NCBI RefSeq assembly: GCF_028882255.1
Contig: NZ_JARBUY010000001.1
Span: 1,084,344-1,148,343, forward strand
Origin: Maribacter polysaccharolyticus
Lineage (GTDB): Bacteria > Bacteroidota > Bacteroidia > Flavobacteriales > Flavobacteriaceae
Reading direction: 5' to 3'
Length of the DNA: 64,000 nt
Shown here: positions 1 through 64,000 of the stretch, in pieces
How positions within the stretch are numbered: position 1 is the stretch's first letter
Layout: each line of letters starts with the position of its first letter
Notes under the pieces: model-generated
The model's database searches: none
The model's input: only the letters and a program-made list of their open reading frames with translations
Told to the model about the DNA's origin: nothing
Position numbers and translations under genes: made by a program

Positions 1-1
1 A

Positions 2-199
2 ATAGACAAATCCGGCCTACATCCACTTACATCACTTACAACACTCACTAATGCAGATAAATCAAAATTACTGGAAGAAAATATAGTCTTGTGCAGTGAG
101 GTCGCAAATAATCCATCTCTATTGGAGAAAGTAGGTATTGACAAAAAAAGACATAAACATATACTTGAAGATTCTGAAGAATTATGTAATACCTATTAA
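2..199 (+). CDS. C-terminal part of an ATP-cone/restriction-endonuclease-like protein (partial)
   Basis: The reading frame is open from the first bases of the window and stops at 199, giving 65 residues of the end of a protein that starts outside. The tail contains LTSLTTLTNADK followed by a helical region ending in LCNTY. It lines up with the last 60 or so residues of the complete ATP-cone plus nuclease protein at 28345-29193 (ITTLTTLARKEKEQLI ... GQLC), so I read it as the C-terminus of a paralogue. The nuclease domain itself is not visible here. The family assignment rests on that internal comparison only. It sits just upstream of, and probably in one unit with, the small gene at 239 and the MBL nuclease at 701. 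Confidence 0.6.
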   Translation: MDKSGLHPLTSLTTLTNADKSKLLEENIVLCSEVANNPSLLEKVGIDKKRHKHILEDSEELCNTY

Positions 200-238
200 A
201 ACAACAATATAAATACAATAACAAAAATACTTAAACAG

Positions 239-493
239 ATGAAAACAAAAGAATTGCAAAAACAGAAGAGTATCAATCTTGAGCCATTTTACCAAGCACT
301 GGAAGATGACCCAATCTTAATGGAAAAAGCCTTTGAAATACTATTGGAAATGGTAAGCACCGAACATAAATCGGCCAAGAAAATGGCCCTTCTTATCAAA
401 GATGACTTTCATGTTCTATATAAAGAAATAGAAGCGTTATGCAAATCGAACCAAGATAAAGGAAAAACACCTTCCTGCTGTGGGGGACACTAA
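239..493 (+). CDS. Small hypothetical protein with Cys/His tail
   Basis: An 84-residue, mostly helical and charged protein that I do not recognise. It has no signal peptide or membrane segment. The C-terminus ends in SCCGGH, a short Cys-Cys-Gly-Gly-His tail that could bind a metal or a partner. It starts at an ATG 39 bases after the preceding partial gene, in the same orientation. It sits between the endonuclease-like tail and the MBL-fold nuclease, so it may belong to the same functional group, but no function can be assigned from sequence. Confidence 0.6.
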   Translation: MKTKELQKQKSINLEPFYQALEDDPILMEKAFEILLEMVSTEHKSAKKMALLIKDDFHVLYKEIEALCKSNQDKGKTPSCCGGH

Positions 494-700
494 AATTGGG
501 CATATGTACAACCCCAACAACCGATTACATCCATTGAACAGGACTATCGGACTCATAGAGACAAGGGTTGTGGATGACGTGAACGGGTAAATCGAAATCA
601 TCAATAGTTCAAGGTGATGTTACTTTTTATTCAAATGACAAAAAAATTTAGGCTTTCATAAGAATTGTACAGCCGGCATTAGTGGATTTTATCAAAAACG

Positions 701-2083
701 ATGGAAACAGATACAATAAAAATTCATTTTTTAGGTGCTGCGGGAACTGTTACGGGCTCGAAATACCTTTTGGACACAGGGAAAAGAAGAATATTAATCG
801 ATAGTGGTCTATTTCAAGGACTCAAGGAATTACGACTTAAAAACTGGGAATATCCACCCGTTGAAGTTCCGAAAATTGATGTCGTATTGCTAACCCACGG
901 CCATATGGATCATACAGGCTATCTGCCAAGATTGGTAAAGCAAGGCTTCAAAGGACCTATTTACGGTACCTATCCCACCTTGGATATCACAAAGATAGTA
1001 TTGAACGATAGTGCCAAAATTCAGGAACAAGAGGCCGAACGTGCCAATAAGGAAGGATATTCAAAGCATAGTCCTGCGGAACCCTTATATAATTTAAAGG
1101 ATGTTGAAAAGACCATTCCATATTTCAAAGGAGTACCTCCCAACCAGTGGTTACCCTTGTTAAAAAACGTAAAAGCAAGATTTCAGTATAACGGACATAT
1201 CCTGGGTGCCACCAATATTGAATTGGATGTAAATGGAAAACGCTTTGTCTTTTCGGGCGATATTGGCAGAACAAATGATTTGCTCTTATATCCCCCAGTA
1301 AAACCAAAAAGGGCGGATGTATTAATTATAGAATCCACTTATGGTGGCAGGTTCCATCCTGAAGAGAAGGAGGCCGTTCCACTATTAGAAAAATTGGTCA
1401 ACGAAACCATAGAAAGGGGCGGTAGCCTGTTCGTTCCAAGTTTTTCGGTAGAACGCGCCCAATTGATGATGTTGATATTTTGGAGACTTTTAAAAGAAAA
1501 GAAAATCCCAAAAGTCCCGATGATCATGGACAGTCCCATGGGGGCCAATGTTTTGGAACTATTTCACAGAACAAGGGACTGGCACAGGTTGGAAGAGGAC
1601 GAGTGCGATGAAATGTGTTCCCATTTTACCGTCGTTAGCAGTTACCGTGAAACCATGGAACTTAGAAGTGACGACAAACCCAAAATCGTTATTGCCGGTA
1701 GTGGGATGCTAACGGGTGGTAGAATGTTGAACTATTTAGAAACACAGGCACAAAACCCTAATAACACCTTACTATTTGTTGGCTACCAAGCTGAAGGTAC
1801 CAGGGGAAGAAAATTATTGGAAGGGGAAAAGGAACTAAAAGTCTATGGAAAGACAGTTTCCTTCAAAATGCAAATGGCAGAGATTGAAGGGCTTTCGGCA
1901 CATGGCGACCATACCGAACTCCTGGATTGGTTGAGTGATATAAAGGAAAGACCAAAAAGGATATTTATTGTCCACGGTGAAAAGGAAGGAGTGGAAGCCT
2001 TAAAACAGGGAATCAAGGAAACCTATGGATGGGATAGTGAAATTCCGACGTTGTTCAGTATTGAAGAACTAAAAATAAACTAG
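701..2083 (+). CDS. MBL-fold beta-CASP RNA-processing exonuclease-type metallohydrolase
   Basis: A 460-residue protein with the full metallo-beta-lactamase/beta-CASP/RMMBL layout. The zinc motif HGHMDH lies at residues 66-71, a further metal histidine is in the NGHILGA segment, SGDIGR gives the motif 4 aspartate, and the beta-CASP insert spans roughly residues 210-390. The C-terminal RMMBL part has LSAHGDH and FIVHGEKE. The family (COG1236, relatives of CPSF73/Ysh1 and RNase J) contains mostly RNA endo- or exonucleases, so a cytoplasmic two-zinc nuclease is likely. All metal ligands I can check are present. It precedes two small membrane protein genes and the phosphorylase/PRPP synthetase pair in one co-directional run; the actual substrate is unknown. 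Confidence 0.9.
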   Translation: METDTIKIHFLGAAGTVTGSKYLLDTGKRRILIDSGLFQGLKELRLKNWEYPPVEVPKIDVVLLTHGHMDHTGYLPRLVKQGFKGPIYGTYPTLDITKIVLNDSAKIQEQEAERANKEGYSKHSPAEPLYNLKDVEKTIPYFKGVPPNQWLPLLKNVKARFQYNGHILGATNIELDVNGKRFVFSGDIGRTNDLLLYPPVKPKRADVLIIESTYGGRFHPEEKEAVPLLEKLVNETIERGGSLFVPSFSVERAQLMMLIFWRLLKEKKIPKVPMIMDSPMGANVLELFHRTRDWHRLEEDECDEMCSHFTVVSSYRETMELRSDDKPKIVIAGSGMLTGGRMLNYLETQAQNPNNTLLFVGYQAEGTRGRKLLEGEKELKVYGKTVSFKMQMAEIEGLSAHGDHTELLDWLSDIKERPKRIFIVHGEKEGVEALKQGIKETYGWDSEIPTLFSIEELKIN

Positions 2084-2089
2084 AAAATT

Positions 2090-2497
2090 ATGGTCGAGCT
2101 ATTGATTGGAATTGTACTAGGATTTTTAACGGTCTTTGCAGGCAAGGTGACCGGTTTTGAAATAGACCGGAGTTTTTACCCTGTTATGTTGATTGTAATA
2201 GCATTGTATTATGTGCTTTTTGCCTTTCAATCGTCCGATAAGGTTGAAATCTTATTTGAGGTTGCCATAGCCTTGTTGTTTTCCGCTTTGGCGGTGTGGG
2301 GTCATCGTAAAGGTTTGATAATAGTTGTACTTGGACTAGTACTGCATGGTATTTACGACTTGGTCCAAAGCAATATTGAACTTTCGACAGATCCTCCCGA
2401 ATGGTGGACAATGTTCTGTCTAGGCTATGATTTTACCCTGGCCATGGGATTAACAGTAACTACTTACACTTTTAGAAAAAGACATTTTAGAATTTAA
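2090..2497 (+). CDS. Small integral membrane protein, unknown function
   Basis: A 135-residue protein with about four hydrophobic segments (near residues 3-20, 30-47, 55-70, 77-92 and again near 108-122) and a basic C-terminus (FRKRHFRI). It starts six bases after the MBL gene stop, which argues for translation from the same mRNA. I do not recognise a named family. It has no obvious catalytic motif; a membrane accessory role in the surrounding stress cluster is a guess. Confidence 0.75.
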   Translation: MVELLIGIVLGFLTVFAGKVTGFEIDRSFYPVMLIVIALYYVLFAFQSSDKVEILFEVAIALLFSALAVWGHRKGLIIVVLGLVLHGIYDLVQSNIELSTDPPEWWTMFCLGYDFTLAMGLTVTTYTFRKRHFRI

Positions 2498-2529
2498 CAT
2501 GAGACGTTAAGCAAACAATATCCACGCAA

Positions 2530-2988
2530 ATGAAAAGCTCCAGTAACATATCCGCAAATGAAGTACTAAGACCATTGAAGTTGTCAATCCTTTTTTCAGT
2601 ATTGGGAGAATTGGTCATTTTTCTAATCTGGGGCGTATTATTATATCCCGATGGTAATCTGTTACACAAATTTTTGTGGACGGTTGTTTTCTGTGGTCTT
2701 GGAATGGGGTCTACAATCGGGGCTGCTATTTCCTTATTAGTAGTCGGTAAATGGAAAGGAATACAAGCAGTAATTCTTTGTGCAGAACTATCAGGATTAA
2801 TACTAGGTATCTTTTGTAATTACTTGTGTTACAGTTTGGATATGAATTTTGACCATTTCGGTGGAATGGATACCCCTGTTCTAATTGTAATAACCGGTAC
2901 CGTTATGGCCATTCTTGGAGGAGCACTGGTTGGTTGGCTTTGCTTTATGGAAAATGGTAAAAAGATTTTAAACAGATACAACGTATAG
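2530..2988 (+). CDS. Small integral membrane protein, unknown function
   Basis: A 152-residue protein with about four transmembrane stretches (around residues 18-38, 50-72, 78-100 and 118-140), a short polar N-terminus and a positively charged C-terminus. It lies between the other small membrane protein and the phosphorylase gene, whose ATG follows its stop almost immediately. No family was recognised. It is not obviously homologous to its neighbour at 2090. It is likely co-transcribed with the phosphorylase. Confidence 0.75.
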   Translation: MKSSSNISANEVLRPLKLSILFSVLGELVIFLIWGVLLYPDGNLLHKFLWTVVFCGLGMGSTIGAAISLLVVGKWKGIQAVILCAELSGLILGIFCNYLCYSLDMNFDHFGGMDTPVLIVITGTVMAILGGALVGWLCFMENGKKILNRYNV

Positions 2989-2989
2989 G

Positions 2990-4492
2990 ATGGAAATAAA
3001 ATCAAACATCCTTAAATATAAACCCCTAGGTATTTACACACAAAATGAAAATGTGGTGTATATGCGCGAGGATTGTCATGTCTGCATTTCGGAAGGGTTT
3101 GAAGCATTGACCCGAATACGGGTGTCCAACCTGACCACTTCGGTTATTGCAAGCTTACATATCATCACTTCTGATGTATTGGGACTGGGCGAAATAGGGT
3201 TGTCACGGATAGCAGCAAAAAAACTTAAAGTATCGGATGGCGAAACGTTATATGTTTCCCATTTAGAACCCATAGAATCATTGAGTTATGTGCGGGCCAA
3301 GATTTATAATCAAAAACTGGATTACAAAGCCTACAAGGAAATCATTACCGACATCATTGAGGGGGATTATTCCAATATCCATTTATCGGCATTCATTACG
3401 GCCTGTGCAGGTGACCGAATGGATATCGATGAGATTTCAAACCTCACCAAGGCGATGATAGCCTCTGGAAAGCAATTGGATTGGAATAAGGAGATAGTAG
3501 TCGATAAACATTGCATTGGCGGGTTGCCGGGCAATAGAACAACTCCTATCATAGTTGCCATTACCGCCGCTTACGGGCTGACCATGCCAAAGACCTCCTC
3601 ACGGGCCATTACATCGCCAGCGGGTACAGCAGACACCATGGAAGTTCTTACGAATGTTACCCTCTCCGGCAAAGAAATCAAACGTGTCGTAAATCAGGAG
3701 GGTGGATGTTTGGTATGGGGTGGTTCCGCACAATTGAGCCCGGCGGACGATATTCTTATCAAAGTGGAAAAAGCCTTGGATATCGATAGTGAGGGCCAAC
3801 TAATAGCCTCTGTTTTATCTAAAAAGGCAGCGGCGGGCTCTACGCATGTTGTTATAGACATCCCTGTTGGGGAAACGGCCAAGGTACGAAGTGAAGAGGC
3901 TGCAAAAAAACTCAAGGAACATATGGAAACCGTAGGGAAGGCCGTAGGGTTACAAATAAAAGTTGTCATTACCGATGGCTGCCAACCGGTGGGTAGGGGT
4001 ATTGGTCCTAATTTAGAGGCTATAGACTTATTAGACGTATTGCAAAATAAGGGCGATGCCCCAAAAGACCTTAAAGAAAGGGCACTTTTGTTGGCAGGGA
4101 ATCTCTTGGAACTATCGGAAAAAGTGGAGACGGGAAAAGGCATGGAAACCGCAAAAGAACTATTGGAATCCGGAAAGGCTTATCAAAAATTTGAGGCCAT
4201 TTGCAGAGCTCAGGGAAGGTTTTCAAAAACCCTGATTGCCCCTTTTCAATTTGAGATGTACGCACCAAAACAAGGTGTTATCAAAAAAATTGATAATCGT
4301 AAGATTGCAAAACTGGCAAAACTATCGGGAGCACCACAATCCAAGTTGGCAGGTATTTGGATGAACGTCCATTTGGGGGATAAAATAGAAAAAGGCCAAT
4401 TGCTTTTCACTCTTTATGCTGAATCAACTGGAGAACTGAACTATGCTATGGAATATTATAATAACCATGATGATATTATTACCATCAATTAA
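2990..4492 (+). CDS. AMP/thymidine phosphorylase family protein (archaeal-type)
   Basis: A 500-residue nucleoside or nucleotide phosphorylase. Residues 1-90 form an N-terminal extension like that of archaeal AMP phosphorylases, followed by the glycosyltransferase family 3 helical and phosphate-binding domains. The signature segment around residues 172-215 (DKHCIGGLPGNRTTP, then KTSSRAITSPAGTADTMEV) is clear, and a C-terminal PYNP-like domain follows (KQGVIKKIDNRKIAKLAK). Extended members release a base from AMP or other NMPs with phosphate to give ribose 1,5-bisphosphate; plain thymidine phosphorylase activity is the alternative. No RuBisCO or R15P isomerase gene is in the window, so the fate of the sugar product is open. 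The PRPP synthetase gene starts eight bases downstream, which suggests a linked ribose-phosphate/nucleotide salvage route. Confidence 0.88.
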   Translation: MEIKSNILKYKPLGIYTQNENVVYMREDCHVCISEGFEALTRIRVSNLTTSVIASLHIITSDVLGLGEIGLSRIAAKKLKVSDGETLYVSHLEPIESLSYVRAKIYNQKLDYKAYKEIITDIIEGDYSNIHLSAFITACAGDRMDIDEISNLTKAMIASGKQLDWNKEIVVDKHCIGGLPGNRTTPIIVAITAAYGLTMPKTSSRAITSPAGTADTMEVLTNVTLSGKEIKRVVNQEGGCLVWGGSAQLSPADDILIKVEKALDIDSEGQLIASVLSKKAAAGSTHVVIDIPVGETAKVRSEEAAKKLKEHMETVGKAVGLQIKVVITDGCQPVGRGIGPNLEAIDLLDVLQNKGDAPKDLKERALLLAGNLLELSEKVETGKGMETAKELLESGKAYQKFEAICRAQGRFSKTLIAPFQFEMYAPKQGVIKKIDNRKIAKLAKLSGAPQSKLAGIWMNVHLGDKIEKGQLLFTLYAESTGELNYAMEYYNNHDDIITIN

Positions 4493-4500
4493 AAAAAAAC

Positions 4501-5391
4501 ATGAAAACGATACTATTTAGCCTTCCTGGCAATCAAGAACTTACGGAGCTTTTGGCAAAGAAAATGAATGCTGAAATCGGGGAATGTATGATACGTAAAT
4601 TTCCCGACGGCGAATCCTATACTCGTATCCTTTCCGATGTGAGAGGAAAATGTGTTGTAATGGTCTGTACGCTGCACGAACCCGATGAAAAGCTTTTGCC
4701 GCTCTACTTTTTAAGCCATACGGCCAAATCATTGGGCGCAAAATGTACCTGTTTGGTGGCACCCTATTTGGCATATATGCGTCAGGATAAAGTATTCAAT
4801 GAAGGTGAAGGTGTAACCTCTGGTTTCTTCGGAAAATTGATTTCAGGTTTCGCCGATAGCATTACCTCTGTTGACCCTCATTTGCACAGAATAAGTTCTT
4901 TGGGAGAAGTCTATCACATCCCAAATAAAGTGATTCACGCAGCTAACGCCATTTCTGAATGGATAAAAGAAAATATAAAAAACCCAGTCCTTATTGGCCC
5001 CGATTCTGAAAGTGAGCAATGGGTATCAGAGGTTGCTAAAAATGCAGGAGCACCCTTCACGGTATTGCAAAAAGTACGTCATGGCGATCGTGATGTAGAG
5101 GTCTCGGTTCCTGATGTCGATAAATACAAAAATTTAACACCAGTTCTAGTCGATGATATCATTTCTACGGCGCGTACAATGATTGAACCCGTGGAGCAAT
5201 TAAAAAAGGCTGGAATGAAACCACCTATTTGTGTTGGTATCCACGCAGTTTTTTCAGGTAATGCTTATCAGGATTTATTAGATTCTGGAGTAAATAAGAT
5301 AGTCACTTGCAATACCATTCCACACCCTTCAAATGCAATTGATTTAAGTGATATAATGGCAAAAGAAGTGCAAAAATTAATGAATCACTAA
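4501..5391 (+). CDS. prs: Ribose-phosphate pyrophosphokinase (PRPP synthetase)
   Basis: A 296-residue member of the PRPP synthetase family, which makes PRPP and AMP from ribose 5-phosphate and ATP. It has FPDGESYTRI near residue 34, VDPHLHRI near 125 in the flexible/metal region, and the PRPP-binding loop LVDDIISTARTM near 217. It is slightly shorter than the usual 310-320 residue housekeeping enzyme and diverged, so it is probably a second specialised copy. It sits directly behind the AMP/thymidine phosphorylase gene, and its stop overlaps the next ATG by one base. Operon context links it to nucleotide recycling rather than to de novo synthesis genes. Confidence 0.9.
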   Translation: MKTILFSLPGNQELTELLAKKMNAEIGECMIRKFPDGESYTRILSDVRGKCVVMVCTLHEPDEKLLPLYFLSHTAKSLGAKCTCLVAPYLAYMRQDKVFNEGEGVTSGFFGKLISGFADSITSVDPHLHRISSLGEVYHIPNKVIHAANAISEWIKENIKNPVLIGPDSESEQWVSEVAKNAGAPFTVLQKVRHGDRDVEVSVPDVDKYKNLTPVLVDDIISTARTMIEPVEQLKKAGMKPPICVGIHAVFSGNAYQDLLDSGVNKIVTCNTIPHPSNAIDLSDIMAKEVQKLMNH

Positions 5392-6023
5392 TGAGAATAC
5401 TAATTTTTATCTTATTCAGTATCACAATGAACGGTCAATCTGAAATGCTCATAGGGCAAATTTCAGGCAGAGTTGTTGTTCGAGAAAATTTTGATAAAGA
5501 AGGTGCTTTTCTAAATAAACAAACTTTTGAAGCTGGAGAAACAATAAATAAAAATGAGTATTATGAAATTAAGGTGGTTACAGAATTGTTCGATAAGGAC
5601 AAAAAATCTACAGACAAATACACCACCACCTATCGCTGTAAGCCTGATGAAGCCAGTATAATGGTAATGGCATTTCCGTTTTCAAATCCAAAATCGAAGG
5701 CAACAGAAATTAATACCGTCTCTGAATATTTTAAAGAGTTGTATGATTTAGAAAACTTGGAAGATATAAAACTTGAAATGAGTTTTGATTCGGGCTTATT
5801 AAATTTTTTTGGTTCAAAAAGCACGATAAAGATTTTCGACCGAAAGTTAGATAGTAACAAAAATAATATTAAATCAAAAATTAATATTAAAGCCTATGCC
5901 TTGGGGATCCGAATAAAACAACTTAACTATTCAGTAATTGAAAAATTAAACAGTAACGGTTTTTTGACCTTTCAAAAATTTACTGAAGAAGACAACAGTT
6001 ATTTTACAATGACTTATAAATAA
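5391..6023 (+). CDS. Hypothetical exported protein
   Basis: A 210-residue protein with a short hydrophobic N-terminus (MRILIFILFSITMNGQS) that looks like a signal peptide. A beta-rich, lysine-rich region follows with no recognised motif. Its ATG overlaps the prs stop by one base, so translation is probably coupled. It could be a periplasmic or surface protein. It is more A+T-rich than the phosphorylase and prs genes, which suggests a later arrival in the cluster. No function is proposed. Confidence 0.7.
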   Translation: MRILIFILFSITMNGQSEMLIGQISGRVVVRENFDKEGAFLNKQTFEAGETINKNEYYEIKVVTELFDKDKKSTDKYTTTYRCKPDEASIMVMAFPFSNPKSKATEINTVSEYFKELYDLENLEDIKLEMSFDSGLLNFFGSKSTIKIFDRKLDSNKNNIKSKINIKAYALGIRIKQLNYSVIEKLNSNGFLTFQKFTEEDNSYFTMTYK

Positions 6024-6029
6024 AAGAAC

Positions 6030-6323
6030 ATGAAAAATTACGACACTCTTTCAGAAGCCATTAACGATTTACAGGCAAACGAATATCCTTATGATTTTAA
6101 CTTAAAGCCTGAATGCTTGGAATGCGCTTCACTGAAAATTGAGCTTCGACCAGAAGATTTTAAAGTAGATAAAACCTATCGCTTCGAAGGAATGAGCAGT
6201 ACAGATGACAATAGCGTTCTTTATGCCATTTCATCAAAGAATGGAGTTAAAGGACTGTTGGTAGACGCCTACGGTGTCTATGCCGAAAATATTTCAGAGG
6301 CAATGCGCAAAAAATTACGATAA
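6030..6323 (+). CDS. Small hypothetical protein, found beside PRPP synthetase
   Basis: A 97-residue soluble protein. It carries two closely spaced cysteines (KPECLECASLK) and a conserved-looking C-terminal part (GVKGLLVDAYGVYAE). Short proteins of this kind in Bacteroidota are sometimes annotated as phosphoribosylpyrophosphate synthetase by association only; it has no PRPP-binding loop, so I do not accept that name. It is separated by six bases from the previous gene and 17 bases from the copper ATPase gene. The role is unknown. Confidence 0.7.
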   Translation: MKNYDTLSEAINDLQANEYPYDFNLKPECLECASLKIELRPEDFKVDKTYRFEGMSSTDDNSVLYAISSKNGVKGLLVDAYGVYAENISEAMRKKLR

Positions 6324-6340
6324 CACTTAAATAGAACACT

Positions 6341-8458
6341 ATGGACAATAACAAAGACAAAAAAATGGACCACTCGAAAATGGAAAGCCCAAAATCCAAC
6401 GACCACAGTAAGATGGATCACTCTAAGATGGATCACTCTAAGATGGATCACTCAAAAATGGAACATTCCGATCATGGGGGAAGTGTTCCTATGGGAATGG
6501 CAGGTCATGACCATCATAAAATGATGATAGCCGATTTTAGAAAAAGGTTTTGGGTCACTTTGATATTAACCGTACCCATTCTATTCTTTTCTCCGATGAT
6601 CCAGGAATTCTTTGGATATAGTCTTCTGCTTCCGGGGAACCCCTACATCCTATTTGCCCTTTCCTCCATTGTATATTACTATGGTGGCTGGCCATTTTTA
6701 AAAGGTCTCGTTTCTGAGATTAAAAAGGGTGCTCCAGGAATGATGACCTTAATATCCATGGCTATTAGCGTCGCCTATTTTTATAGTTCAGCGACGGTTT
6801 TTGGGTTACAAGGCGTCGATTTTTTCTGGGAATTGGCTACCCTAATTGCAATTATGTTGTTGGGGCATTGGATTGAAATGAAGAGTGTTCTCGGCGCATC
6901 AAAAGCCCTACAGTTATTGGTTAGTATGATGCCTGCTGAAGCACACCGGGTAAAAGGGGATACTATTGAGGACATCAAGTTGGAAGACCTTTTAAAGGAC
7001 GATGTTATTCTAATTAAACCTGGGGAAAAAGTACCTGCCGACGGAATCATTACAGAGGGCTCCAGTTACTTGAACGAATCTATGCTCACCGGAGAGTCCA
7101 AACCGGTCAAAAAGGAGTTGAACGATAAGGTAATCGGGGGTTCGGTAAATGGCAATAGTACCTTAAAAGTTAAAGTAGAGCATACAGGAAAAGACAGTTA
7201 TCTCAACAAGGTAATAAAGATGGTCGAGGAAGCCCAGAAAACCAAGTCCAAGATGCAGAACCTTTCCGATAGGGCTGCAAAATGGTTGACTTACATAGCA
7301 CTGGCCATTGGCTTTGGCACCTTGGCGGTTTGGTTGATTTTAGGCTTTCCGTTTGTGTATGCCTTGGAGAGAATGGTTACCGTAATGGTTATTGCCTGCC
7401 CGCATGCCCTAGGTTTGGCCATTCCCTTGGTAGTAGCCATTTCCACTGCGGTTTCCGCACAAAATGGACTGCTAATCCGTAATAGAACGGCATTCGAGGA
7501 ATCCCGAAAAATATCAGCATTGCTTTTTGATAAGACGGGTACGTTGACCAAAGGGGATTTTGGAGTTACGCGTATTGAATCGGTGGATAAAAAGTACACT
7601 TCGGATGAAGTCTTACGACTGGCAAGTGCCTTGGAACAAAGTTCCGAACACCCCATTGCTGTTGGGATAATAAAAAAGGTCAAGGAGGAAAGTGTTGCAG
7701 TCCCGAAACCTGAAAGTTTCAAGTCCATTACCGGAAAAGGTGTTGAGGCTACCGTAAAAGGTAAAAAAATAAAAGTGGTAAGCCCCGGTTATTTACGGGA
7801 TAAAAAAATAACCATTCCCGAAGATGCCTATAGCGATGCCGCAGAAACGGTGGTATTCGTTTTAATAGATGGGAAGTTGGCAGGTTACATTGCCCTTGCC
7901 GATGAGATCAGGGCAGAATCCGCCGAGGCCATTAGAGTATTTAAAAAGAACAATATCAAAGTGTTGATGGCTACCGGGGATAATGAAAAAACCGCTAAGG
8001 CAGTAAGCGATAAACTTGGCCTAGACGGTTATTATGCCGAAGTACTGCCCCACCAGAAAGTGGAAATCGTAGAAGAATTGCAAAATAAAGGGGAATTTGT
8101 GGCTATGACAGGAGATGGCGTAAACGATGCCCCTGCATTGGCCAAAGCAAATGTTGGTATTGCGGTGGGATCCGGCACTGATGTTGCCGCCGAGACCGCC
8201 GATATTATTCTGGTCAACAGCAACCCACAGGATATCGCCAACCTAATTTTATTCGGGAAGGCCACCTATAACAAGATGATCCAAAACCTGATTTGGGCTA
8301 CGGGTTACAATGTTGTTGCCATTCCTTTGGCTGCCGGAGTATTGTATTCTTCAGGGTTTGTTTTAGGACCGGCCGTTGGAGCGGTATTTATGAGCTTATC
8401 CACCATCATAGTAGCCATCAACGCTCAATTATTAAAGAGGAAAATCGGGAAAAAATAA
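6341..8458 (+). CDS. copB: Copper-exporting P1B-type ATPase, CopB type
   Basis: A 705-residue heavy-metal P-type ATPase. The N-terminus (residues 1-60) is a Met/His/Asp-rich metal-binding tail with repeated DHSKM units. The core has LTGES (actuator), the transmembrane CPH motif (IACPHALGLAIP) typical of the CopB subgroup rather than CPC of CopA, the phosphorylated aspartate in DKTGTLT, SSEHPIA, and the hinge TGDGVNDAP. CopB-type pumps export Cu(I), Cu(II) or Ag(I) from the cytoplasm. There is no CxxC metal-binding domain, as expected for this subgroup. The MFS gene ATG overlaps its stop codon, so the two are co-translated. It probably provides copper resistance within the cluster. Confidence 0.95.
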   Translation: MDNNKDKKMDHSKMESPKSNDHSKMDHSKMDHSKMDHSKMEHSDHGGSVPMGMAGHDHHKMMIADFRKRFWVTLILTVPILFFSPMIQEFFGYSLLLPGNPYILFALSSIVYYYGGWPFLKGLVSEIKKGAPGMMTLISMAISVAYFYSSATVFGLQGVDFFWELATLIAIMLLGHWIEMKSVLGASKALQLLVSMMPAEAHRVKGDTIEDIKLEDLLKDDVILIKPGEKVPADGIITEGSSYLNESMLTGESKPVKKELNDKVIGGSVNGNSTLKVKVEHTGKDSYLNKVIKMVEEAQKTKSKMQNLSDRAAKWLTYIALAIGFGTLAVWLILGFPFVYALERMVTVMVIACPHALGLAIPLVVAISTAVSAQNGLLIRNRTAFEESRKISALLFDKTGTLTKGDFGVTRIESVDKKYTSDEVLRLASALEQSSEHPIAVGIIKKVKEESVAVPKPESFKSITGKGVEATVKGKKIKVVSPGYLRDKKITIPEDAYSDAAETVVFVLIDGKLAGYIALADEIRAESAEAIRVFKKNNIKVLMATGDNEKTAKAVSDKLGLDGYYAEVLPHQKVEIVEELQNKGEFVAMTGDGVNDAPALAKANVGIAVGSGTDVAAETADIILVNSNPQDIANLILFGKATYNKMIQNLIWATGYNVVAIPLAAGVLYSSGFVLGPAVGAVFMSLSTIIVAINAQLLKRKIGKK
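6410..6454 (+). repeat. Three tandem 15-bp units inside copB
   Basis: The unit AAGATGGATCACTCT occurs three times head to tail (third copy with one or two changes) and encodes repeated KMDHS. The flanking codons carry looser versions. The near-identity at the DNA level suggests recent expansion by slippage, which would change the number of Met/His metal sites in the pump tail. Confidence 0.85.
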
Positions 8459-9666
8459 TGAACAAAAAAGAAAAGCTTAACAAAATATTTTTGGTTTTGT
8501 TGAGCCTATTTGTGGTAATGCTGGGATATGGTATTCTGCTGCCCATTCTTCCCTACTATACGGAAAGATTGGCTTTGGAAGACAACCTGGATGCCGATCT
8601 AATCAACTTCCATATCGGAATGTTGATCAGCATTTATCCGTTATTTCAGCTCATATTCGTAATTGTATGGGGAAGACTTTCCGATAAATATGGTCGTAAA
8701 CCTATAATTTTAATAGGCCTGATCGGATTTATAGTGATGAACTTATTGACGGGTCTGGCTACTTCTCTTACAATGTTATATGTAGCCCGTATCTTCGGGG
8801 GAATATTTACATCATCCGTAATTCCTGTCAGCAATGCCTATTTAAGTGATATAACCTCTGAAAAGCGAAGGACCAAGATTATGGCATGGTCCGGGGTTGC
8901 CATTAGTTCTGGCCTTATCTTTGGCCCAGTGTTGGGGGGTCTATTGTCCCAAGCCAACGTTCACTTTCAATATTCTTTTGGGGTATTCCATTTTGACCGA
9001 TTTTCAGTTCCTTTTCTTTTTGCTGCAGTATTAGGGTTAATCATATTGATAGTTATTATAAAATGGTTGAAAAACACTGCCATAGTCACCAAGATTAGAG
9101 AAGAAGCGACAAAATTCAGTTTCTCCTTTAGTAGCTATTTTATGTTGCTGTTAACACTGTCTTTCGTTATGCAATTTGTTGTGACACTTTTCGAAACTGT
9201 CTTTTCAATTTATGGGAAGGATGAATTGGCGTTCGATAGTAGTCAAGTCGGTATTGGCTTTATGCTTTGCGGTTCTGTGATGGCGGTTTTACAACCTGTT
9301 TTCGCTGTTTATGGGGAAAAGATAATGTCTTCGAAGAGTCAAATTGCAATAGGTTTAACGATAACTGGACTTTCGCTTATTGTTTTTCCATTTATGGGCA
9401 ATGAATTATTTGTTTACGGATTAATCGTTGTATTTGCTGCTGGAGGTGCTTTAGTAACACCAAATTTGCTATCTGCTGTTTCATTGATATCCAAGAATGA
9501 CACAGGCAGGAATATTTCTATACAAAGCTCAACTAATAGTATTGGCCAGATTTTAGGACCTGTTTTAGGGACTTGGCTAATTGCAGGCGGTTTTTACTAT
9601 CCATTTATAATTGCTGGTGTGGTCGTTTTGGCTGCAATAGGATTGGTTTATTATTTAAAGCAATAA
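8458..9666 (+). CDS. MFS drug/metal efflux transporter (TetA-like)
   Basis: A 402-residue major facilitator with about 12 membrane segments. It has the loop 2-3 motif A (GRLSDKYGRKPIILIG) and motif C-like GLIFGPVLGG, as in the TetA/multidrug exporters. I start it at the ATG that overlaps the copB stop (TAATG); the same frame stays open further upstream inside copB, but that part reads as a shadow of copB. The first helix then follows a short lysine-rich leader, as usual. Co-transcription with copB suggests a resistance function; the substrate cannot be told from sequence. Confidence 0.88.
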   Translation: MNKKEKLNKIFLVLLSLFVVMLGYGILLPILPYYTERLALEDNLDADLINFHIGMLISIYPLFQLIFVIVWGRLSDKYGRKPIILIGLIGFIVMNLLTGLATSLTMLYVARIFGGIFTSSVIPVSNAYLSDITSEKRRTKIMAWSGVAISSGLIFGPVLGGLLSQANVHFQYSFGVFHFDRFSVPFLFAAVLGLIILIVIIKWLKNTAIVTKIREEATKFSFSFSSYFMLLLTLSFVMQFVVTLFETVFSIYGKDELAFDSSQVGIGFMLCGSVMAVLQPVFAVYGEKIMSSKSQIAIGLTITGLSLIVFPFMGNELFVYGLIVVFAAGGALVTPNLLSAVSLISKNDTGRNISIQSSTNSIGQILGPVLGTWLIAGGFYYPFIIAGVVVLAAIGLVYYLKQ

Positions 9667-9673
9667 GATCAAT

Positions 9674-9698
9674 GGATTCAACTTTAAGTTGTGAATCC
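9674..9698 (+). terminator. Hairpin after the copB-MFS genes
   Basis: GGATTCAACTT pairs with AAGTTGTGAATCC with almost no loop, eight bases past the MFS stop codon. The T-run behind it is weak, so it may be an mRNA 3' end structure rather than a strong terminator. Confidence 0.4.
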
Positions 9699-9744
9699 GA
9701 TAAAATATAGATTACAATGATAGAGGGGAAAACAAAAAATATCA

Positions 9745-10945
9745 ATGACGTACAAATCAACAGAAGATAATGCTCAAAAAGTATTTCAATATATGGACCA
9801 TAATGAAGAATATATCGAGCTGGTCCATTCAGGAGATGATTATTTTCATCGGTTGGAGAAAATAATCGAAAAGGCACAAAATGAAATCCATTTACAAACC
9901 TATATTTTTGAAAATGACGGAACAGGAAATAGGAAAGCCACTTGCCTGAAGGAAGCTGCCCAAAGAAAGATGAAGGTCTATGTCTTACTGGACGCCTATG
10001 TTAGTGCAGCGCTTCCTGATAGTTTTTCCCAAGATTTGGTATATCACGGAATCTCGCTTTGGTTTTTTTCTCCCTTGTTCTCCAAGAACAATTTTTATCT
10101 TGGTAGGCGAATGCACCATAAAATTGTTGTGGCTGACGGAAAAACGGCATTAGTCGGTGGGATCAACATCGCTGATAAATACCACGGAACTCCTGCTTCC
10201 GAAGCTTGGCTTGATTACGCCGTGCAGTTGGATTGCCCTGCAGCGATGATTTGCAAATATTGTCGAGAGATTATTTTTTTAACAAAGGGAGCTCAAAAAA
10301 AAACAAAACCCGTCTTACATTCGGCGGGAAGGGCACTCATGGGAATCTTACAAAACGACTGGCTGAAAAACAAGACAGAAGTTTGTGACGCTTACACCAA
10401 TGCCATCCTTTGTACCTAAAAGGAAATAGTAATCGCGGGTTCCTTTTATTACCTGGAAAAAATGGCAATAGCACTAAGAAAAGCTAGTAAAAGGGGTATA
10501 TAAACAACAATAATCGTGGCGGGCGTTAGTGACTTACCTTTGGTGCGTCGTGCAACCACCTATTTATACTCATCTTTTCTAAGCCGTCAAATATTAATAT
10601 TTGAATGGAACAAATCTGTGCTTCATGGCAAAGCCGCGGCTATTGATAACAAATGGGCCACAATTGGTTCGTTTAATTTGAATAGCCTTAGTTGCTATGA
10701 TAGTATCAAGATGAATGTGCAAGTATATTCACCCGATTTTGCAGAAACCCTACGTTCCGATTTTGATCGGGTTAAAAGTAAGTGCCGAGAAGTTACCAAT
10801 GAAACACTTTAACAAAGACCCAGAGTGGTTGAAAGGCTTTCAAATTGGTTTCTTATCAAATTACGCGGACAAAGATTCTTTTTCTAACCTTTTTGCCTCA
10901 CCTAAGGTTTATAAAGAAATTCAGATTATAGTTGTCAGTATACTT
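9745..10945 (+). pseudogene. Cardiolipin synthase/phospholipase D, broken
   Basis: The N-terminal half (9745-10419) ends early after the first HKD motif (MHHKIVVADGK ... GGINIADKY). A second frame carries the second HKD motif (LHGKAAAID ... IGSFNLN) and stops at 10812. Between them, translated pieces of the missing middle are readable (SFYYLEKMAIALRKASKRGI, then a TAA at about 10501, then TTIIVAGVSDLPLV). After 10812 a cardiolipin-synthase-like tail (ERLSNWFLIKLRG) continues, then shifts frame. So there are at least two frameshifts and two stops. The intact family joins phosphatidyl groups to make cardiolipin at the inner membrane; this copy cannot. Some prediction tools may call the two halves as separate genes. 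Confidence 0.85.
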
Positions 10946-11115
10946 GATACCATCAGAAAAGGAAGAGTTCTGTATTACTAGATCAAATAAGTGACTTTAG
11001 GTTCATGTCATTACCCTAGTGGTCTTGGTTTATTAATTGAACAGATCAAATTAACGATTTAACAGAAACCAAGTATTGGTATCCTGGTAAATCATATTTG
11101 TTATAATGCAATATC

Positions 11116-11285
11116 GTTCAGCACATTCCCACTTCATTCCATTACTCTCCATTTCGGGCAAAGCGCTTCACTAAAAAAGTCTTGGACCCAATCCCCGTTT
11201 TTGGCTTTCCACTTCGCTACCCCCTCCCCGCTTTGCTGGGAAAGAACGTTACATTCCCAAACAAAAACCGTAGATAGCGTCCTCT
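11116..11285 (-). repeat. Dispersed repeat, copy A (short)
   Basis: This 170-bp stretch closely matches 22440-22610 and, over its right half, 18808-18910. Shared pieces include AAAAAAGTCTTGGACCCAAT and a CCCTCCCCGC block. It fills most of the roughly 360-bp gap between the broken cardiolipin synthase and the deacetylase gene. It lacks the outer part seen in copies B and C. No gene was recognised in it. Confidence 0.8.
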
Positions 11286-11345
11286 TCATCAAAAACTAAT
11301 TTTAGCAATCACAACAATTATTATATGTAAAAAAAGCAACTCAAA

Positions 11346-12251
11346 TCACAATCCTAATTCATCCATTTTTTCTTTTTCATATCTACTACCCTCTGCTGGA
11401 TAACGCAATATATCTTTATATTGACCAGAATCTTTAGCAAGAGCATATATTAAACTTTCACCTGCAAAGTTGGTTTCAGTTTTATAAACCGGATCTTCAT
11501 AAGCTACAGTTGCTGAAACAATTTCCCAACCTTTATCCTTAAACATTTTAATCAAGTCGTCTATAAATAATGCAGCAGCCAAATTATGGTGCAATAAAAG
11601 TGTATGTTTAATATGCCTTCCGTTAAGTTCTAAAGACAATTTTTCATAAAATTGCGCACGTCTCCAAATATGACTTAAATAAAATTCTCTAAAATCACTT
11701 TTATCGGCATTGGGATTGTCTCTTAACCTTTTCACTAATCTGCTATCAATGTACCAATCTGAAGCATCAATCGTAACAAAGCCGTTTTTATAATTCCGGC
11801 TTTTCAGGAAACTACGAAAAGCATCTACTTTTTCTTTGGTATTACCTTCCTTCAAATATGGGAATCTAAAAAACCTGCTATAGTTGGAATAAGACTCAAT
11901 GACTTTATCGTTTTTAATGAAATCGCTTTCAAAGTCAGCAATCGTAGTCGTTATAGCACTATAATTTGAATGCGAAAACGTATGATTCGCAATTTTATGA
12001 CCATCATTATTCCAACCTTCCAATAGTTTTTTCCCTTTTGCACCTGTTTTATCATTTCCTGTCACAAAAAGCATCGCTTCTATATTGGCATCCTTTAGTT
12101 TTTTTAAAAGCATTCCGTTCCATTCGTCAAAAGTGTAGTTTGGTCTATTGCCTAACGCGCCATCATCAAAGGTAAAACTTACCTTTGACTGGCTAAATAC
12201 CTGAATTGTAACCAATAAAATTAGTGTTGTTATTATCTGTTTCATTTTCAT
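11346..12251 (-). CDS. Polysaccharide deacetylase (NodB/CE4 fold)
   Basis: A 301-residue exported protein with an N-terminal signal peptide (about 20 residues) followed by a NodB homology domain. Visible motifs are SFTFDDG (catalytic Asp and metal Asp), HKIANHTFSHSNY (the H-x4-H metal pair) and FRFPY (motif 3). CE4 enzymes remove N- or O-acetyl groups from chitin-like polymers, peptidoglycan or other polysaccharides in the periplasm. It is the last gene of the unit behind BlaI, the M56/M23 sensor and the TonB receptor, ten bases after the receptor stop. That placement suggests a cell-wall or glycan-related response. Confidence 0.9.
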   Translation of the reverse strand: MKMKQIITTLILLVTIQVFSQSKVSFTFDDGALGNRPNYTFDEWNGMLLKKLKDANIEAMLFVTGNDKTGAKGKKLLEGWNNDGHKIANHTFSHSNYSAITTTIADFESDFIKNDKVIESYSNYSRFFRFPYLKEGNTKEKVDAFRSFLKSRNYKNGFVTIDASDWYIDSRLVKRLRDNPNADKSDFREFYLSHIWRRAQFYEKLSLELNGRHIKHTLLLHHNLAAALFIDDLIKMFKDKGWEIVSATVAYEDPVYKTETNFAGESLIYALAKDSGQYKDILRYPAEGSRYEKEKMDELGL

Positions 12252-12261
12252 GGTTTTAGTG

Positions 12262-14655
12262 TTATAATCTATCGTATTGTTGTCCTTTTTTGCCTTGATA
12301 TCGTTTTTGATTCCATCTATAAATAAATGAAACGTTTAATTGTGGTACGCGAACCTGTGATTTTATGTTTTGCTTAAAGTTTTCACCTCTGGTTTTAATA
12401 TTCCATTCCCAACTGTCAAAAATATCTTTAATGTTGATACTCAATGACGCATTATCATTTAACAGATTTTGACTCATACCAAAATCTAATCGGTATAGGG
12501 CCTTTCGTGATAATTGACCTCTGTTGTTGGCGCCTCTAAATCTATTCTGAAATTGAAACTTAAAAGAATTGGTTACCTTAAAATCAAGATGCAATCGACC
12601 ACTAAATGCAAATCCATTGGTATCAAAATTTGTGGTTTCATAACTACCTCGCTGTTCATACCCATTCAAAGTAACTTCATTATAAATGCTAAACCAGTTT
12701 ATTGGTTTATAGATAAAGCCCAATTCAAGTCCGTAAGAATTGTCAGTACCAATATTCACTGTTCTGGTCACAAAGACTTCTTCAATGTTTCCATTGATTG
12801 AAATGTTTTCTTTTTGAATAAAGTAATCCATATCTTGATTCGTTCTACGGAAGAATAATGTTGGCGCTAAAGTAAATTTATTGCTGAACTTTGACTCAAA
12901 AGCCAGTTCCGTAAGAATAACGTACGATGGATTTACCTCGGGATTACCCACGAAAATATTCCTGGAATCACTAAATGAGGAAAACGGAACAATATCATAT
13001 CGTCTTGGTCTTTGAATTCGTCGAGATATTGAAAAACGAAGGCTTTTATCATCATTAAACTGATAATTCAGAAAACTTGAAGGAAATGCATTTGTATAGT
13101 TTCTCGATATTTTTTTTGTATTATTATTAGATGTGATGTCGATATTGGTCGTTTCTGTTCTTAACCCTATTTGAAATTTGAACTTCTTAAAACTTTTTGC
13201 ATATTGTCCATAAAATGCAGTCACATTCTCGCTGTAGTTAGTCTCATCAGAAAATTCAGGGATTATAGTTGTGATGTCATCTTCTAAACGATTTCCCACA
13301 TAGTCATTATCTATATTTGTAAATCTGCCTCTGCTGCCAAATTCAAGCTGTGATTTGTTCTTCAGTATATGAACATAGTCAATAGCCACCGTAAAACGTT
13401 TGTCGTCAATGTCGTTGTCAATGGCGTCATTGGCATAAATTTCCACCTGTGGAAATGTGTTTTCTTCTACAATTGTAGAGTTGCCGTCTTCAATGGATGA
13501 TTGTGTTAATGCACTTAATTTTAGTAGTGAGCCTCTTTCATTCAGATTTAATTTATATTCACTTGCAATCTGAAAGAAATTGTTATTAAATTCTTCGGAA
13601 TCAAAACGCTCCGAAGTTCCATATAAACTATTATTATCATAATCTTCATAAGCAATGGAATTGATCGTATTCAGATTTGCGAGTCGATAGGTAAAGTCTG
13701 CTGTAACAGAATGTTTCGAATTGAATTTATATTCGCCGCCAAGGTTATTCAAAACATAAAATTGTTTGAGTATTTTTTCGGAATTCTGGAAACTTTCCGA
13801 TGGAAATGATTCAAAATCAGAAAGTGCTATTTCGCCTGTTGCTTTTGGTTCAGAATAGCCCAAGCCACTATTAATGTACCACGAGTAATTTTCGTCTGCT
13901 TTATTGATGTTTACATTGACACCAGAGTTTAAACGTACCCCAGAAAAGATCTCAAAGCTGCTACTTAACCTTTTTTTCTTACCTTTTTTTAAAATAATAT
14001 TAATGATTCCACCAGAACCTTCGGCGCTATATTTTGAGGATGGATTGGTAATTACCTCTACCTTATCTATGGACGCTGCTGGAATCGTTCGCAAAAGTAA
14101 TGCTGTATCTGTCAAGCCACTAATACGACCATCTATTAAGATATGCACACTTCCATTTCCCCGAATACTCATTTTACCATCAACTTCTACCTGTACAGAT
14201 GGTACATTTTGCATAACATCGATTAAGCTTCCTCCACTTACCGAAAGGTCTTTAGATACATTGTAAACTTTTTTGTCCAGTTCAATTTTATAGTTTGAAT
14301 CATTAGAAGTGACAACGACTTCATCTAACGAGACTTCCGTATTTATGATAATATCGCCAAGATTCTTTTTGCTTTTTGAACTTGCTAAATCGAGCGATGT
14401 AATAGTTGACGGGAAACCAATTACAGAGACTTCAAAATTATAGACTTGTTTTGGTACTTCAATTGAGAAATTTCCATTCTCGTCTGTCAAAGTTCCGAAG
14501 ATGGTTTCAGGATTAACTTTAGCTATAAGTATAACATTTACATAAGGCACAGGAACATAGGCTTTATCTTTAATGGTTCCTGTAACAGTCGTATTTTGGG
14601 CTAAAATACTGTGTGAAAAGCAGAGGATATAGAATAATTGAAATATTGATTTCAT
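12262..14655 (-). CDS. TonB-dependent outer membrane receptor family protein
   Basis: A 797-residue outer membrane protein. After a signal peptide (residues 1-19) comes a carboxypeptidase-regulatory-like beta-sandwich (about residues 22-100), then a plug with DEVVVTSND and a segment around residues 120-220 including SIRGNGSVHILIDGRI, then a beta-barrel of the outer-membrane-barrel type common in Bacteroidota. No SusD partner is adjacent, so it is not a classical glycan SusC. It lies between the M56/M23 sensor gene and the deacetylase gene, and I infer control by BlaI through the operator at 16501-16536. The ligand is unknown. Confidence 0.88.
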   Translation of the reverse strand: MKSIFQLFYILCFSHSILAQNTTVTGTIKDKAYVPVPYVNVILIAKVNPETIFGTLTDENGNFSIEVPKQVYNFEVSVIGFPSTITSLDLASSKSKKNLGDIIINTEVSLDEVVVTSNDSNYKIELDKKVYNVSKDLSVSGGSLIDVMQNVPSVQVEVDGKMSIRGNGSVHILIDGRISGLTDTALLLRTIPAASIDKVEVITNPSSKYSAEGSGGIINIILKKGKKKRLSSSFEIFSGVRLNSGVNVNINKADENYSWYINSGLGYSEPKATGEIALSDFESFPSESFQNSEKILKQFYVLNNLGGEYKFNSKHSVTADFTYRLANLNTINSIAYEDYDNNSLYGTSERFDSEEFNNNFFQIASEYKLNLNERGSLLKLSALTQSSIEDGNSTIVEENTFPQVEIYANDAIDNDIDDKRFTVAIDYVHILKNKSQLEFGSRGRFTNIDNDYVGNRLEDDITTIIPEFSDETNYSENVTAFYGQYAKSFKKFKFQIGLRTETTNIDITSNNNTKKISRNYTNAFPSSFLNYQFNDDKSLRFSISRRIQRPRRYDIVPFSSFSDSRNIFVGNPEVNPSYVILTELAFESKFSNKFTLAPTLFFRRTNQDMDYFIQKENISINGNIEEVFVTRTVNIGTDNSYGLELGFIYKPINWFSIYNEVTLNGYEQRGSYETTNFDTNGFAFSGRLHLDFKVTNSFKFQFQNRFRGANNRGQLSRKALYRLDFGMSQNLLNDNASLSINIKDIFDSWEWNIKTRGENFKQNIKSQVRVPQLNVSFIYRWNQKRYQGKKGQQYDRL

Positions 14656-14767
14656 AAATATTTTTATGGAAATTTGGATGTACTTGTCCTGTTCTTCTTA
14701 AAAAAGAGAACCTTAATTTGGTCAAAAGACCATATTTAAAATTTAGATAATATTTAGAGAGTGGCTA

Positions 14768-16093
14768 CTATTCTATAAAATCCATAGGGTTTAATTGCGT
14801 ACCGTTTTGCTTTACTTCGTAGTGCAGATGTGACCCAGTGGAAAGCCCCGTATTTCCAACATAACCGATAATATCTCCTTTTTCCACGGCTTGTTTTTCG
14901 CTGACATTGAACCCGTTTAAATGTGCATACCAAGTTTCGTAGCCATCTGTATGCGTCATGACTATTAAATTCCCCCAATCACCTTCCATTGAAGCTTTGG
15001 CAATTGTACCATCTGCGGTAGCAATAACCAGTGTGCCAATTTTTGCCCTAATATCGATACCAGTATGTGCTACACTTGTTTTGGTTTTTGGACGTTTACT
15101 TTTTTCTCCAAAAAAAGATGTAATGTCATTTTTTGAGGCATTCTGTATAGGAAATAGCGTAGGAGGTGTACTTGAAAACCCAGGAACTTTTATAATATTC
15201 AGGTTTTCAACAGTTTCAATACCTGATGCTATAAATGCTGTAATTAAAAATACACAAACCGGTGATAATAACATGTATTTAAGTTTTGCAAGACCATTGG
15301 ATTTAGGCTTGGTCATCATTGTTATTCGTTTTTTTAAGATAGGTTCATTGAAGTAATTGTATAAATTATTTGGATTTGAAATCTCAAGGCTTTGCACTAG
15401 TAATTGTAGATATTGTGAAGTTTTGACTCCATTTTGAAGCACACCTTTATCTGCTTGAAATTCGTGCACTGCTTTTAAAGACCTTCTATAAAAACACAGT
15501 AGTGGATTAAACCAAAAGAATGCAATATAAACCTCTGTTAGAAGCACATCCCATGAATGTTTTAATTGAATATGTGCTTTTTCGTGTTCTATGATTTGTT
15601 TGTCATAGTGTTCGATTTTATCTTCTGGAATAAAAACCCAATTGAAGTATGAGAATATTTCAGGAACCTTTGATACAATTAATTCATATCCATTTTTTTG
15701 AATAATTCTAGAATGACTTCTCAATACATATAAATGCCATACTCTGGCTAAAAGTCTAATAAATAAAACGGAAAATACTAACCAATATAATGTAATTGAT
15801 AGTGTGGAATAATTAAATGATGAATCAATCAAAGGTTGCTCAATAACCTGCAATTGCTTGTTAAATGTGTCTAAATTAACCTGCTCAAATAAAGGAACTT
15901 TTATAATTTTTGATCCTATGGAAGGAAATAGATTATTTGAAAAGGGAATACTAACTGAAACAGGAAGCAACAATAGTAAAACAAGCCTGTTTACATTATG
16001 AAACGTCAGTTTATTTAAAAACATGATATACAGAAGATAGAACACCGAAAAAACCGTGGCTACTTGAATGAGATATAAAATTATATTATTCAT
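14768..16093 (-). CDS. BlaR1-like M56 metallopeptidase sensor fused to an M23 (LytM) peptidase domain
   Basis: A 441-residue membrane protein. Residues 1-120 carry about three membrane helices. The M56 domain has the zinc motif HEKAH (about residue 168) in IIEHEKAHIQLKHSWD. A further helix near residue 275 leads to an extracytoplasmic M23 domain whose ligands are visible (HTGID near 343, GSHLHYEV near 425). BlaR1 proteins normally end in a penicillin-binding domain; here a peptidoglycan endopeptidase-like module takes its place. Its stop codon is followed after about 110 bases by the TonB receptor gene, and its start overlaps the blaI stop by eight bases. A cell-wall-sensing protease that inactivates BlaI is the likely role. 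Confidence 0.88.
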   Translation of the reverse strand: MNNIILYLIQVATVFSVFYLLYIMFLNKLTFHNVNRLVLLLLLPVSVSIPFSNNLFPSIGSKIIKVPLFEQVNLDTFNKQLQVIEQPLIDSSFNYSTLSITLYWLVFSVLFIRLLARVWHLYVLRSHSRIIQKNGYELIVSKVPEIFSYFNWVFIPEDKIEHYDKQIIEHEKAHIQLKHSWDVLLTEVYIAFFWFNPLLCFYRRSLKAVHEFQADKGVLQNGVKTSQYLQLLVQSLEISNPNNLYNYFNEPILKKRITMMTKPKSNGLAKLKYMLLSPVCVFLITAFIASGIETVENLNIIKVPGFSSTPPTLFPIQNASKNDITSFFGEKSKRPKTKTSVAHTGIDIRAKIGTLVIATADGTIAKASMEGDWGNLIVMTHTDGYETWYAHLNGFNVSEKQAVEKGDIIGYVGNTGLSTGSHLHYEVKQNGTQLNPMDFIE

Positions 16094-16469
16094 TTTTTTT
16101 CTTTAGTTTTTCGATTTTGCTTTCAAGCATTAACTTCATTTTTTCCAATTCAGTAAGGTTTAGATCTTCATTATTGGCAAAAAACAATGCAAACTTACTC
16201 GGTGAACCACTAAAGAAGTTGCCAATCACTTCCTTCATATGTCTTTTAAAGTAGGTCTCCTTTGAAACCGCCGCATAATACCGACGGATTTTACCATAGG
16301 TGTCAAATTTTAAAAACTCTTTTTTTACTAAAACCCTTACCACGGTTGATATAGTAGTATATGCAGGTTTAGGTTCTGGAAACTGTTCTACAATATCCTT
16401 AAGGAAGGCTTTTTCAAGTTTCCAAACATATTGCATCACTTGCTCTTCGGCTTTTGTTAGTTCATTCAT
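16086..16469 (-). CDS. blaI: BlaI/MecI/CopY-family transcriptional repressor
   Basis: A 127-residue winged-helix repressor. The opening NELTKAEEQVMQYVWKLEKA is typical of the penicillinase repressor family, followed by the recognition helix region (AYTTISTVVRVLVKK) and a C-terminal dimerisation part with a segment around IGNFFSGS that is a plausible cleavage region. It is followed by the M56/M23 gene with an eight-base overlap, the standard repressor-sensor order. A pair of dyads (16501-16536) lies upstream of its start, and the same dyads occur at 18684-18719, so it probably represses both its own unit and the beta-lactamase-like unit. Confidence 0.92.
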   Translation of the reverse strand: MNELTKAEEQVMQYVWKLEKAFLKDIVEQFPEPKPAYTTISTVVRVLVKKEFLKFDTYGKIRRYYAAVSKETYFKRHMKEVIGNFFSGSPSKFALFFANNEDLNLTELEKMKLMLESKIEKLKKKNE

Positions 16470-16500
16470 ATGGTAAATATATAAATAATATTCAAAATAC

Positions 16501-16536
16501 GACTATAAATATAGTAATATGACTATATTCATAGTC
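16501..16536. promoter_or_regulatory. BlaI operator pair upstream of blaI
   Basis: Two adjacent dyads, GACTATAAATATAGT and GACTATATTCATAGTC, are separated by five bases and begin 32 bases before the blaI start. The same double dyad stands before the second unit at 18684. The spacing and repeat are typical of a dimeric winged-helix repressor site. Confidence 0.75.
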
Positions 16537-16673
16537 GTATTGCATTTTGTGTCTTTTTATTAGATGTACGATTGAAGGTCATATGTGATTTTCAATAGTA
16601 ATATGTATTATCTTTATCCATTGTGTAATCCCTCACAATCAACTACCTACTTTAATGAAAATCGTATTTAGTC

Positions 16674-18050
16674 TTATTGTTTTTCTCCTTCTAACTCAAT
16701 CCTTTTTTTACTGGAAAGAAATTGTAATTTCATTTTATTGTTTATTTCAATAAATTTAAAATACAATTCGAAGGACAAAGGATAGAATTGATCTTGAGCC
16801 ATTGGTAATAATTTCACTTTTGGGAAAACCGGACTGTCTGTAAATAAGGAACCATTTTCTAAATATATTCGAATGGGAAAATTGTGATTTGTTTTATATG
16901 TACCCACATATTTTTTCAGAATGCTCTCTTTTAAAATTATTGTTCTGGGTATTTTTGTTTCCCAATGCAATCCTTCAATGACTTCCATACCATTAATTAG
17001 GATTGCCTTATTAATAGTATTGGTAATACTGGCCCCGTTGTCGCTGTTCACAAAAATTACGATACCATTTTGACTTTTTGGGAATAGTATCAGCGTGGTA
17101 ACCACACCTGGGTCACCACCATCGTGATTTATTATATACTCGCCATTACTCAGTTTATCATAAACCACCCAACCCAATCCTTGGTTCAATTTTTCATTTA
17201 TGGCCGATTGAGGTTTTATCATCTCATCATATAGAACACCATCAACTACTTTTTTATGCATAATGGCATTCCCAAAAAGCAATAAGTCATTTACGGTTAG
17301 CAGCATATCATCTGCTGCGTTGATTTTTGTTATTTTGTAGTTTATGGAATGTAGATTTCCCCTTGTATCGTACCACTTGGCAAATCGGGAAGTATCTTTA
17401 TCTGCCAACCAACCCATTTTGGCATCTTTCATTTTTAAAGGTTTAAAGACAAGAGAGTCCACAATCTTTTCCAGCCCTATTTTAAATTTGCTTTCAACAG
17501 CGTGCCTCAAATATTCCATGCCTTCACCAGAGTACTGAAATTCGGTTCCTGGTTTAAAATTGAATTTTAATTTTCCGTCTTCTTCATCCCAACGCCAGTT
17601 TTTAAATCCTGTGGTATGCGATAGGCAGTTTCTAGTTGTGATTAATTTTGCGTAGGCATCGTTAGCTACATCTGGATCTGTCCAATAATGATACAAGGGT
17701 TCGTCTAAATCCCAATCGCCATGAGCTACCAGTTTTAAAATAGCTGCCGTTACAACAGGTTTGGTAATACTGGCAACATTAAAAATAGTGTTTTGTGGTG
17801 CTTTAGAGCCTTTTTGATTTTCGCCATACACTTTTACCACTTCAATTTTACCATCTTCTATAATTCCCACGCCGACAGCTGGAGCATGATATTCAGCCAT
17901 AAGTTTTGGGACAATACTATCTAATGTCTTTTTATAGTTTGGTTTAAAGATGGTTGTTTTGCTGTTTGATTTTTGCTCATTGGAACAAGCAACTAGCAAT
18001 AAAAAGAACAGACAATATCCGTAGAATGATTTAGTTTTAAACAGGCTCAT
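16674..18050 (-). CDS. Serine beta-lactamase-like hydrolase (class C / esterase), lipoprotein
   Basis: A 458-residue protein with a lipoprotein signal (FFLLLVACSN, Cys about 22). The beta-lactamase/penicillin-binding fold covers residues 40-350, with the SxxK nucleophile motif in VASITKPVV, a YSGEG segment corresponding to the YxN position, and HDGGDPGV corresponding to the KTG-like third motif. A C-terminal lipocalin-like part follows. Members include AmpC-like lactamases, D-aminopeptidases and esterases, so true beta-lactamase activity is not certain. It overlaps the upstream NTF2-like gene by 14 bases. The operator and BlaI context make an antibiotic or cell-wall role more likely. Confidence 0.88.
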   Translation of the reverse strand: MSLFKTKSFYGYCLFFLLLVACSNEQKSNSKTTIFKPNYKKTLDSIVPKLMAEYHAPAVGVGIIEDGKIEVVKVYGENQKGSKAPQNTIFNVASITKPVVTAAILKLVAHGDWDLDEPLYHYWTDPDVANDAYAKLITTRNCLSHTTGFKNWRWDEEDGKLKFNFKPGTEFQYSGEGMEYLRHAVESKFKIGLEKIVDSLVFKPLKMKDAKMGWLADKDTSRFAKWYDTRGNLHSINYKITKINAADDMLLTVNDLLLFGNAIMHKKVVDGVLYDEMIKPQSAINEKLNQGLGWVVYDKLSNGEYIINHDGGDPGVVTTLILFPKSQNGIVIFVNSDNGASITNTINKAILINGMEVIEGLHWETKIPRTIILKESILKKYVGTYKTNHNFPIRIYLENGSLFTDSPVFPKVKLLPMAQDQFYPLSFELYFKFIEINNKMKLQFLSSKKRIELEGEKQ

Positions 18051-18513
18051 GATCGTAGCTTACTGTGCGTTTTATAATCCAAGAACTTTCATTTCTTTCC
18101 CAGATAATAATAAACTTTCCTCTTTGTACTTTCTTTCCATCCTCATAAAATTCATGAATGCCCATTTCTACGGCGCCATAATCGCCTAAAACATGTACTG
18201 TAGCATTAACTAATTGTCGGGTCACAGCAAAAGGTCTGGAACATCTGTCGTTAAAAGAAGCAATTTCAACATCAAAAGATGTATTAAGTCCAGAACGGTC
18301 ATCGTAAAACTCTATATTGGGGGACATTATTTTCTTATAAAGTTCTAAATCGCATTTGTTGAATGCTACATTAAAAAATAAACTGTCCATTTTTAGAATC
18401 TCGTATTTTAATGATTTTTCGGTTATTGGATTATCTGCTTTTTGCGAGAAAAGAGGGTTTGAAAAGAATATAAAAAGAAGAAATGCGTAATTGAAGAATT
18501 TTATTGCTTTCAT
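18037..18513 (-). CDS. NTF2-like (SnoaL/DUF4440-type) exported protein
   Basis: A 158-residue protein with a signal peptide (residues 1-23, NYAFLLFIFFSNPLFSQ) and one NTF2-like alpha+beta barrel domain. Typical features are the segment KMDSLFFNVAFNKCDLELYKKIMSPNIEFYDD (given here only for location, residues about 41-72) and a C-terminal WIIKRTVSYDHEP. It is probably periplasmic. It is the first gene of the unit controlled by the second BlaI-type operator and overlaps the beta-lactamase-like gene. The small-molecule ligand is unknown. Confidence 0.8.
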   Translation of the reverse strand: MKAIKFFNYAFLLFIFFSNPLFSQKADNPITEKSLKYEILKMDSLFFNVAFNKCDLELYKKIMSPNIEFYDDRSGLNTSFDVEIASFNDRCSRPFAVTRQLVNATVHVLGDYGAVEMGIHEFYEDGKKVQRGKFIIIWERNESSWIIKRTVSYDHEPV

Positions 18514-18600
18514 TGTTTTTATGCGTTTGATTAATATCTGATTGATGTCATCTAGACGATTTATTCATACTGTTGTTACAATGTCAATATTGTATATAAA

Positions 18601-18655
18601 CCGGTTTTTCAAGCTGCAATACAACTTGTTCTTCAGTTTTTGTTAGTTCATTTAT
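18601..18655 (-). pseudogene. Relic of a second blaI gene (5' end only)
   Basis: Reading the minus strand gives NELTKTEEQVV then LQLEK, nearly the same as the first 20 residues of the intact BlaI (NELTKAEEQVM ... KLEK), with the start codon changed to ATA and a short internal deletion. It lies between the second operator and the NTF2-like gene. The promoter-operator plus blaI start was therefore duplicated, and only the 5' end remains. Confidence 0.75.
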
Positions 18656-18683
18656 TGACCGAATATATTATTTTTCTTCATTT

Positions 18684-18719
18684 GACTATAAATATAGTCA
18701 TATTACTATATTTATAGTC
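18684..18719. promoter_or_regulatory. Second BlaI operator pair
   Basis: GACTATAAATATAGTC, five bases, then ACTATATTTATAGTC. It has the same double-dyad design as at 16501-16536, placed about 170 bases before the NTF2-like/hydrolase unit and just before the blaI relic. It would place that unit under the intact BlaI. Confidence 0.75.
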
Positions 18720-18807
18720 GTACTCTTATCGGAAATATTATAAAAAAATTATAAAGGCAAGAAAAAAGCACTGTAGTTAATAGAGTATTTCTGCACTTTT
18801 CTACCTA

Positions 18808-19035
18808 AAGCCTTGGCCATAATCACCGTATTTGGCTTTCCACTTCACTACCCCTCCCCGCTTTGCAGGGAAGTAACGCTTCATTACCACACCAAAACCG
18901 TGAATCAGGTCCGCTTGTAATCGGAAAGTCAAAGCCTCGATTTTATTGACAGAAGTATCAGCAAAGTCTACTATTGTCTTTTCCGATACTTCTTGAAAAT
19001 CAAGTCTTCGCATTACACATTTTAAGGAGTTTATA
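18808..19035 (-). repeat. Dispersed repeat, copy B
   Basis: It matches copy C (22440-22718) along its length and copy A over its left part. The minus strand contains an 83-codon open frame (19052 to 18801) with a segment KIEALTFRLQADLIHGFG that is also readable in copy C (KIEALTFRLQADLIRGFG), so the repeat may descend from a protein-coding sequence. I do not recognise that protein and do not call a gene. Confidence 0.75.
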
Positions 19036-19141
19036 GATAAAGCAAACACCATTTAAAATTTATTTGTGTTTAAATAAAAATTATGACCATTACATAGCAA
19101 ATACCATAATTACCATATAACAAAAATTCCTTAAGCCTTTC

Positions 19142-19650
19142 ATGGACGAAAAGACATTTGATAACCATTACGAAAAACACCATGTGGCCGATACAAACAA
19201 TCTGCCGGGTTTAATAAAGTATTCTCCAATAGAAGAGAGCCGTATTGAAATCATTATTTAGAAAGGGCTTAAGGAAAATAATAATGCGCTGTTCAACAAT
19301 ACTGCCCAACTTTCTAAACACAGTTTCTTTTTGCATTGTCTTCGCCTGATGTCGGAAAGACTCCTGATGGGGAAATCGGAAGATTGATAACTCATGATTT
19401 CACCTGTTTTGATCAATTCAAAGAACAGTTTCTATTTCGGTCGCTAAGTTGTTTAGCTATGCATGGGTTTGGTTGTCACAGGATGAAATAAATATCTTGA
19501 AATTATTTCAATGAAAGGTGCGCATACCCCACAAACAGAAATTAAAAAACAATTCTCACTCCAGATGTTTGGGAACACTACAATACTATTGATTATCTAT
19601 AAGCCCGGCCATAAATCGTAGAAGGTTTCAGCGAAATCATACTGGGATTT
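19142..19650 (+). pseudogene. Fe/Mn superoxide dismutase, broken
   Basis: The start MDEKTFDNHYEKHH matches the first iron-ligand region of Fe/Mn superoxide dismutases (HYxKHH). It is followed, with several stops and frameshifts, by LSKHSFFLHCL, a PDGEIG-like stretch, F-DQFKEQF, and near 19570-19620 the second ligand region in altered form (VWEHYNTIDYLYKPGH, family form DxWEHAYY). The first 20 or so residues of a normal enzyme are missing. No intact copy is in the window. Confidence 0.75.
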
Positions 19651-19870
19651 TTCAAACTAAAATTTGTAATTAAAATGAGTGACATCTGAATGAACCATTT
19701 AGTAAGTTATTGGCAAACGTTAACGGTCTCCTTCAATGAACTCAACCAAATCTTAAAACCATTATTATCTCCATTTACACAACATTTAATTCCCTATTCA
19801 CATCTTTTATTGCGGTGAAAAATGATATTCATTTACCTTTCTGATGATTTAATACCAAAGATTATTACAA

Positions 19871-20563
19871 ATGAAATTAAGAAGTATAATTGTAGACGAT
19901 TCACATATGCAGCGGATGGCGATGAACAGATTAGTTAATAATCATCCGAACTTAGAACTAGTAGAGGAGTACAACAATGCAATTGAAGCAAAAAACGGTA
20001 TCAAAAACAATGAGATCGATCTTATTTTCTTGGATGTCGAAATGCCGATTTTAAATGGTTTCGATCTTATGGAGTCATTGGTCAATCGACCACAGGTAAT
20101 TTTGATTACCGGTAAACCAGAATATGCCTTTAAGGCCTTTGATTATGACGTAACGGATTATCTTCACAAACCCATCACCTTGACCCGTTTTAACGCTTCG
20201 ATCAAGAGAGCAGTAGCCAAATATGAGCGGATTCACAAGGTGGACGAAAATGAGGAGCATATCTTTGTGAAAAGCAACCTGAAAAAACGCAAAGTTATAC
20301 TTAACGACATTAAATGGATCGAAGCACTTGGCGACTATATTAAATTGGTGACAGTTGAAGCCAATATCATCATTCTATCAACCATGAAATCCTTTGAACA
20401 AAAGTTGCCGGAGGATAAATTCCTAAGAATCCATAAGTCCTATATTGTAAATCTGGAAAAGATCGAAAAGTTCAACAGTAAGAATGTTGAAGTTGCTGGA
20501 AGACTGATACCATTGAGTCGAAACAAAAAAACGGAATTGATGGAGGCATTGAATAGCGTTTAG
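19871..20563 (+). CDS. LytTR-family response regulator, orphan
   Basis: A 230-residue two-domain protein. The receiver domain (residues 1-118) has the acidic pair in IIVDDS, the phospho-acceptor aspartate in IFLDVEMP (about residue 55) and the lysine in LHKPI. The LytTR DNA-binding domain covers residues 130-228 (EALGDYIKLV, FLRIHKSYIVNL). No LytS-type kinase gene lies next to it; the nearest kinase in the window is at 39845-40876, paired with its own regulator. It is the only intact gene in the 18.8-22.9 kb decayed region, which suggests selection to keep it. Confidence 0.92.
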   Translation: MKLRSIIVDDSHMQRMAMNRLVNNHPNLELVEEYNNAIEAKNGIKNNEIDLIFLDVEMPILNGFDLMESLVNRPQVILITGKPEYAFKAFDYDVTDYLHKPITLTRFNASIKRAVAKYERIHKVDENEEHIFVKSNLKKRKVILNDIKWIEALGDYIKLVTVEANIIILSTMKSFEQKLPEDKFLRIHKSYIVNLEKIEKFNSKNVEVAGRLIPLSRNKKTELMEALNSV

Positions 20564-20885
20564 GGTTTCTCGAGAGTTTAAAATGTAGTGACCTTGCCAA
20601 TACAATTTTTCGTTTTAACCAAGGAATGATTTGATGGGGTCTTCTGTGGGATATTCTTTAAGTGCTGATTTATGAAATAAAAAACAGACGGGAATCCCCC
20701 TAAAAAACGTTGGCTTTATTCCAATAATAGGATTGAGATTCGGGATGAGCATGAATAGACATTATAAGCAAAGGTTTAATCAACATTGTAGCCTTACCCT
20801 TATGGGGAAACTCTAAATACAACGATTTTTCGTTACTATTCTTCGTTTTAGGGAAGAATCAACAACGTATGCCGTTTCATGTAGG

Positions 20886-21036
20886 CCACTTCCATACCGC
20901 CTTATTTCTTGAGCCAATAGTAATTAGCTAACTCGTCGATTCCCTATTCCCATGCAATTTCAGGCAATCAATATCCCAGTTCAATTTCTTTTAGGATTTT
21001 AATGTTCTGGCCTTCGCTAAACGTACTTTTCTTCAT
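20886..21036 (-). pseudogene. IS3-family transposase OrfA relic
   Basis: The minus strand reads MKKSTFSEGQNIKILKEIE, then stops interrupt a frame that continues LPEIAWE, GIDELANYYWLKK and GGMEV. This is the usual N-terminal helix-turn-helix of IS3/IS911 OrfA (KKSRFTxxQIxxxLKE ... TFYxWKxKYGGM). At least three in-frame stops are present, and OrfB and the terminal repeats were not found. Confidence 0.7.
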
Positions 21037-21286
21037 TTGAGAGTTAAAATCTAAAATAAATTCGAATTTTATACTGTCCGATTTATCGGGAGAAAGTCAC
21101 AGGATATCCAAGAAAATTACTTTTGGTCCTATTAGATCAAACTACATCTCCTTGATTATTGTAAGGCTTTACGGATGGTTCTTAATCCAAATGTTGTTTG
21201 GTCCTAATTCCACACCTTATGACGAAAAAAACGTTCGATATTTCAACAACCAAACGACCTTTGTATCAAAACAAAACCCCTGATGC

Positions 21287-21463
21287 ATGAAAACAATTTT
21301 ACTTGTTAAGGTAATCTATTGAGGGACATTCAAGAACATTCAAAATTATGTCGCAATACACTATCTCAAAGCTTTTACATGGTTCACCTTGGCCATGTTC
21401 GCAATGGTGCTATAAGTCTTTTTATACAGACTATCTATGGACTTCCAATTTTCTAATCTCTAA
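21287..21463 (+). pseudogene. Small membrane protein relic (DUF6747-like)
   Basis: One frame of 58 codons begins MKTILLVKVIY, has a TGA at 21320, continues through one hydrophobic helix (YLKAFTWFTLAMFAMVL) and meets a TAA at 21413 before VFLYRLSMDFQF. The pattern resembles the roughly 50-residue single-helix DUF6747-type proteins common in Flavobacteriaceae. I give that family name from memory of its general pattern, with moderate confidence. Confidence 0.5.
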
Positions 21464-21465
21464 AC

Positions 21466-21567
21466 ATGCATAGAAAAGGACGAGATGGGAAAGTGTTGAT
21501 TATTTCCGGTGCCTTATTTGTTGGCGCTATACTCCTATTGGTCATTATCATGACCTTTGGAATATAA
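21466..21567 (+). CDS. Possible 33-residue single-helix membrane peptide
   Basis: A short open frame starting three bases after the membrane-protein relic: a basic N-terminus (MHRKGRDGK) then one hydrophobic helix (VLIISGALFVGAILLLVIIM). The positive-inside layout is what a real membrane peptide would have. However, it lies in decayed DNA and no family is recognised, so it may be chance. Confidence 0.3.
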   Translation: MHRKGRDGKVLIISGALFVGAILLLVIIMTFGI

Positions 21568-21904
21568 AGGAATTTCTATAATTATCAGTCAGTGCTACGC
21601 TTTTTGATATAAACGCCATAATAGATTCTATCGTCTCCAATGGTTTCATATTATCCCTTTAACTAAAGATTGAATCTTACTAAAGTTTTTTATTTGTCAA
21701 CCCAGATTTATGTAATAAATTTGATTACTGATCCAGTATGAATATTTTGAAACTATTTTAAATATAGAATAATACTGATTTGATTTCAAACCCTAGATGA
21801 ACTTTACTAGTTTCAACAAAAGGTATGGCCTGATTCACTTAATGGAGTAGTAATTCCTTTATTATAACAATAATTTTATGGTAGCTTTTTTAGTTAATGG
21901 TTAG

Positions 21905-22074
21905 TGTTTAAATGCTCCATAATTTAAGGGCTCCATAACTTGGGGCCCTTTTTTTAATATTTCCAATTCTACTTGTTCCATACGTATCAATCCAGGGACA
22001 ATGATTTTCGCCGGAAAAATCACACCTGGATTAAAAATGTATTTAGCCCCTATTTTGGAACCATCCCCGATCAG
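21905..22074 (-). pseudogene. Possible hexapeptide-repeat acyltransferase relic
   Basis: One minus-strand frame reads LIGDGSKIGAKYIFNPGVIF, then PAKIIVPGLIRMEQVELE. The I-G-x-G-S-x-I-G-A spacing is like the left-handed beta-helix of acyl- and nucleotidyl-transferases. The frame is open for only about 57 codons and is disrupted upstream. Confidence 0.3.
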
Positions 22075-22439
22075 AGATGTTCTCCCCTATTAAATGGATA
22101 GTTAAGACTTTAGGATTAAGGGCAAAAAAATGTTTGGCTTTAAATAAGCATAAACCATTGTTTCATGTTGAACGCCTATTTTTTTTCCAATTTAAAACGA
22201 TTGAAAAAATGATTTGTTACGACGATTAAATCAACCCTCCAAAATGACCTTTTTAATGAACTATCATTCTTGATCATTCCCTTCTTATAAGAACTTCCTA
22301 TACTTGATATCCTTTTTTAGTTTCGTCAATTGACGTCTTTTGAAACCGAAAAAAAATCTCCTTAAAATATCAACACACATTTTAATCGTATAGTTCGCTT
22401 TAAATCCTACTTGAAGAGGAAAATCTATTTTCTTGAACC

Positions 22440-22718
22440 ATTCAGCACGTTCCCTTTCATTATATTCCAGGCAAAGAGCTTCACTAAAAAAGTCTTGGAC
22501 CCAATCCCCGTTTTTAGCCTTCCTCTTCGCTACCCCTCCCCGCTCTGCCGGGCAGGAACACTGCGCTCCCTAGCCAAAACCGCGAATCAAGTCCGCTTGT
22601 AACCGGAAAGTCAAAGCCTCGATTTTCTTGACAGAACGATCGGCAAATCCGACTTCGGTCTTTGCTCGATACTTCTTGAAAATCAAGACTTCGCCTTACA
22701 CATTTTAAGGGGTTTATA
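22440..22718 (-). repeat. Dispersed repeat, copy C (longest)
   Basis: It contains both the part shared with copy A (11116-11285) and the part shared with copy B (18808-19035), so it is the most complete copy. It stands about 370 bp before the ssb gene that opens the mobilization module. All three copies have the same orientation. Minus-strand coding-like segments shared with copy B suggest a lost gene. Confidence 0.8.
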
Positions 22719-23084
22719 ATGGATGAAGCCTTTTCTGTTTTTCGGGACAGCGAAAATCAGGCAGGGTATAACCAATTCTAGTTTAAACCAAGCTTCCTAT
22801 TTCGCTTAACTCCCGGTACACTCAAATCGATACTGGGTTTAAAAGAATTGCTAATGCCCTTGTGGAACTTGTCAAGACTGTACAGGTTTTAGTAAAAAAT
22901 AAGGTTTCTACTTCCTTGAAAATCCAAGGATTTTACGACGTCGCAGACACTCGTGATTTATTCCCTAAAAGTCTTGACAAAACCCACTTCATCCATTGTG
23001 CGGAGCACAAAAGAAAAGAACAAACACCCCTTAAAATTCAGTCTGGATTGAAAAGGGAATTATTAATCTTTAAATTTTTTATTT
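22719..23084. other. Leader region before ssb, no gene recognised
   Basis: About 365 bp. A small inverted repeat (AAAATCC AA GGATTTT) lies at about 22918-22935. A 78-codon open frame crosses into ssb but has no family features and low-complexity composition. It probably holds the promoter of the mobilization module. Confidence 0.4.
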
Positions 23085-23420
23085 ATGAGTACTATTAGAA
23101 ACCACGTACAGTTAATTGGTAATGTTGGACAAGAGCCAACTGTTACGAACCTTGAAAGCGGTAAGAAAGTAGCCCGATTCCCATTGGCCACCAATGAAAG
23201 CTACAAAGACAATAAAGGTGAAAAGCAAACGGACACCAATTGGCACACCGTTGTTGCTTGGGGCAAGACTGCCGAAATCATCGAAAAGTATGCCGATAAA
23301 GGCAAGGAAATCGGTGTGGTCGGAAAATTAAAGTCCCGCACCTTCACCGCAAATGACGGTAACCAACGCTATGTTACCGAAGTGGTAGCCGATGAAATCC
23401 TGTTAATGGGCACTAAGTAA
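23085..23420 (+). CDS. ssb: Single-stranded DNA-binding protein, element-encoded short form
   Basis: A 111-residue OB-fold protein. NHVQLIGNVGQEPTV, the WHTVVAWGKTAE segment and GVVGKLKSRTF are standard SSB motifs. It covers the single-stranded DNA made during transfer or replication. It lacks the usual Gly-rich linker and the acidic tip (DDDIPF-type) by which SSB recruits partners, ending instead at ILLMGTK just after the OB fold. Such short SSBs are usual next to mobilization genes of Bacteroidota elements. It is followed by a strong terminator. Confidence 0.95.
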   Translation: MSTIRNHVQLIGNVGQEPTVTNLESGKKVARFPLATNESYKDNKGEKQTDTNWHTVVAWGKTAEIIEKYADKGKEIGVVGKLKSRTFTANDGNQRYVTEVVADEILLMGTK

Positions 23421-23426
23421 AAAGAT

Positions 23427-23464
23427 AAAGAGGGTGTTCCCTTGGCAAGTAACACCCTCTTTTC
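23427..23464 (+). terminator. Intrinsic terminator after ssb
   Basis: A perfect 12-bp stem (AAAGAGGGTGTT / AACACCCTCTTT) with a 12-base loop, beginning seven bases after the ssb stop. Confidence 0.85.
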
Positions 23465-23490
23465 ATCATTAAACCCAAAAAGACGTAATA

Positions 23491-23871
23491 ATGAAAGCAC
23501 AAGTTAATGAAATACTAGAGGGATTGCAACATTTTCACGGTTCTGAAATGTACTATGAAATCCCATTGATACGAACCCGATTTACAAACGGACTGCAATA
23601 TTTGGCCCAGGTAGCGGAATGCTTTTGGTTGATTACCGATACTTCGGTAATCGCCAAAAGTTTATTGGATAGAAGCTATTTTATCACCATTGATTTTAAA
23701 AGGCTATCGAAAGAAGAACAGGATTCTACAGGCTACGAGGCCGAAATAATCTACAGCGATGGAAACGGTACTATATTGGAAACGCATCGATACCACGTTA
23801 CCGATTTTCCTCTGGATGAACTGCGCTTGTATTTTGTGGATGATACGCTGATGCTACCAAGTGAATATTAA
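23491..23871 (+). CDS. DUF6876-like protein of mobile elements
   Basis: A 126-residue soluble protein with a conserved-looking N-terminus (QHFHGSEMYYEIPLIRTRFTNG, residues 14-35), the middle YLAQVAECFWLITD and the end TDFPLDELRLYFVDDTLMLPSEY. The C-terminal FPLDE/LPSEY pattern fits the DUF6876 family, which I recall as common beside ssb in Bacteroidota mobile elements. The function is unknown. It is possibly expressed separately from ssb, since a terminator lies between them. Confidence 0.75.
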   Translation: MKAQVNEILEGLQHFHGSEMYYEIPLIRTRFTNGLQYLAQVAECFWLITDTSVIAKSLLDRSYFITIDFKRLSKEEQDSTGYEAEIIYSDGNGTILETHRYHVTDFPLDELRLYFVDDTLMLPSEY

Positions 23872-24311
23872 AGTGGAAGACTTATGAAATCCATACAACC
23901 ATAAGTAGGTTTCCCATATCCAAATAACAAAACACACCAAACGGGCCCTTTTATTATGAAGGGCTTTTTTGATGCCCAATCCCCTAATTTCCATATCTTT
24001 ATAGCTTTAGAAAAGCATTGATTTTCTAGTGGTCATCACCTTGATTTTAATTTGACTTTCCTTGATGGCCATATTCGTAAAATATGATAGAGGCAACCCA
24101 CGATAGTGAGGTTGTTCGGAAATTTTTGGTCCCCTTGGGACGAAAAATGGAGAAGCAAGAGGGTAACACGCTGCGCGATGTTACGACGGTTTATCTATAT
24201 ACAATATACTGATTTACAGCGTATTAAATGTGTTTATGAAATCGATGGCCTGGGGCTTTTACAGCAAATGACGTCAGAACACCCTTAAACAGGTACTTTT
24301 TTACAGTAAAA
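23872..24311. other. Gap before the mobilization operon; candidate oriT region
   Basis: 440 bp without a convincing gene. A G+C-rich stem (GGGCCCTTTTA then AAGGGCTTTTTT, about 23942-23970) looks like a terminator for the DUF6876-like gene. The rest (24060-24300) has short repeats such as TTTACAGC twice and an A+T-rich patch TATATACAATATA. In BtgA/BtgB-type systems the transfer origin lies just upstream of the mob genes, so oriT is expected here, but I cannot identify a nic site. Confidence 0.4.
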
Positions 24312-24851
24312 ATGAAGGATCCGTATCAAAAATATCGTTTTTCGGCCATTAATATCAAAAAGGATGTTGCCATACGCTTTCGGAACTTTTCCCGATTGGT
24401 GTCGGATTCGCATACCCATACCTTGGAGAGGGTCATGAACTTCTTTGAATGGAACGACCTTTCACCCAACGATGATCTGGGCATCAATAACAACAGGACC
24501 AACAAGCGGATCAATGCCGTTATCGCCATACTTAAAAATATTGAAAAGCATCAGACCCTACCCACCAAGGCGATGCTGGATACCCTCTTCCAAGAGATTT
24601 CAAACATGGAAAATACCGAGGAAAAGGAGGAAGATTTTGATTTTGGGTCGCCCGAACCGCTTTCCCGGGACAACGAACTGGACCACTACCGAAACCGCTA
24701 TGAAGAAATGCAACAACTCCTTGGAAATCACAAAAACAGGATGCTGGATCTTTTGAAGCGTATGACCTATGTCAAAGGAACTTTTGGGAAAGGGCATTAT
24801 AAACTGGATATGGACCAACCCGAATTTGAAAAATTAAAAAAAGAACTATAA
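24312..24851 (+). CDS. BfmA/BtgA-family mobilization accessory protein
   Basis: A 179-residue protein. The N-terminus (YQKYRFSAINIKKDVAIRFR, residues 5-24) resembles the ribbon-helix-helix-like start of BfmA/BtgA mobilization proteins. The C-terminal half is charged and probably coiled-coil. Such proteins bind oriT and help the relaxase nick. Its stop is one base before the relaxase ATG region (24853), so the two are co-translated. Confidence 0.8.
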   Translation: MKDPYQKYRFSAINIKKDVAIRFRNFSRLVSDSHTHTLERVMNFFEWNDLSPNDDLGINNNRTNKRINAVIAILKNIEKHQTLPTKAMLDTLFQEISNMENTEEKEEDFDFGSPEPLSRDNELDHYRNRYEEMQQLLGNHKNRMLDLLKRMTYVKGTFGKGHYKLDMDQPEFEKLKKEL

Positions 24852-24852
24852 T

Positions 24853-25887
24853 ATGTACATTACCATTACCGCACAGCAAGTTGAGGGCAATTATTCCCAA
24901 AGTGCCACCGCTTTCGTGGACTATCTCGAAAAGGAAAACGAGGGGAAACCCATAGCCGAACTGGAATATTTCTTTAACCAGTATGGGGATGAAATCCCTG
25001 CCGAAGAGGTGGTCATCGAAATTGACGGGAACACGGCCAAGCTGAAAAGGACAGAGCCCAAATTCTATTCCATCACCCTGAATCCAAGTAGGCGCGAACT
25101 TAAGGCTATAGGGAATTCCCCCGAGGCCCTCAAACGCTATACCCGGGAAGCGATGAAGGACTATGTCAATGCCTTCAATAGGGACATTGACGGTAGGCCA
25201 GTAACCGTGGACGATATTAAATACTATGCCAAGGTGGAACGCCAACGCACCTTTAAGGGAAGTGATGCACAGATTATCGAAAACCAACCCTATGCCACCA
25301 AAATCCTGAACTTGAAGCAAGAGATCCGTCGTATCGAAAACGGGGAACATAGAGGGGATATCAAAAAACTGCAAAGGGAGATGGTGCGCCTGGAAAGGAA
25401 AGCCCCCCACCAATTGAACGGCAAGCGCATTGTCAGGGGAACGCCCAAACCGGGACCGCAGTGCCATATCCATATCATTGTCAGCCGTAAGGACGTCTCC
25501 AACCGGTACAGCCTCTCCCCTGGGAGCAAGTACAAGGCCTCCGTTGTTGAGATGAACGGTAAGACCGTAAAACGCGGCTTTGACAGGGATACCTTTATTA
25601 CAAATGCGGAGAAGACTTTTGACCGGTTATTTCGTTTTAACCGAAACTTCGTAGAGACCTATACCGCTAGGAAGACCTTTCTAAAGAATCCGAAGCTTTA
25701 TTTTTCCATAATCACAAAACTACCGACCAATGAAAAGGCCCTGGCGTTTAAACTCCTGCAAAAAGCTGGGGTCAGTACCTCCTTGTTACACCTTCCGACC
25801 AATAAGCTCCAAGTGACCGTCAAAGCGATCAATCTATTGAAAAAAGGAATCGGCAAGGCCATCGAATCAGGCTCCATTGGGTTATGA
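24853..25887 (+). CDS. DUF5712/BtgB-like relaxase (mobilization protein B)
   Basis: A 344-residue protein. YITITAQQVEGNYSQSATAF near the N-terminus and a tyrosine-rich region come first; SITLNPSRRELKAI resembles motif II of HUH relaxases. The histidine motif QCHIHIIVSRKD (about residue 197) is the metal-binding H-x-H signature of relaxases. The family includes BtgB of the clindamycin-resistance transfer factors. It nicks oriT and carries the strand into the recipient. The next gene's ATG overlaps its last codons (4 bases). Confidence 0.85.
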   Translation: MYITITAQQVEGNYSQSATAFVDYLEKENEGKPIAELEYFFNQYGDEIPAEEVVIEIDGNTAKLKRTEPKFYSITLNPSRRELKAIGNSPEALKRYTREAMKDYVNAFNRDIDGRPVTVDDIKYYAKVERQRTFKGSDAQIIENQPYATKILNLKQEIRRIENGEHRGDIKKLQREMVRLERKAPHQLNGKRIVRGTPKPGPQCHIHIIVSRKDVSNRYSLSPGSKYKASVVEMNGKTVKRGFDRDTFITNAEKTFDRLFRFNRNFVETYTARKTFLKNPKLYFSIITKLPTNEKALAFKLLQKAGVSTSLLHLPTNKLQVTVKAINLLKKGIGKAIESGSIGL

Positions 25888-27317
25888 GCTGGCAGGCCGA
25901 ACATATCATCCTTTATATTGTTGTACCGGTGTTATTCGTGGGTACGGTACTCTTTACACTACTGTTCGGGGAAGTGCATGAACGGACGGATAAAAAATAC
26001 AAGGTTCGTTTCAAATTAAAGTACGGTAGCTTCACCGTGGATAATATCCGTAGGGGTACTTCGGTCATCGGTTCGGCAGGAAGCGGCAAGACAGAAAGCA
26101 TCGTCTATAATTTCTTGCAACATTTCAGTGCGTACGGCTTCTGTGGGGTAATCCATGATTATAAGGACTTTGATCTGACCGAGATCGCCTATCCCTTGTT
26201 CAGGGAGAACAACATTCCGTTCTATACCATTGCCTTTGATGAGATCCATTTCCGGGTCAACCCCATCGCCCCTAAATATTTGCCCAACGAGGAAAGTGTC
26301 AATGAACTCTCCAGGGTACTGATGGAAAACTTGTTGGAACAGGACCTATCACAGAATAAAGGGAGCAACAAATTTTTCTCCGACGCCGTAGAGGGTCTTT
26401 TAAGCGGTATTATCTGGAAAATGAAAACCGCCTATCCGGAGTATTGCTCCCTCCCCCATATCATTGCCCTCTTCCATACGGCAAGTACCAAAAAACTGGT
26501 GGCTTTACTTAAATCGGACCTGACCTCCCAAAGTATGGCCAGTGCCTTTATCCATGGAATCGAATCCGAAAAGCAGACCGCCGGCATCAAAAGTACCCTC
26601 TCCAATGCCTTTAAAAAAATCAGTTCCAAAAAGGTGTTCTATGTGCTTTCCAAGGATGAAGTACCCCTGGACATCAACAACCCGGACAATCCGGCCGTGG
26701 TATCGCTGGTCAACAACCCTAAATACGATGCGGCCTACTCCCCTATCATTGCTATGGTCATGCATACCCTAGTCAAACAGATGAGTGTCCGTGGTATGAA
26801 ACCTTCCTTTCTCTTGATGGAAGAGGCACCGACCATCAAACTACCCAATATGCACCGGATTCCCGCTACCTTGAGGAGTTACGATATTTGTACCGTTTAT
26901 GTTATGCAGGATAAGGTGCAGAACGATCTGCTATATGGGGACAAGGCAAGCAAGGCCATTTTAAGCAACCTGTCCTATCAGTTCTTTGGTAAGGTCAATG
27001 ACCCCGATACCGCCAAATATTACGAACGTTTTTTTGAAATCATTAAAAAGCCCACACGAAGTATCAGCAAGAACAGTGGACTCAGCTTTGAAAGCCGCAT
27101 TACCAAAGGTGAAAAGGAGGTTTCCAAACGTAGGGCGGATATTTTTTTTCGATTGAAACAAGGCGAGTTCGTCGCCTTTGCAGATGGGAAGGATAAAAAA
27201 GTACAATTCAAATTACAACCTATTCGCAAAGCAATACCTGATACAAGCAAGACGTACTCCAATGAGGATATCCAATTGAACTTTGAGAGAATCCATAGGG
27301 AAATAAAGTCCTTATAA
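25884..27317 (+). CDS. VirD4/TraG-like type IV coupling protein
   Basis: A 477-residue ATPase with an N-terminal membrane segment (residues 7-27) and a cytoplasmic RecA-like domain: Walker A GSAGSGKTES (about residue 62), Walker B FLLMEEAP (about residue 309), followed by the arginine-containing sensor region PATLRSYDICTVYVMQD. Coupling proteins bring the relaxase-DNA complex to a conjugation channel. It has only one predicted membrane segment, as in the shorter coupling proteins of mobilizable elements. No channel (Tra/VirB) genes are in the window, so a helper conjugative element is required. Confidence 0.88.
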   Translation: MSWQAEHIILYIVVPVLFVGTVLFTLLFGEVHERTDKKYKVRFKLKYGSFTVDNIRRGTSVIGSAGSGKTESIVYNFLQHFSAYGFCGVIHDYKDFDLTEIAYPLFRENNIPFYTIAFDEIHFRVNPIAPKYLPNEESVNELSRVLMENLLEQDLSQNKGSNKFFSDAVEGLLSGIIWKMKTAYPEYCSLPHIIALFHTASTKKLVALLKSDLTSQSMASAFIHGIESEKQTAGIKSTLSNAFKKISSKKVFYVLSKDEVPLDINNPDNPAVVSLVNNPKYDAAYSPIIAMVMHTLVKQMSVRGMKPSFLLMEEAPTIKLPNMHRIPATLRSYDICTVYVMQDKVQNDLLYGDKASKAILSNLSYQFFGKVNDPDTAKYYERFFEIIKKPTRSISKNSGLSFESRITKGEKEVSKRRADIFFRLKQGEFVAFADGKDKKVQFKLQPIRKAIPDTSKTYSNEDIQLNFERIHREIKSL

Positions 27318-27762
27318 AAGTAAATAATTTCTGAAAAGTACTATAATCATAATATCCGAGCATCACCTCTCTTTAAGCTCGATTTAGTACTATTTAAAAT
27401 ACGATTAAGCTGATTTTCCATAATGTCAAAAATCTTTAACTGGAACTTAATTGATAAACCATAATCGCCTTGTTTTGTTATTATACCAATTGAATTATCT
27501 TTTGAGTTGTTCGTATAGGACGAATCCAATGTCACGCCGAGTGAGAGATACCTTTGCACTCTTACATAAAGTATATCATCAGCACATTATCAATGGTCCT
27601 TCATTGCACTTCGATATCACATTTGGACAACCCGAACCCATAAAAACCGCAGATGTGAATATTCTTCGTGTGTTATCAGTAAATCCTATTTTCTTTTCCT
27701 GTTTTTAACGTATTATCATGTTTTTGGATGATGCTCTGCAAACCTAAAATTAAATACCATCA
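27318..27762. other. Intergenic region after the mobilization operon, nothing identified
   Basis: 445 bp between converging units. Two overlapping open frames exist (85 codons on + at 27451, and 70 codons on - from a GTG at 27559), neither with a recognisable domain or good start context. I see no strong terminator. Confidence 0.5.
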
Positions 27763-28341
27763 TTAAAACACAATGATTTCGGTTATTAAAGTATAGAATA
27801 TCGTAAGAATTAATCCCGTTAAAAATAATATCACTGAAATTGTCAAAAGTCGTTGTTTTAGGGCGATGCTTTTACCCAAAAAATAGAGATCATTGATCAT
27901 TTCATTATAAATGTTCTGACCACTATCCATTATACGTTCAAACTCTTTCTTGAATTCATCTAAGGTATGTGTCGAAAAGCTTTCTGCGTATAGTGTTCCT
28001 TTATAACCACTTTTTTTGAACTTAGAACCAAAATAATGATGTGGCAACATGCCTATAAGGGCAAAGATCATCGATAACATACTACTGATGACCAATATTT
28101 TGATTGCGACATTAATATTAATCTCTTGGGTTTGAAAATTTATGAATTGTACGCCGAATAAAAGGGATGTTATGATTGAATTTACGGTAAGTACTATTCT
28201 AGATTTATTATCTATCATTTTTAAAAGGTTATAATGATTTCTAGAAACTGTCCTGAATAGGGTCTGCACCCCCCGTGAATCATATTTTAGAAGCTTTTTT
28301 TTCGTTTTTGGCTTATCTTGGGTATTAGTTTTATTTTCCAT
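27763..28341 (-). CDS. Pycsar-type transmembrane effector (DUF5706-like)
   Basis: A 192-residue protein. After a lysine-rich leader comes the segment VQTLFRTVSRNHYNLLKMID (residues 25-44), then two membrane helices (about residues 51-68 and 79-100), a soluble loop with GTLYAESF, a segment YNEMINDLYFLGKSIALKQR (residues 145-164) and a final membrane helix (about 168-190). This layout and the R-N-H...M-x-D and D-x-Y-x-L-G motifs match the Pycsar effector family, in which such proteins damage the inner membrane in answer to cyclic nucleotides. No cyclase gene (PycC) is next to it. Its upstream partner is the ATP-cone/nuclease gene, three bases away. Confidence 0.75.
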   Translation of the reverse strand: MENKTNTQDKPKTKKKLLKYDSRGVQTLFRTVSRNHYNLLKMIDNKSRIVLTVNSIITSLLFGVQFINFQTQEININVAIKILVISSMLSMIFALIGMLPHHYFGSKFKKSGYKGTLYAESFSTHTLDEFKKEFERIMDSGQNIYNEMINDLYFLGKSIALKQRLLTISVILFLTGLILTIFYTLITEIIVF

Positions 28342-28344
28342 ATC

Positions 28345-29193
28345 CTACAGATTTGTTCTACATAATTGTCCCACTTCGGAGCATATTTTTTTAATCCTTT
28401 CAGGGTTTAAGTTCATTTCCCCTAAACAACGTGATTGAATTGCAAGTTCTTTTACCAAAATAATATCTTTTGCGATCAACTGCTCTTTTTCTTTTCTGGC
28501 CAATGTTGTAAGCGTGGTGATCGGGTACAAGGCGTAGGTATCTATATTGGCTTTCAGCCCCTTGTTCTTTGGGTAGTCCCAACTCAACAATGTTAGACCC
28601 ACGCATTTAGCGTAGTTGATGGCATCATCGGTAAATCGGGTATTTGTGACCAACCAGCCCTGTTTTAAATGCGTTTTGTTTTTTATGTCCGAATTCCATT
28701 GTTCTTGAATGTCCAAGAATCTTGAATTGATATACAGAGGGGTTTTGACGTTACTTGAAATATCGGGTTTGGAATGGAACTTACATTCGATGGCATAGAC
28801 GTTCCCGTCCTTTTTTGCCAAAACATCCACTTCATGGGTAACACATTCACCCTGTAATATTACACCGATGTCAGTTTTATATCCCTTGTGGTTCAATAAT
28901 GCCCCTACCATTCGCTCAAAAGGGTATCCCGTAGGCCCCAGATCGAAGATGGCCCTTTTTAAACTGTATTTTGAAGCATACATACGGTTGTATTTCTTTA
29001 AAAGGGGAAAGACTTTTTTATGGATTTCCTCCGAAGATATACCATCGTATAGTTGTGGTTCTATAGTTTTGACCAGAATTTCGGCCTCGTCATTTTTCAC
29101 ACCACAATTCCGTAAGGACTCCTTGATCTTTCTTATTGAAAAAATTTCCGCATCGCCCGAACTCTTGGTAACCATATATTTGTGTTTGTCCAT
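28345..29193 (-). CDS. ATP-cone plus PD-(D/E)XK restriction-endonuclease-like protein
   Basis: A 282-residue protein. Residues 5-90 form an ATP-cone (TKSSGDAEIFSIRKIKESL through ASKYSLKRAIFDLGPTG), the nucleotide sensor domain known from NrdA and NrdR. Residues 95-215 form an Mrr-like nuclease domain with the core HEVDVLAKKDG followed by YAIECKF, i.e. the D...E-x-K catalytic set. A helical C-terminal tail is shared with the partial protein at 2-199. It may cut DNA under control of ATP or dATP level. It is preceded by the OMPLA-like gene (18 bases) and followed by the Pycsar-type effector (3 bases). Its function is not established, to my knowledge. Confidence 0.85.
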   Translation of the reverse strand: MDKHKYMVTKSSGDAEIFSIRKIKESLRNCGVKNDEAEILVKTIEPQLYDGISSEEIHKKVFPLLKKYNRMYASKYSLKRAIFDLGPTGYPFERMVGALLNHKGYKTDIGVILQGECVTHEVDVLAKKDGNVYAIECKFHSKPDISSNVKTPLYINSRFLDIQEQWNSDIKNKTHLKQGWLVTNTRFTDDAINYAKCVGLTLLSWDYPKNKGLKANIDTYALYPITTLTTLARKEKEQLIAKDIILVKELAIQSRCLGEMNLNPERIKKICSEVGQLCRTNL

Positions 29194-29211
29194 ATCTTTA
29201 TTCCTTCAATA

Positions 29212-30111
29212 TTAAAACCGCAACAATTCGGTCATTATCCCAAACCTGATTACATCCAATCGGTGCTGAAAATAGATGTTATAATTATCCGTTCCATGAT
29301 AATACCGTACAAAAAAACCAATATCTTCCAAAAACTTCGGATGGTAATAAAACGTAAGACTGGCACTGAACCGCTTGATGTCAAAGGTGTCCCAGTCGTT
29401 GATGTTATCCAAAAACCAAGTGGTCTCTGCCTTTAGGGAGAAATCGGCCTTTACCGACCCACGATGTCCCATTTTTACAGGGAGTTTGTAAGCGAAAAAA
29501 GCATTGTTCCAACGAAAGCCGCTATACTTGCCATGCAGTTCGTCAAGCATCCAACTTCTTGGGTGTACCTCAAGGGAACTTTTAAAAAATTTTGAAGCAT
29601 TCAACGCTTTGCTGAACGATGTTCTTATCAGGCCCAATTCAAAGAAGTTGGTGGCAAAGTTGCCATTCAGTAAATTGATATTGCCATCCATATTATAAAA
29701 ATCGCCGTCCTGACCATTGGAATGGTGTGCCAATTTACCAAAAAGTGTATAATGGTCCGTAGGATTCTTGTCCCCCATTAAATAATAGATAGTTATCTGC
29801 GGAATATAACTCGGCGTTCTGACCGGATATGATACCTCATTGAACATTCTAATAGTGATCTGCGAGGTTAGGACCGCCATTAAATTAGACTCCTTACGTT
29901 CCCTGATGACAAAACTGGGATTAACGTTGGCCTCGAACATCAAAGGTTCCAGATTACCGATATCCATGGGAAAAGTGATATAGCTGTCGCTTTGGTTGAC
30001 CTGCGCTATTTTTGCAAGGTCAAGATCAGGTAGGGAGTCGTTGTTTATTTGACCAAGGATTCCCTGTGAAAAAAATTGTATTAGGATCAGTATGTAGCCA
30101 TACCTTTTCAT
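29212..30111 (-). CDS. Outer membrane phospholipase A-like beta-barrel protein
   Basis: A 299-residue protein with a signal peptide (residues 1-20) and many alternating beta-strands. The segment LFGKLAHHSNGQDGDFYN (about residues 142-159) matches the OMPLA active-site form H-x-S-N-G (KHQSNG in E. coli PldA, where His and Ser are catalytic). The ending (NIYFQHRLDVIRFGIM) fits a barrel strand. OMPLA hydrolyses outer membrane phospholipids. The second conserved asparagine is less certain, so activity is not guaranteed. Its start overlaps the DUF2141 gene stop by four bases. Confidence 0.6.
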   Translation of the reverse strand: MKRYGYILILIQFFSQGILGQINNDSLPDLDLAKIAQVNQSDSYITFPMDIGNLEPLMFEANVNPSFVIRERKESNLMAVLTSQITIRMFNEVSYPVRTPSYIPQITIYYLMGDKNPTDHYTLFGKLAHHSNGQDGDFYNMDGNINLLNGNFATNFFELGLIRTSFSKALNASKFFKSSLEVHPRSWMLDELHGKYSGFRWNNAFFAYKLPVKMGHRGSVKADFSLKAETTWFLDNINDWDTFDIKRFSASLTFYYHPKFLEDIGFFVRYYHGTDNYNIYFQHRLDVIRFGIMTELLRF

Positions 30112-30551
30112 TTATAAATCATTTTTACGGAAATTGTGGTATCGGAATCCAGTTCAAAACTCGCCTTGGTGAAATTGGGACGGTTCGACAAGCCTATGCT
30201 CGTATAGTTGGAAAAACCGATACCTTCTACGGGTAATGGTAACATAATTTTTTTATCCAGTTTTCCATTGTTGTTTTCATCATGCAAAACAGCAATGGCA
30301 TAACGGCCCTGCTGTAAATTTTTAAATGAGCACACTGCTTTTCCCCCTACGATTTTCACGGTTTTTTTTATATAATAATTCTTGAATTTCTCATCAGGAA
30401 TTGAGCCTTCTTTGTTATAAAGAGCAAATATCGCAGACCCTTCAGAGTTTTTCAATCCGTCTATTTTCACGGTTAAGGAGTACATGTCCATGCTGGAATT
30501 TGACAGCATTGAAATAATCAATAGTAAAGTTAAAATGAATGTTTTTTCCAT
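30108..30551 (-). CDS. DUF2141 family exported protein
   Basis: A 147-residue protein with an N-terminal signal peptide and a single beta-sandwich domain. The pattern SLTVKIDGLKNSEGSAIFAL early and YAIAVLHDENNNGKLDKK late is diagnostic of DUF2141: an exposed D-x-N-x-N-G-x-L-D loop that probably binds calcium. It is probably periplasmic or surface. It overlaps its neighbours on both sides (OMPLA-like by 4 bases, membrane protein by 22 bases), so it belongs to one unit. The role is unknown. Confidence 0.88.
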   Translation of the reverse strand: MEKTFILTLLLIISMLSNSSMDMYSLTVKIDGLKNSEGSAIFALYNKEGSIPDEKFKNYYIKKTVKIVGGKAVCSFKNLQQGRYAIAVLHDENNNGKLDKKIMLPLPVEGIGFSNYTSIGLSNRPNFTKASFELDSDTTISVKMIYK

Positions 30552-30934
30552 TGTGTTGTTTTATATTTAACATAAAAGACAAATAATAAGGTCAAGGTTA
30601 TTCTAAACATCATCGCATAAATGGTTTTCGTTTCATAGTCCCCTCCCGTTTTTATATGCAAAAAAAGTCCTGATAGGGCAGCAAGCAATAACATAAGGGA
30701 GGAATTAATGGGTAGTATAGCCCATAGTTTGCGCCGTATCAACCCAAAACTTGTTATTAAGTAGAAAATGCTACAAATAAAATTCACCCAAACGATAAAT
30801 AGAACATAGTTTCCTTCTTTGGCCCTTATACCAAACCAATCAAAAATCACAGAACTACTTAAAAATAAAGTGAGCAATGCGAATAATGTTAAAACAGTAA
30901 TAATCAAAGTATTGATAATCTTTTTAGTTTTCAT
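30530..30934 (-). CDS. Four-helix membrane protein, unknown
   Basis: A 134-residue protein with about four hydrophobic helices (near residues 7-30, 43-64, 70-92 and 105-125) and a basic C-terminus. It overlaps the LOG gene stop by 11 bases and the DUF2141 gene start by 22 bases. No family was recognised. It is likely co-translated with both. Confidence 0.75.
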   Translation of the reverse strand: MKTKKIINTLIITVLTLFALLTLFLSSSVIFDWFGIRAKEGNYVLFIVWVNFICSIFYLITSFGLIRRKLWAILPINSSLMLLLAALSGLFLHIKTGGDYETKTIYAMMFRITLTLLFVFYVKYKTTQWKKHSF

Positions 30935-31688
30935 ATTGTATCTTTTTTGTTTTAGTCCCCCTAAGCCACCATTTTCCCCTTACCCGGTTTTTTGTTAGTC
31001 TGAATTTTTTAATGGAATATGTTTCGATATGCATAATTAAATCCGCTACAGAGTCAGTTACAAAAAGCAGTTTCTGATCTTCGGGACTGATGCTTTCGTT
31101 TTCTGCCATTAATTGAATATGCCGGCACAATTCCTTATGGTATTCGGAATCATAAATAACCACTGGAAAATCTTGGATTATTCTAGTTTGAATTAGGGTT
31201 AAGGCCTCAAACAACTCATCTAAAGTACCTATACCGCCAGGCATGATCACAAAAGCATAAGAGTATTTTACAAGTATAACCTTGCGCAAAAAGAAATAGG
31301 GAATATTTATCCACTTGTGAAGATATGGGTTTGGTTTCTGTTCATTGGGTAAAATAATATTGCACCCAACTGAATAGCCTCCAGCCTCAAAAGCTCCTTT
31401 GTTTGCAGCTTCCATAATGCCAGGGCCACCACCTGTTAAAACCGTAAATCCTATTTTGGCCAATTCAGCCCCGATATTCTCCGCTGCTTTATAATAATCT
31501 GTATTTTTTGTAAACCTTGCAGAACCAAAAACAGTTACACATGGACCAATAAAATGCATTCTCCGAAACGAATTTATAAAATGGAAAAATACACTAAAGA
31601 CAAATGTTAGTTCCTTAAAACGAGTTAATGGACCTCTAACGAATAAAGATTCATCTGTAGACAATTTTGTATGATGTTGAGATTCCAT
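30924..31688 (-). CDS. LOG-family (TIGR00730) Rossmann-fold protein, cytokinin-riboside-phosphohydrolase-like
   Basis: A 254-residue protein. FGSARFTKNTDYY starts the Rossmann fold, GGGPGIMEAANKGAFEAGG lies near residue 82, and the family signature PGGIGTLDELFEALTL lies near residue 148. LOG enzymes cleave ribose 5-phosphate from NMPs (AMP or cytokinin nucleotides), so this is a third protein in the window possibly acting on nucleoside monophosphates. It follows the ABC-2 permease gene by 11 bases. The C-terminal 30 residues are basic and unusual. Confidence 0.88.
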   Translation of the reverse strand: MESQHHTKLSTDESLFVRGPLTRFKELTFVFSVFFHFINSFRRMHFIGPCVTVFGSARFTKNTDYYKAAENIGAELAKIGFTVLTGGGPGIMEAANKGAFEAGGYSVGCNIILPNEQKPNPYLHKWINIPYFFLRKVILVKYSYAFVIMPGGIGTLDELFEALTLIQTRIIQDFPVVIYDSEYHKELCRHIQLMAENESISPEDQKLLFVTDSVADLIMHIETYSIKKFRLTKNRVRGKWWLRGTKTKKIQYEN

Positions 31689-31699
31689 GCGAGAACTAT

Positions 31700-32821
31700 T
31701 TAAGCCGTTTTCTTATAACTCCATACTGCCAAACCATTCATTACAATGGCATAGGCCAATGTTTTTAATGCAAGTGGCAAAATATCACTGAATCCAGATC
31801 CTTTAAGCATAACCATGCGCATTATCTCAACAAAATATTTAATGGGGTTGAATTCGGTAAGTAATTGCGCCCATTCCGGCATACTTTCAATCGGAGTGAA
31901 CAACCCACTCATTAGAATAAAGATCACAACAAAAAACCAAGCGATAAACATTGCCTGCTGTTGCGTATCCGTGAAATTCGATATAAAAAGACCCATCCCT
32001 AGGATTACTAGGATATAAATAGAAGTGTACCCGTATAATAGTAGCAAACTTCCTACCATTGGAACATCAAAAATGAGTTTCGCCAGTATTAGACCTATAG
32101 TCAACAACCCCATACCTATAACCCAAAAAGGAAATAATTTCCCTATTATGAATTGACTTTTTCGAATCGGCGTGACATTCATCTGTTCGAGGGTCCCTAT
32201 CTCTTTTTCTCTTACAATATTCATCCCAGACAGAAACAATGTAATCATAGATACGAGCAAGACTAAGATTCCCGGAACCATAAAAGTTTTGTAATCAAGT
32301 GTTATATTGTACCAGAAGGATGGAATACTCAATATATTTACCGGTTTTGGTGTTTTATTTGAAAGCCCTACATAAGTTACTTTCAAATCTTTATTAAAGT
32401 TTTGTACAATTTGATTAATGTAGCCACTTTCAACACCTGCAGCTGCACCATCAATTGCATTAATGGTAATCCCCAAACGGGAAGCTTTTTCTTTTATAAA
32501 ATCACGTTCAAAATGTTTTGGTATTTCTAAAACCACATCAACATTTCCCAAGAGCATTGCCGAACTTGCTTTCTCATGTGATGGGAAAGTGGTCATTACA
32601 TTAAAATAGGAGGAGGCATTAAACCGATCGACCAAAGCCCGGGACGTTGAACTATGATCCTGATCCACATAAGCGAATTTTATATTTTTCACCTCATAGG
32701 TAGCGGCATTTGACAAAATGACCAACTGCAAAATTGGCAGAATAAATATAATCGGTAACATCCCTTTATTTCTAAAGATCTGTTTGAATTCTTTTTGTAC
32801 GATATATGCTATTGTATTCAT
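31700..32821 (-). CDS. ABC-2 type transporter permease (YbhS/YbhR-like), second
   Basis: A 373-residue permease. One N-terminal helix (residues 20-40) precedes a large extracytoplasmic domain (about 45-175), then five helices, as in the ABC2_membrane_3 class of the YbhFSR/YhhJ type. The segment GMNIVREKEIGTLEQMNVTP marks the coupling region. Its ATG overlaps the stop of the first permease. It works with the neighbouring ATPases, membrane fusion protein and TolC to expel a hydrophobic substrate across both membranes. Confidence 0.9.
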   Translation of the reverse strand: MNTIAYIVQKEFKQIFRNKGMLPIIFILPILQLVILSNAATYEVKNIKFAYVDQDHSSTSRALVDRFNASSYFNVMTTFPSHEKASSAMLLGNVDVVLEIPKHFERDFIKEKASRLGITINAIDGAAAGVESGYINQIVQNFNKDLKVTYVGLSNKTPKPVNILSIPSFWYNITLDYKTFMVPGILVLLVSMITLFLSGMNIVREKEIGTLEQMNVTPIRKSQFIIGKLFPFWVIGMGLLTIGLILAKLIFDVPMVGSLLLLYGYTSIYILVILGMGLFISNFTDTQQQAMFIAWFFVVIFILMSGLFTPIESMPEWAQLLTEFNPIKYFVEIMRMVMLKGSGFSDILPLALKTLAYAIVMNGLAVWSYKKTA

Positions 32822-33927
32822 TATTCTAAACGGATTTTATATTTCTTTATGCTTAAACCTATAAATAAGATGGTCATGCCAATTAGTATCACACTTTCTT
32901 TCCATAGAAAGGAGATGTCAACACCTTTTAACATAATTCCTTTAATAATGACAATAAACCATTTAGCGGGGATTATGTGACTAATTACCTGTAAAGGTTC
33001 CGGCATACTCGAAATCGGGAAAATAAAACCAGAAAGTAATATTACCGGAAGCATTAACCCCATCAAGGAAATCATCATTGCAGTTTGTTGGGTTTCTGAT
33101 ATTGTTGAAATCAATATCCCCAAGGCCAATGAAGCTATGATAAACAGTACACTTTCAGCACCTAATAAAAACAAGCTTCCTTGAACTGGCATTTTAAAAA
33201 TAAATATGCTCAGAATTACAATGACAATGGCATTGATGACAGATAGAAAAATATAAGGGACCACTTTCCCTATTATTACTTGAAAAGGTTTGATAGGTGA
33301 CACTAAAAGGATCTCCATCGTACCTAATTCCTTTTCCCTTGTAATGGATATCGAGGTCATCATTGCGGATACTAGCATTAGTATTATCGTCATAACCCCT
33401 GGGACAAACGTAAAGACACTCTTTAGTTCAGGGTTGTAAACCATCCGTGTTTCTGGGATAACCTGGTAATCAAGCTCTATACTTCTATTTTTAGACTGCT
33501 CATAATTCTTAAGTATGGAACTAATATAGTTGGTTATGGTATTTGCCGTATTGGGATCTGTCGCATCGGAGATAATCTGTAAGGTTGCACGCTGCTCCTT
33601 AATTAAGTTTTTACTGAAATCCTTTTCAAAATTTAATACTGCTTTTATTTTTCCTTTTTTAAAAGCATCTTCAATATCCGCTTCCCGGGTTATGAATTGT
33701 TCTATTGTAAAATATTTGGATGCGGATATCTTGTTAATAATCTCCTGTGTAGATGCATCTTTGGAATGATCCAAAATAGCTATATCCACATTGTTGATCT
33801 CATTCGTAATGGCGAAACCGAACAACAATATTTGAGCGATGGGCATACCGAACAAAATGAACAACGATCGTTTATCCCTGAAAATATGATAAAATTCTTT
33901 TTTAATAAATCCAATAAACCGTTTCAT
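32821..33927 (-). CDS. ABC-2 type transporter permease, first
   Basis: A 368-residue permease of the same layout as its neighbour (one helix, large periplasmic loop, five helices; coupling segment SITREKELGTMEILLVSPIK). The two permeases are similar in the coupling segment but diverged elsewhere, which suggests a heterodimeric channel. It overlaps the second ATPase gene by four bases. Confidence 0.9.
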   Translation of the reverse strand: MKRFIGFIKKEFYHIFRDKRSLFILFGMPIAQILLFGFAITNEINNVDIAILDHSKDASTQEIINKISASKYFTIEQFITREADIEDAFKKGKIKAVLNFEKDFSKNLIKEQRATLQIISDATDPNTANTITNYISSILKNYEQSKNRSIELDYQVIPETRMVYNPELKSVFTFVPGVMTIILMLVSAMMTSISITREKELGTMEILLVSPIKPFQVIIGKVVPYIFLSVINAIVIVILSIFIFKMPVQGSLFLLGAESVLFIIASLALGILISTISETQQTAMMISLMGLMLPVILLSGFIFPISSMPEPLQVISHIIPAKWFIVIIKGIMLKGVDISFLWKESVILIGMTILFIGLSIKKYKIRLE

Positions 33928-34652
33928 CCTCTAGCTAATTTTAAAAATACATCGTTCATGTTATCCACATTGAATTGTGCTTTGAGTTTTTTTGGCGTAT
34001 CCAAGGCCTCGATTCTTCCATCTACCATTATTGAGACACGGTCACAATATTCGGCCTCATCCATGTAATGTGTTGTTACGAAAATGGTTGTGCCCTGATT
34101 CGCCGATTTATAAATCATTTCCCAAAATTGTCTGCGGGTAATAGGGTCAACACCTCCTGTGGGTTCATCCAAAAACACAATTTTCGGTTCATGTAATAGG
34201 GATACTGAAAATGATAGTTTCTGCTTCCATCCTAAAGGCAGGGAACCTACCAATTGATCGGCTATTCCATCCAAACCCAATTCCATAATCAAGTGCTTCG
34301 TTTTTTCCTTTATTCTGGCTCTAGACAAACCATAGATCCCTCCAAAAAAAGTGATGTTCTCCTTCACTGTTAAATCATCATACAATGCAAATTTCTGGCT
34401 CATATATCCTATGTTCTTCTTTATGGACTCTGCTTGTGCATACACATCGAAACCTGCTACTTTTGCTTTCCCTGATGACGGTTTTGAAATTCCGATCAAC
34501 ATCTTCATGGCCGTGGTTTTTCCAGCACCATTAGCGCCCAAAAAGCCAAATATCTCACCTTTCTTAACTTCGAAACTTATGGCGTTCACTGCCGTAAAAG
34601 CACCAAATTCCTTTGTTAATTCCTCAGCTTCTATAACATTGTTTTCTTTCAT
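33924..34652 (-). CDS. ABC transporter ATP-binding protein (equivalent of YbhF C-terminal half)
   Basis: A 242-residue ABC ATPase: Walker A GANGAGKTTAM (about residue 39), Walker B KIVFLDEPTGGVDP, H-loop TTHYMDEAEYCD. The signature LSGGQ is replaced by SLPLGWKQKL, the form seen in the second half of fused YbhF-type ATPases. The enzyme therefore probably works as a heterodimer with the ATPase encoded just upstream, whose signature is regular. The two genes overlap by four bases. Confidence 0.92.
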   Translation of the reverse strand: MKENNVIEAEELTKEFGAFTAVNAISFEVKKGEIFGFLGANGAGKTTAMKMLIGISKPSSGKAKVAGFDVYAQAESIKKNIGYMSQKFALYDDLTVKENITFFGGIYGLSRARIKEKTKHLIMELGLDGIADQLVGSLPLGWKQKLSFSVSLLHEPKIVFLDEPTGGVDPITRRQFWEMIYKSANQGTTIFVTTHYMDEAEYCDRVSIMVDGRIEALDTPKKLKAQFNVDNMNDVFLKLARG

Positions 34653-35563
34653 TTCTTTGCTAATTCCATAAACGTGTCCTCTATAGTGGGTTTAGTGGGT
34701 TCAATGCTGAAACTTTTAAGACCTTGCGCATCTAAATATTGTGCCAAATCGGCTATATTGAATGCTGGTCGTTTATCGGCATAATGAACAAACTCCCCAA
34801 AAGGGTATACGCTATATAAATGTTCATAATTATTTAAACTCCGTATCAGTTGGTACATATTGTTGGCCCCTATATTATAAAGGGCCTTAGGGAACTTATG
34901 CACAATGGATTCAGGTGTATCAATCTCTAATATCCCGCCATCCTGAATAAGAGCAATCCGATCGCACAGGGCAGCTTCATCCATGTATGGAGTAGAGACC
35001 AATATGGTTATGCCTTTCTTTTGAAGTCTTTTTAGCATTTCCCAGAATTCCTTCCTTGATACTGGGTCAACTCCTGTAGTGGGTTCATCCAAGAACAGCA
35101 CTTTCGGTTTATGTATCAAAGCGCAGCTTAAAGCCAATTTCTGTTTCATCCCTCCAGATAATTGACCGGCTCGCCTCTTTTTAAAAGGCTCTATTTGAAT
35201 ATAGATATCTTTGATTAGATCATAATTTTCCTCTATTGTCGTACCAAAAATAGTGGCGAAAAAATTGAGGTTTTCCTCTACGGTCAAATCTTGATATAAT
35301 GAAAATTTACCTGGCATATATCCAACACTCTGCCTAATATCTTTATAGTCTAACACTACATCATATCCTGCAACAGTCGCTTCTCCTTCATCAGAAAACA
35401 ATAAAGTGGTAAGAATTCTAAATAAAGTTGTTTTTCCGGCTCCATCCGGTCCTATAAGACCGAACAACTCCCCTTCCTTAACATCAAATGTGATCCCTTT
35501 TAAGGCTTTTACATTTTTATAGGATTTTGATATGTCAGTAACTCTAATACCCATACATCCCAT
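34649..35563 (-). CDS. ABC transporter ATP-binding protein (equivalent of YbhF N-terminal half)
   Basis: A 304-residue ABC ATPase: Walker A GPDGAGKTTLF (about residue 37), signature LSGGMKQKLALS, Walker B KVLFLDEPTTGVDP, H-loop TPYMDEAALCD (Tyr in place of the usual His, so a variant switch). A C-terminal extension of about 80 residues resembles the linker of YbhF. Translation may start at the first ATG or three codons later (MGIRVTD). Together with the next gene it replaces a single fused YbhF polypeptide. Confidence 0.92.
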   Translation of the reverse strand: MGCMGIRVTDISKSYKNVKALKGITFDVKEGELFGLIGPDGAGKTTLFRILTTLLFSDEGEATVAGYDVVLDYKDIRQSVGYMPGKFSLYQDLTVEENLNFFATIFGTTIEENYDLIKDIYIQIEPFKKRRAGQLSGGMKQKLALSCALIHKPKVLFLDEPTTGVDPVSRKEFWEMLKRLQKKGITILVSTPYMDEAALCDRIALIQDGGILEIDTPESIVHKFPKALYNIGANNMYQLIRSLNNYEHLYSVYPFGEFVHYADKRPAFNIADLAQYLDAQGLKSFSIEPTKPTIEDTFMELAKK

Positions 35564-35666
35564 TAGATTGTAACCCTTCTGGAGAGGTTATCCCTCCTTT
35601 TAGGTTTTGTTCGCAACTATTATCGTTAATATATATATCCATATCCGTTACAATTTTATTTATTTC

Positions 35667-36164
35667 CTATTCGAAGTAGTTGTCATAAAAAACGATATTC
35701 TCTATTATACTATTTTTGATTTTTGATGCATTTTCAATCGTTTTTGTTTCTGAGAGTGCTTCGATTTTATGTATTAGTGGTACGAGCCAAATGTGTAAAT
35801 TATCGTGGGAGCCTCCTTTCATTGTACAATTATTTACAATAAAAAAAATGTCTTCATTGAGTTGTTCGGCTAATTGATGATAATCCTCTAGTGTTTTGAG
35901 AGTTTGGACTTCGATGTTATTTTGCATTTTCAAAATAACCTCATTAGTTGTTGCGTCGGCTTTCCATTTGATACCATTGTTCATTACGATTTCTTCCGTC
36001 CATGAATTGTCATATACACTAGAAGCCCCGTTCTGCCATTCTTTGTTCGTAGATGCCAAGGCCGGTTTTGTTGTAGTGCTTGTGATGGTTTTGTCTTCTT
36101 TGTTTTTACCGTCTTTACAGCTTACTAAAGCCATTAGGCTCAATACTAAAATCAAATATTTCAT
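35667..36164 (-). CDS. Lipoprotein, unknown, inside the efflux operon
   Basis: A 165-residue protein with a lipoprotein signal (LSLMALVSCKDG, Cys about 16). After a Thr/Ser/Lys-rich linker, a mostly helical domain follows, containing DYHQLAEQLNEDIFFIVNNCTMKG and DNLHIWLVPLIHKIEAL, which suggests a four-helix bundle. The helical domain with paired His and Met residues is reminiscent of small metal-binding proteins. It sits between the membrane fusion protein (9 bases) and the ATPase genes (about 100 bases), so it is likely periplasmic and co-expressed. Confidence 0.75.
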   Translation of the reverse strand: MKYLILVLSLMALVSCKDGKNKEDKTITSTTTKPALASTNKEWQNGASSVYDNSWTEEIVMNNGIKWKADATTNEVILKMQNNIEVQTLKTLEDYHQLAEQLNEDIFFIVNNCTMKGGSHDNLHIWLVPLIHKIEALSETKTIENASKIKNSIIENIVFYDNYFE

Positions 36165-36173
36165 TGTTGTTTT

Positions 36174-37085
36174 TTAGTGAATATTATCGGTTGAATTCTT
36201 AAGCCATACTTCTGCCGGCATTCCTATTTTTAAGCCACCATCATTTACCACATCAACCTTAATGGCATAAACCAATGCTACCCGCTCCTCCTTGGTTTGA
36301 ATGATTTTAGGTGTGAATTCTGCTTCTGAAGCTATCCAACTGATATGTCCTGTGTACGATCTCATACTATCATCAGAATCGACCTTAACTATTACTTCCT
36401 CTCCAATGCTAATTGTAGAAAGTTGAGTTTCACTGATGTATGCACGTAATTGCATGTTGTTTAAATCCGCTATCTTATATAGGGGCTTGCCAAATGAAAA
36501 CACCTCGCCTTGTTCTGCATAAGTGACTAGGACAGTGCCCTCGATAGGGTTGACGATTCTACTCTTACTTATTTGGTCATCAACTTGCTTTAACTGTACA
36601 TCTATGGATTTGAGCTCATTGAGCGTTGATGCATTTTGGATCTCAATACTTCTAATTTGTTGGTTGAGTACGTTTATTTCCCCAATAATATCGTCCAATT
36701 GTTGTTGGGTCCCAGCGTTATCCTGAATTAGCTTTTCAGTTCGGACTTCATTGATTCGCGCTGTTTTAAGTTTAGCTTTTAAAACAGATATTTCAGAAAG
36801 GACACCTTTTGATTTTGAGGATATAATTTCTTTTGATGTATATAATTCTTCCCGTTTAATCGTCAGAGGAATGGTATCAATGAAGCCTATGAAAGCTTCT
36901 TTTTTGATAACATTGCCTTCTTGAACATTGAACGACATGAGTTTACCATTGTTCTCTGCCGAAATTATAATTTCAGTTGCCTCAAAGTTTCCATAACCAT
37001 CCGCCCCATTGCTGTCGCCATTGCATGAAATCAAACTCAAAACAAGTAAGCTTAATACTATTAAATTTGTCTGCTGCATCTTCAT
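36174..37085 (-). CDS. HlyD-family periplasmic adaptor (membrane fusion protein)
   Basis: A 303-residue protein with a lipoprotein signal (LSLLVLSLISCNG). It has a biotinyl-lipoyl-like half motif (ISAENNGKLMSFNVQEGNVIKK), a long coiled-coil hairpin (about residues 75-165), a second lipoyl half (SRIVNPIEGTVLVTYAEQGE) and a beta-barrel domain. This is the YbhG/EmrA type, which links an ABC exporter to TolC. It stands 88 bases after the TolC gene in the same direction. Confidence 0.9.
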   Translation of the reverse strand: MKMQQTNLIVLSLLVLSLISCNGDSNGADGYGNFEATEIIISAENNGKLMSFNVQEGNVIKKEAFIGFIDTIPLTIKREELYTSKEIISSKSKGVLSEISVLKAKLKTARINEVRTEKLIQDNAGTQQQLDDIIGEINVLNQQIRSIEIQNASTLNELKSIDVQLKQVDDQISKSRIVNPIEGTVLVTYAEQGEVFSFGKPLYKIADLNNMQLRAYISETQLSTISIGEEVIVKVDSDDSMRSYTGHISWIASEAEFTPKIIQTKEERVALVYAIKVDVVNDGGLKIGMPAEVWLKNSTDNIH

Positions 37086-37173
37086 TTTGTTTATTTTTAA
37101 ATGTTTTTATCCTTAAGAAATGATCTTAATACTACTTTTGTTGATTGCTGATTCGTAAATAGGAATTTTGTGC

Positions 37174-38421
37174 TTAATTCCCTTTGATAATATTATAATT
37201 TGATTTTGCCAATTCCAGTTGAATTGTATGGGTTACTAACCGGTTTTCTTCTTCATATAAATTTGTTAATTCCGTAATGTAGATAGATGTGGTAATTACC
37301 CCGTTACGCAATTGAGACTCGGTGGCACTTAAGACTTCCCTTCTTAGAGCTATAATTTCACTATCTTTCACTAATAATTCCATTAACTTTTTAATATCGG
37401 ATTCGTGCTGGTCCAGTTCGATATTCGTATTCAGTTTAAACACCTCTGTTTCATTATCCAGAATGTCCTCGTTGATTTTTAAGGCCCTGCGTTCCTTTTT
37501 GTTGGAATTCCAATCAAAGACATTCCATTTTAATTTCAAACCAACCGTATAGAAACCTTGAAATGAATTGTCAAGCATATTCAATCCTGGATTTCCAAGG
37601 CCACCATCAACAAAACCAGAGAGTTTTGGTGCATTTTCAATGGCCAACAAGGAAGTAGAAGCTTCGATTTCCTTTTTTTTGAGGTTGAATAATTCTAGTT
37701 CCGGACGTTCTATTTCAGAAGTCATGGAGGTATTGACCATAGGGGTCTCAAACACGGTATTTTCATCTAGAACTATTCCTATTATTGAAGACAAACTACT
37801 GATTAATGATGCCTTTTCTTTCAAAGTTGATTCAATATCCTGTTCTATTTTCAAAAGTTCTACTTCTATGGTCCTATCCGATGTCGGGAGAAGTGTGCCA
37901 TTTGCGATACCGGACTTCACTTCTTTTAATTTGGTGGTTAACTGCTCCTGTTTTAAAAGTAAAAGTTGATGCTTTTCTTGCATTAATAATATTGAAAAAT
38001 AGAATTGGTTAATCTGGGACTTTAATTGATATAGGTCAACCTCGATTTGTTTTCTACCTGTATTGTATTTAGCGTTATTTAAATCCGATTTAATATTAAG
38101 TCCCCCTCCGTATATTAATTGGTTTACGGTAAGATTGGCTCGATACTGCTCCTTGTTTAAGGATTCTACGGTGTTTCCCGTAATAGGAATCTCGATCACG
38201 TCAGATTGATACGTTCCTTGTGCGGATAGTCCAACTTGAGGTAGTTTTTTAGCATTTATGGAAGATCTTTCAAATTCTTGTTGCGAATTGAGCATTGCCG
38301 TTTGTTTTGTTAATGGATAGTTTTCATTAACAAGCTGGTAGCACTCTTCTAAAGTAAGCGCCTTTTGAGACCACGACATTGTGGTCAGTAATAAAAAAAT
38401 AATTAAAATAGTAAGTCTCAT
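37174..38421 (-). CDS. TolC-family outer membrane channel protein
   Basis: A 415-residue protein with signal peptide (residues 1-18) and the repeated helical/beta TolC architecture: LTLEECYQLVNENYPLTKQ at the start, and two similar halves with coiled-coil helices at about residues 100-210 and 300-400. It forms the outer membrane exit duct of the ABC exporter encoded downstream. It follows directly (zero bases) on the TetR gene stop, so it is under the control of the operator at 39047-39071. Confidence 0.92.
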   Translation of the reverse strand: MRLTILIIFLLLTTMSWSQKALTLEECYQLVNENYPLTKQTAMLNSQQEFERSSINAKKLPQVGLSAQGTYQSDVIEIPITGNTVESLNKEQYRANLTVNQLIYGGGLNIKSDLNNAKYNTGRKQIEVDLYQLKSQINQFYFSILLMQEKHQLLLLKQEQLTTKLKEVKSGIANGTLLPTSDRTIEVELLKIEQDIESTLKEKASLISSLSSIIGIVLDENTVFETPMVNTSMTSEIERPELELFNLKKKEIEASTSLLAIENAPKLSGFVDGGLGNPGLNMLDNSFQGFYTVGLKLKWNVFDWNSNKKERRALKINEDILDNETEVFKLNTNIELDQHESDIKKLMELLVKDSEIIALRREVLSATESQLRNGVITTSIYITELTNLYEEENRLVTHTIQLELAKSNYNIIKGN

Positions 38422-39033
38422 TTATTTACGTTTTATTGAATTAATGATAAAATCTGCTACTTCGGTTTTTCGGGTTTTCAATATTGACTTATAAGTATTT
38501 GGATCACTGTTCGTTAGCCCTCTTATAAAGGGTTCAGCCATACAAGGGAAAATATTCAAGGATAGAATGTGTATAAATAATTGTTCTGGATTAATAGGGA
38601 TTAAAATACCTGCCCGTATTTCCCTTTCAACTTGTATCTTGAACTTTTCAATATTGGGAAATTTTGGATGTGTTTTTAAGCTGTCGAAAAAGTCCCCATT
38701 TTCATTTAATTCGTGAATCACAAAATTTGATAGATGAGGATGCTTTTGTTTAAAAGCAAAATAGTTTGAAGAGAATCTTCTTATTTTATCTTCAATTGTA
38801 GATTCGTCATTGATAATATCGTCTATTTGTGGTGCCACTATGTAGAAGACATTGTTGAAAACCATCTCATAGAGTGTTTGCTTATTTTTGAAATAGTAGT
38901 GGATAAGCGATTTATTGACTTCTGCCAAATCAGCGATTTCCTGCATTCTTGAACCATGCAGGCCTTTGGCCTGGAATATCTCATTTGCAGCTCTTAAAAT
39001 TTGGTCTTTTACCTTTAATGATCTCATATTCAT
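38422..39033 (-). CDS. TetR/AcrR-family repressor of the efflux operon
   Basis: A 203-residue regulator. The N-terminal helix-turn-helix (residues 9-55) has the typical KDQILRAANEIFQAKGLHGS, MQEIADLAEVNKSLIHYYF and K-x-x-L-Y-E-x-V-F pattern; the rest is an all-helical ligand domain. It is the first gene of the efflux run, and its start is preceded by a 25-bp palindrome. It should repress itself and the TolC/HlyD/ABC genes until a substrate binds. Confidence 0.92.
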   Translation of the reverse strand: MNMRSLKVKDQILRAANEIFQAKGLHGSRMQEIADLAEVNKSLIHYYFKNKQTLYEMVFNNVFYIVAPQIDDIINDESTIEDKIRRFSSNYFAFKQKHPHLSNFVIHELNENGDFFDSLKTHPKFPNIEKFKIQVEREIRAGILIPINPEQLFIHILSLNIFPCMAEPFIRGLTNSDPNTYKSILKTRKTEVADFIINSIKRK

Positions 39034-39046
39034 AACTATTACGTTT

Positions 39047-39071
39047 AACCATTTGGTTTAACCAAATGGTT
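39047..39071. promoter_or_regulatory. TetR operator palindrome
   Basis: AACCATTTGGTT, one base, AACCAAATGGTT: perfect 12-bp arms, beginning 14 bases before the TetR start. Each arm is itself nearly palindromic, which would suit two TetR dimers. The position overlaps the likely promoter/5' UTR, as in autoregulation. Confidence 0.8.
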
Positions 39072-39122
39072 AGTTCAGGGGTGTGAAATTCCCGTCCTAA
39101 TGTATTTTTTACTTAAGCCTTC

Positions 39123-39848
39123 TTAAATTCCTATTCTCTCAAAAAATGCCTCTTTGTAATTTTCCCCTATTGGAATTCTCTCACCATCAATAATTACCTT
39201 ATTTCGTTGTAGCAGTTCGATTTTTGAAATATTAACTACATAGGATCGATGTATTCTGATAAAAAGAGTGCCAGGTAATTTAGCTTGGAAATCCCTAAAA
39301 TTGGTGAGGGTCAATATCTGACCATTCGTTTGGGTAAACACTTTTAGATAATCCTTAAATCCTTGTATATATTTTATGTCACTTACCAATATTCTAATAT
39401 TATCATATTCCGATTTGATAAATACGAAATCATCTTCCAAATGCACTCGATTATTACCGACCTGGGTTTGAACATTTTTATTCAATTCTGTGAATTTCAG
39501 CTGTTGTTTGGCCCGTTGAATAGCTTTTATGAATCTTGGAAAAGGTATGGGTTTGACCAAATAATCTATGGCATTTAACTCAAAGCCTTCCAAGGCATAC
39601 TGCGGATAAGCCGTCGTAAAAATGAAAATAGGTCTATTGTCCTCGAGGGATTTTATAAAATCTATACCATTAATATGATGCATTTCTATATCCGAAAAAA
39701 TCAGATCCACAGTATGGTCCTTTATAAAGTCAATAGCTTCCAATGCATTGGCAAAAGTACCTAGTACGGTTATGGAATCAACCGATTCACAGTAGGACTC
39801 CAAAACCTTAATGGCCATTGGTTCATCATCAATTATAATACAATTCAT
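39123..39848 (-). CDS. LytTR-family response regulator
   Basis: A 241-residue protein. The receiver domain has DDEP (residues 8-11), the phospho-acceptor aspartate in LIFSDIEMHHINGID (about residue 55) and LVKPI. A LytTR DNA-binding domain covers residues 140-241 (KSEYDNIRIL, FIRIHRSYVVNISK). Its ATG overlaps the kinase gene stop by four bases, forming a cognate pair. It lies upstream of, and opposite to nothing in, the TetR operon, which it may or may not affect. Confidence 0.93.
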   Translation of the reverse strand: MNCIIIDDEPMAIKVLESYCESVDSITVLGTFANALEAIDFIKDHTVDLIFSDIEMHHINGIDFIKSLEDNRPIFIFTTAYPQYALEGFELNAIDYLVKPIPFPRFIKAIQRAKQQLKFTELNKNVQTQVGNNRVHLEDDFVFIKSEYDNIRILVSDIKYIQGFKDYLKVFTQTNGQILTLTNFRDFQAKLPGTLFIRIHRSYVVNISKIELLQRNKVIIDGERIPIGENYKEAFFERIGI

Positions 39849-40876
39849 AGCAAATATATTTCCAAATACACATTGTAATACTCTTCTTCAACACAAGTCG
39901 TCAAACTATAATTACCTCCATATAAATACTCCAATTGGGATTTGATATTATCCATACCAATTCCTGAATTATCTATATCCTTCTTTTTTAATCCTATGAT
40001 ATTCCTTACTTTAAAAAAAAGAAAACCTTCATCAACAGTAATGGTAATATCAATAAAAGTTCGACCATCATGGGTAGTTCCGTGCTTAAAGGCATTCTCT
40101 ATAAAGGAAATCAACAACAAAGGATAAATTTTTAGATTCCCGCAATCCTCATCAATTACCAGTTTTATGTGTTCGCTGTCGGCCAATCGTAATTTTTGTA
40201 AAGAAATATAATTGTTTATATATTCGATTTCCCTCTCCAATGACACTTTGTTCTTTCCTACTTCATACAACATATACCGCATTAGTTCCGAAAGTGTGAT
40301 GACCGCCTCCGGTGCATCCTCCGATTTACTTCTTACCAAAAAATAGATACTATTTAAAGTGTTAAATAAAAAGTGGGGTTTTAATTGTGTTCTTAAAAAT
40401 TGAAGCTCCATTTCCTTCTGCTCCTTAACCTTTATTTTATCATTTCTTTCACGTCTATAAAAATCATTCGCTAATCCAAAAACACCACCTAACAAGAAAA
40501 AAGATAAGGAAAAAACAGTAGGGGCGATATAGCGTATATTGTGTATTTTGAGCAAACCATTTTCCGTTTGTACGGGATGATTTAAAAACCTGAAGAACGA
40601 AACACCAAAAATACTGATTATCAAATAGTTAAAAACAAGCAACAACAATATGGAAAAAACAATGTACAACCCGATTCTTTTCTTCAATAATAAATAAGGA
40701 ACCAGCAAAAGGCTATTGCTATAAAATAAGATGGGATTAAAAATCAACCTTGTAATCATTTCATTGGGCACATCTCCAATTTCAATACTCGCAACACTAA
40801 TGGAAAACATGGAAAAACAAATCCAAAGTAATACATGCACTAAAACCTTCTTTATATTATTCTCTAAGACCGTCAT
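39845..40876 (-). CDS. LytS-type sensor histidine kinase (His_kinase family)
   Basis: A 343-residue membrane kinase. Four membrane helices (residues 15-135) are followed by a coiled linker and the His_kinase domain with the phospho-acceptor histidine in TQLKPHFLFNTLNSI (about residue 172) and an ATPase domain with LLISFIENAFKHG (N-box) and SGIGMDNIKSQL (G-box). It lacks a large external sensor, so it probably senses something in the membrane. It forms a pair with the LytTR regulator and is preceded by the DUF4907 gene 14 bases away. Confidence 0.92.
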   Translation of the reverse strand: MTVLENNIKKVLVHVLLWICFSMFSISVASIEIGDVPNEMITRLIFNPILFYSNSLLLVPYLLLKKRIGLYIVFSILLLLVFNYLIISIFGVSFFRFLNHPVQTENGLLKIHNIRYIAPTVFSLSFFLLGGVFGLANDFYRRERNDKIKVKEQKEMELQFLRTQLKPHFLFNTLNSIYFLVRSKSEDAPEAVITLSELMRYMLYEVGKNKVSLEREIEYINNYISLQKLRLADSEHIKLVIDEDCGNLKIYPLLLISFIENAFKHGTTHDGRTFIDITITVDEGFLFFKVRNIIGLKKKDIDNSGIGMDNIKSQLEYLYGGNYSLTTCVEEEYYNVYLEIYLL

Positions 40877-40890
40877 TATTATCTATTGTC

Positions 40891-41235
40891 CTAATTTTTA
40901 TATTCTATCCTATTTTCCTCTAAGTCCTCTGCTGTGATTATTGGTCGCTTATTGTTTTTTAACTTAGTTAAAACCAATAGCCCAATTTTTTTTGCATCCT
41001 TTTTTGTTTTAAAATACTGATTTCCAATAACTCCTGGTATTATTTCCTGTATCACTATGATTTTATTGTCTTCTAATATTTCATAGCCCCAACCATGTTC
41101 GGTTTCCTTTACGATCAATTCCAAAGAGGAATCGGATTTATTCATTTCTACTTGCCTGTAAAGAAGCATACTAAAATATGTTACAACAATGGTTATCGTA
41201 AAAAACACTAATATGTATGTAATTATTCTTTTCAT
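40891..41235 (-). CDS. DUF4907 family protein
   Basis: A 114-residue protein starting with a basic residue pair and one membrane helix or signal anchor (MKRIITYILVFFTITIVVTYF), then a soluble domain with GWGYEILEDNKIIVIQEIIPGV and an ending KRPIITAEDLEENRIEY, matching DUF4907. I choose the ATG at 41235; a frame-extending TTG three codons earlier is a weaker start. It is likely the first gene of the DUF4907-LytS-LytTR unit. A terminator-like hairpin (41250-41314) lies directly upstream. Confidence 0.82.
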   Translation of the reverse strand: MKRIITYILVFFTITIVVTYFSMLLYRQVEMNKSDSSLELIVKETEHGWGYEILEDNKIIVIQEIIPGVIGNQYFKTKKDAKKIGLLVLTKLKNNKRPIITAEDLEENRIEYKN

Positions 41236-41249
41236 GTTCAACAAAAAAA

Positions 41250-41314
41250 TGGGTCAGGTAAAGAAATTTGTAACCTTATGCTAAACCACGATAACAATAT
41301 CGATACCTGACCCA
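41250..41314 (-). terminator. Long-loop hairpin with T-run just before DUF4907
   Basis: On the minus strand TGGGTCAGGTA pairs perfectly with TACCTGACCCA over 11 bp with a 43-base loop, followed immediately by TTTTTTTG. This is an intrinsic terminator shape, ending about 14 bases before the DUF4907 ATG, so it could act as an attenuator. Confidence 0.65.
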
Positions 41315-41443
41315 CACACTAACCAACCAAAATTATTTTAACTACTCAAATATTATCCGCAATCATAGCTTTCACCATATTCAAAATATAAATCCAGTGC
41401 GCTTTTGAATTAATAATGGCCCTATCGATCAATCTTTAAAAAA

Positions 41444-41490
41444 GAGTCTGGTATAGGAAATTATTTTATGACACAACCAATACCAGACTC
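41444..41490 (-). terminator. Second, similar hairpin with T-run
   Basis: On the minus strand GAGTCTGGTAT pairs with ATACCAGACTC (11 bp, 25-base loop), followed by TTTTTTAAAG. It is similar in sequence and design to the hairpin at 41250-41314 and lies about 230 bases downstream of the kelch gene stop. It may end the kelch transcript. Confidence 0.6.
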
Positions 41491-41720
41491 AACCATCATC
41501 ATCACTCAACATTAAGCATAAACAACCAAACGACTTTATCCAAGATCATTAATCCAACTATAGAATCACATAACATCATCAAATAGAGCGAGGCATTCAC
41601 GATGTTAAATTCATATATGGATCCACACCACATTACCCGACTTGTAAATACAACCAAATCATATATTGAAGGGGGTATTTATAAAAACCCAATACTAGTC
41701 AGGGACGAGTCGAGCCCTTT

Positions 41721-42737
41721 TTAATTATCATCTTCATCTTCCCACTCAAATGGGAAAAATTCCATAGTATCATCTAAATACAAGGTACCATTCCTGCCAA
41801 GGGATACAAATGCCCGCTCCCCATTACCAAAGGAGATGGCATCCTGCCTTGCATTTCTTTCGAATGATAATTTTTGTTCCCAAGAGTTGTTTTCAGGCCT
41901 ATATTCCCAAATGGTCTTCATAGCACCAGGTCTTTCCCCACAAGCGATATAGCCTCTTCCAGCCATACTAAACCCTACAGCGCTGGCTCTCATAATATCC
42001 AAATAATCATCATCATAATCATCATGGTCCAGATTTTTAAACGAACTCCATTGCTCTGTGTTAACATCAAACACCCAAAAATCTTTTACATAAACACCAT
42101 TATTCACTCCGGTACACAAGTAAACCTTATCATCTATTTTGAAAGTTGCGGCCTCTCTACGTTTATCTCCCCCAAAACCTAATAATTCAGTCCACGTATC
42201 TGTTGCTGGGTCATATTTCCAAAAATCCTTTTTATCCCCATCGCCGTCATATCCAGTCCCAACATACCCATGGCTGTTTGAACTAAACCCTACCGCACCC
42301 CTTCTGGGACCACCGCCATAATCTGCTATAGGTATCCAAGTGTTACTACCCGTATCGTACTTGTAAAAGTCACTTAATTCTTCATTTATATCCCCATTAT
42401 AACCGGCTCCTACAAAACCTTCATTTCCAATTGTAAAAGAAACTGCGGAACTTCTTACCATGCCCGGATAGTCAGCCAACTGCTGCCATGCATCAATATC
42501 AAAATCATACTTCCAAAAATCCCCTAGATAATCATCCCCGTCATAACCTGTCCCCATATAACCATTATTGCCAACACTAAACGCCACAGCGTTGCTTCTA
42601 GGCTCTTCATTAAAGGAGGAACGTTTCGTCCAGTTACCCAAATCATCATCATCATCATCTGATGAGCAGCTAAAAGTTAGCGATAAAAAACCAATCATTA
42701 AAAGAATAACAAGGCTTCTGTCTAATCGTTGTTTCAT
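41721..42737 (-). CDS. Kelch-repeat lipoprotein
   Basis: A 338-residue lipoprotein (signal ending LSLTFSCSSDDDDDD; Cys about 24). The rest is a beta-propeller made of about six kelch-type repeats: patterns GYMGTGYDGDDYLGDFWKYD, GFVGAGYNGDI..DFYKYD, GYVGTGYDGDGDKKDFWKYD, and others, each ending W(E/Q)xL. It ends in an acidic tail (EWEDEDDN). These are usually surface-exposed binding proteins. It is downstream of and probably co-transcribed with the barrel protein at 42749. The similar Asp-rich runs at both ends are unusual. Confidence 0.9.
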   Translation of the reverse strand: MKQRLDRSLVILLMIGFLSLTFSCSSDDDDDDLGNWTKRSSFNEEPRSNAVAFSVGNNGYMGTGYDGDDYLGDFWKYDFDIDAWQQLADYPGMVRSSAVSFTIGNEGFVGAGYNGDINEELSDFYKYDTGSNTWIPIADYGGGPRRGAVGFSSNSHGYVGTGYDGDGDKKDFWKYDPATDTWTELLGFGGDKRREAATFKIDDKVYLCTGVNNGVYVKDFWVFDVNTEQWSSFKNLDHDDYDDDYLDIMRASAVGFSMAGRGYIACGERPGAMKTIWEYRPENNSWEQKLSFERNARQDAISFGNGERAFVSLGRNGTLYLDDTMEFFPFEWEDEDDN

Positions 42738-42748
42738 TATAATGTTTT

Positions 42749-43648
42749 TTAATTTAGTTTATATTTAACTCCAAAGTTTATGCAAAGAGATTCGGTAGAT
42801 CCAAAAGAATAGATTTCTGTATCATTGGTATCCAAAATCCTTAATTCAGTATTGGGCAAATAAGAAATTCCGAAACTCACTGCCCAATAATCATCAATTA
42901 TCGAATTGTAATCCATCCTAATTACCAGCGTTTTAAACTCTAGTTTACTATTTAAGATCGTGTCCGTGCCATTTATAGAAATACCCTCAGAAGTATTTGT
43001 GTAATTACCCTCAGGGTAAATCAAAATATCAAAATCATGATATTCATTCAGGCTATACCTTAAACTGCTCAAAGGAAAACCAATAGTATAATCCCAAGAT
43101 TGATTTATCATATTTGAATAAGAAACAAAAGGAAATAGCTGGGGCTCCCCGAATAAAATATCGTAATAAAGACCAAAAGCCATTTTTGCCTTTCCATTGG
43201 AAATTGAAGAGTCCCACTCTTTACCAATTTGTATGTTCCCTGCCAAAATCATATCGTCACTACCCAATTCTCTTTTAAGTGTAGCGTTTAACTGTGGTGT
43301 AAAACTCAGACCGACACTCCAATTCCCATTACATTTTTGTGTGTATGTACTTGTTAAACCTATGGAATATGAGTCTTCGAAAGACCCAAACAATCGGTTC
43401 TCCCCAATATCATTAAACCTACGATTCCAGTATTCAAGACCCACTCCAAATAGTAGGGTACCTGTAGCATATGTTTTAAATACATCCATACTTATTGATT
43501 TCTTAGTCATTTCTACATCACCAACATTAGTATACAATGAATAACCACTAGTTATTGTTGATTCGCTATTTGCTTTATTCAATGGTCCTTGAGCCTTCAT
43601 AAACAGCATGCTTCCAATAAAATAAAACAAACTAAAAATCCTCTTCAT
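42749..43648 (-). CDS. Outer membrane beta-barrel protein (DUF6268-like)
   Basis: A 299-residue protein with a signal peptide (residues 1-20) and repeated amphipathic strands ending in the C-terminal GVKYKLN, as in outer membrane barrels. The general pattern resembles DUF6268-type proteins, but I hold this loosely. It is transcribed away from the DUF4270 gene, with a roughly 200-bp shared promoter region between them, and is followed 11 bases later by the kelch lipoprotein gene. Confidence 0.72.
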   Translation of the reverse strand: MKRIFSLFYFIGSMLFMKAQGPLNKANSESTITSGYSLYTNVGDVEMTKKSISMDVFKTYATGTLLFGVGLEYWNRRFNDIGENRLFGSFEDSYSIGLTSTYTQKCNGNWSVGLSFTPQLNATLKRELGSDDMILAGNIQIGKEWDSSISNGKAKMAFGLYYDILFGEPQLFPFVSYSNMINQSWDYTIGFPLSSLRYSLNEYHDFDILIYPEGNYTNTSEGISINGTDTILNSKLEFKTLVIRMDYNSIIDDYWAVSFGISYLPNTELRILDTNDTEIYSFGSTESLCINFGVKYKLN

Positions 43649-43849
43649 GAAGCAAACCTAAAACCATAAATCCAGTTTATTAAATGAAATATACCAGGGC
43701 CTCTTAACAATCTACTAATCCATAATTATGATCTGTTAATTTTTTATAGAGTGTTTTCTGTGTTTCATAGAGCTAAACCACTGCTGTGTATAATTTAATT
43801 CTTTGGGTTGCTCCCATACTTTTTATTTGCATCTAATTAATTCTTTATA

Positions 43850-45166
43850 ATGATGAACAAGTGTATACTAATTTCGTTATTACTTTCAATAATAACCAGT
43901 TGCTCGTCCAATATGCAAGAGATGCCAACTTTGGTCGTGGGTCAAGAATTCACAAACTCCGAAGTCAGGGTAATCAGCATTGACACCTTTGATGTAGAGT
44001 TAACAACCTTTAAGTTCGATAGCATAATTACATCCAATACCAATAGGATTTTAGTAGGACAATACGAAGATGACTATTTTGGGGAAATCAAATCATCAAG
44101 CTATTTTGAACTCAATGGTTCTAACTTCAACATCGATGATGAAGCAGTCATAGATAGTGTTGGTCTAATACTAGGTTATGACAAGTATTTTTATAATGAT
44201 ACGACCAGGGTAAGCACAATCAATATTCATGTATTAACGGATTTTCTAGAATCTGATGACCAAGCATTTTATAATACCAGTAACGTACCTTATAGCCAAA
44301 TACCTACAACAACTTTCGAATATTATCCCGAACCGAATAGTGATTCACTTTATATACCATTGCCAATAAACTTCGGAAATAATATTTTTCAGGCAATAGT
44401 TGACGAAATTGATGATAATGATGATTTAATCCAAACATTCAAGGGGATTACCCTACAACCAGGACAACAAGATGATGCTTCCATCACTGGTTTTTCCAAA
44501 CGCAGTGAAAAAACATATGTCAGGTTTTATTACAAGGTGCCTCAAGAAGATGGTTCTGACGAACGCACGTTCGATCTATACATTAACCCTAACCCCATAT
44601 CGTGTTTTAATAAAATCAAGAATACGGTTCCCAATCCAGATCTTGAAGATCTTACAAATCAAGAGATAAATATAAATTCAACAGCGACCAATAATATAAG
44701 TTATTACCAATCAGGCACAGGGTATACAACACGAATCAGATTCCCTACAATTCGTAATGTATTGGATATCACTGGGGAAGGCACAGTCTTAAGTGCCTTC
44801 TTACATTTGAAACCTAAAAAATCCTCGTATTCGGATTTACTTCCAATTATTGACTCACTTTCCTTATATGTAGTTGACCAAAACAATACTATTTCTGACC
44901 AAATCACACATTCCTATGGCGGGGCATATGCAATAATAAATTCCAATAATGAAGAATTCAATGAATTGTATTACAACATACCTGTATTGCGTTACATCGA
45001 CCGAAAACTCTATCAAAGTCCCCTAATCGATGATGCTTTGATTCTAATACCAAAAGACAATAACTCAACCGTTAGTCGAATTCTATTCTCAGACACATAT
45101 TTAAATGAAGGCTATACAACTAAACTGATAATTACTTATGCACTCTATGAAAATGAAGACGATTAA
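43850..45166 (+). CDS. DUF4270-type surface lipoprotein
   Basis: A 438-residue lipoprotein (LLSIITSCSSNMQ, Cys about 19). It has the DUF4270 pattern: a STNRILVGQYEDDYFGEIKSSSYF-like segment early (here ITSNTNRILVGQYEDDYFG), DSVGLILGYDKYFYND, and a beta-rich body with an ending DTYLNEGYTTKLIITYALY. The family occurs widely in Bacteroidota and is probably surface-exposed. It overlaps the next gene by 29 bases. Confidence 0.85.
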   Translation: MMNKCILISLLLSIITSCSSNMQEMPTLVVGQEFTNSEVRVISIDTFDVELTTFKFDSIITSNTNRILVGQYEDDYFGEIKSSSYFELNGSNFNIDDEAVIDSVGLILGYDKYFYNDTTRVSTINIHVLTDFLESDDQAFYNTSNVPYSQIPTTTFEYYPEPNSDSLYIPLPINFGNNIFQAIVDEIDDNDDLIQTFKGITLQPGQQDDASITGFSKRSEKTYVRFYYKVPQEDGSDERTFDLYINPNPISCFNKIKNTVPNPDLEDLTNQEININSTATNNISYYQSGTGYTTRIRFPTIRNVLDITGEGTVLSAFLHLKPKKSSYSDLLPIIDSLSLYVVDQNNTISDQITHSYGGAYAIINSNNEEFNELYYNIPVLRYIDRKLYQSPLIDDALILIPKDNNSTVSRILFSDTYLNEGYTTKLIITYALYENEDD

Positions 45167-46397
45167 CGCTACGGTAATACTAATTGCAACTTTGGGGTTC
45201 ACTAACATCCATTCACAAGCAAATAATCTAACCGGTTCCCCATATTCCCTTTTCGGATTAGGGATCGAAACCAATTCCAATGTAGGAAAGAATAGTGGTT
45301 TAGGAAAATCCGGGGTTGCTTCCGATATCTACTCCAATATCAATATTCATAATCCCGCTTTATTCGCAACCATTCCTAAAAAGCGATTTTTATTTGATGT
45401 AGGTTTCTCTGCGGAAATAGACAAAGTTTCCAATGGCAAGGATAATGAAAACAGAGGTGCAGGTAATTTTTCCAATATAGCCTTGGCATTCAATACGAAT
45501 GGCAAATATGGTATTGGGCTTACCTTAATGCCTGCAACGGATGTAGGTTATGCCCTAATAGGGGTTGAAACTGAAGTTGAAGGTAGCGAACAAAGCTATA
45601 TAAGTAATGTTATAGGGTCCGGAGGTCTAAACACTGTACGATTGGATTACGGGACAAGCATTCTTGATAGTTTAAATGTAGGCTTCAACATTTCATACTT
45701 ATTTGGTAAGATTGATGAAAATGAAACCGTACGAATAAACAATAGTATGCTTAAAATTACCAAAGAAAATTACTATAGAGGTGCCCAATTCGGAGTTGGG
45801 TTTCAATTAAAACACAACAATTATAATTGGGGGTTAGTTGTTGATGCCCCCGTAATATTAAAGGCGAGTAAGGATACGGAAATAAATAAAACTTCGGATT
45901 CAGATTACATAATCGTTGAAAACGAGTACAATGAATCCATTGATGATTTTATTCTTCCCTTAAAGGTAAAACTAGGGGTAAGCGCAGTTTATAATAAAAG
46001 TCTTACACTCAATCTTGACTATAAAAGAAGCTTTTGGGATATGACAGACCAAGAAGATAATATCGGTCGTTTTTCCGATCAAGATGTTATTGCACTTGGG
46101 GTAGAATACACAATAGACAAATACGCGTTCAACTATTGGAAACGAATCGATTTTAGGGCCGGATACAACTATGATTCAGGATATTTGAGAATAAATGATA
46201 AAAAAATCCAAGCTAATTCACTCTCATTGGGCATTGGTCTACCCATTGGGTTCAAAAACAACAATACAATCAATATTTCATATACGTATGGGAAATGGGG
46301 CTCAACAGAAGATATCTTAATTGAGCAAAACTTTAATTCAATAAATTTAAATATATCCCTATCTGATATTTGGTTTATCAAGAGAAAGATAGATTAG
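45138..46397 (+). CDS. Outer membrane beta-barrel protein partner of DUF4270 protein
   Basis: A 419-residue exported barrel protein. A signal peptide follows an alternative set of starts (ATGs at 45138, 45147 and 45153). The mature start NLTGSPYSLFGLGIETNSNVGKNSG and pattern IHNPALFATIPKKRFLFDVGF resemble UPF0164/PorV-like outer membrane proteins that pair with DUF4270 lipoproteins. Many alternating strands follow, ending SLSDIWFIKRKID. Overlap with the upstream gene suggests translational coupling. Confidence 0.8.
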   Translation: MHSMKMKTINATVILIATLGFTNIHSQANNLTGSPYSLFGLGIETNSNVGKNSGLGKSGVASDIYSNINIHNPALFATIPKKRFLFDVGFSAEIDKVSNGKDNENRGAGNFSNIALAFNTNGKYGIGLTLMPATDVGYALIGVETEVEGSEQSYISNVIGSGGLNTVRLDYGTSILDSLNVGFNISYLFGKIDENETVRINNSMLKITKENYYRGAQFGVGFQLKHNNYNWGLVVDAPVILKASKDTEINKTSDSDYIIVENEYNESIDDFILPLKVKLGVSAVYNKSLTLNLDYKRSFWDMTDQEDNIGRFSDQDVIALGVEYTIDKYAFNYWKRIDFRAGYNYDSGYLRINDKKIQANSLSLGIGLPIGFKNNNTINISYTYGKWGSTEDILIEQNFNSINLNISLSDIWFIKRKID

Positions 46398-46504
46398 TTT
46401 TTCATCCAAGATCGGATTTGTAGAAAATTCCCCGGTATCGATTGATTGGACAGCAGCACTTTTCCGGATTTAAAGATTTCAAATATTAACGTATTGCAAT
46501 TTTT

Positions 46505-46762
46505 TTATCCAAAATCCTCAGGCTTCCATTCAAACTCAAAATCGAACAGTTCTTTTGGGTGGACTCCCATGCCTGTAGAAAGTTCCAATATTGTAGACAT
46601 TTGAATATTTCTTTTACCTTTCTCGATTTTACCAATATCACTATAATCAATATTACAACGGGTAGCCAATTGTCGTAAACTTAGATTTTGAGAATTTCTT
46701 AACCTTTTCAAGTTGCGACCAAAAAGTAATAAAAACTTTGTACCATGCATATCAATCTCCAT
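46505..46762 (-). CDS. XRE-family helix-turn-helix regulator
   Basis: An 85-residue Cro/CI-type regulator: GRNLKRLRNSQNLSLRQLATRCNIDYSDIGKIEKGKRNIQMSTIL is the full helix-turn-helix (about residues 12-56), followed by ELFDFEFEW. I start at the ATG at 46762 (MEIDMHG). The frame extends back to a GTG at 46825, but that codon lies in a terminator-like hairpin, so it is unlikely to be used. Its targets are unknown; it sits alone downstream of a structured element. Confidence 0.82.
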   Translation of the reverse strand: MEIDMHGTKFLLLFGRNLKRLRNSQNLSLRQLATRCNIDYSDIGKIEKGKRNIQMSTILELSTGMGVHPKELFDFEFEWKPEDFG

Positions 46763-46800
46763 ATAATCTCTTGAATGTACAATGTCCCCAGTTTTCAATA

Positions 46801-46825
46801 AAAAAACGTGGGTATAATTACCCAC
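46801..46825 (-). terminator. Intrinsic terminator
   Basis: On the minus strand GTGGGTA, four bases, TACCCAC, then GTTTTTTTA. It is a compact perfect 7-bp stem with a T-run, placed after the structured element at 46911-47026 and before the XRE start, so it could end a short minus-strand transcript. Confidence 0.75.
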
Positions 46826-47040
46826 TATTAATTTTTTTATTATATTTACTTATAGTTACATAAATTTGCGATTCTTCGTATAGAACATATTTGAAGCTTT
46901 CGCTTAGAGTCTCTGTTAGAAAACTGGTAATTTTTGCACCTGAGATGATAAGCAGATTGCTCACGACCCGGGCGTGGGCTCTCTTATCGGTGCACGGTAT
47001 ACCAGTACCTCTAACAGATAAGTTGAGTTTCACGCCCAAC
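46826..47040 (-). ncRNA. Candidate structured small RNA
   Basis: It contains a large imperfect hairpin: TCTGTTAGA at 46912-46920 pairs with TCTAACAGA at 47019-47027, and inside it ACTGGTA/TACCAGT, TGCACC/GGTGCA and GATAAG/CTTATC, with a central loop of about 30 bases (GACCCGGGCGTGGGC). A terminator follows on the minus strand. A 73-codon open frame also runs through it but has no recognised domain. No RNA family was recognised. Confidence 0.4.
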
Positions 47041-47527
47041 TATTCTTAGCGCTTTTTGAAGATTTGTTTTTAAGGGTTTCGCCAAACCATCAAGGTTGAA
47101 ATGGAAAATAAATTGATTGTGCTTTTTTTTAGATTAGGGGCAATACAACTGTTCCCATCCAAATATGGGAATGAAGAAACCGTATTTGATCTCCTCTTCA
47201 AGAAAAAGCCAAAAAGTCCAATTTAATCCTTGGTAGTAGTTATGGGTTTTCTACCACATTGAATTCCGGTTGACGACATCACTTTTGCCCATAGCTGACG
47301 AGAACGAATACTTCATGGTAGCCGGCCATAAAACGCATTAAATACATTTTAACATGTTCCCTATCCAAGCCTTAACAACACTTGGACCGGACAACCTATG
47401 GGTGTTATCAAAAGGAAATGCCTTGCCATATCCATTAACCTGTGGGTTCCGAAGGGAAAATCACGTCCGTCAATTCCCTTTTTCGGGACATTGTGGGATA
47501 CCAATGTCTAACAAAACAACTTGAATA
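47041..47527. other. SusC upstream region
   Basis: About 490 bp with no recognised gene. A 41-codon open frame (47101-47226, MENKLIVLFFRLG ...) has a plausible start but no known family. The SusC promoter is expected here; I cannot point to a clear TAnnTTTG box. Confidence 0.4.
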
Positions 47528-50500
47528 ATGAAGAAAAAACAACGTTTAACGAACAGTCTAAGCTTACTGCTTACCGTATATGCTTTACTCTCTCCCCTAT
47601 TTAGCCTTAAACTCGAGGCCAAGTATACGAATACCCTAAAAAGTATTACGAATCAAAACCGCTTACAAACCACTATTTCCGGATTAATTACCGATACCAA
47701 TGGACAACCCATTGGAGGCGTGACCATACTAGTGGAACAAACGGACAAAGGGACCATATCGGAAATGGACGGTACATACAGCATTCGTGTAGCAGGCAAT
47801 GGCCAACTTATCTTTTCGGCAATGGGTTTTAAGACCCTAACGGTTACCATCAATGGCAGGGAAAAAATCAATGTAACCCTACAGGAGGACATCACCCAGT
47901 TGGACGAGGTTGTCCTTAATGCCGGGTATTACACGGTCACGGAGAAAGAACGTACCGGTAGTATCACTACGATCAAGGCAATAACCATGGAAAAACAGCC
48001 AGTGGGCAATCCTCTGGCCGCCATGCAAGGGCATTTGTCCGGTGTGAACATCATCCAATCGTCAGGGGTACCGGGGGGTGGTTTTAATGTTGAAATACGT
48101 GGTCGGAATTTTATCGATGGAGCCTCCGACCCCTTATACCTTGTTGATGGTGTACCGTACAACGCCCAATCCCTTGGTTCATCCAATGTTTCCGGTCAAA
48201 TCCTTGGGGGAAACATCAGTCCCTTAAATGCCCTGAACCCAAATGACATAGAAAGCATCGAGGTATTAAAGGATGCCGATGCCACCGCAATTTACGGTTC
48301 CAGGGCAGCCAATGGAGTGGTGCTCATTACCACTAAAAAAGGAAAAATAGGTAAAACACGGTTCGACGCCCATCTAAGTACTTCCCTGGGGAGGGTATCA
48401 AATTTCTTGGACCTAATGGACGCGGAACAGTATCTGGAAATACGAAGGGAAGGAATCACGAACGATGGTTTTGGTCCGTTCTTGGAAGATCCAGCATTCG
48501 ATTATATTTGGCCGGATATTAAATCTTGGGACAACGACCGTTATACGGATTGGCAAAAAAAGCTTATCGGAGGCACCGCCTATAGAAACAATGCCCAACT
48601 CTCCGTCTCCGGAGGATCCTCGGATACTCAGTTTCTGGTCAGTGGGGCCTACAACAAGGAGACCACCGTATTCCTTGGGGATGCCAATTATAAAAAAGCG
48701 ACCCTTCACAGCAACCTGAACCACAGCTCCAGTAACAAGCGGTTCAAATTCAATCTTTCTACCAGCTACACCAATGAGAAAAACAGGATGCCCAGAACCG
48801 ATTTTACCAGTAAGGCCTACACATTGGAACCCAATGCCCCGGAACTTTATGATGCTGAAGGTAATATCAATTGGGAAAACAATACTTGGGACAATCCTTT
48901 AGCTGCCATGGATGAAAAATTAGAGGTGACCACAAATTCCCTCATCGCCAATGCACTGGTCTCCTATGAAATCATACCCGACTTGGAACTTAAATCCAGT
49001 CTGGGTTTTAACAGCTATCGCCTGGATTCCTATAGGACCTTGCCAAGTTCGGCAAGAAACCCCAATCTGGGTTTAACACCCCAAAATTATGCCTCGTTGA
49101 CCACCAATGGTTCCAAAAGGAACTCTTGGATCGTGGAACCACAGTTGCATTGGAAGAAACAATGGCAAGAGCTCAAGTTGGATTTCCTGGTCGGAACGAC
49201 CTTCCAAGAGGAAAACACCGAACAGTTTATTCAAAAGGGAACAGGTTTTCCCAATGACGGACTCCTGCGGAACCTGACGGCCGCCAACACCTTGGAAGTG
49301 CTTCAGGATGCTGATAGCGAATACAGGTACAATGCCCTATTCGGGCGCCTCAACCTGAAATTTCGGGATAGATATATTCTGAATTTCACCGGACGCAGGG
49401 ACGGATCCTCCCGATTCGGACCCGGAAAGCAGTTCGGGAATTTTGGTTCGGTAGGCATGGCATGGCTGTTTTCGAAAGAAAACAACCTTCAAGGGAACTC
49501 CTTATTAAGCTATGGAAAGCTACGGGGTAGTTTTGGTACCACGGGAAGCGATAACATCGGGGACTATAGGTTTTTGGACACCTATAATGTCACTGGATTC
49601 GATTATAATGGTACCACAATTTTGGAGCCAACCGGGATATACAATCCTTTGTTCGGATGGGAAGAGAACAAAAAACTGGAAGCGGCCTTGGAACTCGGTT
49701 TTTTTAAAGACCGAATCTTGATCAACAGCTCCTGGTACCGAAACCGTTCGTCGAACCAACTTATCGGAATTCCATTGGCCGCAACGACCGGCTTTTCCGA
49801 ACTGACCGGGAATTTTGATGCCACCGTGGAAAATTCAGGATTCGAAGTGGATATCCGAACGGTAATTTTTCAAAAAAAGAATTTTACTTGGTCGACCACA
49901 CTCAATTTGACGGTACCCAAAAATAAACTGGTGGCCTTTGAAGGATTGGAAACGTCCACGTTCGCCAACCGCCTGATCATAGGCGAACCCTTGACCATCG
50001 TAAAATTGTACAATGCCTTGGGCGTGGATCCGGAAACAGGGGTCTATCAATTCGAGGATTACAATGGGGATGGGGCGATAAGCAGTTTGGAGGACAAGCA
50101 ATGGGTGGAAGACTTCGGACCCAATTTTTATGGGGGTCTGGGCAATACCATCACCTTTAACCATGTAACCTTAGACTTTTTCCTTCAGTTTAAAAAACAA
50201 AAGGCATTCAATGAAATTGCTTTTGGAGCCACTCCGGGATATAGGGGTAATTCCAGTACAGCCCTATTGGATAGATGGCAACAGCCCGGGGATAAGAATC
50301 CCATCCAAAGGGCTTCCGGCGGTCTGGCATTTGGAGAGGATACCGGTGCCCTTCAGAAAAGTAGCAATGCGGCCGTTTCCGATGCCTCTTTTATTCGATT
50401 GCGGAATATTTCGATCAATTATAAAGTACCCGATTTAGGGAATGGGCTGGACCTGAACATATACGTACAAGGGCAAAACCTCTTGACCCTAACCAACTAT

Positions 50501-50584
50501 AAGGGACCAGATCCCGAACAACCTTCCAATACCCGATTACCACAGTTGAGACAGATTACGCTCGGACTTCAATTAGGCTTTTAA
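47528..50584 (+). CDS. SusC/RagA-family TonB-linked outer membrane transporter
   Basis: A 1018-residue transporter. A signal peptide (residues 1-32) is followed by a carboxypeptidase-like domain (about 48-120, SGLITDTNGQPIGGVTILVE), a TonB box region (LDEVVLNAGYYTV), plug with GNPLAAMQGHLSGVNI, PLYLVDGVPYN and DADATAIYGSRAANGVV, and a large barrel ending in LGLQLGF. It imports an oligomeric nutrient with the SusD protein encoded 16 bases later. No polysaccharide-degrading enzyme is encoded nearby; the third gene is a protease, so a peptide or protein substrate is more likely. Confidence 0.95.
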   Translation: MKKKQRLTNSLSLLLTVYALLSPLFSLKLEAKYTNTLKSITNQNRLQTTISGLITDTNGQPIGGVTILVEQTDKGTISEMDGTYSIRVAGNGQLIFSAMGFKTLTVTINGREKINVTLQEDITQLDEVVLNAGYYTVTEKERTGSITTIKAITMEKQPVGNPLAAMQGHLSGVNIIQSSGVPGGGFNVEIRGRNFIDGASDPLYLVDGVPYNAQSLGSSNVSGQILGGNISPLNALNPNDIESIEVLKDADATAIYGSRAANGVVLITTKKGKIGKTRFDAHLSTSLGRVSNFLDLMDAEQYLEIRREGITNDGFGPFLEDPAFDYIWPDIKSWDNDRYTDWQKKLIGGTAYRNNAQLSVSGGSSDTQFLVSGAYNKETTVFLGDANYKKATLHSNLNHSSSNKRFKFNLSTSYTNEKNRMPRTDFTSKAYTLEPNAPELYDAEGNINWENNTWDNPLAAMDEKLEVTTNSLIANALVSYEIIPDLELKSSLGFNSYRLDSYRTLPSSARNPNLGLTPQNYASLTTNGSKRNSWIVEPQLHWKKQWQELKLDFLVGTTFQEENTEQFIQKGTGFPNDGLLRNLTAANTLEVLQDADSEYRYNALFGRLNLKFRDRYILNFTGRRDGSSRFGPGKQFGNFGSVGMAWLFSKENNLQGNSLLSYGKLRGSFGTTGSDNIGDYRFLDTYNVTGFDYNGTTILEPTGIYNPLFGWEENKKLEAALELGFFKDRILINSSWYRNRSSNQLIGIPLAATTGFSELTGNFDATVENSGFEVDIRTVIFQKKNFTWSTTLNLTVPKNKLVAFEGLETSTFANRLIIGEPLTIVKLYNALGVDPETGVYQFEDYNGDGAISSLEDKQWVEDFGPNFYGGLGNTITFNHVTLDFFLQFKKQKAFNEIAFGATPGYRGNSSTALLDRWQQPGDKNPIQRASGGLAFGEDTGALQKSSNAAVSDASFIRLRNISINYKVPDLGNGLDLNIYVQGQNLLTLTNYKGPDPEQPSNTRLPQLRQITLGLQLGF

Positions 50585-50600
50585 CCATAATCTTGATACT

Positions 50601-52034
50601 ATGCAATACAGGACAATTATAACAATCAGTAGAACACCCGGTACGAAACACTTTTTTAAACAAACAGGTAGGATGCCACGAATTACCCTGCTCCTACTAG
50701 TACTGGGACTTTTCAGTTGCTCGGACTTTGTTGAAGTGGGACCCCCTAAAAATATTTTGGTTTCCGAAACGGTCTTCAATGATGCGGCGACAGTGGAGTC
50801 CGCTTTGGCGAATATCTATTTTAAGATGCGGGAACAGGGCATGGTTTCCGGTAATTTCGGCCTGACCACAGGGTTGGGCATCTACGGCGACGAATTGGAT
50901 TATTATGGGTTCGATACCGGATATTCACAATTGTACCTTCATAACGTTTTACCTAGTAATGACGTTATCACGGGTTGGTGGAGCCAGGGGTATAACCTCA
51001 TATACAGCGCCAATGATGTAATCAAAGGGGTCGAGAACTCAAGTAGGCTGACCGCAATGGAACAAGACCAATACAAGGGACAGGCGCTATTGGTTAGATG
51101 TTATATGCACAGCCTTTTAGTATTCCTATTCGGCGATATCCCCTACATCATCACCACCGACTATTTGGACAACAACATTGCGGTACGCAACACCGAGACA
51201 ACGGTAATGGATAACATCCTATCCGACCTCACTTTGGCCGTGGACCTGTTGGAACGCACCGATAGTACTTCCGAAGAACGGGTGCTACCGGATCAATGGG
51301 CTGCCAAGGCCTTGTTGGCCCGGATGCACTTATATGCTGAAAACTGGGAACAAGCAGCATCGATCGCAACCGAACTCATTGACAATTTTATGTTGGAAGC
51401 GGACCTGGAGAACGTTTTCCTAAAGGAATCCCCCGAAACCATATGGCAGCTCAAAGACGGGGAGAACCCAAAGAATACCCAAGTGGCCAACCAACTGGTC
51501 ATCCGATTCATTCCCGGCCAGACCTACAGTTTGACCGATGACCTATCACAGGCCTTTGAAACCGGTGATCTACGACAGACCCATTGGACCGATACCTTAT
51601 CCGATACGGACAACACCGTTACCCTACGGTTTGCCCATAAATACAAGGCCACCTTGATCGAAACGGAATCCTTGGAATATTCCATTCTGTTCCGATTGGC
51701 GGAACAATACCTGATCCGTGCGGAAGCAAGGGCACGATCTGGGGATATTTCGGGTGCACTACAGGACCTGAATTCCATCAGAAATAGGGCTGGATTACCG
51801 GATACCACTGTCGGTACGGTAGCGGATGTATTGGACGCCATATTTCAAGAACGGCGTGTCGAACTTTTTACCGAGCAAGGATTACGCTGGTTCGACCTCC
51901 AAAGGACGGGTGCTGCTGGAGAAGTCCTCGGGGGTTTGAAGACGAACTGGAAACCAACGGATGTACTGCTTCCTATTCCCGAAACGGAACTGGAAATCAA
52001 TCCAAATCTTTTACCACAAAACCCCGGATATTAA
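50601..52034 (+). CDS. SusD/RagB-family nutrient-binding lipoprotein
   Basis: A 477-residue surface lipoprotein. The lipoprotein signal ITLLLLVLGLFSCSD fits best a start at the internal ATG at 50673 (MPRITLLLL); the 24 residues before it are basic and may be untranslated. The tetratricopeptide-like fold shows typical SusD segments: ALLVRCYMHSLLVFLFGDIPY, QWAAKALLARMHLY, and near the end QDLNSIRNRAGLPD and IFQERRVELFTEQGLRWFDL. It caps the SusC pore. Confidence 0.94.
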   Translation: MQYRTIITISRTPGTKHFFKQTGRMPRITLLLLVLGLFSCSDFVEVGPPKNILVSETVFNDAATVESALANIYFKMREQGMVSGNFGLTTGLGIYGDELDYYGFDTGYSQLYLHNVLPSNDVITGWWSQGYNLIYSANDVIKGVENSSRLTAMEQDQYKGQALLVRCYMHSLLVFLFGDIPYIITTDYLDNNIAVRNTETTVMDNILSDLTLAVDLLERTDSTSEERVLPDQWAAKALLARMHLYAENWEQAASIATELIDNFMLEADLENVFLKESPETIWQLKDGENPKNTQVANQLVIRFIPGQTYSLTDDLSQAFETGDLRQTHWTDTLSDTDNTVTLRFAHKYKATLIETESLEYSILFRLAEQYLIRAEARARSGDISGALQDLNSIRNRAGLPDTTVGTVADVLDAIFQERRVELFTEQGLRWFDLQRTGAAGEVLGGLKTNWKPTDVLLPIPETELEINPNLLPQNPGY

Positions 52035-52105
52035 AATTATCCGATATCATACATACTATACGCTATAGCCTTAAAAAAGGCTACGCACTTTAAATATTCA
52101 ACACA

Positions 52106-54421
52106 ATGAAAAAAAATATAATCCTTCAACTTTTGTTCCTGTTGATCTTTTGGAATCCATCCCATTCCAGAACGAGGACCATGGACAATTTAGCCGATGC
52201 AAAACCCATTAAAAGCCTTTTTTTAAGCTCTTTTATCACGGGGGACCAACTCTACTTGAATATCCCTGAACCTATATTGGACAAACCAATGCTGTTCGTT
52301 CGATACGAAGGAAATTACAGACGCAAACACATGCAGGTGGTCTGGTCAAGGCATCAGGATAAAATAGTACTCAAGCCCCAAAGCATAAAATCCACGGCAG
52401 GAATCATCATTCCCTTTAAACGAAAAGTTCCCCTAATGGAAAATATCCTCGCCATATTCCCAGTAGAAAATAAAGAAGGTAGCCCGAATAGCTATTGCAT
52501 CAACATCACTGATCTTGTATTGCACCTTGATATAGAATGGCCCCAATTCCCTGGAGGATTTTCCGGAAATGCCATTCCCCAGATTTCCCTACTTCTTGGA
52601 GCTAAGGATTTTGAGGATCAGGTCTTGATCAAGACCAGTCGTGGAACCCTGAAAGATGGGTCAAAGGTCTCCTCCCCTATTTTCTTAAGTTTCTGCGCCT
52701 TGGGGGAACCTATGAAAGCCAGACGCCATGATTATCGGATGGGGTATTATAACGAGGAAGTTTTTGGTATCGGTTACGGAATCGATACCGAAGGTACACA
52801 AAACGACATTGCCAATATTAGTCGATGGCGCCTTGAAAAGAAATATAAGGACCAAAAAATAAGTGTCCCGGTCAAACCCATCACTTTCTTGTTAGCTCCC
52901 GAAATTCCAAAAGTATGGAGACCTTATGTCATAGCTGGAATCAGGGAGTGGCTCCCGGCTTTCGAGGCCGCAGGATTCAAGGATGCCATTGTGGTCAAGG
53001 AAACCGATCGTTTAAGTGATTGGGACAGGCATAACATCCATAATAACATTGTATACTGGTCACCCAGAAAATATTTTAGGGGTAACGAAAAAGAGGATGA
53101 TGCAGGTAAGGCTTCCTTTATCAAAGATTACAGAACCGGAGAAATCCTAAGGAGCGATATTATCTTAGGCGCCGCGCGCCATACCTTCGAGAACTTCTAC
53201 TTTACCAGAGCCGCACCATTGGATAAAAGAGCACAAAAATTGCCGTTTCCCGACAGCCTATTAGGAGAGCTGTTCCAACAACTGACCGCACACGAAACGG
53301 GACATGCCCTAGGGATAATGGACAATAACTATGGGGAGGCCCAGTATCCCGTTAAGAAGATGAACGATATCGCTTGGCTGAAAACCATGGGGTTTACCCC
53401 AAGTGTGATGAACTCTACCAGGGCCAACAACATTCCCCAACCCGAGGATAGTATACCTCCTGACTTCCTAATATCAAAAGTGGGACCAACGGATGTATAC
53501 GCGATTCAATGGGGCTACTCGGAATTTACCGAAGGATTGGATGAGAAAACCGCTTTGGAGCGCATCGTCAGACTTCAGGATTCCATTCCATGGTATCGCT
53601 ACAATACCAGTCCTCTAGAAGTGGTCGGTCCCGCTAATACCAATGAAGTTGTGGAAACCAATGACCCGATTAGAAGTACACAGTTGGCCATGAAAAATTT
53701 AAAAAGGACCATTGCACTATTACCCCAAGCATGCTCCAACACAAAGGACAATGTAAGACTGGAAGACCTTTACAAAAAATGTATGGAATTATGGTATTTA
53801 CAGATGCGCCAAGTAGTTTCCTTGATAGGTGGCTATGACATCCAGTACAAATCCTTGGACCAACCTGGAAAAATATACACCCCAATGGCACTGAAGTCTC
53901 AGAAAGAGGCCCTTGCCTATATCCTCACCAATGCTTTCGACCCTCCAGAATGGTTAACGAATCCGGCTTTTAGCACCAGAATCAACTATAGTAGTTATCC
54001 AGATTATATAGTATCGTACCAGCAAAAATTACTGCACGAACTCTTAAGGCCCCAAAGGTTCAAGCGTTTCGAATATTTAGAAACCGTAAATGGCTATCAG
54101 AAATCGCTGATCAACTATCTGACAGCACTGCAATCAGGGATATTCAGTGAAATACAGAAAGATCCGGTGCCTATTGGACGTAGAAAGCAGGAAATTCAAA
54201 TGACCTACTTGGATAAGATAAAGGCTATACTGGAACAAGAACGAATAAACGTTGATCCTGACAGGAAAGCCATGGACTATACCGATTATTCCAAGGGGCT
54301 ACTGCTACAACAATTGGTTTCCTTAAGGAAGGAAATCGAAAATCACATAAAAAAAAGTGAAAAAGTCCCTTCGTCAGGTCATTGGAAATTAAGCTTGAAA
54401 AAAATAAAGGACATATTATAA
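52106..54421 (+). CDS. Exported zinc-dependent metalloprotease (DUF5117/DUF4953 type)
   Basis: A 771-residue protein with a signal peptide (residues 1-21). The N-terminal DUF5117-like region covers about residues 30-290, and the catalytic region has QLTAHETGHALGIMDN (zinc motif HExxH, about residue 396, with the extended GxxD). It is of the large zinc-metalloprotease group commonly encoded next to SusC/SusD pairs in marine Bacteroidota. It probably cuts peptides in the periplasm or at the surface. It starts 71 bases after susD and ends before a bidirectional terminator. Confidence 0.92.
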   Translation: MKKNIILQLLFLLIFWNPSHSRTRTMDNLADAKPIKSLFLSSFITGDQLYLNIPEPILDKPMLFVRYEGNYRRKHMQVVWSRHQDKIVLKPQSIKSTAGIIIPFKRKVPLMENILAIFPVENKEGSPNSYCINITDLVLHLDIEWPQFPGGFSGNAIPQISLLLGAKDFEDQVLIKTSRGTLKDGSKVSSPIFLSFCALGEPMKARRHDYRMGYYNEEVFGIGYGIDTEGTQNDIANISRWRLEKKYKDQKISVPVKPITFLLAPEIPKVWRPYVIAGIREWLPAFEAAGFKDAIVVKETDRLSDWDRHNIHNNIVYWSPRKYFRGNEKEDDAGKASFIKDYRTGEILRSDIILGAARHTFENFYFTRAAPLDKRAQKLPFPDSLLGELFQQLTAHETGHALGIMDNNYGEAQYPVKKMNDIAWLKTMGFTPSVMNSTRANNIPQPEDSIPPDFLISKVGPTDVYAIQWGYSEFTEGLDEKTALERIVRLQDSIPWYRYNTSPLEVVGPANTNEVVETNDPIRSTQLAMKNLKRTIALLPQACSNTKDNVRLEDLYKKCMELWYLQMRQVVSLIGGYDIQYKSLDQPGKIYTPMALKSQKEALAYILTNAFDPPEWLTNPAFSTRINYSSYPDYIVSYQQKLLHELLRPQRFKRFEYLETVNGYQKSLINYLTALQSGIFSEIQKDPVPIGRRKQEIQMTYLDKIKAILEQERINVDPDRKAMDYTDYSKGLLLQQLVSLRKEIENHIKKSEKVPSSGHWKLSLKKIKDIL

Positions 54422-54521
54422 CTAAACTGCCAGGCCTTTGTTCCAGGGCAGTGAAAAGTATCCATGGATCCAGAAACTAAATATTTTCTGACATGGTGAT
54501 TTGTAATTTTGAATTAGCTAA

Positions 54522-54556
54522 AAAAGGTGCCTTTTAATGAGGCACCTTTTCTTTTG
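54522..54556. terminator. Bidirectional terminator
   Basis: AAAAGGTGCC and GGCACCTTTT (10-bp perfect stem, 9-base loop) flanked by A- and T-runs, between the converging metalloprotease gene (+) and the small exported protein gene (-). Confidence 0.85.
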
Positions 54557-54577
54557 ACATCTGTGTCAAACTAAGGC

Positions 54578-54820
54578 TCAGTCCTTACGTAATTCAGTGG
54601 TCAACGCGGGTTCCGCATACAATTGGTGCCCGTTGAATTGACATGAAATTTCACTGCCTTGCCCACATTCATTCTCAACCATGGTGGACTGCACCCCAAG
54701 GATGGGATGGTTGTAATAGGCTATTCGACTAACCGTTTCGGCTTCTGATGCAAAGGCAAAGCCAAGGGCCATGACAATGGCGAGAGCCGGTAACATGAAC
54801 TTAAAAAATTTAGTTTTCAT
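54578..54820 (-). CDS. Small exported protein, DUF6520-like
   Basis: An 80-residue protein with a signal peptide (LPALAIVMALGFAFASEA). The mature part (about 52 residues) contains two cysteines (NECGQGSEISCQFNG) spaced as in DUF6520-type small exported proteins. In Bacteroidota these are usually encoded next to MauE-type membrane proteins, as here (upstream gene at 54898). The cysteine pair suggests a disulfide; the function is unknown. Confidence 0.8.
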   Translation of the reverse strand: MKTKFFKFMLPALAIVMALGFAFASEAETVSRIAYYNHPILGVQSTMVENECGQGSEISCQFNGHQLYAEPALTTELRKD

Positions 54821-54897
54821 ACGATAATAATTAAAGATTACTGCCTACTCTTTTTTACAGGTTTTCGGCTTATCCTGTCCCTACGTAGTATTTTTGT

Positions 54898-55329
54898 TTA
54901 TTCTGATGCTATGTTTTTGGAATAAAAGATTCCAAGCGCTGTAAGTGCCAGTAAAGCAATATTGAATAGGATGTGATCCTTCCATCCCAAAGCGGGAATG
55001 ACCCCTACACAGGAACAGGGTACAACATCACTAAAATTCAAGATCAATAGGATATAGGTGGTAAAGAGGACTATCAAGCCGAAACTGGCAAAAAGGGCCT
55101 GAAGCCTGAATGTTTTAAAGAAAAGTAAGACCGAGACTACAAGTTCGGCTACCGGTACCATCCAGGCCATGATATCTGTATAGCCCCTTAATATAGTAGG
55201 TTGGGCCAATTGTAAACTGAATTCCCGATAATTCAAAAGCTTGGTCGTAGCCGCATATAAAAACAGGGTAGCGAGTACCATGCTTATGCTATAAGCAATG
55301 GGTTGCTTGAACTTCTCTATGTGAATCAT
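54898..55329 (-). CDS. MauE/DoxX-family redox-associated membrane protein
   Basis: A 143-residue membrane protein with four helices (near residues 12-32, 45-62, 72-95, 115-138), typical of the MauE/DoxX group. A CSC motif lies in the loop (VPCSCVGVIPALGW), a common redox-active site in this group. It probably helps disulfide formation in exported proteins. It precedes the small Cys-containing exported protein gene. Confidence 0.88.
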   Translation of the reverse strand: MIHIEKFKQPIAYSISMVLATLFLYAATTKLLNYREFSLQLAQPTILRGYTDIMAWMVPVAELVVSVLLFFKTFRLQALFASFGLIVLFTTYILLILNFSDVVPCSCVGVIPALGWKDHILFNIALLALTALGIFYSKNIASE

Positions 55330-55423
55330 ATCGTTTGTATTGATATGATAAAAATAGAGGGTCCTATTTACTCATAAAGGATCGTTTAATATCCGTTAGG
55401 TAGTAATTGGAATATTTTACAGA

Positions 55424-56401
55424 TCAAGGGTCTTTTCTAGATATTTTCCGCAATTCACTTGGCGCATAACCATACGTTTTCTTGTAGACCCTTGAAAAAT
55501 GTGGGATGCTCTTGAACCCTGTTTTATAAGCAATCGTCTTTATGGTGAAATCAGTATACTGAATCAACATTTTGGCTTTTCGAAGCCGCTCCTGTAACAA
55601 AAACCGATAGACACTGGTTCCGAAAAGCTCCTTAAAACCATATTTAAGCTTGAATTCATTAGTCCCCAATTGTAGGGCAAAATCCCGTAACGAGGGCAAA
55701 TCTTTCTCAAGATTGTTAAGGATAAGATTTCTTCCTTCCCTGATTTTTCGAATATCCTCAAAACTCAATTTGGGACGGTTCTTTGTGGTCTTCCGTTCAT
55801 TGCCTGAACCTGTTGTCTCCTTCTCCTTATAGGATATGATATCTTGCCTTTGAAGCTCGTCCCTTTCTTTCCGATCCTTGGAAAAAAGAACGACAGTAAC
55901 CCAAATCCCATTATCCTGGTTGTGCTGGCCTTCACAGGAACCAATGTGACAGGTATGCGGCAGTAATAGGCCTTCCCTTGAAACAAACGTAAGTTCCATT
56001 GAAGTTTCATAAAACCCTTTCTTACCTATTTTTTTAAGAAATTTGGTCCATCTTTTTTTGGACTTTGCGTTGAGTAATGCATCAAAAGGTTTCTTGAGCA
56101 AATCTTCATGTAGGTAGGACAAGGTCAAACAAGTGCTTTTATTCACCCCTTTAATGACGCCTTGCATATCCAACAAAAAATTCAATTGGATCAATTGGTT
56201 TACGATACCATTCAAATTTGCATATCCTTGGTGAATCAATATTTCCTGGATTTCTTCGGCCAACATATTCAAAACAAGGATTATGGACTCCAAGCTGTCA
56301 TGGTTGCCAGTGCGCTCCAATCTATAGAAAAAATTGCCACTGGCCATTTCCATCAACATCCTGTTGATCTTGTTCAGGTCCATTTTTCTCAATTTATCCA
56401 T
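55424..56401 (-). CDS. AraC-family transcription regulator with PAS-like sensor domain
   Basis: A 325-residue protein. N-terminal part with a HAMP-like helix pair (residues 15-60), a PAS-like domain around residues 65-180 (NFLLDMQGVIKGVNKSTCLT), a linker, and a C-terminal AraC helix-turn-helix pair (residues 225-325) with EFKLKYGFKELFGTSVYRFL and GFKSIPHFSRVYKKTYGYAPSEL. It is not adjacent to a membrane sensor, so the PAS domain likely binds a cytoplasmic signal. The DUF7793-like gene at 56460 is upstream in the same direction. Confidence 0.92.
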   Translation of the reverse strand: MDKLRKMDLNKINRMLMEMASGNFFYRLERTGNHDSLESIILVLNMLAEEIQEILIHQGYANLNGIVNQLIQLNFLLDMQGVIKGVNKSTCLTLSYLHEDLLKKPFDALLNAKSKKRWTKFLKKIGKKGFYETSMELTFVSREGLLLPHTCHIGSCEGQHNQDNGIWVTVVLFSKDRKERDELQRQDIISYKEKETTGSGNERKTTKNRPKLSFEDIRKIREGRNLILNNLEKDLPSLRDFALQLGTNEFKLKYGFKELFGTSVYRFLLQERLRKAKMLIQYTDFTIKTIAYKTGFKSIPHFSRVYKKTYGYAPSELRKISRKDP

Positions 56402-56459
56402 GATCGGTTTTCTGTTTTCAATGAAATGTTCACATTCCTAAACCATTTAGTTTACCCTG

Positions 56460-56831
56460 TCATTTTGTAAGAAGAAATAGTTTGGCAGCTTCAATATCAA
56501 AAAAGACCCTTGAAGGTATGGGTGGATTACTGATTCGTAAATAAAACGCTGATAGCGCTTTTGAAATCGTAGGCTCAACAACATAAGCTACAACGATTAC
56601 CAGGACAGACCCTTCAATGGCCAAATAGTCCCTAGCGGATTTGTCCACTGCATAGAGTCCTCTTATATCACATAGGACTTTATAGGACAGACCTTCTTGT
56701 AATTTAAGGCGATCTTCTACTATACGTAGGGCTGCCGGCAAATCGATAGTCACCCCTGATTTATATACGATATACAAGATACCATCTTGAATATGGTAGG
56801 AGGCATATTCATTTTCTTTAAAAAAAGACAT
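56460..56831 (-). CDS. STAS/SpoIIAA-like small protein (DUF7793-type)
   Basis: A 123-residue alpha/beta protein. The pattern GILYIVYKSGVTIDLPAALRIVEDRLKL, YKVLCDIRGLYAVDKSARDYLA and FFDIEAAKLFLL resembles the STAS/SEC14-like family that I know as DUF7793. It probably acts in cytoplasmic regulation. It is encoded just upstream of the AraC-type regulator (58 bases), divergent from the synthase/acyltransferase gene, with two imperfect direct repeats in between. Confidence 0.65.
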   Translation of the reverse strand: MSFFKENEYASYHIQDGILYIVYKSGVTIDLPAALRIVEDRLKLQEGLSYKVLCDIRGLYAVDKSARDYLAIEGSVLVIVVAYVVEPTISKALSAFYLRISNPPIPSRVFFDIEAAKLFLLTK

Positions 56832-56847
56832 TGTAATAGAAAACTGG

Positions 56848-56911
56848 TTAATTGTCTAAAGTTAGTAAATCGTCAACTCTTTAATTGACTATAGTTTTAC
56901 TATTCGTTGAT
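56848..56911. repeat. Two imperfect tandem 30-bp repeats in a divergent promoter
   Basis: TTAATTGTCTAAAGTTAGTA (56848 on) and TTAATTGACTATAGTTTTAC (56881 on) continue into similar CGTCAAC / CGTTGAT ends. Two repeats in the region between divergent genes could be regulator sites, for example for the adjacent AraC-type protein. Confidence 0.5.
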
Positions 56912-57035
56912 TAATAAAGAATGAAATCTTATTTGTTAAGGATTAACACTTGACTCTCAAGGATTTTAAAATATCAAAAAAGGATATTTTCCTACAAATA
57001 CTATTACATTTTACTTCACTTTAAAATTTAGTAGT

Positions 57036-59438
57036 ATGGCAAAGATCAAACATCATAATTTTTTAAACACGGTCCATGAGGTATTTACGGATGCCAAACA
57101 AGAAGGCGTCTTACATTTGTACGCAGAAGGTGATTCATTTTCCGGAAGGAAGATAAAGGTCAAAAATCGGGACCTATTCCATTTTGGAACAACTGGATAT
57201 CTTGGGCTTGAACAAGATCACCGACTCAAAAGAGCCGCTATTCAGGCCATTGAAAATTACGGGACACAGTTTCCTTTATCAAAATCCTATATCTCAAATC
57301 CCTTATATAAAGAACTTGAAGAGCTCGTGACGCAAATGTATCAAGCACCGATCATCATTACCAAAAACAGCACGCTTGGCCATCTAGGGGTCATTCCAAG
57401 CGCCGTCGATGATGATGACGTCATCATTTTGGACCACCAAGTACATTGGAGCGTACAGAATGCTGCCAAGATGTTAAAGACACGTAGTGTTCCTATCGAA
57501 ATGATTCGGCATAACAACCTGGAAATGCTTGAGGATAAACTGAAAAAATATACACACTCCAAAAAGCATATATGGTACATGGCCGATGGAATCTATTCCA
57601 TGTATGGGGACTTTGCCCCGGTCAATGATTTAATGGAACTGGGTAAAAAATATCCACAGTTACGATTCTATTTCGACGATGTCCATGGCATGAGCTGGGT
57701 CGGACAAAATGGAACAGGGTATGTTTTGAGCCAATTGGGGGAACTACCACCAAATGTCTTGCTATTTGGAACCTTGAGTAAAACTTTTGGGGCCAGCGGT
57801 GCCCTATTGGCATGTTCCGATTCGGAACTATACAAAAAGATCAAGACCTTTGGGGGTCCCTTGACATTTTCGGCCCAATTGGAACCTGCATCCGTAGCTG
57901 CAGCAATCGCATCGGCCAAAATCCATTTGTCCGCTGATATATACGTCCTACAAGATGAACTGAAAGAGCGAATCGATTACTTCAACGAATTTCTGGCTAA
58001 GACCTATCTACCACTGATAGATCATAATGAATCTCCTGTATTCTACATCGGAACAGGAATGCCAAAAACCGGATACAATTTTGTCAATCGGTTGATGAAG
58101 GAAGGATTCTATGTGAACCTAGGGATTTTTCCTGCCGTGCCCGTAAAGAATACGGGTGTCCGAATAACCATATCCAGACATAATCATAAGGAGGAAATCA
58201 AAGCATTGGTAGCTGCTATGGAATATCATTATCCTAAAGCACTAGAAGATACCCGAACGACCCCTGAGCGTGTTTTTCATGCTTTTGACCTTCAGCCAAA
58301 AGTCCTAAGTGGGAAGGTTGTGAACGTTGACCTTCAAATTGACATGATGGAAACGATCGAAGAAGTCGATAAAAACCAATGGAATAATCTAATGATAGGT
58401 AAAGGAGTCTATGACTGGGATGGATTAAAATTTCTTGAAAATGTATTCCAAGGTAATACTCGTAAAGAATTCAATTGGGACTTTCGCTATGTGTTCATCA
58501 AAGATGGAAATGACAAAATTATCTTGGCAACCTTTTTGACCCATACCTTGTGGAAAGATGATATGTTGGCCAACGAAAATGTTTCACGGGCGATAGAAGC
58601 GGAACGCAATGACGACCCGTATCATTTGACTTCCATGGTAGTCTCGATGGGATCCTTATTTACGGAAGGAGATCATATGTATTGGGACGGGAAACATCCT
58701 AAGGCCAACGCCGCTATGGATTCCTTGATCCGACTTTTGGAAGACCTACAGCACGACCTTGGCGCAAAAATGATAGTACTCCGTGATTTTGAAAGGGGAA
58801 CACCCTGGCATCGAAACCTTCAGGGGAATGGCTTTGTCCGGGTCCAAATGCCAAATTCCTGTGTCGTGGACCTAAAGGGCGTAGTAAACCTCAAGGATTA
58901 TCTTGCCAAGTTATCCAGTCGAAACCGAAAGCATTATCGTAAGGACATTAGGCCTAATTTGGATAAGGTTAAAGTAAATATAGCTAAGAAGGCTACTCCC
59001 TCAGAAATAGCACAGATCAAGAAGTTGTACGGCAACGTGCACAGGAACAACCAAGGACTCAATACGTTCTCATTCCCGGAAAAACTCTTTGACCATATGG
59101 ACGAACATCCGCAGTGGGAATTTATTATGATACGTCCTTCTGACCAACCCGAAACTGTAATCGGCGTAATGCTTTGTTATAAGAATCCAGGACAGGTCTA
59201 CGTACCTGCATTCATTGGAATGGACTACGACTACCTTACTGAATTCAGTACCTACAGACTACTGTTATTAATGACCATTGAACAGGCCATTGCGTTAGGG
59301 TACTCCAAAATTGATATGGGTATGACGGCTTCGTTCGAAAAAAAGAAATTGGGAGCCCAGGTCATCGAAAAATATGCATACTTACAGACCGCTGACAATT
59401 ACAACTTGGAACTACTTGGAATAATGGAAGGTCAGTGA
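57036..59438 (+). CDS. Alpha-oxoamine-synthase-like PLP enzyme fused to a GNAT N-acyltransferase
   Basis: An 800-residue two-domain enzyme. Residues 1-420 are an aminotransferase-fold alpha-oxoamine synthase (relatives: KBL, BioF, serine palmitoyltransferase): MADGIYSMYGDFAPV, the PLP aspartate in YFDDVHGMSW, and the PLP lysine in GTLSKTFGASGAL. Residues 430-800 are a GNAT/BioF2-like acyltransferase with two halves, including SSRNRKHYRKDIRPNL. The first domain condenses an amino acid with an acyl-CoA or acyl-ACP; the second could N-acylate the product, giving a sphingoid-like or aminolipid in one polypeptide. The exact substrates are unknown. It is followed by rteC after 15 bases. Confidence 0.88.
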   Translation: MAKIKHHNFLNTVHEVFTDAKQEGVLHLYAEGDSFSGRKIKVKNRDLFHFGTTGYLGLEQDHRLKRAAIQAIENYGTQFPLSKSYISNPLYKELEELVTQMYQAPIIITKNSTLGHLGVIPSAVDDDDVIILDHQVHWSVQNAAKMLKTRSVPIEMIRHNNLEMLEDKLKKYTHSKKHIWYMADGIYSMYGDFAPVNDLMELGKKYPQLRFYFDDVHGMSWVGQNGTGYVLSQLGELPPNVLLFGTLSKTFGASGALLACSDSELYKKIKTFGGPLTFSAQLEPASVAAAIASAKIHLSADIYVLQDELKERIDYFNEFLAKTYLPLIDHNESPVFYIGTGMPKTGYNFVNRLMKEGFYVNLGIFPAVPVKNTGVRITISRHNHKEEIKALVAAMEYHYPKALEDTRTTPERVFHAFDLQPKVLSGKVVNVDLQIDMMETIEEVDKNQWNNLMIGKGVYDWDGLKFLENVFQGNTRKEFNWDFRYVFIKDGNDKIILATFLTHTLWKDDMLANENVSRAIEAERNDDPYHLTSMVVSMGSLFTEGDHMYWDGKHPKANAAMDSLIRLLEDLQHDLGAKMIVLRDFERGTPWHRNLQGNGFVRVQMPNSCVVDLKGVVNLKDYLAKLSSRNRKHYRKDIRPNLDKVKVNIAKKATPSEIAQIKKLYGNVHRNNQGLNTFSFPEKLFDHMDEHPQWEFIMIRPSDQPETVIGVMLCYKNPGQVYVPAFIGMDYDYLTEFSTYRLLLLMTIEQAIALGYSKIDMGMTASFEKKKLGAQVIEKYAYLQTADNYNLELLGIMEGQ

Positions 59439-59453
59439 GAAATCCGACGACAC

Positions 59454-60293
59454 ATGAAATACCAAAAACTGCTAACGGAATTCGAGGCCCAACTGGATAA
59501 ATTGGAAAATGGACAAGGGGATATACTATTCAAGGCTGAAACAGGTATTGTACAAGTAGAAAAATACATCAGAAAACTACATATGGGGATTGAGAAAAAA
59601 ACTTTCACGACCCAAGAGGATGAGATCTATTTCTTTAAACATGTAAAACCCCAAATTTTTAGCAAACTCATTTATTACGGTAAGCTATTTACCATTGAAA
59701 GCAAGAGACCGAGAGGCAATAATACATCCCAGATCAAGTATTTGAAACATCAAATAGACAAGCTCCAGATATTCTTTAATGATAATCTGGAGTTTTACAA
59801 TTACTACCGTCGCGGTGCCATGTCGTTAGATGAGCATTATTTCATTCGAGGCAACCGAGATTTAAGACTTCCCCTTGAATCCTTTCATTTTTTTATTGAT
59901 GACCAATTCTCAACATGTCAAGATGGTACGGTAGCGACCATTATGGCCTATGATATGCTAATCGTATACTTACAGCGGGAAGTGGATCATTTGGACAAAA
60001 TCATTGAAACACCTGAAAATATGCCTATGCAAAAACCATCAAAACTTTTTTGGACCGGGAGTAAGACCGATCTAATAGAGTTGCTATATGCCCTCCATGT
60101 CAGTAATTCAATCAATAGCGGAACTGTGGACATCAAGGAACTGGCCTCCCATTTCGAACATTTCTATAATGTTGACCTAGGTAATTATTACCACACCTTT
60201 ATTGAAATAAGGTCAAGGAAAACCAGTAGGACGAAGTTCTTGGACAAACTCATCGAAATGCTGAACCAACGCATGGAATCTTTGGATGAATAA
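59454..60293 (+). CDS. rteC: RteC-family regulator
   Basis: A 279-residue protein. Pattern FEAQLDKLENGQGDILFKAETG, KLIYYGKLFTIESKRP, YNYYRRGAMSLDEHYFIRG and the C-terminal SSRN-unrelated TDLIELLYALHVSNSINSG, typical of RteC, the activator of excision and transfer genes in Bacteroides conjugative transposons. It contains a C-terminal winged-helix-like region. Its gene follows the synthase/acyltransferase gene by 15 bases and is probably co-transcribed, an odd coupling of a lipid-type enzyme with a transfer regulator. Confidence 0.9.
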   Translation: MKYQKLLTEFEAQLDKLENGQGDILFKAETGIVQVEKYIRKLHMGIEKKTFTTQEDEIYFFKHVKPQIFSKLIYYGKLFTIESKRPRGNNTSQIKYLKHQIDKLQIFFNDNLEFYNYYRRGAMSLDEHYFIRGNRDLRLPLESFHFFIDDQFSTCQDGTVATIMAYDMLIVYLQREVDHLDKIIETPENMPMQKPSKLFWTGSKTDLIELLYALHVSNSINSGTVDIKELASHFEHFYNVDLGNYYHTFIEIRSRKTSRTKFLDKLIEMLNQRMESLDE

Positions 60294-60510
60294 GCATACC
60301 ATCGGTACCCAACTATGACCCAAGATGGGTTATTCTGAATTGGCCCCTCCCCCTATCCTAAAATAATGGAATGGTCGAAACAGACGATATGAATTACGGG
60401 CAAAAATCCTTAAACTAAATGACAAAAAAAACCTACCCACCTCTGTCATAGCTATGGAAATAGTTCTAAAAAACCGAAGCAGCTTTGTAGAACGAAAGTC
60501 AAATCATTGC

Positions 60511-60552
60511 AAAGCCGTCATCAAAAAACGATAACCCTGACGGCTTTGTTTT
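60511..60552 (+). terminator. Intrinsic terminator
   Basis: AAAGCCGTCA and TGACGGCTTT form a 10-bp stem with a 17-base loop followed by GTTTTTAAA. It lies before the HTH gene and shows that the frame extension of that gene upstream of 60567 is not translated. Confidence 0.8.
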
Positions 60553-60566
60553 TAAACTTATTTCAT

Positions 60567-60851
60567 ATGGCAACAAATATTATAACTACAGACGATCTAC
60601 GCGATTTCAAAATGGAATTGCTCGACGACATTAAAAACCTTCTTACCACACAGGCTTCGGGAAGAATTAAAAAATACATGAAATCATCAGAGGTCATGGA
60701 TTTACTTCAAGTAAGCCCAGGAACCCTTCAAAACCTCCGTATCAATGGAACACTCCCTTACACAAAAGTGGGCGGTATCATCTACTACGATTCCGATGAA
60801 ATCCAAAAAGTAATGGATGCCAACCGCATACACCATGGCTTAAATTCCTAA
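60567..60851 (+). CDS. HTH_17 (excisionase/MerR-like) DNA-binding protein
   Basis: A 94-residue protein. The helix-turn-helix is YMKSSEVMDLLQVSPGTLQNLRINGTLPYTKVGGIIYYDSDEIQ (about residues 37-80), the form found in element-encoded excisionase-like proteins. I start at the ATG at 60567; the frame is open back to 60507, but that stretch holds the terminator hairpin. It may direct excision together with RteC. It is followed after 3 bases by the next gene. Confidence 0.88.
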   Translation: MATNIITTDDLRDFKMELLDDIKNLLTTQASGRIKKYMKSSEVMDLLQVSPGTLQNLRINGTLPYTKVGGIIYYDSDEIQKVMDANRIHHGLNS

Positions 60852-60854
60852 GCT

Positions 60855-61598
60855 ATGAACTATATAAAGCTACTGAATACGGCTTTTGAAAAATTTTATT
60901 TTGATGAACGTCTAAACCCAACCCACATCAGCTTGTATATGGCGCTGTTCCAAGAATGGAACAGCTACCGCTTTGCAGATGTGTTTTATGTGAACCGCAG
61001 GGACTTAATGAAAGCATCAAAAATCGGTTCCAAATCAACCTATCATCGCTGTGTAAAAGACTTGGATTCTTGGCTCTACCTTTCTTATTTCCCATCCAAC
61101 AATCCCTACAAAGGCAGCAAAATCAAGATGTCCATAATCGATTCAAGTGATGAACCAGATATGGACCGATACGACCCTGTATTAGAACAACTTGCGGAAC
61201 AGCACTGTCCCATTCGTGAACCCGTTGTGGGACAGCACTATCCCATAAATGGACAAGCTATAAACACACACCGTCCCACCAGTGGACAAGCCTTGGTATC
61301 CAATATAAACAATATCAAACAAGAAAACCATATAAAACAACCAAAGGGCAGGCAGGCGGTTATTCGTTTTTTTGAGGAAAATGGTTTTGATCGAGATGAA
61401 GGGAAAAAGTTTTTTACGCATTATAAAACTCGAAACTGGCAAACAAGCGATGGTGAGCAAATTAGAGATTGGCGGGCTCTAGCCACAAACTGGATGGATA
61501 GAACGGATTTATTTGAATCTAAAAACAAAGAACAACCATCCCTAAACCAAGACAACTTGCGAACCACAAAAACGAAAGACTATGGACAACCCCTCTAA
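60855..61598 (+). CDS. Element protein, replication-initiator-like, unknown
   Basis: A 247-residue protein. The N-terminal half (residues 1-95) has a winged-helix-like pattern, LLNTAFEKFYFDERLNPTHISLYMALFQEWNSYRFADVFYVNRRDLMKASKIGSKSTYHRCVKDLD (location only, residues 5-70), as in replication-initiator-like or DnaD-like element proteins. The C-terminal part has repeated (Q/G)xHxPI pieces (CPIREPVVGQHYPINGQAINTHRPTSGQA). It overlaps the next gene by 17 bases. Confidence 0.75.
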   Translation: MNYIKLLNTAFEKFYFDERLNPTHISLYMALFQEWNSYRFADVFYVNRRDLMKASKIGSKSTYHRCVKDLDSWLYLSYFPSNNPYKGSKIKMSIIDSSDEPDMDRYDPVLEQLAEQHCPIREPVVGQHYPINGQAINTHRPTSGQALVSNINNIKQENHIKQPKGRQAVIRFFEENGFDRDEGKKFFTHYKTRNWQTSDGEQIRDWRALATNWMDRTDLFESKNKEQPSLNQDNLRTTKTKDYGQPL

Positions 61599-62244
61599 AA
61601 TGACAGTAAGTGGTGTGGAATATTCGCTTGGGCACTTTGACGGAAAAAGCGTTCTCTACGATTTCGACAAGATTCTTATTTACCTGAATGCAAAAGGAAA
61701 ATTACTTTTTGGCAAACACTTCAGGATTTACGAGGAAGACGCGATAATCATTCGTAAACTATGCCACTATTTCATCAAGGACAAAGAAAATTGTAAAAAG
61801 AACAATATAGACCCGGACAAGGGCATTCTTCTTTCAGGCCCGGTAGGATGTGGAAAGACAACTTTAATGAAACTACTACGACATATGGTACCAATGCAAC
61901 GTCCCTACGAGATGATTCCTTGCCGGAATGTAACCTTCAGTTTTAATCATCTTGGTTTTAAAACCATCGAGGCATATGGAAACACGAAATTTTTCTGTTT
62001 CGATGACTTAGGTATAGAACCTCCTGGACGATTTTACGGAAAGGATCTTAATGTTATGGGCGAAGTATTGTTGTCAAGATATGAACTTTACCTGCAGACC
62101 AAACACAAAATCAAAACCCACGCCACGACAAACCTCAATGCCGAGGAATTGGAAGAACGCTATGGCAATCGGGTTCGAAGCCGCATGCGGGAACTGTTTA
62201 ATTTGATTGCTTTTGATAAGGGAGCTGCGGATAAGCGTAAATAA
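61582..62244 (+). CDS. DnaC-like P-loop ATPase of a mobile element
   Basis: A 220-residue AAA-type ATPase: Walker A GILLSGPVGCGKTTLMKLL (about residue 75), Walker B FFCFDDLGIE, sensor segment THATTNLNAEELEERYGNRVRSRM with an arginine finger. This is the helicase-loader/IstB-like fold commonly encoded by Bacteroidota mobile elements. Its start overlaps the Rep-like gene by 17 bases. The last codons (IAFDKGAADKRK) are repeated 100 bp downstream in altered form (IAFDKGTGDKRK). Confidence 0.88.
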   Translation: MDNPSKMTVSGVEYSLGHFDGKSVLYDFDKILIYLNAKGKLLFGKHFRIYEEDAIIIRKLCHYFIKDKENCKKNNIDPDKGILLSGPVGCGKTTLMKLLRHMVPMQRPYEMIPCRNVTFSFNHLGFKTIEAYGNTKFFCFDDLGIEPPGRFYGKDLNVMGEVLLSRYELYLQTKHKIKTHATTNLNAEELEERYGNRVRSRMRELFNLIAFDKGAADKRK

Positions 62245-62344
62245 GACGATATAAATATTAAACTTTGGCAAATTTAATATTATTTGCCCAATCTTAATTA
62301 AAGCGATTGCTTTTGACAAAGGCACTGGGGACAAGAGGAAGTAA
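62205..62344 (+). repeat. Duplicated 3' end of the ATPase gene, 100-bp offset
   Basis: 40-bp repeats at 62205-62244 and 62305-62344 share about 31 of 40 bases. Each ends in a stop codon and encodes the same C-terminus except for two residues. Between them lies a 60-bp A+T-rich spacer with a small dyad (AATATTAAA / TTTAATATT). Confidence 0.85.
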
Positions 62345-62354
62345 AATTCATCCG

Positions 62355-62564
62355 TTATTTGGACTTTAATCGATTATAATTATCAATCAATGCTTCCGAC
62401 ACGATTTTGGCTTTTTCATTACTGATACAGTCAAAAGTGATTTTTTGGGTTGTTATATATTCTTGCATTAGGATTTCAACATCTTTGCTGTTCAGGTATC
62501 CATTATCCTTTAAGTTGCCAAGGATAGCACTATATCTGTCCGAACTGAACCCTTCTTCTAACAT
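62355..62564 (-). CDS. Small hypothetical protein
   Basis: A 69-residue helical protein that I do not recognise (MLEEGFSSDRYSAILGNLKD ...). It has a reasonable ATG start and lies opposite to the element genes. There is no clear functional feature; it may be a short regulatory or accessory protein, or not expressed. Confidence 0.5.
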   Translation of the reverse strand: MLEEGFSSDRYSAILGNLKDNGYLNSKDVEILMQEYITTQKITFDCISNEKAKIVSEALIDNYNRLKSK

Positions 62565-63630
62565 ATTCTTTATTTGAACTTAATGTGACGGCAACAAGTG
62601 GCGAGTTCCCAATCTACCTTATACACCACAGTTGTTCTCCGTTTGTTATTTTAGATAAAAGGAAATCGGTTAAAATAAAAAGGGTCTCAATACATTTTTA
62701 TGACCTGTTACTGCCTAAGTAGGTTCTGTGAAACAATTCCACTGTCATTCCTTGATTGGCCTCGGGAATACCTCCCCCTTGGATCCATTCATCCTCGACC
62801 AGTTTCCTTCCTGCTTTGAAGGTTAAACTCCGTTATAAGGCAAACCAAGGCTTCCCCTTTGGTTTTTTGGTCCTTTCCTTTGTATAATCCTCTAATATTG
62901 TCGATCATGGTCGGTTTTCGCTAATGCTAAATATATTCCAAATTTGGAACTATAGAAAGTTAAATCGTTGTATGGGATGATTTCTTTTGAACTCATCCAT
63001 TATTTGAACTTTTCAGTAAGATAGTTAGAGTCCTCCTGAATACTAAACTCTTTGCACAGGTTGGACCGAAAAGGGAAAGCTTAAGAAAAGGAATTTTAAA
63101 AAAACTACTGACTCATTTTTTTATAAATGAAAAATCTTTCAATGTGTCACTGTTTGACTGAAACAGGTGGCACCATCACTACGAAATAGCCATTTTCAAA
63201 GTTTGCACCAGTAGCGCACCGAATCGAACTTGTATTTAATATGAACTTGTTTGTATGTAAAATTTAATTGATTGTCAAGAATCGTTATCGGAATGATTCT
63301 TAGCTATCCTAAATTCTACATGTCGTAAAGGTCAAAAAGGTAATATTACCCTAAATCTTGTGTGAGTTGTTAAAATTACTCTTATCGATTTAAAGGAGAT
63401 AATTTGTGAGCAATCGTGTCCATGAATATGTCTGTCAAAATGTCCACAGACCAACTCTTTTTTGGATCCAGTTTTACCGGATGCACCGCTTGTGAAAATC
63501 TGTCTAATGCTTGAACTCTCCTGATGTAATACAGAAATTATGAGGACAAGTAAGTTTTTAGCAAACTAGCAGAGTTAAAATAAGGTAAAGGACAACGTTG
63601 TTGCGTTAAACTCAGAACCTTACTTATAAA
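62565..63630. other. Intergenic region, nothing identified
   Basis: About 1.07 kb without an open frame that resembles a known protein. A dyad AAGAATC/GATTCTT lies at about 63278-63302. Composition is A+T-rich with many stops; it may be degraded DNA, the end of the mobile element or a regulatory region. Confidence 0.55.
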
Positions 63631-63999
63631 CTAATGGTGAGGTATTTTATTACTACTAGAATTGAGTTCAATCAGTAGAAACATTATGGGCATGATCTTA
63701 TCCTTCAATTTTCCCCGAAGTATCCTGAATGCCTTATTCATTTGAACTTCTACGGTCCTTCTGGAAACTTTCATGAAATCCGCAATTTCAATATTAGTCA
63801 AACCCTCTTGTTTGCTTAATAAGAATGTTTGCTTACATCTTGGAGGTAGGTTTTGAACTTCGCACCGGACCAGTTCAATCTGTTTTTTTAAAAGTTCCTC
63901 ATTTTCATTTTCAACGATTTGCTCCAAGGCTTCAAAATGTATTCTCTCAATAGTCAACATTCTTTTGTCCTTTCTCCATTGATCGATAAAGCCATTATA
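63631..63999 (-). CDS. ECF-type RNA polymerase sigma factor, C-terminal part (partial)
   Basis: The 5' end lies outside the window; the frame is open to the edge (reading YNGFIDQWRKDKRM before the first ATG). The visible 122 residues contain the end of region 2 and sigma region 4: EVQNLPPRCKQTFLLSKQEGLTNIEIADFMKVSRRTVEVQMNKAFRIL, the standard FecI-like helix-turn-helix. Such sigma factors often control SusC-type transporters through a FecR anti-sigma, but none is encoded directly downstream (towards lower coordinates), so it is an orphan within this window. Confidence 0.9.
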   Translation of the reverse strand, partial: YNGFIDQWRKDKRMLTIERIHFEALEQIVENENEELLKKQIELVRCEVQNLPPRCKQTFLLSKQEGLTNIEIADFMKVSRRTVEVQMNKAFRILRGKLKDKIMPIMFLLIELNSSSNKIPHH

Positions 64000-64000
64000 G

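Follow-up and report, generated by a model that had tools for sequence, protein, structure and literature searches.

A predicted BlaI-type regulon with a BlaR1-like M56–M23 fusion protein in Maribacter polysaccharolyticus: a candidate cell-wall-responsive switch

BlaR1 and MecR1 are known as penicillin sensors of a switch that in Staphylococcus induces resistance to penicillin, and many Bacteroidota have pairs of BlaI and an M56 protease to which no signal has been assigned. One BlaI–M56 pair of Maribacter polysaccharolyticus lies in the 64,000-nucleotide stretch of DNA analysed here (referred to as the window), and its M56 protein ends in an M23 peptidase domain. The locus therefore raises the question of which signal such a pair might read, and which genes it might control.

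Gene cluster and predicted double BlaI operators

Based on ORF and domain searches, the minus-strand cluster in the window consists of genes for a DUF4440 protein, an S12 hydrolase, BlaI, the M56–M23 protein, an outer-membrane beta-barrel protein and a polysaccharide deacetylase (Table 1), with ORFs as given in a preliminary description of this DNA. BlaI aligned over residues 3–117 with MecI and BlaI structures, and the gene for the outer-membrane protein starts 112 bp past the end of the fusion gene.

Table 1. Features of the cluster, in window coordinates
Feature	Position	Strand	Remarks
Predicted double BlaI operator 2	18684–18719	−	upstream of the DUF4440–S12 unit
Decayed copy of the blaI 5′ end	about 18605–18655	−	in the DUF4440–S12 leader; start codon position reads ATA
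Secreted DUF4440 (NTF2-like) protein, 158 aa	18037–18513	−	ORF and domain search
S12-family serine hydrolase, predicted lipoprotein, 458 aa	16674–18050	−	S94xxK, Y173SG, H309DGG
Predicted double BlaI operator 1	16501–16536	−	32 bp upstream of the blaI ATG
BlaI/MecI-family repressor, 127 aa	16086–16469	−	Penicillinase_R 98.2 bits, cut-off 22.6
BlaR1-like M56 protease with C-terminal M23 domain (residues 323–441), 441 aa	14768–16093	−	M23 3.8e-32, M56 1e-09
Conserved hairpin element GTTCTCTTTTTTAAGnAGAACAGGAnA..TACATCC	14670–14711	−	in the gap upstream of the outer-membrane protein gene
Outer-membrane beta-barrel protein	12262–14655	−	OMP_b-brl_3, carboxypeptidase-regulatory and plug domains
Secreted polysaccharide deacetylase	11346–12251	−	NodB fold; TFDDG, HTFSH and RFPY present

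Sequence searches identified paired dyad operators, present and conserved, upstream of the blaI gene itself. Each double site consists of two ACTATN4ATAGT dyads, 20 bp from centre to centre (ACTATN4ATAGT-N6-ACTATN4ATAGT). The operator core of the BlaI/BlaR1 and MecI/MecR1 systems is of the TACA..TGTA type; that of the window is ACTAT..ATAGT. The two double operators of the window had been described as identical. They were found at the positions given, before blaI and before the hydrolase unit, but proved to be near-identical: a same-orientation comparison gave 3 differences in 36 bases, and inverting one of the two reduced this to 1 of 36 (inverted pair I1, 97%). Under a simple composition model, perfect double sites are expected by chance about 6e-7 times per 64 kb and 5e-5 times per genome. 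The whole genome (4.76 Mb) contained three double sites with up to three mismatches and none of the reversed control pattern. The third site (G000:C14:518295–518328) is located approximately 47 bp before a second blaI, which is followed by the gene for an M56 protein without M23 (locus L023).

The search was extended to 30 further genomes with up to two mismatches, overlapping dyad triples being scored as one site; 33 separate sites were detected in 26 genomes, and none for the control pattern. As checked by homology, 31 of these lie directly before a blaI gene of the fusion type or the common type, and the remaining two precede an S12 hydrolase (G258) and an orthologous DUF4440–S12 unit (G199). 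Together with the genome under study (27 genomes in all), 33 of 36 double sites are located directly before blaI and three before S12 units. Among loci related to that of the window, an operator with up to two mismatches was detected 29–33 bp before blaI in 19 of 20, and likewise, with two mismatches, in G485; none was recognizable in L061, L143 and L144. Judging from this placement, the predicted operator is tied to BlaI. In a scan for sigma-70-type promoters, whose model does not cover the promoters of Bacteroidota, candidate promoters did not exceed those in shuffled sequences.

The cluster had been proposed to form one BlaI regulon. A BlaI-type regulon is supported by the two double operators in the window and by the position of 33 of the 36 sites, but its singleness is uncertain, because the same genome encodes a paralogous BlaI (the second copy, at L023), 40% identical to that of the window, behind a near-identical operator, and cross-talk is possible.

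The predicted control by BlaI is weaker for the outer-membrane protein and the deacetylase, because a separate conserved hairpin element precedes their genes. A GTTCT...AGAAC hairpin and, after it, a small GGAT...ATCC hairpin make up the element. Besides the window, it was detected in L067, L068, L069, L070, L071, L073, L074, L075 and L077; it precedes the outer-membrane protein gene in nine loci and the gene for a secreted M23-LysM peptidase in L077, and is present also where an amidase gene intervenes. It is unique in its own genome, and a survey of 249 genomes with a stricter form identified two loci, both of this cluster type. A search of Rfam gave no match to the element, and RNAalifold returned no consensus structure, probably owing to a one-base shift of one arm in part of the alignment. 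The element might act as a promoter, as a binding site or at the RNA level. Its position suggests that the downstream half of the cluster (outer-membrane protein and deacetylase) may have its own control; regulation of these two genes by BlaI would depend on operon read-through, which is not assured.

With respect to the genomic setting, direct repeats of approximately 95–230 bp (82–83% identical) are present at window positions 11176–11271, 18807–19035 and 22489–22718, the only three places in this genome, and border the whole cluster from DUF4440 to the deacetylase. Related copies lie on both sides of the L070 cluster (L070 positions 6018–6299 and 13929–14000). The repeats have the appearance of cargo-module borders. 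Mobilization genes adjoin the cluster on the plus strand (23085–27317: SSB, DUF6876, DUF5712 and a TraG/VirD4-type coupling protein), and L070 has the identical gene order, all except the coupling protein. In both genomes, a mobile element seems to carry the cluster. On its other side, the plus strand encodes a P-type ATPase with a His/Met-rich N-terminus (MDHSKM repeats; 6341–8458), followed by an overlapping MFS transporter frame (8293–9666).

Origin of the operator upstream of the DUF4440–S12 unit

Operator 2 and the start codon of the DUF4440–S12 unit are about 170 bp apart, and the leader between them carries a remnant of blaI. In comparison of the DUF4440 leader with that of L070 (G199), the conserved stretch behind the operator reads ATAAATGAACTAACAAAAACTGAAGAACAAGT...; this corresponds to the beginning of blaI (ATGAATGAACTAACAAAAGCCGAAGAGCAAGT...) apart from its start codon, which is gone. 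The remnant is in register with blaI codon 1, and weaker similarity to blaI runs on to about position 18542. Its local alignment score was 35.5, against 20.2 ± 2.7 for shuffled sequences (1 of 2000 as high), and the equivalent remnant in L070 scored 45.5 against 24.6 ± 2.8. Since this remnant lies behind operator 2, the operator must have come with a copied blaI operator, promoter and 5′ end. These sequences indicate that operator 2 arose when part of the blaI control region was duplicated in front of DUF4440–S12, and the remnant rejects the idea of two operators invented independently. A truncated blaI in another genome (G079:C289, L117) was considered as a further captured promoter, but was set aside because it sits at a contig end.

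An operator that arrived in this manner may be a passive leftover of the duplication, with DUF4440–S12 transcribed from another promoter; such a state would be compatible with any of the readings discussed below. Its arrival with a now decayed blaI copy, its distance from the start codon and its presence before this unit in two genomes only are as expected of a leftover. Against this, the half-site bases of the window and L070 leaders were identical at 20 of 20 positions, compared with 10 of 16 at the other operator positions and 13 of 28 in the stretch from operator to start, while 64 of 79 positions agreed in the blaI remnant. Half-sites kept amid decay are the pattern that retained BlaI binding would leave, with the reservation that this comparison draws on two genomes and one common duplication event. 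In addition, another S12 gene was found under a like operator in G258, a genome of the same genus: there (L116:1184–3089), the double operator lies 29 bp ahead of the gene for an S12 hydrolase bearing a TPR tail, with blaI and M56 next in line. This is a separate case, of an S12 gene under BlaI of the common type. On balance, a merely passive operator 2 seems improbable, and retained control of the DUF4440–S12 unit by BlaI is the reading followed here.

The S12 protein belongs to the beta-lactamase superfamily, and the only operator targets found other than blaI (in the window, G199 and G258) are serine hydrolases of this superfamily. Together with the presence of the BlaI and M56 families, this would suit a beta-lactam resistance system in disguise, with beta-lactam-induced wall damage as the natural inducer and the S12 protein as the resistance enzyme. 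Class C beta-lactamases carry YxN and KTG motifs, but the S12 protein has YSG and HDGG at these places, and its score against the class C model was 48 bits (cut-off 415), with the cut-off of every class C model far out of reach. The M56 protein has no penicillin-binding domain, and most of the related loci have no S12 unit. We regard a hidden resistance function as quite unlikely.

The M56–M23 protein and its distribution

The membrane protein had been described as carrying an M23 domain with intact HxxxD and HxH ligands in place of the penicillin-binding domain, and both the domain search and the alignment of 20 related fusions bear this out. The M56 motif H170ExxH174...E211 (H170, E171, H174 and E211) and the M23 ligands H343xxxD347, H391 and H422xH424 were intact and invariant in all 20. 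Also invariant were D215 and R256, corresponding to the Asp/Arg pair of BlaR1, and Phe248, which takes the place of Phe284 in the autocleavage loop of Staphylococcus aureus BlaR1, these three residues being assigned by spacing; the roles of the BlaR1 residues, including the Asp–Arg pair and the autocleavage-loop Phe, are taken from PMC9834060. On the repressor side, Phe97 aligned with Phe102, the P1′ residue of the S. aureus BlaI cleavage site, and was invariant in 20 loci.

An AlphaFold2 model of the protein (mean pLDDT 75) contained four membrane-type helices. Residues 4–251 matched residues 1–290 of S. aureus BlaR1 (8exs; Z 16.5, 225 residues, rmsd 4.5), and residues 308–441 matched M23 domains such as that of ShyA (Z 21.6, 131 residues, rmsd 2.0), the fold resembling the LytM domains of ShyA and DipM (Z about 21). 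Neither domain search nor structure comparison found a penicillin-binding sensor domain (SxxK), and M23 is in its place. Because the linker (residues 286–309) and the first periplasmic loop (55–92) were modelled with pLDDT below 50, the path of coupling between the two halves is unreadable from the model. With the cleavage residues of M56 and BlaI kept and M23 present, the protease half looks complete and the input half exchanged.

The proposed search for M56–M23 fusions in other Bacteroidota showed that the BlaI/M56–M23 pair recurs in 23 loci of Flavobacteriia, including Tenacibaculum, Aquimarina, Bizionia and Gillisia, with one fusion beyond Flavobacteriaceae, in G485, which belongs to a different family of this class. 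Cultured carriers of the cluster include Gillisia marina CBA3202 and Aquimarina algiphila M91. Full-length fusions were present in about 10 of 299 Flavobacteriaceae genomes, compared with M56 relatives in nearly all genomes searched; neither of two other searched genomes of the same genus contained the fusion, and a plasmid search gave no full-length fusion. In every locus whose contig extends that far, BlaI is encoded directly upstream. A variant arrangement, a single blaI followed by three tandem M56 genes, was observed in G117 (L066:5166–9552).

Downstream of the fusion, genes for the outer-membrane protein, the deacetylase and a secreted M23-LysM peptidase were found in nine of the 23 loci each, and 16 of the 23 encode the deacetylase and/or the M23-LysM peptidase there. 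From this gene company, the theme of the operon is taken to be peptidoglycan modification. Five loci (L065, L072, L078, L079 and L142) lack a wall enzyme downstream, which counts against a wall-responsive switch. In L069, a secreted Amidase_3 protein is encoded directly behind the fusion, while two Tenacibaculum MAGs encode M56–M23–Amidase_3 triple fusions (L073:8989–10866 and L075:3826–5703). That the amidase is found both fused and separate suggests that the domains in the periplasm are working enzymes.

A putative wall-responsive switch and its relation to known systems

Since the penicillin sensor is swapped for a wall-cutting enzyme and the targets are mostly wall enzymes, the switch probably reads the state of the cell's own wall. 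A BlaR1-type derepression switch, with its input changed from penicillin to the cell wall and with wall enzymes as output, is the reading that we favour, as somewhat more likely than not. BlaI dimers would occupy the double operators beside the promoters of blaI–M56/M23 and DUF4440–S12 and keep both off. The M56–M23 protein would span the inner membrane, with its periplasmic M23 domain engaging peptidoglycan cross-links. When the wall changes, because substrate is lost or builds up or because hydrolases attack it, this could be relayed to the cytoplasmic M56 protease, which would cut BlaI before the conserved Phe97. Upon release of BlaI, the sensor, the wall-modifying enzymes and, in this genome, the serine hydrolase would be made, the induced wall enzyme being, according to genome, the deacetylase, the M23-LysM peptidase or the Amidase_3 amidase. 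The operators, catalytic residues, domain order, conservation and gene company of this scheme are read from sequence; from them we infer that wall damage or fragments may be sensed.

As to the M23 domain itself, one possibility, somewhat less likely than not, is that the receptor relays through the membrane whether peptidoglycan occupies, or is being turned over at, the M23 active site, and in this way controls genes for remodelling the same wall. An enzyme would thus measure its own substrate; the triple fusions of L073 and L075 would then represent two hydrolases, M23 and Amidase_3, stacked on one receptor. M23 domains also act simply as enzymes, and the domain may for this reason be effector rather than sensor. 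In this main rival explanation, the protein would be a wall hydrolase anchored in the membrane, with BlaI setting its level, and the signal would enter elsewhere, for example through a cytoplasmic peptidoglycan dipeptide binding to BlaI, with M56 in a supporting role. Pure sensing would not need the invariance of all M23 catalytic residues, and Amidase_3 is part of the sensor in L073 and L075 and a separate secreted protein in L069, as expected of an enzyme. Binding of gamma-D-Glu dipeptides directly to BlaI/MecI has been reported, and proposed for Bacillus licheniformis (PMC3305447). On the other hand, M56 has kept its catalytic site and autocleavage Phe, and BlaI the Phe of its cleavage site, which fits proteolytic signalling; the C-terminal position of M23 is that of the sensor in BlaR1, and S. 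aureus BlaR1 was found to cut BlaI at P1′ Phe102 directly, without further components (PMC9834060). Taken together, an effector role of M23 with entry of the signal elsewhere appears rather unlikely, and the wall-responsive derepression switch is retained as the preferred reading.

The cluster shares with BlaI/BlaR1 and MecI/MecR1 of Staphylococcus and Bacillus a winged-helix BlaI, predicted operators of paired dyads, blaI and M56 genes that overlap, a four-helix M56 gluzincin with the autocleavage Phe and the P1′ Phe of BlaI kept, and a beta-lactamase-superfamily gene (here S12) as a predicted target. Unlike BlaR1 and MecR1, the transducer lacks the penicillin-binding sensor and has an active-looking M23 peptidase there, and the predicted targets are for the most part enzymes acting on peptidoglycan, plus an outer-membrane protein. 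The transducer thus has the protease features of BlaR1 but not its sensor, and for this reason we do not file it as a BlaR1 penicillin receptor. With common BlaI–M56 pairs bearing other C-terminal tails, such as L023, it shares gene order, operator spacing and the M56 domain, but the periplasmic part of L023 has no M23 and its BlaI is only 40% identical. With M23/LytM peptidases (ShyA, DipM, MepM and Csd), it shares the fold and the complete zinc site, but here the M23 domain is fused to a BlaR1-like protease whose repressor is encoded alongside. The M56–M23 combination has been mentioned, without a function, as a rare architecture (PMC9662197), and in a literature search of partial coverage, neither the regulon nor the M56–M23–Amidase_3 form nor the operator duplication turned up.

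Operator 2, with the fossil of blaI still visible behind it, illustrates how a gene can be recruited to such a switch by a copied repressor control region. The cluster offers a concrete, testable input, peptidoglycan acting through an M23 domain that looks active, and, to match it, an output of peptidoglycan enzymes. These observations suggest that the form responding to penicillin may be a single branch of a wall-sensing switch with a wider role.
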